Source: an uncultured Candidatus Competibacteraceae bacterium (lineage in GTDB: Bacteria > Pseudomonadota > Gammaproteobacteria > Competibacterales > Competibacteraceae). Taken from it: a stretch of DNA of 40,306 nucleotides. The translations under genes were made by a program, and so were the position numbers. Position 1 is the first letter of the stretch. Each line of letters starts with the position of its first letter. The stretch covers positions 1 through 40,306 of the forward strand of contig CAIRMO010000088.1 in the NCBI GenBank assembly GCA_903879705.1, written 5' to 3'. The notes under the pieces are model-generated. The model saw only the letters and a program-made list of their open reading frames with translations, did not search any database and was not told the DNA's origin. This document shows, piece by piece, positions 1 through 40,306 of this stretch.

Positions 1-5
1 CGCCA

Positions 6-94
6 CCCCTCCTTATCCAAGGAGGGGATAAAACCAGCACGGTACATCGCTTTTTCCCCTCCTTGAGTAAGGAGGGGTGGCCCCGTCAGGGGCC
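6..94. repeat. cluster of short GC-rich palindromes before hrpA
   Basis: Two near-identical perfect palindromes lie here: a 9-bp arm CCCCTCCTT, a 4-nt loop and AAGGAGGGG, at 6-27 and 56-77. A third hairpin, GGCCCC-GTCA-GGGGCC, follows at 79-94. A variant of the same theme lies inside sspC (20709-20725). This is the look of a dispersed intergenic palindromic repeat family rather than a terminator, since no T-run follows the arms. An open frame reads through this repeat into hrpA but is not a credible N-terminus. The stretch from 95 to 262 shows no gene. Confidence 0.75.
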
Positions 95-262
95 GGGGTG
101 GTTCGCTCCTCAGCGAGGGGAAATTCCACAACTCCAACAGGATGGCTATATAGGACTGGATCGTTGCTTTCACTCCATCCTTCGATCTTGCTAAAAGAGG
201 CCGATTGCGCTTGTCCGCCCCAATGGTTCGTATCACAGAAAAATTTAGAGGAAGAATTTTAT

Positions 263-3200
263 TTGCGGTTGAACGAGTCCGTACCCGATCATCCGGCAGG
301 CGACCGTAGCCTCTTGCCCAATAAACCCCTGGAAATCGTTGTGGAAAAAGTGTTCGCTGCTTTGCAAAGCCGGCTGGCTGACTGCCCGATCCGCGCCCGC
401 GTTCGGCTGATTCAGCGGCTGCAGGATCTACGCCGGCGGCTGCGCGACGGCAAGTTGGAGGAGCGTGATCTGGCGGAATTGACCGCTGAACTGGAGGCTG
501 CCGTTGCTCATTTGCAGCGCCGCCGTGCGGGATTGCCGGTTCCGATCTTCGATGACCAGTTGCCGATCAGCGCCCATCGTGAAGCGATTGCCACCGCACT
601 CCGCGACCATCAGGTGGTGGTGCTGTGTGGCGAAACCGGTTCGGGCAAAACTACCCAGTTGCCGAAAATTTGTCTGACGCTGGGCTTTGGTGCCGCCGGA
701 CTGATCGGCCATACCCAACCGCGCCGGATTGCCGCCCGCTCCGTGGCGGCGCGGATTGCGGCGGAGTTGGGAACAGGTATCGGCGGCACCGTGGGCTACC
801 AGGTGCGCTTTTCCGACCGCACCGGTCCGGATGCCGCGATCAAGCTGATGACCGATGGGATTTTATTGGCCGAAACCCAAAGCGATTCGGCATTGAATCA
901 ATATGAAGTCATCATTCTCGATGAAGCCCATGAGCGCAGTCTGAACATTGATTTTCTATTGGGTTATCTGAAGCGGCTATTACCCAGACGGCCCGATCTG
1001 AAACTTATTATTACTTCGGCCACGATTGACCCGGAACGCTTCTCCCGGCATTTTAACGACGCGCCGATCATTGAAGTTTCCGGGCGGATGTATCCCGTCG
1101 AAATCCGCTATCGACCCCTGTTGGCAGCCAATGAAGATGAACGGGATCGTGATTTACAACAGGCGATTCTCGATGCAGTGGATGAAGTGTGGCAGGGCGG
1201 GCCGGGCGATATTTTGATCTTTCTCTCCGGTGAGCGGGAGATTCGCGAAACCGCGGAAAGTTTACGCAAACACCATCCGCCTCATACCGAGATCGTGCCG
1301 TTGTATGCCCGTTTGTCCGCAACCGAGCAGAACCGGGTGTTTCAGCCGCATGGCCGCCAGCGCATTGTGTTAGCCACGAATGTAGCGGAAACCTCGTTGA
1401 CCGTGCCGGGGATTCGTTATGTCATCGATCCGGGAACGGCGCGGATTAGTCGCTATAGTCCACGCAGCCGGATTCAACGCTTGCCGGTCGAGAACATTTC
1501 CCAAGCCAGCGCCAATCAGCGGGCGGGGCGCTGTGGCCGGGTTAGCGCCGGAGTTTGTCTTCGCCTGTATGCCGAAGAGGACTTTAAATCTCGCCCGCTG
1601 TTTACTGAACCGGAGATTTTGCGCACCCATCTGGCAGCCGTGATTCTGCAAATGTGCGCGTTGAATCTGGGCAGGCCTGAAGACTTTCCCTTTGTCGAAC
1701 CGCCGGATTCGCGCCAGATCAGTGATGGTTTCCGGTTGCTGTTTGAATTACAGGCCGTGGATGAGCAATGGCGGATCACCGATCTGGGCCGGAAAATGGC
1801 GAGATTGCCGGTCGATCCGCGCCTGGGGCGAATGGTGCTGGCGGCGCAAGGTGAAAGCTGTTTACAGGAGATTTTGATTATCGTCGCGGCGCTGGCGATT
1901 CAGGATCCGCGGGAACGGCCCTTGGAGCGGCAGCCGGCTGCGGATGAAAAACATCGCCGGTTCCGTGATGAAAATTCCGATTTTATGGCACTACTGAATC
2001 TGTGGAACTATTACCACGAACAGGCGCGACAGCTTTCCAAAAATCAGTTGCGGAATCTCTGTCAGGCCGAGTTTCTCTCCTTTGTGCGAATGCGCGAATG
2101 GCATGATTTATATCAGGAGTTATTGGGCCGGATGACGGAAATGGGGATGCGGCTGAATACGGAGCCTGCGCCATATCCAAATCTGCACCGGGCGCTATTA
2201 ACGGGTTTGCTCGGTCATCTCGGTTTCAAGCAGGAAGAGAACATTTATCTGGGTGCCCGCGACCGCAATTTCTACCTGTTCCCCGGTTCCGGGCTGTTCA
2301 AAAAACGGCCTCGTTGGGTCATTGCGGCTGAATTGGTGGAAACCACCCGATTGTATGCCCGCACCGTGGCAAAGATTGAGCCGGAATGGGTGGAAGGTTT
2401 AGCCGGACATCTGCTTAAACGCAGTTATGCTGAACCACACTGGGAAAAACGCGCCGCTCAAGTCGCTGCAAGCGAACGAGTGACGCTGTACGGGTTGCCG
2501 ATTATTGCCAAGCGCCGGGTGAATTATGGACCGCTCGATCCCGCTTTGGCGCGGCAGATTTTTATTCGCCAAGCGCTGGCACAAGGCGATTTTGACTGCA
2601 AAGCGCAGTTCTTCCAGCACAACCGCCAACTGCTGGAGGAACTGGCAGAACTGGAAACTCGCGCCCGCCGCAATTTAACCGCGGATGAGGAAGGGCTTTA
2701 CCGATTTTATGAGGCCAGGATTCCCGAAGGCATTTACAGCGGGCCCACTTTTGAAAGCTGGCGAAAGTCTGCCGAGCGGGAAAATCCGCGTCTGCTCTTT
2801 CTTGACCGCGCTGAGTTATTAGCAGAAGCCGGGCCAGTCGCTGCCGGTGAGCAATTCCCGGATCATCTCGATTTGGATGGATTGAAATTACCATTGAGCT
2901 ACCGGTTCACGCCGGGCGCAGCGGATGATGGCGTGACCCTGACTGTACCCTTGGCCGCTGTGAATCAGGTTGATCCAAAATGCCTAGATTGGCTGGTGCC
3001 GGGACTACGGACGGAGCGCATGACAGCATTACTAAAATCATTGCCAAAAGCAGTCCGCCGCAACTTTGTTCCGGTGCCCAATTATGTGCAGGCGCTCTTG
3101 GAAGCGATGCCGTTAGGTGAAGGATCTCTAGTAGAAGCCATGACCTGGCAATTGCAGCGAATGACCGGTGTGCAGATTCCTGATGATGCGTGGAATGCTG

Positions 3201-4222
3201 ATGCCGTTCCTCCGCATTTGCGAATGCACTTTGCAATAGTAGATACCGATGGGCAGGAATTAGCTGTTGGGCGCGACTGGCCGGCGCTTCAGGCGCAAGT
3301 CCGCAGCGCGGCTCGCAATCGCTTTGCGACATTACCGACTCCGGAGTTCGAGCGGGAAAGACTGTGCGATTGGGATTTTGGCGAATTGCCGGAGGAAGTG
3401 AGTTTTGTTCGCAATGGCATCCAGTTGCGCGGCTATCCGGCGCTGGTTGCCGAGTCTGATGGGCGCTTGGCACTGCGAGTGCTGGATTCACCGGTCAGCG
3501 CAGAAATAGCGACTCGGGCTGGCTTGCGGCGGTTAATCAGTTGGCGGCTAGGCGCTACCTTCAAGTCATTGACACGGGATTTACCGCAGTGGCAACGGAT
3601 GACGCTGCATTACATCGGCTTGGGTACCCAGGAACAATTGCGGGAAGAATTGCTCGATGTCATTCTTGATCAGGCTTTTCTTAATGGGGAATTATTGCCT
3701 CGTGATCTGGCGGCATTTGAGTCCTTGCTGGAACGCGGTAAAACCCGCTTGGCGGCAGCGCGGGTTGAAGTGGGCGAAACAGCGGCGGCAATTCTGGTCG
3801 CCTATCACGAGGTATGCCGAATTTTAAGCGGGGAATTATCGCCGGTTTGGGCGGAAGCGATGGCCGACATTCGTGAACAGCTGGCGCGGCTGGTTTATCC
3901 CGGCTTTTTCAGTCAGACGCCGCCGGACTGGCTACCACAGGTGCCGCGTTACTTGCGAGCGATAGCTTCACGGTTGCAAAAAATCCGGCAAGCACCCGAT
4001 AAAGATCGGCAACGCAGCGCCGAAATGAGCCGGTTATCGGACTACTGCTGGCGGCAATGGACGCGGAATGCGGAACGGGAATTATCCGATCCAGAACTGG
4101 TTCGATTCCGCTGGCTGCTAGAGGAGTTGCGGGTTTCCCAATTCGCTCAGGAGCTGAAAACCATCGCTCCGGTGTCAATTAAGCGATTGGAAGAGCAATG
4201 GACGCGGGTTAGAAAAAATTGA
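263..4222 (+). CDS. hrpA: ATP-dependent RNA helicase HrpA
   Basis: DEAH-box RNA helicase, a cytoplasmic enzyme; family members act in RNA processing and in rescuing stalled ribosomes. From the start used here, Walker A (GETGSGKTTQ) begins near residue 123, DEAH near 220, the SAT motif follows, and QRAGRCGR is motif VI. Then come the helicase-associated/OB region and the long C-terminal HrpA domain. The sequence closely follows Escherichia coli HrpA from before the P-loop through the DEAH and SAT motifs. The frame is open from 77, but that start lies in palindromic repeats. TTG at 263 has AGAGGAAG eight bases upstream and gives 1319 residues, close to the roughly 1300 of E. coli HrpA. GTG at 341 is an alternative. 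It stands alone, followed by a 350-base gap. Confidence 0.93.
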   Translation: MRLNESVPDHPAGDRSLLPNKPLEIVVEKVFAALQSRLADCPIRARVRLIQRLQDLRRRLRDGKLEERDLAELTAELEAAVAHLQRRRAGLPVPIFDDQLPISAHREAIATALRDHQVVVLCGETGSGKTTQLPKICLTLGFGAAGLIGHTQPRRIAARSVAARIAAELGTGIGGTVGYQVRFSDRTGPDAAIKLMTDGILLAETQSDSALNQYEVIILDEAHERSLNIDFLLGYLKRLLPRRPDLKLIITSATIDPERFSRHFNDAPIIEVSGRMYPVEIRYRPLLAANEDERDRDLQQAILDAVDEVWQGGPGDILIFLSGEREIRETAESLRKHHPPHTEIVPLYARLSATEQNRVFQPHGRQRIVLATNVAETSLTVPGIRYVIDPGTARISRYSPRSRIQRLPVENISQASANQRAGRCGRVSAGVCLRLYAEEDFKSRPLFTEPEILRTHLAAVILQMCALNLGRPEDFPFVEPPDSRQISDGFRLLFELQAVDEQWRITDLGRKMARLPVDPRLGRMVLAAQGESCLQEILIIVAALAIQDPRERPLERQPAADEKHRRFRDENSDFMALLNLWNYYHEQARQLSKNQLRNLCQAEFLSFVRMREWHDLYQELLGRMTEMGMRLNTEPAPYPNLHRALLTGLLGHLGFKQEENIYLGARDRNFYLFPGSGLFKKRPRWVIAAELVETTRLYARTVAKIEPEWVEGLAGHLLKRSYAEPHWEKRAAQVAASERVTLYGLPIIAKRRVNYGPLDPALARQIFIRQALAQGDFDCKAQFFQHNRQLLEELAELETRARRNLTADEEGLYRFYEARIPEGIYSGPTFESWRKSAERENPRLLFLDRAELLAEAGPVAAGEQFPDHLDLDGLKLPLSYRFTPGAADDGVTLTVPLAAVNQVDPKCLDWLVPGLRTERMTALLKSLPKAVRRNFVPVPNYVQALLEAMPLGEGSLVEAMTWQLQRMTGVQIPDDAWNADAVPPHLRMHFAIVDTDGQELAVGRDWPALQAQVRSAARNRFATLPTPEFERERLCDWDFGELPEEVSFVRNGIQLRGYPALVAESDGRLALRVLDSPVSAEIATRAGLRRLISWRLGATFKSLTRDLPQWQRMTLHYIGLGTQEQLREELLDVILDQAFLNGELLPRDLAAFESLLERGKTRLAAARVEVGETAAAILVAYHEVCRILSGELSPVWAEAMADIREQLARLVYPGFFSQTPPDWLPQVPRYLRAIASRLQKIRQAPDKDRQRSAEMSRLSDYCWRQWTRNAERELSDPELVRFRWLLEELRVSQFAQELKTIAPVSIKRLEEQWTRVRKN

Positions 4223-4521
4223 AGGATTAAAAGATGCGGCGGGCGATCATGGAATATCCAGCGTAGGTCGGTTTAGCGCAGCCGACCTTTAGCGCGGATA
4301 TGCTGTGTCTGCGATAGTTTCGCTCATTTTTTGTAACAAATTAAATTTTATAGCTATAAATTTTGGCGTATAAATTGGTAACTCGCTAAAAAAACTGGAT
4401 ACCCGCTTTCACGAGTATGACGGGAAAAGTAGACAACCCAACGTCCTGAATCCTTAACTTAATGGCAGTAGGCTTGAGGGTCGGTTCACAAAAAAATGTT
4501 AGAGGAGGCCGTTTTTTGAGC
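4223..4521. other. intergenic region with REP-like hairpin
   Basis: No gene is seen here. The region holds an imperfect repeat-like hairpin, AGGTCGG (4265-4271) pairing with CCGACCT (4282-4288) across a 10-nt loop. A second repeat-like stretch, with CCCGCTTTCACGAGTATGACGG, surrounds 4400-4423. Base composition between them (about 4315-4390) is AT-rich. Nothing identifies a promoter or a terminator for hrpA with confidence. Confidence 0.5.
4263..4290. repeat. short inverted repeat (REP-like)
   Basis: AGGTCGG and CCGACCT form a 7-bp stem around TTTAGCGCAG. Sequences of the GTAGGTCGGGTTAGCG type are widespread bacterial intergenic repeats. No second copy was noticed in this window, so the repeat assignment rests on general resemblance. 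Confidence 0.4.
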
Positions 4522-4565
4522 AGAAAAAAGCGAAAGGCTCAGGTTTTCACCTAAGCCTTTCGCTT
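4522..4565 (-). terminator. rho-independent terminator after tRNA-Leu
   Basis: Read on the minus strand, a 12-bp stem AAGCGAAAGGCT/AGCCTTTCGCTT (4554-4565 with 4528-4539) closes on a short loop and runs into a T-rich tract (TTTTTTCTG). It lies just beyond the CCA end of the minus-strand tRNA-Leu, the expected place for its terminator. Confidence 0.85.
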
Positions 4566-4573
4566 TCATCATC

Positions 4574-4659
4574 TGGTGCCGGGAGAGAGACTCGAACTCT
4601 CACGGTATCACTACCGGCGGATTTTGAGTCCGCTGCGTCTACCATTCCGCCACCCCGGC
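4574..4659 (-). tRNA. tRNA-Leu (anticodon CAA)
   Basis: Read on the minus strand, the acceptor arm GCCGGGG pairs with TCCCGGC, followed by discriminator A and an encoded CCA. The anticodon stem GCGGA/TCCGC closes the loop CTCAAAA, giving anticodon CAA (reads UUG). The T-arm contains GTTCGAGTC. A long variable arm (class II) is present, as expected for leucine. Length is 86 nt including CCA. It is a single gene with its own promoter and terminator. Confidence 0.96.
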
Positions 4660-4677
4660 AGGGGAGGGAAAAACGCA

Positions 4678-4705
4678 AGTATAAGGATTTTCCGTCGCTC
4701 GGCAA
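4678..4705 (-). promoter_or_regulatory. sigma-70 promoter of tRNA-Leu
   Basis: On the minus strand, TTGCCG (4700-4705) and TATACT (4678-4683) are separated by 16 bp and lie 18 bp upstream of the mature tRNA 5' end. Both boxes are close to consensus, and position and strand fit the tRNA-Leu gene. Confidence 0.65.
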
Positions 4706-4828
4706 GCGGAACCGGCGTTTTCGCCCAAATTTGGCTATGATGCCCACGTTTCTTCCTAACTTGTTGCCGCGCCCGGCTGAATTTCCATTCAGCCGGTAGC
4801 TGCTTAACCTCATCACGTTCTCTCAACC

Positions 4829-5845
4829 ATGTTCAATTCCAAAACGCTGAAAGCGGAACTACTGCTGGCGCTGGCCGCGGTGATCTGGGGTTTTGCCTTT
4901 GTCGCCCAGCGGGTTGGCATGGAGCATGTCGGTCCCTTCACCTACAACGGCGTTCGATTCCTGTTGGGCGCGCTGGTCTTGCTGCCGTTGCTGCTGATCA
5001 ACCGGCCAGCCGTCGGGCTGATTCCTGTCGGTGGTTGGAAATCCATCATGGGCGGCGGGTTGCTGGCCGGTCTGATCCTCTTTGCCGGTGCCTCGCTGCA
5101 ACAGGTCGGGATTGTCTACACCACCGCGGGCAAGGCGGGCTTCATCACCGGGCTGTATGTGGTTATCGTGCCCCTGCTGGGTCTGCTGTGGGGACACCGT
5201 ACTCCGTGGAGTACCTGGACCGGCGCCACCCTCGCGGCGATTGGACTCTACCTGTTAACCATGACCGATGACCTGAGTCTGGCCGAGGGCGACAGGCTGG
5301 TGCTGCTTGGAGCGCTGTTCTGGGCTCTCCATGTGCTGGCGATTGGCTGGCTGTCCGGGCGGCATGTAGAACCCGTGCTACTGGCCAGCCTACAATTCGT
5401 GGTGTGCGCGGTGCTGAGTCTGGCGACAGCAGTGGTAACCGAACCGATCACCCTGACCGGGTTGCAAGGTGCGGCGCTACCGATCCTCTACGGCGGCCTG
5501 CTGTCGGTAGGGGTCGCCTATACCCTGCAAGTGATCGCTCAGCGCGATGCTCCGCCAAGCCATGCCGCGATTATTCTCAGCCTGGAAACCGTGTTCGCCG
5601 CGCTGGCCGGTTGGTTATGGCTGAACGAAGCGTTGTCGGGACGGGGATTGGCTGGCGGTGCATTGATGTTCGTCGGCATGTTGTGGTCGCAATGGGGCCT
5701 TGGCGGCGCAGCGCCTTCGCCGGCTGAACCGGTGGCCGTTCCCGCCGCCTCTAAATTGTTCTGTGATCAGACCCCCAAGCCGGAAAGTACACAGTGCTTG
5801 AATCAGCTATATCCATCGGTTGGAAGATCCCGACGATCTGGCTGA
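4829..5845 (+). CDS. DMT (EamA) family permease
   Basis: Inner-membrane transporter of the drug/metabolite superfamily; the substrate cannot be read from the sequence. The protein has two EamA repeats making about ten hydrophobic segments. The N-terminal AAVIWGFAFVAQRVG and the conserved second-half SLETVFAALAGWLWLNE are typical. The first 300 residues cover the usual family length. The last ~35 residues (from about SKLFCDQTPKP) are hydrophilic and have no counterpart I recognise. They overlap the 3' end of the convergent MFS gene by 43 bp, so the tail may be a read-through extension. The start at ATG 4829 has only a weak ribosome binding site. It stands alone, divergent from tRNA-Leu. Confidence 0.85.
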   Translation: MFNSKTLKAELLLALAAVIWGFAFVAQRVGMEHVGPFTYNGVRFLLGALVLLPLLLINRPAVGLIPVGGWKSIMGGGLLAGLILFAGASLQQVGIVYTTAGKAGFITGLYVVIVPLLGLLWGHRTPWSTWTGATLAAIGLYLLTMTDDLSLAEGDRLVLLGALFWALHVLAIGWLSGRHVEPVLLASLQFVVCAVLSLATAVVTEPITLTGLQGAALPILYGGLLSVGVAYTLQVIAQRDAPPSHAAIILSLETVFAALAGWLWLNEALSGRGLAGGALMFVGMLWSQWGLGGAAPSPAEPVAVPAASKLFCDQTPKPESTQCLNQLYPSVGRSRRSG

Positions 5846-7122
5846 CCTGGCGATCCACCGTTATCACAGGAAAATTTACCCGAATTGCGCGGAAGGCCTC
5901 GGTCTTCAGGTTGGGAGAGTGAACGACTGCACCAGAGCCACCCCAGTGCGGCGATCTGCAACACCACGACCAGCCCCAACCCGGCACTGTAACCCGTCGT
6001 GGCATAACCACCCGCCGCGGTCCGGGGCCACAGGTCGATCACGGCACCCAAACCCCATTGCATAACGAACGCCGCGATGAACACCAACAGGTTGAATGCG
6101 GTATTCACCCGCCCGGCCAGTCCCGGCGGAAAGGCTTGTGACAGGATCGCGTAGCTCAGGGTGCTGGCGGTGCCGAAGAAGCCAAAAGCGATCCATAGCA
6201 GCAACGGCGTTCCGGTATAACCAGCGGTCAGCGCCAACTCGATCCCGATGAAAACTACCATACCCGCCACGGCCACGATCGCCGGCGGCACGTCCAGCCG
6301 GTTCAGCCGGTAGGTCAGCGTTCCCAGCGACAGGAAGCCCGCCACCATCCCGGCGGCGGCCCAGAACAGATAATGCGCGGTTAACCCCCGGTCACAACCC
6401 GCCACATCCTTCAGCCACGGCCCGGCCCATAAACCCTGAATGGCGATGTGCGCCCCGAGCGTCAGCGCCCCAAGTGGCGCCAGTCGCCAGAAGGTCCGGC
6501 TGGTGAAAACCTTGACCACGCCCTGCCATTGCGCCCGCCAGGCGCTGCGATGACGGGTTGCCGAATGCTCCGGCACGATCAGGAAAATGGCCACCGCCGT
6601 CAAACCGGTCAACACCGCCAGTCCGGCGAACACTCCCCGCCATGAGGTCAGTTGCAGGGCTGCTTCCACCGGCGCAGTCGCGGCCAATGCCCCCAGACCC
6701 CCAGCCGCCATTACCCAACCGTTCACTGCCGGCAGCCGCTGTAGCGGAAACCACAGCACAAAGGTTTTCAGACTCGCCATCAGACAGGCTGATACCCCCA
6801 GCCCGATCAGCGCCCGCCCGATCACCAGATCGCCCAGGTTATTACTCACCGCGAACAGACCGGCCCCGACAGCCGCCAGCAATAGCAGAATCGCCTCGAC
6901 CTTGGGTGGACTGTAGCGGTCGAGCAGCACCCCTAGCGGTAACTGGAACGCGCCGAAGGCCAGCAGATAAACGCTGGTCAGCAAGCCCAGCGCGGTGGCG
7001 TCCAGGTTCACATCAGCGGCCAGATGCGGCACCAGCACTGCGTTAATGGTGCGGTAGGCATAGGACAGGAAATAACCGGCGGCAAAGGGTAGAAAAATCC
7101 TGGGCAACAGAGGCAGGGGCAT
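5803..7122 (-). CDS. major facilitator superfamily transporter
   Basis: Twelve-helix inner-membrane MFS permease of 439 residues; the substrate is unknown. A motif-A-like loop, GVLLDRYSPPK, follows the second helix, and hydrophobic segments repeat to about residue 405. The open frame extends upstream to 7239. ATG at 7122 starts directly before the first helix (MPLPLLPRIF) and has GGAG about ten bases upstream, so it is preferred. The hydrophilic C-terminal tail overlaps the convergent DMT transporter gene by 43 bp. It is divergent from darP, with 55 bp between the starts, so a shared promoter region is likely. Confidence 0.87.
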   Translation of the reverse strand: MPLPLLPRIFLPFAAGYFLSYAYRTINAVLVPHLAADVNLDATALGLLTSVYLLAFGAFQLPLGVLLDRYSPPKVEAILLLLAAVGAGLFAVSNNLGDLVIGRALIGLGVSACLMASLKTFVLWFPLQRLPAVNGWVMAAGGLGALAATAPVEAALQLTSWRGVFAGLAVLTGLTAVAIFLIVPEHSATRHRSAWRAQWQGVVKVFTSRTFWRLAPLGALTLGAHIAIQGLWAGPWLKDVAGCDRGLTAHYLFWAAAGMVAGFLSLGTLTYRLNRLDVPPAIVAVAGMVVFIGIELALTAGYTGTPLLLWIAFGFFGTASTLSYAILSQAFPPGLAGRVNTAFNLLVFIAAFVMQWGLGAVIDLWPRTAAGGYATTGYSAGLGLVVVLQIAALGWLWCSRSLSQPEDRGLPRNSGKFSCDNGGSPGQPDRRDLPTDGYS

Positions 7123-7177
7123 GAAAGTCTCCAAATCGAATGCATGAATCACAGGAATTGTGTTGGATAATACCGTT

Positions 7178-7492
7178 ATGAACGACCATAAATCCGACCA
7201 AGATTCGCCCGAACTGGAATTACCGCTGCCGCCCAGCAAAAGTCAGCGCAAGCGGGAAGCCGCCGCCTTGCAGGATTTAGGCGAGCAACTGGTAAAGCGA
7301 ACCCCGGCGCAGTTACGGCGGATTCCGTTGCCGGAAGACGTGCTGGCCGCAGTGAGCATCGCTCAGACGATCACTCAGCGGGGCGGGCGCAAGCGCCAGT
7401 TGCAATACATCGGTAAATTGATGCGGCGGCTGGATGACTCGGAAATCGCCCTAATTGATGCCGCGCTGGCGACCATGCCTGCGCCACGCTGA
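7178..7492 (+). CDS. darP: DarP/YjgA (DUF615) ribosome-associated protein, short
   Basis: Homologue of DarP (YjgA, DUF615), which helps late maturation of the 50S ribosomal subunit. The recognisable core runs from SKSQRKREAAALQDLG through IPLPEDVLAAVSIAQ to RKRQLQYIGKLMRRLDD and matches the N-terminal half of E. coli YjgA. At 104 residues it is much shorter than the 170-185 usual for the family: the reading frame stops where the second helical half should begin. The next gene starts 12 bp later, and I found no leftover C-terminal coding sequence there. ATG 7178 is used; TTG 7163 with AGGA six bases upstream is an alternative. It may be a truncated gene or a naturally short form. Confidence 0.8.
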   Translation: MNDHKSDQDSPELELPLPPSKSQRKREAAALQDLGEQLVKRTPAQLRRIPLPEDVLAAVSIAQTITQRGGRKRQLQYIGKLMRRLDDSEIALIDAALATMPAPR

Positions 7493-7504
7493 CGGCTCCC
7501 GACC

Positions 7505-8722
7505 ATGCGTATGCTGTCAACGCCCTTCCCGGAGCCTCCCCTGACCACTTTGCCGCTGTCCTGGCTGCTGATGCTCGGTGCATTGATCGCCATTGCGCCG
7601 ATGTCGATTGATATGTACCTGCCCAGCCTGCCGACCATCGCCACTGAGTTTGGCGTTACGGCGTCCGCCGTGCAGTTCACCTTGTCCAGCTTTTTCATCG
7701 GTCTGGCGCTCGGTCAAGCCGTGCATGGCCCGCTGGCCGATCGCTATGGCCGTAAGCCGCCGTTGTATGCCGGGCTGGCCTTGTATATCGCCGCCTCGAT
7801 CGGTTGTGCGCTGGCCCCGGATATTACAGCGTTGACGGCGCTGCGATTCATGCAGGCGGTCGGTGGCTGTGCCGGAGTAGTCATCGCTCGCGCCATCGTT
7901 CGCGACCGTTGCGACGCCCACGCTTCGGCGCGAGTTTACTCATTGTTGATGCTGATCATGGGCTTGGCCCCGATTCTGGCCCCTTTCTTCGGCGGCTGGA
8001 TTCTGGCCTTGGCTGGCTGGCGGGCTATTTTCGGGATACTGGCGCTGTTTGGGAGTGCGGTGCTGGTGGCGGTCTGGCGCTTTTTACCGGAAACCCGCCC
8101 GGAACACAGCATTGCCCGCGCTGGCATCAGCCAGGCCTTGCGGGTTTACGGCGAGTTGCTGCGCGACCGGCGTTTTCTCGGCTATACCCTCAGCGGCGGC
8201 TTCGCGGCGGCGGGCATGTTCGCCTACATCACCGGATCGCCGCAGGTGTTCATCGCTCTTTACGGTGTCCCGGCGCAAGACTACGGCGGGTTATTCGGGC
8301 TGAATGCGCTGGGTCTGATCGCCGGCTCGCAATACAACCGCCGCCTGCTGCTGCACCATAGCGCCGATACGATCCTGCGCCTGGCCAATCGCGCCACCGT
8401 GATCCTCGGTCTGGTGCTGGTCGCGGCGGTGATCAGTGGCCGGGGCGGGTTGCCCGGATTGCTGATTCCGCTGTTTGGCTATTTGGTGACGCTAGGCTTT
8501 ACCGGACCGAATACGATCGCCCTCGCCCTGGCGCATCAGGGCATCCGGGCCGGCAGCGCCTCGGCGTTAATTGGAACCCTGCAATTCGGGATTGCTACGC
8601 TATCCAGCGCCGCCGTTGGACTCCTGGGCAGCGAGTCGGCATTGCCAATGGCGGCGGTCATCGCGGGTTGTGGACTGCTGGCCTATGGCGCACACCGCTG
8701 GCTGGTTGGCGATGGTCGATAG
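7505..8722 (+). CDS. Bcr/CflA family multidrug efflux MFS transporter
   Basis: Twelve-helix proton-driven drug exporter of the Bcr/CflA (DHA1) group in the inner membrane. Evidence is the N-terminal IAPMSIDMYLPSLPTI signature, the motif-A loop GPLADRYGRKP after helix 2, and RFMQAVGGCAGVVIARAIVRD, the typical motif in helix 4 and the following loop. Length (405 residues) is normal. It starts 12 bp after darP, probably in the same transcript. The ATG at 7505 is used; a second in-frame ATG lies two codons on. Drug specificity cannot be told; family members export bicyclomycin, chloramphenicol or sulfonamides. Confidence 0.9.
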   Translation: MRMLSTPFPEPPLTTLPLSWLLMLGALIAIAPMSIDMYLPSLPTIATEFGVTASAVQFTLSSFFIGLALGQAVHGPLADRYGRKPPLYAGLALYIAASIGCALAPDITALTALRFMQAVGGCAGVVIARAIVRDRCDAHASARVYSLLMLIMGLAPILAPFFGGWILALAGWRAIFGILALFGSAVLVAVWRFLPETRPEHSIARAGISQALRVYGELLRDRRFLGYTLSGGFAAAGMFAYITGSPQVFIALYGVPAQDYGGLFGLNALGLIAGSQYNRRLLLHHSADTILRLANRATVILGLVLVAAVISGRGGLPGLLIPLFGYLVTLGFTGPNTIALALAHQGIRAGSASALIGTLQFGIATLSSAAVGLLGSESALPMAAVIAGCGLLAYGAHRWLVGDGR

Positions 8723-8820
8723 CCATTCAATCGGCGCATCCTGGCCGAAACCCGGCAATAACTCCGCAGCTTCCCTGGCAACGCTAATCTTATGGCTGAA
8801 CTCCTTTCAATTCGACGGGA

Positions 8821-9735
8821 TCAGCCGGTGGTCGCCGAGCGGTCAATGAGCAGCAACTCCCCAATCAGGGCATCCTTTTCGGCCCAGATCTGCCCGATCC
8901 AGCGATGGAACGCGATCCGGAAATCGGCATCATTGCGATAGTCGCGGCTTAAAAAGTCCGGCGGAATCGGCAATAGCCGCACCCGCACGATCACCCGGGG
9001 AATCCGCCCGCAGAGCAAGTCCCAAAACGTGTTGCGCCCGTCCGGATAGACGAGGGTCACATCCAGCAGAGTCCGCATCCGATCGGGCAGCGCCCCTAGG
9101 GCGAAGGCTAATCCGCCAGCCTTGGGTCGCAATAAATATCGATACGGCGACCGTTGGCGAGCCTGTTTGACCGGCTGAAACCGAGTGCTTTCGAGAAAAT
9201 TAAGGAGCGTAATCGGCGTATTCCGGAACCGGGCGCACATCCGGCGAGTGGTTTCCTGATCCTGTTCCTTTGCTTCGGGATGCTTGGCCAGATAAGCCGC
9301 CGAATGCCGTTTCATGAACGGAAAATCCAGTGCCCACCACACCCCGCCCAGCAGTGGCACCCAAATCAATGGTTGCTTGATGAAAAATTTCAGAAAGGGA
9401 ATGCGGTGGTTGAATACCCGTTGCAGCACCACGATGTCCACCCAGGATTGATGGTTGGAACTGACCAGATACCAGGCATCACGTTGTAGCCCGTCCAGCC
9501 CTGCCACATCCCATTCGATACGCTGGGTCAGGTTCAGGATCAGGTTGTTGCCATCAATCCACGCCTCGGCAATGCGCACCAGCAGACGAGCCTGGAACTC
9601 GCGCCAGCGGCGGTTGGGAATCGCCAGCTTGAACAGCAGCAACAGATACAAGGGCGTACACCAGAACACGGTATTCAGGGTGAACAGCAGCAACGATAGC
9701 CCGCCACGAAAGGACGCTAGCAGAACATTGAACAT
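8821..9735 (-). CDS. acyltransferase, YihG/PlsC-like
   Basis: Membrane-associated lysophospholipid acyltransferase-like enzyme. The catalytic HX4D motif is NHQSWVD (His95, Asp100). The second block has LESTRF (Glu182-Arg185) where PlsC proteins usually have FPEGTR. An N-terminal hydrophobic stretch (about residues 5-35) should anchor it in the inner membrane. Length (304) and organisation fit YihG, an acyltransferase acting on phospholipid precursors in E. coli. It lies 16 bp downstream of the NUDIX gene on the same strand, suggesting a two-gene transcript. Substrate assignment is by family only. Confidence 0.87.
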   Translation of the reverse strand: MFNVLLASFRGGLSLLLFTLNTVFWCTPLYLLLLFKLAIPNRRWREFQARLLVRIAEAWIDGNNLILNLTQRIEWDVAGLDGLQRDAWYLVSSNHQSWVDIVVLQRVFNHRIPFLKFFIKQPLIWVPLLGGVWWALDFPFMKRHSAAYLAKHPEAKEQDQETTRRMCARFRNTPITLLNFLESTRFQPVKQARQRSPYRYLLRPKAGGLAFALGALPDRMRTLLDVTLVYPDGRNTFWDLLCGRIPRVIVRVRLLPIPPDFLSRDYRNDADFRIAFHRWIGQIWAEKDALIGELLLIDRSATTG

Positions 9736-9751
9736 CGGAATGACTTCTCTC

Positions 9752-10243
9752 TCAGAGGGTGGAGCGGCGCGAAACCAGCCAGTCGCGGACCGCCGGGCCG
9801 GTGCCGATCGTCCAGGGTTTCAGCCGCTCGACCGGCACCCGTTTGATCGCCGCCAGTTCTTCATTCAGCACGATCTCGCCCTCGGCCAGAACGTGAAAGG
9901 CCAGAAGCAATTGATTCATCTCGAAAAACGGGTAATAGCCGATAAAATGGGCGGTGGGGGTATCCAGCCCGAGTTCTTCGCTCACCTCGCGCAGTACCGC
10001 CGCTTCCGGGGTTTCGCCCTTTTCCAGAAAGCCGGTAATCAAACCAAACATCTGTTCGGGCCAGGCCCGGTTACGCGCCAGAATCACCGCGCCGTCCATT
10101 TCGACAATCGCGGCCACGACCGGAATCGGGTTATCCCAATGCACATAAGCGCAATCGGCGGCGCTGCACTGCCGGCGGGTCTGGCCAGCAACTTCGGCGG
10201 TTTGCAGCGGACTGCCGCAATGGAGACAGAACTTGGCGTGCAT
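9752..10243 (-). CDS. NUDIX hydrolase with N-terminal zinc ribbon
   Basis: Cytoplasmic pyrophosphohydrolase, NudC-like. A four-cysteine ribbon (Cys6, Cys9, Cys26, Cys31) precedes a complete Nudix box at residues 71-93 with Glu77, Arg85-Glu86, Glu89-Glu90 and Gly92 all present. NudC enzymes (NAD+/NADH pyrophosphatase, RNA decapping) share the ribbon-plus-Nudix order but are longer (about 257 residues in E. coli). This 163-residue form lacks their N-terminal domain, so the substrate is open. The frame is open to 10300. ATG 10243 sits right before the ribbon and has AGGA upstream, so it is preferred. It probably leads a transcript with the acyltransferase. Confidence 0.85.
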   Translation of the reverse strand: MHAKFCLHCGSPLQTAEVAGQTRRQCSAADCAYVHWDNPIPVVAAIVEMDGAVILARNRAWPEQMFGLITGFLEKGETPEAAVLREVSEELGLDTPTAHFIGYYPFFEMNQLLLAFHVLAEGEIVLNEELAAIKRVPVERLKPWTIGTGPAVRDWLVSRRSTL

Positions 10244-10327
10244 CGGGAGGATTCCTGAACAATAAGGACGGGATGTTGACGGACGGTGAGAAAGTTCCAT
10301 TCCGGCGCGTCTACGCGAAAAATCGCC

Positions 10328-10380
10328 TATAATTTGGTTTAATCGTGCGGCAGCCCTCCATCGCTGCCGTTTTGCTTTTG
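10328..10380 (+). promoter_or_regulatory. argF leader: -10 box and terminator-like hairpin
   Basis: A perfect TATAAT lies at 10328-10333, without a good -35 box at the usual distance. Transcription from it would start near 10340 and soon meet CGGCAG (10348-10353) pairing with CTGCCG (10364-10369), followed by TTTTGCTTTT. This resembles a small terminator or attenuator about 85 bp before argF. It could equally be a promoter-proximal hairpin without function. Confidence 0.4.
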
Positions 10381-10464
10381 GAGGACGGCGAGTGGATTTC
10401 CGCCATCCGGTTTGATGACTACCGCCGGACGGTCAGTAATCCAGCCTTTTGCAGCGAACTATAA

Positions 10465-11388
10465 ATGAAACCACGTCATTTTCTCAGTCTGTTTGATCTG
10501 ACCCCTGTGGAACTACAACAGGTCTTGCGGCGGGCCGGCCAACTGAAGGCGATGCGCCGGCGAGGCGAAGCCTATGCGCCATTTCCGCGAAAAGTGCTGG
10601 CGATGATCTTCGAAAAAGCGTCTACCCGCACCCGGGTTTCCTTCGAGGCCGGCATGGTGCAACTCGGCGGCAGCGCCATTTTTCTGGCTCCCCGCGATAC
10701 CCAGCTAGGCCGGGGCGAGCCGGTTGAGGATACGGCGCGGGTGCTGTCCAGCATGGTCGATATCGTTATGATCCGGACCTTTGAACACGCCAAGCTGGAG
10801 CGTTTCGCGGCCTGTTCCACCGTTCCCGTTATCAACGGTCTGACCGATTACAATCATCCTTGCCAACTGCTGGCCGATCTCCAGACTTTTATCGAACAGT
10901 GCGGCGAGATTCGCGGGCGGACCGTGGCCTGGATCGGCGACGGCAATAATATGTGCAACAGCTATCTGAAAGCGGCCATTCAGTGCGATTTTCTAGTGCG
11001 GATTGCGGTGCCGCCCGGTTACGAACCCGACCCCGAATTGCTGCAACAAGCCGCCGACCGAACGGTGTTGCTGCGCGATCCGCTGGCCGCCGCCCAAGGT
11101 GCAGATGTAGTGACGACCGATGTCTGGTCGAGCATGGGCAAGGAAGAAGAACAGGCGCGGCGGGCGAGGGATTTTACCGGCTATGAAGTGAATGCCGCAA
11201 TCATGGCTCAGGCCAAACCGGACGCTATTTTTCTGCACTGTCTGCCGGCGCACCGAGGCGAAGAAGTCAGCGCCGAGGTGATCGACGGGCCGCAAAGCCG
11301 GGTCTGGGATCAGGCGGAAAATCGCCTCCACACGCAAAAGGCGCTGATGGAGTTTCTATTGCTCGATGGACAATTCCCGTCATTCTAA
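10465..11388 (+). CDS. argF: ornithine carbamoyltransferase
   Basis: Transfers the carbamoyl group of carbamoyl phosphate to ornithine to make citrulline in arginine synthesis (cytoplasm, trimer). The carbamoyl-phosphate site STRT is at residues 53-56, the HPCQ motif near 130, and the ornithine-binding HCLP at 258-261. Length (307) is standard for ArgF. Start ATG 10465 is followed at once by conserved RHFLSLFDL. It sits 12 bp before rsxA, so it may be co-transcribed with the rsx genes, an unusual pairing. Confidence 0.95.
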
Positions 11389-11400
11389 ACGCCGCTCGCC

Positions 11401-11982
11401 ATGAAAGAATATGCCTTAATCCTGCTGAGTACGATTCTGGTCAATAACTACGTTCTGGTGAAATTTCTAGGACTGTGCCCCTTCATGGGCGTATCCCGCA
11501 AGGTGGAAACCGCGATAGGCATGGGACTGGCGACAACCTTCGTACTCACCCTGTCGTCAATTTGCGCTTATCTGACCGATCATTACCTGCTGATTCCATT
11601 GGGGCTGGAATACCTCCGCACCATTACTTTTATTCTGGTGATTGCGGTGGTGGTCCAATTTACCGAGATGGTGGTGCATAAAACCAGCCCCCTGCTGTAT
11701 CAGGCGCTAGGGATTTATCTGCCGTTGATTACTACTAATTGCGCGGTGCTGGCGGCGGCATTGCTGAATGTGCAGGCCCGGCATGGGTTTATAGCTTCAG
11801 CGCTGTACGGCTTTGGTGCAGCCGCCGGTTTTTCGCTAATCATGGTGTTGTTCGCCGGGATGCGCGAGCGGATTGCCGTTGCCGATACGCCGATTCATTT
11901 TCGCGGTCCCGCCATTACCCTGATTACCGCCGGGCTGATGTCTCTGGCGTTCATGGGTTTTGCCGGACTGGTGCGAGGATAG
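11401..11982 (+). CDS. rsxA: RNF/RSX electron transport complex subunit A
   Basis: Integral membrane subunit of the ion-translocating ferredoxin:NAD oxidoreductase (RNF); in E. coli the RSX form keeps SoxR reduced. It has six predicted helices and is 193 residues long, the same as E. coli RsxA, with near-identical stretches ([31 protein letters not shown]). In current models RsxA and RsxE together hold an iron-sulfur centre within the membrane; Cys25 and a conserved TTNCAV are present. First gene of the rsx cluster. Confidence 0.97.
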
Positions 11983-12000
11983 AGTTATGAGGATAACGTC

Positions 12001-12552
12001 ATGATCATTGCAGTGATTGCGCTGGGATTATTGGCTGGCGCATCCGGCCTGCTGTTGGGATTCGCCGCCATCCGGTTCAAGGTGGAAGGCGATCCAATGG
12101 TCCAACAGATCGATTCGGTGTTGCCGCAAACCCAGTGCGGGCAATGCGGTTATGCCGGCTGTCGGCCCTATGCCGAGGCGATTGCTGCGGGCGAAGCTGA
12201 TATTAACCTTTGTCCGCCGGGTGGGCAAAACGGGATTACCGCACTGGCGGAATTATTAGGCCGTGATCCTAAATCACTGGACCCGGCCAGTGGGATTGAG
12301 AAACCGAAAATGGCGGCGGTGATCGATGAGCAACGCTGTATCGGCTGCACCCTGTGCATTCAGGCCTGTCCGGTCGATGCCATTATTGGCGCGGCTAAAC
12401 ACATGCACACGGTCCTTGTGGGGGAATGCACCGGCTGTGAACTCTGTCTGGCCCCGTGTCCGGTGGACTGCATTCAAATGGTCCCGTTTGCGCCGACAGT
12501 TACCACCTGGAAGTGGACTTATCCCGTGGTTGAAGTCAAAGCAGCCGCATGA
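12001..12552 (+). CDS. rsxB: RNF/RSX complex subunit B (ferredoxin-like)
   Basis: Iron-sulfur subunit carrying electrons within the RNF complex. An N-terminal membrane helix (about residues 1-25) is followed by a [4Fe-4S] domain with CGQCGYAGC. Two ferredoxin-type clusters come next, [12 protein letters not shown] and [20 protein letters not shown] lies just before ATG 12001. Length (183) is close to the E. coli protein (192). The stop overlaps the rsxC start (ATGA), pointing to translational coupling. Confidence 0.97.
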
Positions 12553-14012
12553 GCGCCCTGTTCCCGTTTCACGGCGGCTTGAAAACCGTCCGCCACAAGA
12601 CTGAATCCAATCAAACCCGGATTTGGACCGCAATGCTGCCGCCGCGATTGACAGTGCCGTTGCGCCAGCATATTGGCGCCATCGCCAAACCGCTGGTGCA
12701 GCCCGGCGACCGGGTGTTAAAAGGGCAAATGATTGGACAACCGGATGGTTATATCAGCGCTGCAATTCATGCGCCGACATCGGGAATCGTGAGCGCCGTT
12801 GATCCGCAACCGGTTGCACATCCATCGGGTTTGGCCGACTTATGTGTGACCATTGAGAGTGACGGCGAGGATCGCTGGATCAATCGGCAACCGGTTAATT
12901 ACCCGCACTTGCATCCGAGCGAATTGCGGAATGTGATTCGCAATGCCGGAGTGGTCGGACTGGGCGGGGCGGCGTTTCCGAGTGCGGTCAAGTTGAATCC
13001 CAGTGGTCGCAGCGAGCGGCTGGACACGCTGATTTTGAACGGCGCGGAGTGCGAACCGTGGATTACTTGCGATGACCGGTTAATGCGCGAGCGGGCGGCG
13101 GACATTGTCGCGGGTTTGCAGATCATGGCGTATCTGCTGGGGCCGTATGAAGTGATGATCGGCATTGAGGACGACAAACCGGAGGCGATTGCGGCGATGA
13201 GCGCGGCGTGCGTTAGAACCGGTTACATGGTGTGCCCAATCCCGACCCGCTATCCCAGCGGCAGCGTTAAGCAACTGGTCAGGCTGTTGACCGGTAAGGA
13301 AATACCGGTGGACGGATTGCCGGTTGATGTCGGGGTGCAGTGCTTCAACGTCGCCACCGCTTACACCGTGCATCGCGCTGTCAATTTCGGCGAACCGGTG
13401 ATTTCGCGGATCATCACTGTCACCGGTCAGGTTCATGGGCCTGGCAATTTCGAAGTGTTGATCGGGACTCCTTTTGCGGCGCTGATCGCCCAGTGCGGCG
13501 GCTATCGTGAAGGCGTCGAGCGGCTGATTCTGGGTGGGCCCATGATGGGCTTCGCTCTGCACAGCGACGATGCGCCCGTGACCAAGGCCGCTAATTGCCT
13601 GCTCGCGGTTGGCCCGGCGGAACTGGCCCCGGAACTCCCCGTGTTGCCCTGCATCCGCTGCGGAGCCTGTATGGATGTCTGTCCGGCGGATTTATTGCCG
13701 CAGCAACTTTACTGGCACGCCCGCGCCAAAGAATTTGACCAGGCCCGGGATTGCCACCTGTTTAGCTGTATCGAATGCGGCTGTTGCAGCGTGGTCTGTC
13801 CGAGTCATATTCCGCTGGTCCAGTATTACCGCTACGCCAAGAATGAAATCTGGGCGCTGGAGAAGGAAAAACAGCGGGCAGAACAAGCCCGGCAACGCCA
13901 TCAAGCCCGAATGGAGCGACTGGAGCGCGAGAAGCAGGAGCGGGAGGCCAAGTTGCGGCAGAAAGCGCCGCGAGTGGAAGTGGTGGCGAGTTCCGGCAAG
14001 CAGGAAGGCTGA
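12549..14012 (+). CDS. rsxC: RNF/RSX complex subunit C
   Basis: NADH- and FMN-binding peripheral subunit of the RNF complex with two [4Fe-4S] clusters. Conserved [12 protein letters not shown] occurs near the N-terminus. The central Nqo1-like domain includes [12 protein letters not shown]-type glycine-rich sequence and [13 protein letters not shown]. Cysteines 368/371/374/378 and 407/410/413/417 ligate the clusters. At 487 residues the protein stops after a short charged, probably coiled tail; E. coli RsxC has a much longer alanine-rich repeat tail. Starts on the rsxB stop. Confidence 0.96.
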
Positions 14013-14018
14013 ACGATC

Positions 14019-15050
14019 ATGCGCTTTAAAACAGTGACTTCACCACATCTTCATCAGCAAACCGGGGTCAATCAGGTGATGCGCCGGGTGTTGTATGCAA
14101 TGGTTCCTGGTATTACCGCGCTGGTCTGGTTTTTCGGCTGGGGCATCCTGATTAATCTGGCGCTGGCGACTGTGATGGCCTTGGGCGCGGAAGCGGCGAT
14201 GTTGGCGGCGCGCAGCAAACCGCTGGCCTTGCACCTTGGCGATTACAGCGCCGTCGTCACGGCCTGGCTACTGGCAGTCGCCTTGCCACCATTGGCCCCG
14301 TGGTGGATGACCGTGATCGGCATACTGGCCGCTATTGTCGTCGCCAAACATCTCTATGGTGGGCTGGGCTATAACCCGTTTAACCCGGCGATGATTGGCT
14401 ATGTCGTGCTGCTAATTTCCTTCCCGCGTGAAATGAGTGCTTGGCTGATTCCGCACGGAATCGGTCAGCCTCACGCGCTCAGTCTGCTGGACACGCTTCA
14501 GATCATTTTTGGCGGCGCAGGGAGTCTTCCGATCGATGCGCTGACTGGGGCAACCCCGCTGGATGTATTGCGTACCCAGCTCGGTTTAGGTCAGACCGTC
14601 GCCGAAATTCGTAATAGTCCGGTATTCGGGATTGTCGCCGGGCGGGGCTGGGAATGGGCCACAGCCGGTTTTTTGACTGGCGGATTGTGGCTGATCTATA
14701 CCCGAACTGCCGCTTGGCAGATTCCCGCCGGACTGTTGGGCGGGCTGGCGGTGATGGCCACTGCATTTTATCTGATTGATCCGCAGCATTACGCGCCACC
14801 GTGGTTTCATCTCTGGAGCGGTGCAGCGATCTTCGGCGCTTTTTTTATTGCCACCGATCCCGTTACCGCCAGCACTACGCCACGCGGACGACTGATTTAC
14901 GGTGCAGGGATTGGCATCCTGATTTACCTGATTCGCGGTTTTGGCGGTTATCCTGATGGGGTGGCATTTTCGGTACTGCTCATGAATATCGCCGCGCCGA
15001 CCATCGACTTGTACACCAGGCCCCGGGTGTTCGGGGAGCGGCAGCCATGA
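14019..15050 (+). CDS. rsxD: RNF/RSX complex subunit D
   Basis: Integral membrane subunit with about ten helices and a covalently bound FMN. The flavin-attachment motif is LTGAT, with Thr179 the likely linked residue. GYNPFNPAMIGYVVLL and FIATDPVTASTTPRGRLIYG are signature stretches of the NqrB/RnfD family. Length (343) is normal. It begins 6 bp after rsxC and its end overlaps rsxG by 4 bp. Confidence 0.96.
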   Translation: MRFKTVTSPHLHQQTGVNQVMRRVLYAMVPGITALVWFFGWGILINLALATVMALGAEAAMLAARSKPLALHLGDYSAVVTAWLLAVALPPLAPWWMTVIGILAAIVVAKHLYGGLGYNPFNPAMIGYVVLLISFPREMSAWLIPHGIGQPHALSLLDTLQIIFGGAGSLPIDALTGATPLDVLRTQLGLGQTVAEIRNSPVFGIVAGRGWEWATAGFLTGGLWLIYTRTAAWQIPAGLLGGLAVMATAFYLIDPQHYAPPWFHLWSGAAIFGAFFIATDPVTASTTPRGRLIYGAGIGILIYLIRGFGGYPDGVAFSVLLMNIAAPTIDLYTRPRVFGERQP

Positions 15051-15679
15051 AAACAATCTTGCACAGTATGGGCATGGCCGCGCTGATTCTGACCGGTTTT
15101 TCGGTCGTGGGCGCTGGGTTGGTGGCCGTGACCTACACCAGCACCAAGGACATCATTGCCGAGGCGCAGCAAGCGGCTCTGGAAGCCAGCCTGAATCAAC
15201 TGGTGCCAGCAAATCGCTACAACAATCGGGTCGCTGAAGACACTATTGAAGTGGTCGCGCCGGAGTGGCTGGGTACGGATCAGCCGGTCACGATTTATCG
15301 CGCCCGTCAGAATGGCCAGCCGGTGGCCTTATTCGCTACGCCCTATGCACCGGATGGTTATAGTGGGCCGATTCAACTGTTGATTGGCGTTTATGTCGAT
15401 GGAACATTGGCTGGAGTGCGGGTATTGGCCCATAAGGAAACGCCGGGACTAGGCGATACGATTGAGGAGAAACGCTCGCCATGGATTCTGGCTTTTGCCG
15501 GCAAGTCGCTGGGCAATCCACCGCTGGATCGCTGGAAAGTCAAAAAGGATGGCGGGATTTTCGATCAATTCACCGGCGCGACCATTACTCCGCGGGCGGT
15601 AGTTAAAGCCACACGCAAGTTTCTGGAGTATGTCCAGAGTCATCAGGAGCAGTTATTTGCTGGAGATATCTTGAAGTGA
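15047..15679 (+). CDS. rsxG: RNF/RSX complex subunit G
   Basis: Periplasm-facing subunit anchored by one N-terminal helix (about residues 8-30), with covalent FMN attached at the FTGATIT motif (Thr179 likely). HKETPGLGD is the other family signature. Length (210) fits RsxG. Start overlaps rsxD. A 108-bp gap with no visible gene separates it from rsxE, longer than the other spacings in this cluster. Confidence 0.95.
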   Translation: MKTILHSMGMAALILTGFSVVGAGLVAVTYTSTKDIIAEAQQAALEASLNQLVPANRYNNRVAEDTIEVVAPEWLGTDQPVTIYRARQNGQPVALFATPYAPDGYSGPIQLLIGVYVDGTLAGVRVLAHKETPGLGDTIEEKRSPWILAFAGKSLGNPPLDRWKVKKDGGIFDQFTGATITPRAVVKATRKFLEYVQSHQEQLFAGDILK

Positions 15680-15787
15680 TTTTGTATAAACACTCATGAA
15701 CGGGCAACACCGAATTAGCGTTGATCCTGCGATCTGATTCCCGTGTAAGCACGAACCCCGTCACCTGCTGAACAGGCTGCAACTCTC

Positions 15788-16504
15788 ATGATTGAAACTG
15801 GTTATCAGCAAATTCTTAAAAACGGCGTATGGACCCAGAATACCGGCCTGGTCGCGCTATTAGGTTTATGCCCGCTATTGGCAACCTCGAATTCAGTCGT
15901 CAATGGTCTGGGGCTGGGTCTAGCGACGACTCTGGTGTTGCTGATGTGCAATGTCGCTATTTCACTGATTCGCCCTCTGGTGCGTCCAGAAGTGCGGATT
16001 CCGGTATTCGTGGTGGTCATCGCTTGTGCGGTCACCGCGGTCGAACTGGCTATGCACGCTTTTTTGCCGGGACTGTATACCGTGCTGGGCATTTTTATCC
16101 CGCTGATTGTCACTAATTGTTGCGTGATTGGCCGCGCTGAGGCCTTCGCGTTTAAGAATGGCGTGGCAAAATCGGCAGTGGACGGGATTGCGACCGGACT
16201 CGGTTTTCTGCTGGCGCTGGTTTTGCTGGGGGCGATCCGGGAGGTGTTGGGACAAGGAACGCTGTTTGGCCAGGCGGAACTGCTATTCGGCGAGTGGGGA
16301 AAATCCCTGACCCTGCATCTGATTCCCGATTATCGCGGGTTTCTTTTGGCGATTCTGCCGCCCGGCGCATTCATCGGTTTGGGTTGCCTGATTGCAGTCA
16401 AGAACGTCATTGATGCTCGCACCCAGCGTTCCGCCCGGCTGGTTTTATCGACCTGGCAGCAGAAATTCAACGAAAGCAGTCCGCCGCCGCCTCAATCTAC
16501 ATAA
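15788..16504 (+). CDS. rsxE: RNF/RSX complex subunit E
   Basis: Six-helix membrane subunit paired with RsxA. NGVWTQNTGLVALLGLCPLLA and VTNCCVIGRAEAFA are family signatures, the cysteines being candidate iron-sulfur ligands. Length (238) is typical. The nth gene that often follows rsxE in enterobacteria is absent; the phosphorothioation island starts 17 bp after the stop. Confidence 0.96.
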   Translation: MIETGYQQILKNGVWTQNTGLVALLGLCPLLATSNSVVNGLGLGLATTLVLLMCNVAISLIRPLVRPEVRIPVFVVVIACAVTAVELAMHAFLPGLYTVLGIFIPLIVTNCCVIGRAEAFAFKNGVAKSAVDGIATGLGFLLALVLLGAIREVLGQGTLFGQAELLFGEWGKSLTLHLIPDYRGFLLAILPPGAFIGLGCLIAVKNVIDARTQRSARLVLSTWQQKFNESSPPPPQST

Positions 16505-16521
16505 AACAGGATCGTCAAATA

Positions 16522-17787
16522 ATGACAGATACTGCCGGCCAGTACGAACAGAGGCCAGATACGGTGAAAATGCCGAATCTTCTCGTCAAAAAAGTAAGAC
16601 GCCAGTCCGCCGGCGTAGCAAAAAAACCCTATCCTGCCCTGTACTTTGACACCGCCGCTACGACTCGGGTCGCGCCGGAAGTTGTCGCGGCGATGGTCGA
16701 ACAGCTTAACAGCGCCGACGGTTATGCTAATCCCTCCTCAACCTCGCATCAACCCGGTCAGGCTGCCGCTGCTATAATTGCCAAGGCGCGTGCTGACATC
16801 GCCACTGAGTTGGGTTGCAAGCCTGATGAGGTCATTTTTACGTCCGGCGCAACTGAGGCCAATAACCTGGCGTTGCGAGGCGTGGCCTTGGCTCATGCCG
16901 CGCAGGGTCGCCATCTGGTGGTTTCGGCGATCGAACATCCGGCAGTGCTGGCCGGCTGTGACGCCTTGCAACGTGAGGGCTATGCAATCACGCGGGTCGC
17001 GCCGAATCGGCAGGGCTGGATTGAACCGGAGGCCGTCGCTCGTGCTTTACGGCCTGAGACATTACTTATTTCCTTGATGCACATTAATAATGAAACCGGG
17101 ATGAAGCAGCCGCTGGCCGAAGTAGCGGAACTGGCGCTCGAAGCCGGGGTGCTATTCCATGTTGACGCCGCTCAGTCTGCCGGAAAATTTAAAATTGATT
17201 TGCAACACGTTCCCATCGATTTTCTGGCATTGTCGGCACATAAATTTCATGGGCCAAAGGGGGTGGGATGTTTAGTGATTCGCAATCGTCGTCGTCTTCG
17301 ATTGCAACCGCTGCTGTATGGCGGCGGTCAGGAATTTGGCCTGCGTCCTGGCACCTTGGCGACTCATCAAATCATTGGCTTGAGTGCAGCGCTGACCTTG
17401 GCGGCGACTCGGCGCGAGGCTGATTTAATTCATATTGCCGGGTTAAAACATCAGTTTCTGGAACAATTGGCGTTGTGCTTGCCGATTCAGGTGCATGGCG
17501 ATCTGGCACACGGTTCGCCGTATATTGTGAATTTGTCGATTGCCGGGATCAGCAGTGCGGCACTGATCAATCAACTGGCGGAAGAACTGGCGATTGCTTC
17601 CGGCTCGGCGTGTTCATCCGGCGCGATTGAACCGTCTCCTGTGTTGCGGGCGATGGGGATTGAAGGCGAATTGCTGTACAGTGCAATCCGGGTCAGTTTT
17701 AGCCGCGACCACTCTGCTGTTGAAGTGGCGTTGGCAGTGGATCGAATTGTGGCGGCAGCGCAACGAATGCGAGAGTTGGATCAATGA
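16522..17787 (+). CDS. sspA: cysteine desulfurase, SspA/DndA-like
   Basis: PLP-dependent enzyme that removes sulfur from cysteine as a persulfide, here presumably feeding DNA phosphorothioation. The fold-type I core starts at YFDTAATTRV (about residue 42). PLP lysine is Lys241 in SAHKFHG and the catalytic cysteine is Cys364 in GSACSSG. The ~40-residue basic N-terminal extension is not in IscS; ATG 16570 (MPNLLVKK) is an alternative start. Location at the head of an sspB-sspC-sspD-like row, and absence of iscU/iscA genes, favour SspA over housekeeping IscS. It begins 17 bp after rsxE and its stop overlaps the next start (ATGA). Confidence 0.88.
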   Translation: MTDTAGQYEQRPDTVKMPNLLVKKVRRQSAGVAKKPYPALYFDTAATTRVAPEVVAAMVEQLNSADGYANPSSTSHQPGQAAAAIIAKARADIATELGCKPDEVIFTSGATEANNLALRGVALAHAAQGRHLVVSAIEHPAVLAGCDALQREGYAITRVAPNRQGWIEPEAVARALRPETLLISLMHINNETGMKQPLAEVAELALEAGVLFHVDAAQSAGKFKIDLQHVPIDFLALSAHKFHGPKGVGCLVIRNRRRLRLQPLLYGGGQEFGLRPGTLATHQIIGLSAALTLAATRREADLIHIAGLKHQFLEQLALCLPIQVHGDLAHGSPYIVNLSIAGISSAALINQLAEELAIASGSACSSGAIEPSPVLRAMGIEGELLYSAIRVSFSRDHSAVEVALAVDRIVAAAQRMRELDQ

Positions 17788-18680
17788 AATTAAACCCGGA
17801 AAAAACCACTTTTGGCCGCCATGAAACCTTTCCGTTGCGTTATGGCTGGTTGACCAAGGGGTTTGCAGCGGTGCAGCAAAACCCCGCAATTTTTAGCCAG
17901 CCTGAATCCGCTATGGTGGTTTTAGGAGTGGGACGGAATATGGTGAATGCTATCCAGTATTGGCTACGAGTCACTGGGGTAGTAGATTTTAATGAAGGCC
18001 CAGCGATGCCGACGGCTTTGGGTAATGTATTGTTGGGTGCGGCGGGCGATCCTTATTTGGAAGATGAAGCAACATTGTGGATCATTCATTGGCTGATTGC
18101 GTCCAATGCTGAATTAGCCACCGGGTTTTTCTGGTTTTTTAACCGATTTACCGCATCGCATTTTCAGGAGTCGGAGGCATTGCAGGCGCTGACTGAGTTT
18201 GCTGCTAATGAACTGAATATGCGCCGCGCCCAGACTACGCTGAAATCTGATCTATCGACATTATTGCGAATGTACGCGCCCATTGCCGGCCGTAGTGAGG
18301 AGCATCTGGATTCGCCATTGGCGCAGTTGCACTCAGTTGAAGCGCAAACTGGACGGCAATATCGGAGTCTGCGGATGAACCGGCCTTTTTTACCGCCGAT
18401 TGCGCTGCATTTTGCGTTATTGCAGCGGTTTGCTGCTGAACCACGCCAACCGGCATTACCCATTCGCAGTCTGTTGTCCGGCGGCGGTGACTGGGCGGCG
18501 GTAGGAGCCGTTTTCCGGTTAAATGAGGAAGGATTGATGAATCATTTGGCGCGGGTGATCGAGCATTATTCGCAGTGTTATGAGTTGCGCGATACTGCTG
18601 GAGTGCATCAGCTTTATTGCGGTGGTGAGGTTGTTGATCCATTGGCGGCATTGCGGGCGCATTATGGGAATGGGGCGTAA
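17784..18680 (+). CDS. sspB: DUF4007 protein, SspB-like
   Basis: DUF4007 family protein of 298 residues. The family signature is clear: FGRHETFPLRYGWLTKG at the N-terminus, then GRNMVNAIQYWL, and PYLEDEATLWIIHWLI. In Ssp systems the DUF4007 protein SspB is the DNA-nicking component needed to insert sulfur. Its order here (after the desulfurase, before a large ATPase and a PAPS-reductase-like enzyme) is that of sspABCD. It overlaps sspA by 4 bp. A 362-bp gap with repeats and a toxin remnant separates it from sspC, breaking an otherwise tight operon. A second, diverged member of the same family lies at 32597. Confidence 0.85.
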   Translation: MKLNPEKTTFGRHETFPLRYGWLTKGFAAVQQNPAIFSQPESAMVVLGVGRNMVNAIQYWLRVTGVVDFNEGPAMPTALGNVLLGAAGDPYLEDEATLWIIHWLIASNAELATGFFWFFNRFTASHFQESEALQALTEFAANELNMRRAQTTLKSDLSTLLRMYAPIAGRSEEHLDSPLAQLHSVEAQTGRQYRSLRMNRPFLPPIALHFALLQRFAAEPRQPALPIRSLLSGGGDWAAVGAVFRLNEEGLMNHLARVIEHYSQCYELRDTAGVHQLYCGGEVVDPLAALRAHYGNGA

Positions 18681-18837
18681 GTCGCTTATTGGAGGTATAA
18701 TAATGGTAATCGTTCACTCCTCCTCGCCCGCCAGCGGGAGATGTGAGTATAGGAATCCGCCTTGAATTGTGGAATTTATCGTAGCACGGACAGGATGCCC
18801 GTTCTACATCTACAACCAGTTTAGGATGCTTATATAG
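18681..18837. repeat. repeat-bearing gap with an orphan RBS and start
   Basis: A strong GGAGG at 18691-18695 sits seven bases before ATG 18703, but that frame ends after 20 codons at 18765 (MVIVHSSSPASGRCEYRNPP). The codons run through two repeat-like pieces: about 18718-18745, containing CTCCTCGCCCGCCAGCGGGAG, and 18779-18811, of the ACGGACAGGATGCCCGTTCTAC kind. The start and ribosome site look like the remnant of a gene whose body was lost when repeats inserted. It could have been the antitoxin or 5' part of the toxin remnant that follows. Confidence 0.45.
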
Positions 18838-19038
18838 CACCGAATTACTTCGACCATTCGGCATATTCCAAGCAAGGTAATTCTGAATTTGGAAGAGGGT
18901 ATGCCAAAAACCTGTGCTATTAATCTCGACCATGTTCAAACTGTAACCAGGAATAAGGTCGGAACTTTCATAACTACTTTGAGCGATCAACGTATGGATC
19001 AAGTTAAAGCGGCGCTCTTTTTTGCTCTCGGTTTTTGA
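18838..19038 (+). pseudogene. C-terminal remnant of a MazF/PemK-type toxin
   Basis: An open frame of 66 codons after a TAG at 18835 reads ITSTIRHIPSKVILN, then INLDHVQTVTRNKVGTF, and ends RMDQVKAALFFALGF before TGA at 19036. This is the pattern of the C-terminal half of MazF/PemK mRNA interferases (NLDHVQT, final LSxxRMxxVxxALxxALGF). The N-terminal half with the first beta strands and catalytic arginine is missing, so it is probably inactive. A 45-codon sub-frame begins at ATG 18901. It ends just before the sspC start, so it may now only contribute upstream sequence for sspC. Confidence 0.65.
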
Positions 19039-19042
19039 AGTG

Positions 19043-22000
19043 ATGACTATTCAAAGTGTCAAGAGCTTAGCCCAACACATTAAAATCCGCACGGCCTACA
19101 CCCGTTCGATTAACTTGCCGCGTGATTATCAGACGCTGGAGTTGATTCAGGCGTATGTGCCGACGTCGCGGGCGATTCAGGCGCTTGAACAGATTGCCGC
19201 CGGGTTAGGGAAACAGGCCAGTCAACGGGCTTTGGCGTTAATCGGACCCTATGGATCGGGAAAATCGGTCTTTGCACTGTTTTTGGCGGCTTTGTTATCG
19301 CCGGCGCGGAGTCCCGCGTATCAGATGGCGATAGCGAATTTGCATGAAGCTAACCCGGTTTTGGCCCGACAGTTTGGGGCGGAACGAATGGGCGAACACG
19401 GGTTTTTGCGGGTGCCGGTGAGCGGGATTCCCGATTCGCTGGTTCGGCAATTATTGCTGGCCTTGGCCGGGGCGGCGGAACAACAGCATGAGTTTACCAA
19501 AGCCGAAATCGCCGAATTGCGGGCGGCGGCGCAGCCGGGTACGGCATTGGATCAAGTGGTGGCGCTGATTCGCCGGACGCAGCAACTTTGGGCGGTTATG
19601 GGCGGTACTGGATTACTGATTGAGATTGATGAGTTAGGCAAGTTTCTGGAGTACGAGTCCTATCATCCGCAGCACCGGGAAATTCATTTACTGCAATTGC
19701 TGGCGGAAGTTGCGCATGAGGCGCATTCCGCACCGTTGCATTTAGTGGTGCTGCTACATCAAGCTTTCGAGTATTACAGCTATCGGTTAGGAAAGCATCT
19801 AGGTGATGAGTGGCGGAAGGTGCAGGGTCGGTTTAATGCGATTGCTTTTTTGGAGCCGGCTGAACAGTCGCTTCGCATTATTAGTGCGGCATTTGAACCA
19901 GGTGAGCCATTGCCGGATCGGGTGATGGCGCAATTGGATCGGTGGCTAATCGTTTTAGCAACGACCGGGGCATTGCCGCCCGGTCTGGATGAATTTGGAG
20001 CCAGAAACCGGTTTAGCCGCTGTTATCCGTTGCATCCACTGACCTTGTTGATTCTGCCGGTGCTTTGTCAGAAAATTGCTCAGAATGAACGCACTCTGTT
20101 TTCTTATCTGGGCAGTGATGAGGCATTTGGTTTGCAGAGGCGTTTGGCGGGAATGCAATTGGGCGATTGGGTTGAGCCGTGGGAGATTTATGATTATTTT
20201 ATGCTGAATGGAGCCGGTGGTTTTTCTGATGCGTTGACGGAGCGGCGCTGGGCTGAGGTCATGACGGCGCTGGAACGATTTGGTAGTTCACCGGATGATC
20301 CGGCAGTGCGCTTGTTGAAAACCATAGGCTTGCTGAATCTGATTGGGGCACAACGCGGGTTGAAGGCGAGTCTGGTAGTGTTGGAATTACTGTTCGGGGC
20401 GGCGGTTAGTGAGTGGCTGGAACTGTTGGAAACGGGATCGATTATTCATTTTCGCCATTACAGTGAGGAGTATCGGGTCTGGCAGGGCAGTGATTTTGAT
20501 TTGCCCAGTGCGATTCAACAGGTTATGGCGGAACAGGCGGCAGTGCCATTGGTGGATACGCTGAATCAATGGGCACCACTAAAACCGGTGGTGGCCCGCC
20601 GGGTGAGTATTGTGACGGGTGCTTTACGTTGTTTTATGCCGGGATTTACTGATGCTGCGCGCTGGTCGGCGTCGCAGAACAATCATCGGGATACAAATGC
20701 TCATCTCTCCCCTTTGAAAAAGGGGGGCGGGGGGGATTTAGCAGATTCGTTGCGCTTGTTGTTTTGTCTGGTGGATGAAGCGGAGTTGCCGGTTCTGAAC
20801 TCGGCATCGCCGCAGACGGTAGTGGCGTTTTGTTCATTTGCCGAGCAGTTGCGTAAGACTGTTGGGGAGTGGCAGGCATTGCAAGAATTGCCAGTGCGTC
20901 ATGCGGCGGTGCTGAATCATGATCCAGTGGCACAGCGTGAGTATCGTGTTTGGCTGGAACATGCCGAAATCGAGGCGATGCAATTGATTCGGGCGATATT
21001 GGATGAGCCGGAGTCACTGCGCTGGTTTTGGGCGGGCGAAGAGCGGGCAGTGCAGAATCGGCGTGATTTGCAGCGGCAGCTTTCGAGTTGGGTTGAGGAG
21101 TATTGTTATCCCGAAGCGCCGTTGATTAGCAATGAACTGATTAACTGGGATCGGCCTTCGCCGAGTGCGAATACCGGGCGCAAGCGTTTATTGGTGGCGA
21201 TGCTGAATGCGGCGGATCAGGACGATTTGGCCATTCAGAAAAGTCCGGCGGAAAAGAGTCTGTATTTGTCATTGTTGAAAGCCAGTGGTTTGCATCGACG
21301 CGAGGGTGAACGGTTGGGGTTTTATCCGCCGCCAGAGGCCGATCCCTGCCGGTTTCGCCCAGTTTGGGAGGGCATAGCGCGGGTGTTGGGCAATGGCAGT
21401 AAGCGCCAGATCGCGGTGACAGCGCTTTATGCGGTGTTGCGGCAGCCGCCTTATGGGGTCAAACTGGGGGTATTGCCGGTGTTGTTGGCCGCTTATTTAT
21501 TGGCGCACCGCCGTGAAGTGGCGCTTTATCAGGAGGGTGGTTTTTGTGAGGAGTTGACGCTGGAACAGGTTGAGTTGCTTTGTCGTCGGCCTGAGTTGTT
21601 TGCTTTGGAGCGCTTTGAGTTGGGCGGTCTGCGTGGCGAGTTATTTGATCGTTATCTGCGTTCGGTGGTGGGTAAGGTGCGGGAAGACGCTACCCTGTTG
21701 GATATTGTCCGGCCACTGGTGCGGTTTGTATCCGGGTTGCCGGAGTATACCCTGCATTGCCGAGGTTTGAGTCGTGAAGCAGAGCGGGTGCGGGCGGAGT
21801 TTCAGCAGGCTAAGAGTCCCGGCGTATTGCTGTTTGAGGCGTTGCCAGAGGCATGTGGTATTGCGCCGGCTGATTTTATGGCGGGCGATGCGGCGGTAGT
21901 GGAACGGTTTATTTCGCATTTGGTTCAGGTGTTGCGTGAGTTGAAGCAGGCCTATGAGAAATTGCTGGAACGCTGGCAGTCGCTGTTAAATCAGGCTTTT

Positions 22001-22525
22001 CTCGATGAGTCGATTATCGACTTGGGGCGGTTGCGGTTGGCATTGGTGAAACGTTATGGCGATCTGGATCGGTATACGCCGGATCGGATGGGATTGGGGG
22101 CGTTGATTCGGCGGTTGGCGGATGCTGGCTATGCCTCGGATCAGGCGTGGCTGGAGTCGGTGGCGACGTTGTTGGGGAGAATGCCACCGCAGAAGTGGCG
22201 AGAAGAAACTCGACTTCAGGCTGAGTTGCGTTTGTATGAAATGGCGGAGAAATTGCGTGATTTGGAGAGGTTGCGGATGGCCGCGCCGGAAGGGAGTCAG
22301 GTTGAGGGCGCTTTGTTGGTGAAGATGGTTGATTCGCATCGCGGTGAAATTAGCCGGGTGATTCAGCTTTCGAGTATTCAACGAGAGTCTGCAGCCGTCA
22401 GTGCGGCGCAGATTGCCGGTGGAATGATTGAACTGGATGAGTCGGTGCAATGGGCAGTAGTGGCGGCGCTTTTAGAACGGCTTTCGCTTAATTCTAATAA
22501 ACCACAGGGGGTTAAAAATGACTGA
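19043..22525 (+). CDS. sspC: large P-loop ATPase, SspC-like
   Basis: ATPase of 1160 residues, cytoplasmic. Walker A GPYGSGKS is at residues 68-75; Walker B IEIDELGKFLEYE has Asp196-Glu197. The rest is helical and poorly characterised. Position between the DUF4007 gene and the PAPS-reductase-like gene matches SspC, the ATPase of Ssp phosphorothioation. The frame is open from 19022 (TTG), but ATG 19043 is preferred; the ribosome site is weak. The 3' end overlaps sspD by 8 bp. Residues near 545-570 are encoded by an inserted palindromic repeat. The same DELG(K/R)(F/Y)LEY Walker B occurs in the 1492-residue ATPase at 33529, showing the two are relatives. Confidence 0.82.
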   Translation: MTIQSVKSLAQHIKIRTAYTRSINLPRDYQTLELIQAYVPTSRAIQALEQIAAGLGKQASQRALALIGPYGSGKSVFALFLAALLSPARSPAYQMAIANLHEANPVLARQFGAERMGEHGFLRVPVSGIPDSLVRQLLLALAGAAEQQHEFTKAEIAELRAAAQPGTALDQVVALIRRTQQLWAVMGGTGLLIEIDELGKFLEYESYHPQHREIHLLQLLAEVAHEAHSAPLHLVVLLHQAFEYYSYRLGKHLGDEWRKVQGRFNAIAFLEPAEQSLRIISAAFEPGEPLPDRVMAQLDRWLIVLATTGALPPGLDEFGARNRFSRCYPLHPLTLLILPVLCQKIAQNERTLFSYLGSDEAFGLQRRLAGMQLGDWVEPWEIYDYFMLNGAGGFSDALTERRWAEVMTALERFGSSPDDPAVRLLKTIGLLNLIGAQRGLKASLVVLELLFGAAVSEWLELLETGSIIHFRHYSEEYRVWQGSDFDLPSAIQQVMAEQAAVPLVDTLNQWAPLKPVVARRVSIVTGALRCFMPGFTDAARWSASQNNHRDTNAHLSPLKKGGGGDLADSLRLLFCLVDEAELPVLNSASPQTVVAFCSFAEQLRKTVGEWQALQELPVRHAAVLNHDPVAQREYRVWLEHAEIEAMQLIRAILDEPESLRWFWAGEERAVQNRRDLQRQLSSWVEEYCYPEAPLISNELINWDRPSPSANTGRKRLLVAMLNAADQDDLAIQKSPAEKSLYLSLLKASGLHRREGERLGFYPPPEADPCRFRPVWEGIARVLGNGSKRQIAVTALYAVLRQPPYGVKLGVLPVLLAAYLLAHRREVALYQEGGFCEELTLEQVELLCRRPELFALERFELGGLRGELFDRYLRSVVGKVREDATLLDIVRPLVRFVSGLPEYTLHCRGLSREAERVRAEFQQAKSPGVLLFEALPEACGIAPADFMAGDAAVVERFISHLVQVLRELKQAYEKLLERWQSLLNQAFLDESIIDLGRLRLALVKRYGDLDRYTPDRMGLGALIRRLADAGYASDQAWLESVATLLGRMPPQKWREETRLQAELRLYEMAEKLRDLERLRMAAPEGSQVEGALLVKMVDSHRGEISRVIQLSSIQRESAAVSAAQIAGGMIELDESVQWAVVAALLERLSLNSNKPQGVKND
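20709..20736 (+). repeat. palindromic repeat inserted in-frame in sspC
   Basis: CCCCTTTGAAAAAGGGG forms a short palindrome followed by a G-rich run (GGCGGGGGGG) and ATTTAG. It is translated in frame as SPLKKGGGGDL without a stop. Composition differs sharply from the flanking coding sequence and resembles the CCCCTCCTT/AAGGAGGGG repeats at the window start. Confidence 0.65.
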
Positions 22526-23303
22526 TAAACTGCAAGTTAAACCTGTTCGTCATCTGTTGGGGTTGTCTGGGGGGAAAGACAGTTCGGCGCTGGCAATTTA
22601 TCTACGCGATAAAATACCTGAGATGGAATATTTTTTTGCAGATACCGGCGCTGAGTTGCCGGAGACCTTGGAGTTTGTTGATTTGTTGGAAGATTATCTT
22701 GGAAAGCCGATTGTTCGGTTGAATGCCGGGCGGGATTTTGATTATTACCTCAAGTTGCATAATAACTATTTGCCTTCACCTGGACAAAGGTGGTGTACCA
22801 TTAATCTTAAATTGATTCCATTTGAAAACTTTATTGGTGATGATCACGCAATATCTTACATCGCAATTCGAGCGGATGAACCTGATAGGTCTGGTTATAT
22901 CTCCAAAAAACTAAACATAAAAACCTGCTTTCCTTTTAAGGATGATGGGCTAATAAAAGATGACATTAAAAATATACTAGAATCTTCTGGTTTGGGGGTT
23001 CCAGATTATTATAAATGGAGAAGTCGATCAGGTTGTTATTTTTGTTTTTTTCAAAGACAGGAAGAATGGATTGGATTAAAAAACAATCATCCTGATCTCT
23101 TTGATAGGGCTAAAGAATATGAAAAAGTTGACCCGTTATCTGGGAAAAAGTACACATGGAATCAAGCAGGAACGCTCGATGAATTATTATTGAAACCGAG
23201 AAAAGAAAAAGCGGTTAAGTTGAAAAAATCTAAAAAACTAATTGATAATATTTTAGATGATGAGAACGATTCTGATGATGGCTGTTTGATTTGCACTCTT
23301 TAA
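22518..23303 (+). CDS. sspD: PAPS-reductase-like PP-loop enzyme, SspD/DndC-like
   Basis: ATP-pyrophosphatase of the PAPS reductase family, expected to adenylate the DNA backbone and deliver sulfur. The PP-loop SGGKDSS is at residues 17-23. RWCTINLK follows near 91-98. Cys93, Cys173, Cys176 (SGCYFC) and C-terminal Cys256/Cys259 are candidate ligands of a [4Fe-4S] cluster like that of DndC. At 261 residues it is about half the size of DndC and nearer to SspD. AGGGGG precedes ATG 22518, which overlaps the end of sspC. The gene is clearly more AT-rich than sspA-sspC, hinting at a different origin. Confidence 0.85.
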   Translation: MTDKLQVKPVRHLLGLSGGKDSSALAIYLRDKIPEMEYFFADTGAELPETLEFVDLLEDYLGKPIVRLNAGRDFDYYLKLHNNYLPSPGQRWCTINLKLIPFENFIGDDHAISYIAIRADEPDRSGYISKKLNIKTCFPFKDDGLIKDDIKNILESSGLGVPDYYKWRSRSGCYFCFFQRQEEWIGLKNNHPDLFDRAKEYEKVDPLSGKKYTWNQAGTLDELLLKPRKEKAVKLKKSKKLIDNILDDENDSDDGCLICTL

Positions 23304-23306
23304 AAA

Positions 23307-25682
23307 ATGGAAAATATATCAGATTTATTTGCTAAAGTAAGAGTTTATATTAAGGGAAATAAGCCATTTCTTCACAAGCCTATTTTGCTCATGTATGCTC
23401 TTGGACATTGTTATAATAAAAAAGAAAGAATGATCTCTTTTATTTCTATAGATAAAGCGATAAAGCAACTCTTTTTTCAATTCTATCCCTTTGGTTTGGA
23501 GGCAAATAACACACATTACCCCTTTGGAAAACTAGAGAATGATAAGTTGTGGGAAGTAGAAAAAAGTGCAGAATTAAAAAGGACCCGTGTCGGACATTTG
23601 CTAAGAAGTGAGCTTCTCGAAAAAAACATTCATGGAGGTTTTACTCAACAAGTTTACCAAAAACTTGTGACAGATAAGGGTTTAATTATGACAATCGCAA
23701 ACCAGATTCTCCAAGATTACTTTCCATTAGAACAGCACGAAGCTCTACGCACGGCTGTTGACTTACCACAAAAAATAACATCGACTTCTGATGAATCTAT
23801 AGTCCAGGATTTTTCTGGAATCTACCAAAATAAATGGAATGCCGAAGCAATAAGAAAAAGAGAGGATTTTATGGAAACGCAACGAAATGATTTTATTGCC
23901 TATGTAAACTCACTTCACAACTTGGGAGCTGATGGTGCTAATGCCTTGGCAGAATCACAAGCCCTTAATCGCTATTTTGTAGAGCTATACGAACCATTCC
24001 CATTAGTTGATATTGTTGTGCAAGCATTAACTGATTATCAAGATCGAGTAGTTGTATTAACCGGCCATGCTGGCGATGGAAAGTCGACTGTTGCTTTAGA
24101 TGTTCTAAAGCAGTTGCGTGGGCTTCCTGCTAATGAACCATTAGCCCATGCGGTCAATGAGCTTGAAATTGTGCAATGGCAAAATAATCACCAATATAAA
24201 ATAGTTTCTATCGTTAAAGACATGAGTGAACTGACTGCTAAAACTCGCCTGGAATGGATTCAAAAGGCATTCAACCGCAATGAGTCAGGTAGTTGGCTGA
24301 TTGTTAGCAATACCGGCCCCTTATTAAATACCCTAGCCGAATTTTGCCGTCATATTCCGGGTGATATGGAGAGCCAAATTCTGCAACGGTTAGACCAATC
24401 ATATAGCGGTGGCGATCTGGATCAGCATACCCTGAGCCAATTTCCTAAAAATCTGGTCATTTTTAATATGGCCCGGTTAGATAATATCGCCATCGGTGCT
24501 AAATTGCTAACCCGACTGGTTAACCACTCAGGTTGGCAACAATGCGTTGGGTGTATTGCGGTGCCCACTTGCCCCTTGTTATTAAATCAACAGACATTAA
24601 AAGCCGCCAAGGTCACTGTCGAAAATCGGGTGCGCTGGATTTATCAGCGATTAACTACTTATGAACAACGCCTAACTCTGCGACAAATGGTTGCTCATCT
24701 TGCCCTGAGTTTAACTGGAGGCATGAGTTGCGAGCAAGCTAAACAACACGTTGCGTTATCCAGTGCCGAAGGAATAGGCAAAGACATTGATGGCTTGGAG
24801 CAGATTATTTTTAGCGAAGGATTTTTTGGCTACCGTAAAGGCCAACCTTGGCGCGAGGCTGAAAGCCTGCGGGCAATTGCATTAATCAGGCGGCTGGTTT
24901 TTGGTGGGCCAGTGGCTGTCAATTTTGAGCGGCAATTATCGGTTAATACCGGGATAGGTTGGGCGCAATTACCAGAGACGCTTTCTGGCTTAAATCAATG
25001 CTGGCAATCTTTAGCCAGTGAATCAGTAGGTGTGCGTTGGCGATTTGCCCAACGCCGCATGATTTACTTGTTTGGGGAATCAACACCCCACGCTGAATCC
25101 AGTGCAGCTATTTTCTTGGACAGCTTTTTACAATCACCACACCTGCGTAATTTCGATCAATGGCAATGCGATGGTGGATTTTCAACTTTCAGTGCTACTG
25201 AGCAACGTAAATTCTGCAAAGTATGCCTGCGCGTATTACTGGAAATCTTTTCCGGTTTTAGTGCAGGTCAGTTTCAATCTTATCAAGATCGGCTTTACCT
25301 AACACTGCGTCGTCCTGACCGGGCAGTAGTTCAGCCAACACAGTTAGTGATTGTAATACTGGGGTTTCATCAGTTTGATCTGTATTATGATCCAATACGC
25401 CGGTTACCTTTGTTGCGCTTTAATGAAGGGAAAGTAGTATTGGAATTAACCTTGCCGCTGCTTGACTATATTCAAAGGCGTCATAGTGGAGAACTGGGCA
25501 GTGATTTGGCGCGTATTCATTTGGCTCAATTAGAATGGTTTCGTTCTGAGTTGCTGCGGGTGAATCAAAAAAAACAGCAGGATTTAACAGAGATCGGATT
25601 ATTGCGGGCCGGTATTGATGGACAGGTTCATTTTTACCGGTATTTTCTGGATGAAAAAAATCAGCGATTGGAGCGTGAATAA
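23307..25682 (+). CDS. sspF: SBD-DptF fusion, SspF-like restriction component
   Basis: Two-part protein of 791 residues. Residues 1-145 resemble the sulfur-binding domain of ScoMcrA-type PT-dependent nucleases: HKPILLMYALG, then HYPFGKLENDKLWEV (residues 70-84), then HGGFTQQVYQKL and QILQDYFP. Tyr71-Pro72 sit where the sulfur-contacting Tyr-Pro lies in ScoMcrA. Residues from about 215 form a DptF/DndF-like P-loop domain with GHAGDGKST (253-261) and a cysteine cluster Cys413, Cys416, Cys422. I infer that the N-terminal part reads PT marks and the ATPase controls restriction. It starts 3 bp after sspD and overlaps the next gene by one base. It has no visible nuclease motif of its own. Confidence 0.78.
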   Translation: MENISDLFAKVRVYIKGNKPFLHKPILLMYALGHCYNKKERMISFISIDKAIKQLFFQFYPFGLEANNTHYPFGKLENDKLWEVEKSAELKRTRVGHLLRSELLEKNIHGGFTQQVYQKLVTDKGLIMTIANQILQDYFPLEQHEALRTAVDLPQKITSTSDESIVQDFSGIYQNKWNAEAIRKREDFMETQRNDFIAYVNSLHNLGADGANALAESQALNRYFVELYEPFPLVDIVVQALTDYQDRVVVLTGHAGDGKSTVALDVLKQLRGLPANEPLAHAVNELEIVQWQNNHQYKIVSIVKDMSELTAKTRLEWIQKAFNRNESGSWLIVSNTGPLLNTLAEFCRHIPGDMESQILQRLDQSYSGGDLDQHTLSQFPKNLVIFNMARLDNIAIGAKLLTRLVNHSGWQQCVGCIAVPTCPLLLNQQTLKAAKVTVENRVRWIYQRLTTYEQRLTLRQMVAHLALSLTGGMSCEQAKQHVALSSAEGIGKDIDGLEQIIFSEGFFGYRKGQPWREAESLRAIALIRRLVFGGPVAVNFERQLSVNTGIGWAQLPETLSGLNQCWQSLASESVGVRWRFAQRRMIYLFGESTPHAESSAAIFLDSFLQSPHLRNFDQWQCDGGFSTFSATEQRKFCKVCLRVLLEIFSGFSAGQFQSYQDRLYLTLRRPDRAVVQPTQLVIVILGFHQFDLYYDPIRRLPLLRFNEGKVVLELTLPLLDYIQRRHSGELGSDLARIHLAQLEWFRSELLRVNQKKQQDLTEIGLLRAGIDGQVHFYRYFLDEKNQRLERE

Positions 25683-27244
25683 TGACTCAAAAAGACAGCA
25701 GTAAAATCGACTTGACTGGAGTATTTACCCGTTTTCCTGCCAGCAGTGAGGAAAGCGAACTCAAAGCGGATAAAACCAATCCAGCCATTCGGCTTTATGG
25801 ACGACGTTTTTACAAGGATCAAACTCCCGTCGAATATCTAGCAGAATTTCTGCTGGTTTTTGCATCACCGAAAAATGACAAGAATGATAATACTACCAAC
25901 GGAACTTATCAATTAAGAATTGATACGAATAATGCAAAGATTCCCCGTTATTATCCTCAGGATCGGGTGGCACTAAAACTGTTTGCCTTTTTTCCATCTT
26001 CCAAACTGGAAACCCGCCATCCAGTGCATCGTCTAGCTTATTTAGATGCCCTAGAATTAATTAAGGAATGTCTGACTGATTCTACTGATGAAGATAAAAA
26101 TGAGACCATACGGTTGATTCAGAGTCTGTTTAATGGATTCGTTGGAGTTGCTAAAAATCGTACTTGGGCCACCCATAGCTTTTTACCAGTTTCAACGGTT
26201 TTTTTGGCTAGAGAATTAGACTGGTTACAGTCTAAAGCAATAAAAGACTCAGCACTAAAAAATTGGTACGATGCCGACCAGTATTTTACCGGAGATCGCC
26301 ATAACTTTATGGCTAGAGGTGGTGAACTGCTTTTTCTACAATTAGCTAATTTATTTTCTGAACCTGACGCTCCGCCTGAACTGTTTGAACTTTGTAACCG
26401 ACTACAGAAAGAATTATATAAAATGCTGGAGGAAGCTATAGGATCAATTGGAGGATTAGTCCGATTCATTGAAAATAAATTGGAAAAATATAAGATAAAT
26501 TCCATAAAGCCCTATGCAAATTTAGGTTGGGTTCCGTTAGCAAGTTGCACCGAAGCTCTGCTTTTTGCTAAAGAAATGGATAATATTTGTATGTCTACCT
26601 TGGGTTCATTAGAAAAACTTGATTTACTACAAACCCTTTGTTGTATGCAAGTTCTGCGCAGTCTTTGTTTTCAAGCGCGTCGGGTTGACAACACAGAAAA
26701 ACGCACTGTTGGTTTTGTCGGTCAATATTCTTGGATAGTTACTGATCCTGAAGCTAAAATTCATACGCCAATTCATCAAATGGCGCAGAACTCATTTAAT
26801 GATATAGAAGCTATGCTTTATCGGGTTTTAAGGAAAAAAGAGATTTTAGATCTTAATATAAAATTTAGTGTGGCTGAAGGGGATAAACACGGATTCAAGA
26901 TTTTCCGTAAAATCGCTAAAGAAATCGGTTTAGTCATTCCAAAAACTGGCAGTGGTCAACGCTTTACTTTGCATCAAGGTTTATTGCGTTTTCTGGTTGC
27001 TGCACTCATCAAGCCGGGCGAAAGAATACGCCTGACCCACTTTTATCAGCGAGTTTTTTCCCACTACGGCATTGCGCTTGGTGGACAAGAACTAGCGATT
27101 GCTCTAGCGTGGAGTGGCAACGAATCTGGGGGAGAAAGCTATACCATTTCTGCAAATACAGCCTGGATTGAAGAAGCACTACAACAAGGCGGCTTTCTCG
27201 TTGAATTATCGGATGCCGTATCCATTGTACATAACCCTGGATAA
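25682..27244 (+). CDS. DptG-position protein, SspG-like
   Basis: 520 residues, soluble, with no motif I can name. It lies between the DptF-like and DptH-like genes, the place of DptG/DndG in Dnd restriction loci and SspG in Ssp loci; size is comparable with DptG. The start overlaps the previous stop (TAATG). Seen features: a charged N-terminus, a low-complexity patch NDKNDNTTN near residue 63-71, mainly helical middle, and a C-terminal part (about 420-520) that may be a winged-helix-like region. Naming by position only; I could not establish homology by eye. Confidence 0.6.
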   Translation: MTQKDSSKIDLTGVFTRFPASSEESELKADKTNPAIRLYGRRFYKDQTPVEYLAEFLLVFASPKNDKNDNTTNGTYQLRIDTNNAKIPRYYPQDRVALKLFAFFPSSKLETRHPVHRLAYLDALELIKECLTDSTDEDKNETIRLIQSLFNGFVGVAKNRTWATHSFLPVSTVFLARELDWLQSKAIKDSALKNWYDADQYFTGDRHNFMARGGELLFLQLANLFSEPDAPPELFELCNRLQKELYKMLEEAIGSIGGLVRFIENKLEKYKINSIKPYANLGWVPLASCTEALLFAKEMDNICMSTLGSLEKLDLLQTLCCMQVLRSLCFQARRVDNTEKRTVGFVGQYSWIVTDPEAKIHTPIHQMAQNSFNDIEAMLYRVLRKKEILDLNIKFSVAEGDKHGFKIFRKIAKEIGLVIPKTGSGQRFTLHQGLLRFLVAALIKPGERIRLTHFYQRVFSHYGIALGGQELAIALAWSGNESGGESYTISANTAWIEEALQQGGFLVELSDAVSIVHNPG

Positions 27245-27262
27245 CACCACAGGATAAACATT

Positions 27263-30200
27263 ATGAATCTGTTTGTTGAAAGTCTGGCCAACCACATTAA
27301 AAACGAATGGGATCAGGCGCTCACTGCTGCCAACGGAACCCATGAAGTCCGTTTTATTGTTGAAAGCCTTGATCCACACAGCGTATTTAACCTCTTTTCT
27401 ACCCTCAATGAACATCGGCTTCACTACCTGCAAAACCATAAAATTGAATGCCATTTTCGTGTGGCTTACGGCTTGTGGCAGGATTGGCTCAGGACACAAA
27501 ATCCTCAACAACTCACCAATGCAATGATAAACCAGCATGGAAGCCAAGCAGCAGAACAACTCCAGCAATGGATTGATAAGGAAGACCGCCTCACCTGGTA
27601 TCGCAACCGCACTCTCCAGAATGGCAGCGACGGTCTGGTTGTCGTTCTAATTGGTCTCAATCACGCCTCTGACCAAGGTGGGTTAGCCGATTTTCATCAA
27701 GTTGACGAACAACGCATCTGGCAAAATCTGCAAAACAACTTCCATCCGTGGATTCGCCGCCTTAACGAGCGACTGGCACTTGAAGCCACCGAAACCGAAA
27801 TAACCTACCTCAACAGCCTCATCCTTCAACTGTTCCAAATCTGTCCACGCGGCCTTGCCAAACTGGCTAAATTTCTCGAAATGGAAGTCATTGCCGGCAG
27901 TCACAATCTCTGCACTATGGATGAACTCATTCAACGCTTCTATGCCAAACTGCCTTTCTGGGGCATTCCCCCACTACTCAGCAATGCTGCAAAAACAACT
28001 AAAAACAAGACCAAAAAGCAGACTGAATCCCTCAAAGAGGCTGGAATTTTTATCTCCCACCAGAAGTTTAAAACCCCCGGTGAGCAAAAAAAAGTATGGA
28101 GTAAACTTGAACAGGCTTTTGACCAACATAATCTGGAAATTCCAGAATGCACCAGCTCAAAACCACTCTATAGCAACCTTAAAGAATTCAAGGAAACCCT
28201 GCGTCTTTTTATCTTTAGCGCCGACGCTACTGCCCGCGAACAATTGCTGCAAACCGACTTAGGGCCGGTGCTAGAGATTCTCAAGAAAAAACCCACGGAC
28301 CCAAAACCAAAAACAGACAAAGTACAACGCCTGTCAGGTTTTAGTCTCGATATACTGCTACAAGCCCTATGGAAAACCTTGGTCGAATTCAAAGCTCAAG
28401 GCAATGGCCAGCCGCTCTTTGAGCGACTCTACCGAATCGATATCACCTTCAAATGCTTTAATCACGACCTCGAAGCCAATGATGAAACTGGTGTTGGCGG
28501 TGAACAACAAGCACGCGAATGGCTGCGTGGCTGTCTTGGCGGATTAACCGAATGGATCCAACAAATCGACTGCCGACTACCGATTGACCACGACCAAATT
28601 CAGCAACCCCAAGATCAATGGGAACGAGTCATCCCGATCAACCTTGATTTGGACTCAATCACTTTCAGCACCAGCCGTTCAAATCCCCACCTGCAATTTG
28701 AAATCCGTATTGAAACTCAAGATGGCACCAACGAACTCAAGCAGCAGTTCCGCTGGGCATTTGGCCCCACTCAAGCCGAACGTGTCCGCCATGCCTGCGC
28801 TAAAACGGTCTTGGAGCGGTGGCAAAGCCTAGTTGAAGAAGGATTAATCCTGCCCGCCTTCCAGATACCCACCGTAATAATGACCGCGTTCTATTTTGCT
28901 GCTGACCACGATGAAGCCCAGCGTCTTATCAGTCAGGCGCTCACTGAAATGCGACTAACCAATCTGCTCACCGGACTACCCGCCACAGCGACAGACCAGG
29001 AACTTCGGCAATCTTTAATTCAGCTCATCGCAACCTATCATCAATGGTTAAAATGTACTGTTGAAGAAGGCTATTACCATGCCATCAGCTACCGCCGCTA
29101 TAGCCCACTATTACATAGCTACCTTGATTTAGCCAAAAAAGTTCTCGACCCCCAACGACTAGGTAGTACCGAATTACTGCGCCGCTTCTATAAAGCCTTC
29201 CTGCTGATTGATGAAAAAGCCCAACCGAATGATCACTATTTAGCTGCCGCCATTGTTTGGGGCCTCAGTCCGCCAATGATTGAACTCACCCAAGCCCGTA
29301 CCTGCTTTCTACGCGACAGCTTTCCTAAAATTGTTGCCGAACTGGCGCTCAATAAAAACAGCGAAGCGGCGTTTTCCCAACTCCTGAACCTGACCGAAAT
29401 TCACCGACCATTAGCCGGGCTGGTCATTGATACACAGCGCACCCTATCTGCCGCAATTAAATCCTTTGGGCTGCTTCACTACCTTGGCGCAAAACCTACC
29501 GCCGGAAAAAGCCTGGCAGTACAAACCCTGCTACGCGACGAAGAAAGCGATGACGACGAAGACATTGCTGATTTAGTCCGTCCTAGCGAAGAAAGCATCA
29601 TGGTTGAGCGGGTACTGATGGATTATCAATCGCTCTATCCATTTGCCGAAGACGGACTACGCATTCTAGCGGTACATATTAAAGAACTTGCCACAATATT
29701 ATCAGGAGTTAATCGGTTTTTAAATAATTATCTGAAACACACTACTAATGATTGGCCGCCTTTTCACTGCGAATTAACCGTCTACTCCACTTCCTCTTCA
29801 CCCTTGGCAATGGAGAGCAGTTTAGCCGCTTGGTGCAACACCATTACTGAAAATTACCGCGAAAAAGGCCGAGCGCTGATTTTAACCGTTAGTCATCGCT
29901 TCGCCATGACCCGTGAACAGATAATCGAATTGATTCACCGGGAACGGCGTCTTTATGACATCGCATTTCTCTTTCATTTTCTCGCCGGCGAACTCACCGG
30001 CGAAACTGAACCGGCGCTCCCCTTTGAATTCGACTTTAACACCAACAACATCAGTCCGTTCCCCATCTGCGAATATCCACGCCCCATTCAGCATGGCGAC
30101 GCTTTCCGCCGTCAAAGCCTGCTAAGTAATCGCCGCCTGCAAATTCAAACCTGCCATGCAGATCTATCAGCCCGCCTGCGTCACTCACAAACCTCCAGCA

Positions 30201-32596
30201 ATGAAAATCTAATTTTCGGCCAGATTGACTACCAGCCGTGGCAATTAGTGGTCGAAGCCCTGCACGGCAAAGCGCAATGGGTAGCCTGTATTGACCCCTT
30301 TGTGGACAAACGGCTAATTGGCCGTCACGACCATCATAGCCAACGCAAGATCGTCGGTTTTACTTCCGGCCTCGGTGCCTATGGCGAATTGAATCTGTCG
30401 ATTTCCACTGAACAGGACACCCTTACCCAACTGACCGTCTTGGTAAGAAACCATTTAGCCAGACTCATGCCCTTTCAACTAAGCGACGGCTTTGAAGCGA
30501 TGGCCGCTAAAGTCGTCAGCGAGGCCGAGGAAATTATTGGCCTGTCATCACTGCGAGCAGTCGTCGGACAAGGTGAAAAAATTCGGGAAGTCGTCGGATT
30601 CGCCGCCATTCGCCGCGCTCTGGCCACACCACCCGCTGTTATGTCGCAACTGCTACCGATTGACGCCCTGTTGCATTGGTTTGCCGGCAATGAAACTACT
30701 CAACGCCCTGATTTGCTGCAACTATCGCTAATTCTGCGTGATAACGATTTACCACTGATTCAGGCGGTAGTGATTGAATGCAAATTCGCGCAATACAACC
30801 CGGCTCATCTACTCAAGGCCAGCGATCAAGTTCAACAAGGTCTCAGTCATTTGACTCAGCTCTTGATGCCCAATCAACCCGATCTACAGCGAGGCAGTTT
30901 TGACCGACGCTATTGGTGGGCGCAATTACAACGGGCGCTGACTTCCCGTTCAGTAGTGACCGGGTCAGAACAAAATCATCGTCAATTAGATCGGGCACTG
31001 GAACGTCTGACTCAAGGTTATTATGAAATCGCTTGGCAAGGCGCAATTTTTACCTTCTGGACTGATATCGCGGGCGCAACCCCAGTAATAACCGCTATGT
31101 CATTGCCCGCAGGAGTCATTGAATCGTCAATTTGCGTACCCGATCAATTTGCAATTTGGCATATTGCATTAGGTTACGAAGGAGTTACCGCCCTCTTTAT
31201 CGGCACTCCTCCACCGGAAGCACTAACCTTGGCCGGACCCGCTATCCGGGCAAGAACATCCATCACGGTTGAAAGGGCACCGCCGATAACTACAAAGGCT
31301 TCCCTTACCGAACAACTGCTCATAACTTCTCCGCGCCTACCGGAGTTAGAACCATTATTAACTACCCTTCCTGATCCGGTCATCACCATTAACCCTATTG
31401 CCCCTTTTATTACTAAAAATTTACCAAAATTTAATCTGGTGCCCATACCCATATCTATACCAATCCCAATCAGCACTATTCCTGAACAGATTTTTATTGG
31501 CATGCGCAGTAATGGCGAACCGGTTTATTGGCACTACGGTCACCCCCAATTACTCAATCGTCATTTATTGATTTTTGGCGCAGCGGGTTCTGGAAAAACT
31601 TACGGTATTCAATGCTTGCTGACCGAAATGGCTAAACAGCAATTGCACTCAATTATCGTCGATTACACTGACGGTTTTCTGCCGCAACAAATCGAGCCAC
31701 ATTTTAGAGAAATCGTCAAACCGCAAAATCATTTCCTTATTACTGATCAATTGCCATTGAATCCTTTTCGTCGGCAAAAACAGATTATTGATCCCTCCGT
31801 CCCGGCCATTGAAGAAAAGCCATTTCAAGTCGCCTCGCGTATCGCCAGCATTTTTACATCCGTCTTTGAAACTATGGGCGATCAGCAATCCTCAGCACTG
31901 ATTCGGGTATTGGAAGCCGGGATTGAGGAAGACCCGAAATTTTCTCTTGACGGCTTGCTGGCGTTGCTACGCGATGACAGTAGTTATGGTGAAAGTCTGG
32001 CCAGCAAACTGGAACCACTGATCCGGTCGCAACCATTCCGGTCCGGTACCGATTCTGCTTGGGAAAGCATGCTCAATAGCGCTGACCACAAGGTACACGT
32101 CCTGCAATTAAAAGGATTGGCGCGAGAAATTCAGCGGCTGGTAACTGAATTTGTGCTGTGGGATCTCTATGACTATGTCTGCAACTCCGGCAATAAATAT
32201 CGTCCGGTTCCGGTGGTACTGGATGAAATTCAGAACCTCGATCATCGTAGTGACTCGCCCATCGACAAAATGCTGCGGGAAGGTCGCAAATTTGGTCTGT
32301 CGATGATTCTAGCAACGCAAACGACCAGTCAATTTGATCAGGAACAACGCGACCGGTTATTTCAGGCCGGCCATAAACTGTTTTTTAAACCGGCAACCAC
32401 TGAAATTGACCGGTTCTCTCAGTTGCTCAGTCAATCTACCGGCATCGCAAAAAGTGAATGGAGTGAGCGACTGGCTAAACTGGAAAAAGGCCAGTGCTGG
32501 TCACTGGGATCAGTGAAAACCTCCAGCGGAGGATTGCAGGAAAAAGCCGTACTGGTGTCGATTACTGCGCTTGAACAACGCACATTGGATTGCTGA
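27263..32596 (+). CDS. sspH: DptH-like HerA/FtsK ATPase with nuclease-like motif, SspH-like
   Basis: Very large protein (1777 residues). The C-terminal ~350 residues form a HerA/FtsK-type motor: Walker A FGAAGSGKT (1438-1446), Walker B PVVLDEIQNLD with Asp1654-Glu1655, and LSMILATQTTSQF after it. This is the layout of DptH/DndH. Before it, residues 1160-1191 read DND...VVIECKFA...SDQVQQ, which fits a PD-(D/E)XK core (Asp1160 or 1162, Glu1172, Lys1174, Gln1189). I infer a nuclease fused to a DNA-translocating motor, the likely DNA-cutting part of the restriction arm. The N-terminal 1100 residues are unassigned, with an acidic patch (DEESDDDEDI) near 753-762. AGGAT lies eight bases before ATG 27263. 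The next gene begins immediately after its stop. Confidence 0.78.
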   Translation: MNLFVESLANHIKNEWDQALTAANGTHEVRFIVESLDPHSVFNLFSTLNEHRLHYLQNHKIECHFRVAYGLWQDWLRTQNPQQLTNAMINQHGSQAAEQLQQWIDKEDRLTWYRNRTLQNGSDGLVVVLIGLNHASDQGGLADFHQVDEQRIWQNLQNNFHPWIRRLNERLALEATETEITYLNSLILQLFQICPRGLAKLAKFLEMEVIAGSHNLCTMDELIQRFYAKLPFWGIPPLLSNAAKTTKNKTKKQTESLKEAGIFISHQKFKTPGEQKKVWSKLEQAFDQHNLEIPECTSSKPLYSNLKEFKETLRLFIFSADATAREQLLQTDLGPVLEILKKKPTDPKPKTDKVQRLSGFSLDILLQALWKTLVEFKAQGNGQPLFERLYRIDITFKCFNHDLEANDETGVGGEQQAREWLRGCLGGLTEWIQQIDCRLPIDHDQIQQPQDQWERVIPINLDLDSITFSTSRSNPHLQFEIRIETQDGTNELKQQFRWAFGPTQAERVRHACAKTVLERWQSLVEEGLILPAFQIPTVIMTAFYFAADHDEAQRLISQALTEMRLTNLLTGLPATATDQELRQSLIQLIATYHQWLKCTVEEGYYHAISYRRYSPLLHSYLDLAKKVLDPQRLGSTELLRRFYKAFLLIDEKAQPNDHYLAAAIVWGLSPPMIELTQARTCFLRDSFPKIVAELALNKNSEAAFSQLLNLTEIHRPLAGLVIDTQRTLSAAIKSFGLLHYLGAKPTAGKSLAVQTLLRDEESDDDEDIADLVRPSEESIMVERVLMDYQSLYPFAEDGLRILAVHIKELATILSGVNRFLNNYLKHTTNDWPPFHCELTVYSTSSSPLAMESSLAAWCNTITENYREKGRALILTVSHRFAMTREQIIELIHRERRLYDIAFLFHFLAGELTGETEPALPFEFDFNTNNISPFPICEYPRPIQHGDAFRRQSLLSNRRLQIQTCHADLSARLRHSQTSSNENLIFGQIDYQPWQLVVEALHGKAQWVACIDPFVDKRLIGRHDHHSQRKIVGFTSGLGAYGELNLSISTEQDTLTQLTVLVRNHLARLMPFQLSDGFEAMAAKVVSEAEEIIGLSSLRAVVGQGEKIREVVGFAAIRRALATPPAVMSQLLPIDALLHWFAGNETTQRPDLLQLSLILRDNDLPLIQAVVIECKFAQYNPAHLLKASDQVQQGLSHLTQLLMPNQPDLQRGSFDRRYWWAQLQRALTSRSVVTGSEQNHRQLDRALERLTQGYYEIAWQGAIFTFWTDIAGATPVITAMSLPAGVIESSICVPDQFAIWHIALGYEGVTALFIGTPPPEALTLAGPAIRARTSITVERAPPITTKASLTEQLLITSPRLPELEPLLTTLPDPVITINPIAPFITKNLPKFNLVPIPISIPIPISTIPEQIFIGMRSNGEPVYWHYGHPQLLNRHLLIFGAAGSGKTYGIQCLLTEMAKQQLHSIIVDYTDGFLPQQIEPHFREIVKPQNHFLITDQLPLNPFRRQKQIIDPSVPAIEEKPFQVASRIASIFTSVFETMGDQQSSALIRVLEAGIEEDPKFSLDGLLALLRDDSSYGESLASKLEPLIRSQPFRSGTDSAWESMLNSADHKVHVLQLKGLAREIQRLVTEFVLWDLYDYVCNSGNKYRPVPVVLDEIQNLDHRSDSPIDKMLREGRKFGLSMILATQTTSQFDQEQRDRLFQAGHKLFFKPATTEIDRFSQLLSQSTGIAKSEWSERLAKLEKGQCWSLGSVKTSSGGLQEKAVLVSITALEQRTLDC

Positions 32597-33493
32597 ATGA
32601 TGACGCCGATGTCCAATAAAACTGAATCGCTACCACTCAATTTCCCCCAAACTTTTTTACCAGAACGACGGTTATTGGCGAAATTATTGCCGTTCGCCGC
32701 CAAAAAGGGTAGCGGTGATAAAGAGATAATTAGCGCCGAAACTGGCATTCCAACCGGCAAAAGTACCGGCAAAGTCGATCCCATCATTCGCTATGCACAG
32801 GGCATGAATTTAGTCATAGCCAAAAAAGCGGAACGTGGAATCTGGCAGTTGCGCCTGACACACACTGGACAGGTCATCTTGCGAGAAGATGCCTTTCTCA
32901 GCGAGCCACAAACCTTATGGTTGCTGCATCTGATGCTATGTCGCCGCTGTGAATTAACGACACCAGCCAGAGGTATTGCTGATGCCTGGTTTGCACTGTT
33001 TGGTAATAGCAATTTTCGCTTGGGTCACCGTTTTCATCAGGCCGACTATATCACTTTTATGCAAGATCGACATGGCGATGAAAATAAAGGCTATCTAAAA
33101 TCGCTCGCTAGTGTGGTCTTGCGTAGCTATCTGGAAGAAAGCTGTCTGGGAAGCCTAGCGGTATTGCAGCAGGAAAAATCGAGGAAAGAGCCGGTGTTTA
33201 CCCGGCAAAGCGCCTCGACTGAAAAGAGTTTTTTTCCAGTCTATGCTGCTGGATTTTATCAAGTCTGGGATAAACTATTTTCCGGAGAGACGCAACTTGC
33301 GCTGACTGATTTTTCTGCACAAAGCGGTTTCTTTAATGTTTTAAGCTGGGATGAAGCCACGGTTATGCGCTGGCTGGAATGGATGGTTGATCAAGGCTTG
33401 ATTCAGATGGATCGTCATACCGGAACCGCCATGCTGCTGCGTTTATGCGAGACGGAACTCGTGATTGACCAGATTTATGAGGAATTGATTTAG
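32597..33493 (+). CDS. second DUF4007-like protein (SspB paralogue)
   Basis: 298 residues, the same length as sspB. The order of landmarks follows DUF4007: FLPERRLLAKLLPFA at the N-terminus, then VDPIIRYAQGMNLV, LRLTHTGQVIL and AFLSEPQTLWLLHLML, matching sspB's GRNMVNAIQYWL and PYLEDEATLWIIHWLI. Overall identity is low, so it is an old duplicate or a separate acquisition. Its ATG directly follows the sspH stop, with a second ATG at 32600. It is followed by a large ATPase related to sspC, so the sspB-sspC arrangement recurs. Role unknown; it may be a nicking or DNA-binding partner of that ATPase. Confidence 0.7.
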   Translation: MMTPMSNKTESLPLNFPQTFLPERRLLAKLLPFAAKKGSGDKEIISAETGIPTGKSTGKVDPIIRYAQGMNLVIAKKAERGIWQLRLTHTGQVILREDAFLSEPQTLWLLHLMLCRRCELTTPARGIADAWFALFGNSNFRLGHRFHQADYITFMQDRHGDENKGYLKSLASVVLRSYLEESCLGSLAVLQQEKSRKEPVFTRQSASTEKSFFPVYAAGFYQVWDKLFSGETQLALTDFSAQSGFFNVLSWDEATVMRWLEWMVDQGLIQMDRHTGTAMLLRLCETELVIDQIYEELI

Positions 33494-33528
33494 CACCATT
33501 ACCACTGCATTAATAAAGGAAAGGACTA

Positions 33529-36500
33529 ATGAAGATTAGCGAGCTGGTTCAGTTTCATGCAGAGCGTTTTTTTGAAGGCGCAGTGCAATTGCGCTGGGTG
33601 CAGGAACGCGAAATCCAAGCTAACCAGGCCGCCCAAGCCTTCGTATTTCATGGGCCACGTTATCACGGTGCCCATGAAGCCGCCAAGGACGGGATTGAAA
33701 GCAGCTACCGCCTTAAAGACAGCGCCAGTCTGGTGCGCGATCTGTTGCAGTCGATTCATCGCGGCTGGCGGGGTGAAGAACAGAATCCCTACTCACTGGT
33801 GGTCGCGGGTTATGGTTCTGGCAAATCACACCTGGCTCTGACCTGCGCGATGTTATTAGGTCATCCGCATAACGCTGTAGCGCAACAGATCGTCGCTCAT
33901 ATTGCTCAGGCTGATCCGGCCATCGGTCAGGAAGTACAAGACCTGACCGCTGGATTCACCAAACCAGCATTAGTATTGGCCCTCGATGGCATGGCCGGAT
34001 TTCATCTTGGTAATGCCCTGATTCAAGCCGTCTTTACTCAATTACGTCGTTATGGCGTTGACGCCAGCGCCATTCGTGATTTATCGCCCCGGTTTCAAAC
34101 TGCCGAACAGTTTGTTGAACGCAACTTTTCGATTCGCTCCGATCAATTTAACCAGCGCCTGCCAAAATGGACAGCGGCAACTCTTTGCGCTGCCCTGCAA
34201 AATAATGATGAAACTGTTTATGCCGAAGTTGACGCTATTTATCACCAGGCGAATGGTTCACCCATTCCAGTGACTGGGCTGGAATCAGCACAAGAATTAA
34301 TCAACACCTTATGCGATGTATATTGCGGTGCGAATGGCGCATTTTCCAGTGTCGTGATCCTGTTTGACGAATTAGGGCGCTATCTGGAATATGCTGCCGA
34401 AAAGCCACAACTAGCAGGTGATGCCGCATTACAACAGATTTTTCAGGGTGTCCAGGATAATAGCAACAAGGTTCGCCTGATCGGTTTTATTCAATATGAG
34501 TTAAAAGCCTATCTCAAACGCTTCAGCAGTGCCGATCTCCGACAATTGCAACGCTACATTACCCGGTTTGAGGCTGCAGAAAAGTGGTATCTCTCGACTA
34601 ATCTGGAAACCCTGTTTGCCCACATGATTGGCAAGGATGAAACCATTTTGGCACCGCTTTGGCACCAAACCAACGCCCATCATCATCACCAATTAAGCTG
34701 GCAGCGAATGCAGCAAACCCTGCCCGGATTTCAGCGTTTTCCGGTTTGGAATGAACCGGATCGATTTTCGCAAGTGATTACTCAAGGCTGTTGGCCACTG
34801 CATCCATTGGCAACCTGGTTTCTCACTCGGCAACGTGATGTGGTGCAATCACGATCGGCACTGACTTTTATCAAAGACATCATTGCCCGCATCAGCACTG
34901 AAGAAGCGGTAACTGCGGGACGCTTGCGGCAAGTAAGCGCTGCTGAACTGGCGCTGCACAGTCTGTTGCCGGAGATGATCGCGGCTGAACGGGAAACGGG
35001 CGCTACGGTCGCCGAAACTTTGCAACTGCTATTGGAAAAATTTCAGGCCCATTTAAGTCATGCCCAGCGATTAGCACTAACCGGCGTCGCTATTATCGAA
35101 AAGATGCGGGTTGGCAAACAAAATCAGGACACGATGAACGGGTTGCTCAGTGAAGCAACCGCGCTGGACAGTGAATCGCTGCATTCCGCATTACAGGGGC
35201 TAAACCGGGAATTAGGGGCGCTGGAGTGGAATGCGGATCTCGGCCAATATGAACTGATCGCGGATGCCTTAACTCGCGGCCAATTCCAGCAATGGCTTCG
35301 CCTTCGTCAACAAGGATTGACTGTCGATGCGATTCGTGATTTGTTTATTCGGCGTGGGGCAAAAGACAGCGAACTAGGCGCTATTGACACTGATTTTGGT
35401 CAATCCCGCGATATTCGGACCCTGGATTGGCGGTTTGAGGCGCAATGCGCCCATTGTGGCACCATCGATCCCTTGATTCGCCGGGCTTTTCAGCAATGGG
35501 AACAGGCTATTTCTCCAAAAGAGGCTAAAGGCCAGTTGATTTACCTGTATCTGCATCCCGACGACGACACTACCGTAATAGACGCTACGATTCGTGCCCG
35601 GCTGCAACAGGAATTGCAAAGAACCGGTTATGCCAGTGCGCCAATCTGGATTATTGGTATAGCGGATCATCAAGGGAGCATGGCGGATCATCTCGGTCGC
35701 TTGCAGTTGTTTGAAGAGCAGATTGCGGCTGAAGATCGGGAACGATTTCGTCGTTTTATCCCGGAAGAAACCACCCGTAGTCGTCAAGCACTCAAAGAAA
35801 TCACTCAGAACCTGATTAAAGAACATTTACACTGGGTCGCCGGATTCCCGGAAGCACCCGCCGGACGATTGAAGCAGATTGGAACGGCTATTTTTGCCCA
35901 AATTTATCCACAAGCGTTGCCCTTTCCATTCGACGGTTTTGCTACTGCCGCCGGTGCCGGAATGACCGACTGCGTCCAGTTGACCCGCGACCTGGTAATG
36001 CGGCAGGTTGATGGCGCGTGGGTATCAGCACAAAAACCCCGGGTGCAAAACCGGGTTGATTCTTTGCTCGTCAAGAGCTGGAAAGCATTGCGCTCTTCCG
36101 GCCAGTTGACTGAACCGGGTGAATCGTCCGTGCAAACGATTTATCAGCACTTGCAGCAACGCCACCAGAATCAACCACACACTACGCTCTGGAGTTCCTG
36201 TCAGTCACTGCTGCGTCCTCCTTATGGCATGAACACCGCATCAGCAGGTTTATTATTGGCGCTATTGATCGGCATCAGCCATCCCCCTCGCCGGATTGAA
36301 TATGACGGCGAAATGATCGCCCCAGCGGATTGGATTAATGAGGCATTCCCCAATCAGCGTAGCCAGTCGCTGGACCGGAAGGTGCTTGAAAATAGTACGC
36401 TGCGTTTCCTGTCTGAAAATAGTGAACAACGGTGGCGTAGTCTATTCAACCGTTGGGAAGCTGAAACCCGTTATCGGCAGAAAGTAGAACTGGCCCATGA

Positions 36501-38007
36501 AGCGGCAAGGCTGCGTAAAATCGATCCACTCCCGGAAAATCTGGAAGGCAATTACAACTATCTCCGTGACAAAACCAACGAGGCATTGATCCACTTGCGT
36601 GAAATACGTTCCCACTTGGACCTGTTGGAACGCAATATCGAAACTGCGGAACGGCAGAATAACTTGATCTGGATATTAAAGACCGCTTCCCTGTTATATC
36701 AACAACAAAAAGAGTTGCAAAGTAAATCCTGCTGGCCAGACGAATATGTCAATGACTGTGAAACATTGCTGACCGAAATCCGCCAGTTTATCAGTCCGCG
36801 TCTGGCCGAATGGATACCGCGTCAGAGTTGTAATAACATCGCGCAAGTTATTGAATTCAAAACCAGAATGGATAAAGCGGTGAGGCGTTGTAACGAACTG
36901 GGCTTTGCGCGTGAAGCGAAGGCACTGGAACAACATGCGCAGGCAGTTAGTTTGCAAATTGAAGAGCGCCAGCGCTTTATATTAACCCTTGACGAAAGCG
37001 ACAACTATCCACAGCAGCCCGCGCCAACCGAATCAACCCTGGTCCGACAGTTACGCGATGATCTTGCCAAAGGCGATATGCTGATTAAGGGCGTTCGGGC
37101 AGCAAGTAATGCCCTCAAACCCGCCGAAATGAAAGCCCGGATTGAAGCCATTGACCAGCGTAAACAACAATTGAATGCCCTGCTCAAACGACAGCGCGAT
37201 ACTTTGAGCGACTTATATAAAGCGGCTCCGACCACACTTGAATTATTACGCGGGGCCATAGCAACGGCACAACGACTGCGCCCTATTTTTGCTGGTGCGG
37301 CTGATGAACGGGAATTAAGTGAATTAGCGATTCAACTGGAACGCATTGAAGCCGCCATCTCGGCTTGGCCCATCGGTGAACTCAGCCTGGATCGGCTCAT
37401 TGAATTGCTTCAGCAGCAGCTTGAAAAACAGCTTGCTGAACTGAACGAGTTTCTGGCAGAACAGGAGATTGATCCCGCATGGATCATGCGGACGGTTTTT
37501 CAGGGATTAGTCAATGAGCGCATTGCGATAGCGCAGCGACGGTCGGCGGATTGGCTGGCCCCGCGTCTGGCATTGGCCGGACAAATTGACCAACTGGATC
37601 GAGATCATTGCACTGCATTTGAGCGGGAATTACAGGACGCCCCCGGTTATTTAGCAGTAGCGGATCGTGCCCAAATTGAGCAATTACTTAATGCCGTGCA
37701 GCAGCGGTGTTTGTTACTTAAAGAACAGGCCCGGCAGGCGCGGATAGTGGCCTGGCAACAACTGTTTCTAAGCCTTGGTGACATCAGCGACCTGGAGAAA
37801 TATAAAATCGGGCAACTGCTAAGACAACTGGATAATCCGCCGGATGCATTGCGGTCAGCGGAGCAGGCTATGATGCAACCCTTGCGCGAACGATTAACGG
37901 CTCATCTGGATCAAATCAGCATCGATGAGTTGATCTATCGCATTGATCAATTACCGCAAGAACAACAGCGTCAGTTGTTGAATCGGCTACTGGAACGGTT
38001 GAAATAG
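33529..38007 (+). CDS. second large P-loop ATPase (SspC-like paralogue)
   Basis: 1492-residue cytoplasmic ATPase. Walker A GYGSGKS is at residues 94-100 and Walker B VVILFDELGRYLEYA has Asp280-Glu281, sharing the DELGxxLEY signature with sspC. A single CxxC (QCAHCGTID) lies near residue 640. The last 500 residues are rich in Leu, Glu, Gln and Arg and are probably long helices or coiled coil. It lies 35 bp after the second DUF4007-like gene and 43 bp before the methyltransferase-like gene, preceded by AAAGGAAAGG. Distant resemblance to BREX BrxC/PglY-type ATPases is possible. Function inferred from context only: DNA-dependent ATPase in PT modification or restriction. Confidence 0.7.
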   Translation: MKISELVQFHAERFFEGAVQLRWVQEREIQANQAAQAFVFHGPRYHGAHEAAKDGIESSYRLKDSASLVRDLLQSIHRGWRGEEQNPYSLVVAGYGSGKSHLALTCAMLLGHPHNAVAQQIVAHIAQADPAIGQEVQDLTAGFTKPALVLALDGMAGFHLGNALIQAVFTQLRRYGVDASAIRDLSPRFQTAEQFVERNFSIRSDQFNQRLPKWTAATLCAALQNNDETVYAEVDAIYHQANGSPIPVTGLESAQELINTLCDVYCGANGAFSSVVILFDELGRYLEYAAEKPQLAGDAALQQIFQGVQDNSNKVRLIGFIQYELKAYLKRFSSADLRQLQRYITRFEAAEKWYLSTNLETLFAHMIGKDETILAPLWHQTNAHHHHQLSWQRMQQTLPGFQRFPVWNEPDRFSQVITQGCWPLHPLATWFLTRQRDVVQSRSALTFIKDIIARISTEEAVTAGRLRQVSAAELALHSLLPEMIAAERETGATVAETLQLLLEKFQAHLSHAQRLALTGVAIIEKMRVGKQNQDTMNGLLSEATALDSESLHSALQGLNRELGALEWNADLGQYELIADALTRGQFQQWLRLRQQGLTVDAIRDLFIRRGAKDSELGAIDTDFGQSRDIRTLDWRFEAQCAHCGTIDPLIRRAFQQWEQAISPKEAKGQLIYLYLHPDDDTTVIDATIRARLQQELQRTGYASAPIWIIGIADHQGSMADHLGRLQLFEEQIAAEDRERFRRFIPEETTRSRQALKEITQNLIKEHLHWVAGFPEAPAGRLKQIGTAIFAQIYPQALPFPFDGFATAAGAGMTDCVQLTRDLVMRQVDGAWVSAQKPRVQNRVDSLLVKSWKALRSSGQLTEPGESSVQTIYQHLQQRHQNQPHTTLWSSCQSLLRPPYGMNTASAGLLLALLIGISHPPRRIEYDGEMIAPADWINEAFPNQRSQSLDRKVLENSTLRFLSENSEQRWRSLFNRWEAETRYRQKVELAHEAARLRKIDPLPENLEGNYNYLRDKTNEALIHLREIRSHLDLLERNIETAERQNNLIWILKTASLLYQQQKELQSKSCWPDEYVNDCETLLTEIRQFISPRLAEWIPRQSCNNIAQVIEFKTRMDKAVRRCNELGFAREAKALEQHAQAVSLQIEERQRFILTLDESDNYPQQPAPTESTLVRQLRDDLAKGDMLIKGVRAASNALKPAEMKARIEAIDQRKQQLNALLKRQRDTLSDLYKAAPTTLELLRGAIATAQRLRPIFAGAADERELSELAIQLERIEAAISAWPIGELSLDRLIELLQQQLEKQLAELNEFLAEQEIDPAWIMRTVFQGLVNERIAIAQRRSADWLAPRLALAGQIDQLDRDHCTAFERELQDAPGYLAVADRAQIEQLLNAVQQRCLLLKEQARQARIVAWQQLFLSLGDISDLEKYKIGQLLRQLDNPPDALRSAEQAMMQPLRERLTAHLDQISIDELIYRIDQLPQEQQRQLLNRLLERLK

Positions 38008-38050
38008 CCGCCGCCTGGCTACCTGCGCCACTCACCGCAGCGAGTCGATC

Positions 38051-40306
38051 ATGGCAACTCCTCCCGGAAAAACCGTCGGTCAACGCACCTACCTTCATAT
38101 TGAAGCTGCCTCGGCTTTGACTGTCGCTGAGACTGCCGGTTTGCTCGACGCCGAACGCCTGGCTGGAGTGCAACGGGCAGAACATTACAACCTGATCCGA
38201 ATGGACGCGGACGGATCGCAGATCGCCCTGCTCAACTACCCGGAGTTTTTTGACCAACCCTTCCCGGCCCTGCGCGAAAGCTGGCGGGTCAATCTGGCCG
38301 CCGGTACGATCAGCTACCGCAGTTACGCCGGCTCGCTCAACCCGCCGATCCTGCACCGTAAAGAACTATTGTTGCCCGATGATCACCCACGCAGGACTGA
38401 ATACGCCGCGCTGACCGCTGCTGCCGAGTCGATTGGCCTGTTCGACCAGCCCACCCGGATTGGTTACCAGCGCCAATGGCGGGCGCTGGTGCAGGAGCGC
38501 GGCTACCGGATCGCCGGCCATAGCCTGTTACCGCTGGGCAACGATCAAACCAGCGGCGATGAATCCCCCCGCGATCCACTGTTGCCCGCCGGTTGGCAAG
38601 CGGCACGGCATCTGACGGCGCTGGTGCGCTACAACTTTTCGGCCCCGGTGCAAACCCTCGCCCGCTACGGCTTTCTCGACGGCCAGTTTTCACTGTTCGA
38701 TTACGGCTGCGGGCGGGGCGACGACCTGCGCGGCCTGCGCGAAAACGGCTTGAACGTCGCCGGCTGGGACCCCTATTACGCCCCGGATCAGCCGTTGCAG
38801 ATCGCCGATCTGGTCAATCTCGGCTTCGTCATCAACGTCATCGAAGACCACGATGAGCGGCTGGAGGCATTGATCCGCGCCTGGTCGCTGGCAGAGCGCC
38901 TGCTGGTGGTGGCAGTGATGCTGGCCAACCAGAACGATCCGCGTGGAGAGGATTTTCGCGACGGCGTACTGACTCAACGCGGCACCTTCCAGAAGTACTA
39001 CAGCCAGACCGAAATCAAGACATTTATCGCCGCCGCGCTCGATCAGGAGCCGATCCCGGTTGCGCCGGGGGTGCTGTACGTCTTCCGCGACCCGGAGGTC
39101 GAGCAGCGCTTTCTGCTGGATCAGTGCCGTAGCCGCCGCAACCGGCTGGCCCTTCCCTCTACCCGGGAACGCCCAGTCCCACCACTGCGCGACCGGGCGG
39201 CGGAACGCTATGCCCAGTATCAGCAACCGCTGGAACAACTCTGGAACCGGTATCTGAGCCTGGGGCGCCGCCCGGACCTGAGCGAAATCGCCGATCCGCT
39301 CCCGCTGATCGAAGGTTTTGGCTCGCTCAACCGGGCCTTCCGCTTCCTTGAAATCCGTCAGGAACCCGCCGAACTGGCGCAAGCCCGCCACTCCCGGATC
39401 GCCGATCTGGAGGTCTATTTCGCGCTGACCCGGTTCGAGCGGCGCAAGCCCTACACCCACCCGGAACGTGGTCTGCAACGCGACATCAAAGCCTTCTTCG
39501 GCGATTACCCCACCGCTCAGGCCGCCGCGCAGGAACGGCTGTTCCAAATCGCCGATCCGGACGCGCTCGCCCAGGCCTGTCAATTTGCGGCGGAGCGTGG
39601 CTTGGGCTGGCTGGAAGCGGGCCGGTCGCTGCAATTGCACACCAGTCTGGTCGATCAACTGCCCTCGTTGCTGCGGATTTACGTTGGCTGCGCCGCGGCG
39701 CTGTATGGCGATTATCGCAACGCCGATCTGGTCAAAATCCACATGGCTTCAGGCAAGGTCAGTCTGCTGCGCTATACCGATTTTGAGAACCAGCCGCTAC
39801 CCCGGATGATCGAACGGGTCAAGATCAAACTGCGCGAACAACGGATCGACTATTTCGCTTACGGCGACCGCTACGAATCGCCGTTTCTCTATCACAAGTC
39901 ACGCTATATCAACGAGGAATTTCCGCACTACCCGGAACAACGGGCCTTCGAGGCGGCGCTGGATCAAGTGGAGCGATTCGACTGGGCGGGCTATGGGCCC
40001 TCGCCGGGCGAACTGCTGAACACCCTGGCCCGGCAACGCCGAACGGTCGAGGGCTTTGCGCTCAACCGCTCGACGACTATTCCAGCGCTGGATGATCCTT
40101 GTGGCAGGTATCTGAGCTTTCGCCAACTCATTGAATGCGGCGAAACCCAGGCGGAAACTGGCCTTGCCAATCTGCCCCGGGAACCGGAAAGTTATAATGC
40201 CCTGCTGGATTTGGCCCTGAACGTGCTGGACCCGGTGATCGATTACTTCGGCATGATCCGGCTGAGTTATGGCTTCTGTTCACTGCCGCTGGCCCGGCGG
40301 ATTCCC
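38051..40306 (+). CDS. PT-associated putative methyltransferase, cut by window end
   Basis: Partial: 752 codons read without a stop to the window edge. Residues 214-224 (LFDYGCGRGDD) are an S-adenosylmethionine-binding motif I, followed by FVINVIEDHDER, typical of class I methyltransferases. The later FLYHKSRYINEEFPHYPEQ and AGYGPSPGELLNTL suggest the putative methyltransferase family found beside DNA phosphorothioation genes. No DPPY or NPPY catalytic motif was seen, so the target is open. From about residue 688, YLSFRQLIECGETQAETG to VLDPVIDYFGMIRLSYGF resembles the N-terminal part of an M15-type peptidase domain; zinc ligands would lie beyond the window. Same strand, 43 bp after the ATPase, so probably the last or near-last gene of the island operon. 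Confidence 0.72.
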   Translation, partial: MATPPGKTVGQRTYLHIEAASALTVAETAGLLDAERLAGVQRAEHYNLIRMDADGSQIALLNYPEFFDQPFPALRESWRVNLAAGTISYRSYAGSLNPPILHRKELLLPDDHPRRTEYAALTAAAESIGLFDQPTRIGYQRQWRALVQERGYRIAGHSLLPLGNDQTSGDESPRDPLLPAGWQAARHLTALVRYNFSAPVQTLARYGFLDGQFSLFDYGCGRGDDLRGLRENGLNVAGWDPYYAPDQPLQIADLVNLGFVINVIEDHDERLEALIRAWSLAERLLVVAVMLANQNDPRGEDFRDGVLTQRGTFQKYYSQTEIKTFIAAALDQEPIPVAPGVLYVFRDPEVEQRFLLDQCRSRRNRLALPSTRERPVPPLRDRAAERYAQYQQPLEQLWNRYLSLGRRPDLSEIADPLPLIEGFGSLNRAFRFLEIRQEPAELAQARHSRIADLEVYFALTRFERRKPYTHPERGLQRDIKAFFGDYPTAQAAAQERLFQIADPDALAQACQFAAERGLGWLEAGRSLQLHTSLVDQLPSLLRIYVGCAAALYGDYRNADLVKIHMASGKVSLLRYTDFENQPLPRMIERVKIKLREQRIDYFAYGDRYESPFLYHKSRYINEEFPHYPEQRAFEAALDQVERFDWAGYGPSPGELLNTLARQRRTVEGFALNRSTTIPALDDPCGRYLSFRQLIECGETQAETGLANLPREPESYNALLDLALNVLDPVIDYFGMIRLSYGFCSLPLARRIP

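Follow-up and report, generated by a model that had tools for sequence, protein, structure and literature searches.

SspABCD-SspFGH operon

The window, the 40,306-nt stretch of DNA analysed here, is the forward strand of CAIRMO010000088.1 (assembly GCA_903879705.1) from an uncultured Candidatus Competibacteraceae bacterium. It encodes an SspABCD-SspFGH phosphorothioate (PT) restriction-modification operon on the + strand, and an rnfE-like gene at 15788 precedes the operon start. The following genes were identified, with sspF placed after sspD and before sspG and sspH:

16522..17787, + strand: sspA, cysteine desulfurase (PADLOC SspA, E 4e-132)
17784..18680, + strand: sspB, DUF4007 (Pfam DUF4007, E 2.2e-72)
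19022..22525, + strand: sspC (PADLOC SspC, 1208.7 bits)
22518..23303, + strand: sspD, PAPS-reductase-like (PADLOC SspD, E 1.2e-104)
23307..25682, + strand: sspF, 791 aa, predicted sulfur-binding domain (SBD), linker and SspF ATPase core (intact ORF, ATG start)
25682..27244, + strand: sspG (PADLOC SspG, E 3.5e-22)
27263..32596, + strand: sspH, with a HerA/FtsK-type C-terminus (PADLOC DndH, E 2.4e-59, residues 1408-1697; SspH, E 6.3e-21)
32597..33493, + strand: second sspB-like gene, DUF4007 (Pfam DUF4007, E 1.1e-8)
33529..38007, + strand: second sspC-like gene (PADLOC SspC, E 1e-15)

Genes labelled sspB-like and sspC-like both occur 3' of sspF in 54 of 67 related loci with at least 9 kb of downstream sequence, a count that takes in two loci (L041 and L068) where both labels belong to the modification genes instead. 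At 38051-40306 of the window is an ORF that is still open at the contig end, with a weak match to Pfam Methyltransf_23 (E 2.9e-5, below the family cut-off).

Domain organization of SspF

The SspF protein is predicted to comprise the following parts:

23307..23777, + strand: SBD, residues 1-157
23778..23876, + strand: linker, residues 158-190 (predicted disordered, pLDDT < 50)
23871..23873, + strand: in-frame ATG at codon 189, a speculative internal start (usual SspF start position; GAGG 5 bases upstream)
23889..25679, + strand: SspF ATPase core, residues 195-791 (best PADLOC SspF match at E 3.4e-26; core alignments)
24063-24086, + strand: Walker A motif GHAGDGKS, SspF residues 253-260

An earlier note on this DNA had assigned residues 1-145 (23307-23745) to the PT-recognising domain of ScoMcrA-type nucleases on the basis of a run of sequence landmarks. 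These landmarks are present (HKP at residues 23-25, YPF..L.ND..WEV at 71-84, GGF at 110-112 and FP at 139-140) and the domain type was correctly recognized, whereas the structural borders are wider, at residues 1-157. The NCBIfam model NF045808 (PT-DNA_restrict, PT-DNA-binding restriction endonuclease) aligns SspF residues 4-155 with its positions 3-154 of 284 (E 6.6e-26); this match, at 91 bits, is under the family cut-off of 180 bits and does not extend into the HNH part that forms the second half of the model. The PADLOC mREase_IV model matches residues 11-139 only. A phmmer search of the PDB with residues 1-167 recovered the SBDs of ScoMcrA (5ZMO, E 4.8e-7) and SprMcrA (7CC9, E 6.4e-4), and a 17-member profile matched 5ZMO at E 1.3e-15. 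Pfam at E ≤ 1 reports no SBD or HNH family in the window SspF; what it lists are weak P-loop matches beginning at residue 233 and a Reelin repeat at chance level.

The structural comparison that the earlier note had suggested returned the fold of an SBD. An AlphaFold2 model of residues 1-159, built from a 37-member alignment, has a pLDDT of 94.2 and a pTM of 0.89. When it was searched against the PDB with Foldseek, ranks 1-16 were all SBD-containing chains (ScoMcrA, SprMcrA and Hga), the ScoMcrA-type SBD being matched at E 4.1e-10 and TM 0.82, and rank 17 was an unrelated regulator at E 0.08. VIA placed the modelled residues 1-157 on 5ZMO 94-251 with Z 22.1 (1.8 Å over 154 residues); scores were 18.4 for 7CC9 and 13.3 for 8H0L (SBDHga), and unrelated chains did not exceed 9.0. 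From profile matches and predicted structure, we assign SspF residues 1-157 as an SBD. Chance similarity to an SBD was considered and ruled out by the profile, the fold and the conserved pocket described below.

A full-length SspF model (38-member alignment; pLDDT 87.2, pTM 0.73) retains the SBD, with Z 19.5 to 5ZMO. Confidence is low at residues 158-190 and order resumes from residue 195, so the SBD is predicted to be tethered to the ATPase rather than built into it. The distance from the SBD match to the point 60 residues before the P-loop ranges from 16 to 72 residues among 35 distinct SspF genes that carry the SBD and encode less than 1000 aa, a set from which the split gene of L032 is set aside and in which one genome is present under two locus ids. 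The earlier note had described the ATPase as DptF-like. SspF is the better name, as five PADLOC SspF models match it, starting at model positions 35-52 (residues 229-243), and no PADLOC DndF model does so at E ≤ 0.1. Comparison of the core with known structures gave weak ORC/Cdc6-like matches (Z about 9), and no fold was assigned.

The ATG at codon 189 would allow a shorter product. Among 16 ScoMcrA-like members, a Shine-Dalgarno-like motif accompanies 9 of 20 ATGs in the region of the usual SspF start, versus 95 of 628 other in-frame ATGs of SBD-bearing sspF genes (p 0.0018); the comparison is post hoc, its criterion is lax and the members include close relatives.

Sulfur pocket and base-contacting loop

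Alignment with the ScoMcrA SBD places the putative functional residues as follows:

23373..23378, + strand: pocket residues H23 and K24, equivalent to ScoMcrA H116 and R117 (structural-alignment offset 93-94; sequence alignment of HK on HR)
23517..23522, + strand: pocket residues Y71 and P72, equivalent to ScoMcrA Y164 and P165 (YPF aligned on YPF)
23529..23531, + strand: K75, at pocket position A168 (sequence alignment)
23586..23600, + strand: residues 94-98, corresponding to base-contacting loop S187-R191 (sequence alignment)

Across 45 related domains, the pocket residues are among the best conserved of 158 positions (H23 ranks 2, P72 4, K24 5, K75 9 and Y71 21), and the base-contacting loop is variable, with ranks of 86, 65, 58, 37 and 54 for residues 94 to 98. 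SBDs are likewise reported to combine a conserved sulfur pocket with a variable base loop (PMC6224610), and the same pattern here supports the SBD assignment. K24 is kept in all 43 domains with that column filled and H23 in 39 of them; of all 45 domains, 43 retain P72 and 22 retain Y71, with Tyr at this lid position in 17 of the 18 domains of the ScoMcrA-like group. At residue 97 (23595-23597), a base-contact position, the ScoMcrA-like group splits between His (11), Asp (6) and Glu (1), perhaps reflecting two target preferences.

Mutational data reported for ScoMcrA (PMC6224610) show that P165N and R117A/G abolish PT binding and that R117K causes no appreciable loss. The same source reports binding of hemi-PT DNA by the ScoMcrA SBD, as a one-strand mark requires, and describes A168 as less conserved. 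The Y164 lid is variable in the family. No domain among the 45 has Ala at the K75/A168 position, and in the SspF domains of L023 and L027 H23 is replaced by Tyr and P72 by Ala. The replacement of A168 by K75 and the loss of the proline in L023 and L027 count against a PT-reading role. The pocket of SprMcrA is reported to include Tyr31 and Gln32 (PMC7470945), which in our own reading occupy the positions of ScoMcrA H116 and R117, indicating that the H-K pair is not obligatory.

Distribution of the fusion and two SBD subfamilies

SspF relatives were collected in one scan of the genome_contigs collection with an SspF alignment, by way of one search pattern at the Walker A region. The best 80 of 272 relatives were used, a sample biased towards the window's kin, and every reading frame of 80 aa or more was then searched for SBDs with iterated profiles. 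An SBD lies N-terminal to SspF in 43 of the 80 loci, counting the split L032, and is fused to it in 42; no other frame of that length in these loci carries one. This recurrence rules out a frameshift or false start joining two genes in the window. It also answers the survey of homologues that the earlier note had called for, and its impression that canonical DptF is not known to carry such a domain gives way to a fusion that is not exceptional, all the more as PMC10853773 lists a 'wHTH' N-terminal to DndF. In a less biased sample, the 369 genomes from the same class as the window, an SspF core was matched in 4 (the window's own, G305, G120 and G242), of which 2 have the SBD. An E. coli collection (DNA search) and a phage collection (protein search) yielded no match. 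An SBD census with NF045808 over 398 genomes was set aside, as most matches listed hit the HNH half.

The 37 SBD-less loci include L057, with a broken SBD in another frame, and L051 and L056, which are cut at the contig edge. The window SspF is 791 aa long, compared with about 600 aa expected of short SBD-less forms. Short forms (571-704 aa) lack the SBD except in L032 and L057, where it is in a neighbouring frame, and the P-loop of short SBD-less proteins starts at residue 60-96, apart from L079 (residue 194), where the start is perhaps misplaced. In L032, the SBD (10004-10570) and SspF core (10575-12368) are in adjacent frames 4 bases apart, reflecting either a split gene or an error in sequencing. 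Eight SBD-bearing SspF proteins are much longer, at 1485-1542 aa (L043, L045, L047, L049, which is cut at its start, L052, L061, L065 and L074). In the three of these scanned with Pfam (L043, L061 and L074), NERD and kinase domains lie between the SBD and the core. Median SspG lengths (540.5 and 523) show no shift with the SBD.

The 45 domains comprise 18 of ScoMcrA-like type, including that of the window (17 from SspF and one from an SspB-like protein), and 27 others. A profile built from 23 of the 27 hits SBDHga, whose structure with PT-DNA is known (8H0L), with E 2e-37; a comparison between the two groups gives a match probability of 96.9%. The groups are separate in a tree of 50 SBDs (support 100/99 and 99/99), whose eight type IV SBDs, none of them Hga-like, fall closer to the group of the window. 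The tree is compatible with one common origin for the fused SBDs as a whole (AU p 0.42). On the SspF core tree, the presence and absence of the SBD requires 9 changes with L051, L056 and L057 labelled SBD-less, a labelling that may inflate the count.

The SspB-like case is in L096 of genome G249 (8707-10086), where an SBD is fused to DUF4007/SspB and is sister to the SspF SBD of L020 (support 99/85). Its neighbours are an SspC/BrxC-like ATPase, PglZ and BrxL; sspB, sspC and sspD lie close by. In G249 the search reported no SspF core, and the SspH match covers only the ATPase part, in a 509-aa frame. Judged by its gene content, this arrangement is a type-4-BREX-like arm with a putative PT reader. 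The available text of a study of BREX, PMC12839542, includes no SBD under that name.

PT-modification genes beside SBD-bearing SspF

At least two of sspB, sspC and sspD are upstream in all 33 SBD-SspF loci with at least 4 kb of upstream sequence, the window included. This is the main argument on polarity, as it indicates that PT is self in these hosts and makes a reader of self marks sensible. Gene context thus predicts that PT means self for the SBD-SspF reader, unlike for the SBD-HNH nucleases; PMC7461809 puts at under 3.6% the share of predicted PT-dependent SBD-HNH enzymes that may be close to dnd clusters. In the 11 SBD loci with less than 4 kb upstream, sspD is in the locus in five and elsewhere in the genome in two, and was not found in four (L021, L062, L066 and L067; in L021, the 1.9 kb before sspF is occupied by other reading frames). 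These four count against a PT-reading role.

In the first comparison, at least two of these genes were upstream in 33/33 SBD loci versus 22/37 SBD-less loci (p 1.4e-5), counted over loci with at least 4 kb upstream, the window and the four plasmid loci L012-L015 among them. A genome-level recount found PT genes with 34 of 34 SBD-SspF and 32 of 36 SBD-less SspF (p 0.11), and a paired test on the tree, with 5 independent pairs, gave a median p of 1. As sspD is elsewhere in the genome or record for 11 of 15 SBD-less loci without upstream sspBCD, the contrast is mostly one of gene order. With these results, and with the SBD of L057 broken in another frame, we dropped the idea that SBD presence tracks PT genes.

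Predicted function of the SBD

In the mechanism that we propose, SspA-D would put sulfur into host DNA and the SBD would dock on the resulting PT marks, with the sulfur in the H23/K24/Y71/P72 pocket. Binding would report 'self' to the SspFGH complex, and a bound SBD would hold back ATP-driven translocation and nicking, such that unmarked DNA alone is attacked. PT binding by the window SBD is very probable. That binding restrains rather than stimulates restriction is a step about which we are less sure but which we consider likely, and the proposal as a whole, a flexibly linked SBD that reads the PT self mark and restrains SspFGH, is one that we moderately favor. In Vibrio anguillarum, SspFGH harms PT-less cells and is relieved by SspBCD but not by DndBCDE (PMC8092258), and PT is said to repress the DndFGH ATPase (PMC11662687, citing earlier work); both point to PT as a restraint in FGH systems.

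The earlier note had expected the domain to explain self/non-self discrimination, possibly through inhibition of restriction on modified DNA. A direct PT reader is consistent with an SBD that has a conserved pocket, is in frame with SspF and is in the company of PT genes in 33/33 loci; as a general basis of discrimination the idea does not hold, since SBD-less SspF is common. Searches with ScoMcrA-like and Hga-like profiles found no SBD in any of 12 genomes with SBD-less SspF, with a positive control (7 of 7 known carriers recovered) for the ScoMcrA-like profile only. Apparently SspFGH can discriminate without an SBD, and the domain would be an added or alternative reader rather than one required in every SspFGH. 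PMC10853773 interprets the N-terminal domains of DndF as co-effectors and suggests DndG as the PT discriminant; the co-effector interpretation counts against our proposal. The same study reports that only a fraction of sites carries PT in DndFGH systems.

Restraint is not the only polarity with precedents, as PT stimulates the NTPases of SspE and DndI (PMC11662687). The SBD could then be a PT-dependent activator or loading dock, with SspFGH assembling and switching on at host PT sites before attacking unmarked DNA elsewhere, and the modelled flexible tether (linker pLDDT < 50) would suit such recruitment. We consider this unlikely because V. anguillarum SspFGH, whose SspF may or may not carry an SBD, harms cells that lack PT and is tamed by the mark (PMC8092258), so its activity does not need PT. 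Slightly less plausible again is a plain winged-helix contact to DNA or protein that no longer reads sulfur, with PT read elsewhere, for example by SspG. The suggestion of DndG as discriminant and the naming of the SBD as a wHTH (PMC10853773) would fit this, as would K75 at the A168 position and the 37/80 loci with SBD-less SspF (L057, L051 and L056 being read as above); the pocket His, Lys and Pro, however, are among the most conserved residues of the domain, and the fused domains fall in two SBD subfamilies with PT-DNA structures.

SBDs guide HNH nucleases to PT-DNA (PMC6224610), and sequence preferences differ among SBD homologues, such that the SBD of SspF might be a type IV arm that directs SspFGH to foreign PT-DNA of another sequence context for destruction. 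This is highly improbable: the host has sspA-D in the operon itself to mark its own DNA, the window SspF lacks any HNH match (Pfam, E ≤ 1), and PT-modification genes are upstream in every one of the 33 loci with enough upstream sequence.

Under our preferred reading, in which the SBD reads PT as self and restrains SspFGH, changing one pocket residue (P72N or K24A) would be expected either to unleash self-restriction or to disable it. The location of the SBD on the ATPase subunit, together with pocket mutants already characterized in ScoMcrA, makes self-recognition by FGH systems directly testable. A broader idea, which we put forward tentatively and hold somewhat doubtful, is that the SBD is a portable 'self' reader borrowed by PT defence arms (SspF, in two subfamilies, and, in one genome, the DUF4007/SspB-like subunit next to PglZ and BrxL), that its output there spares PT-DNA where it makes HNH nucleases cut it, and that a possible start at codon 189 would provide both reader-bearing and reader-free SspF.

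Comparison with known systems

The gene set sspA/iscS-B-C-D-F-G-H is shared with the SspABCD-SspFGH system of V. anguillarum FF-93 (PMC8092258). A Walker A motif is reported for the SspF of that strain, and the words 'SBD' and 'domain' are absent from the main text of the report. Rakesh et al. 2024 (PMC10853773) describe wHTH, NERD, tandem kinases and other domains N-terminal to the DndF core, and equate the SBD with the wHTH. The window SspF shares an N-terminal wHTH with these DndF fusions, in which it also precedes NERD and kinase domains, as in L043, L061 and L074. In the relevant sections of that study, the DndF wHTH is not called an SBD or PT reader; the SBD-SspF fusion has thus probably been seen before but not interpreted.

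The window SBD shares its fold, domain length and the H-K/R and Y-P pocket of ScoMcrA with the ScoMcrA/SprMcrA SBDs (5ZMO, 7CC9). It differs from ScoMcrA in its base loop (RVGHL instead of SRGRR), in having K75 in place of A168, and in its fusion partner, an SspF ATPase of a PT-modifying host rather than SRA/HNH. SBDHga (8H0L) shares the fold (Z 13.3); among solved structures it is closest to the second group of domains fused to SspF (E 2e-37), whereas the window domain is in the ScoMcrA-like group. Of 14 records of plasmid relatives of SBDHga, 12 are annotated as HNH endonucleases. Compared with PT-dependent type IV SBD-HNH endonucleases, the window SspF has no HNH match and sspA-D are directly upstream of it. 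One reader may have opposite meanings, 'cut' in the SBD-HNH enzymes and probably 'spare' in SspF.
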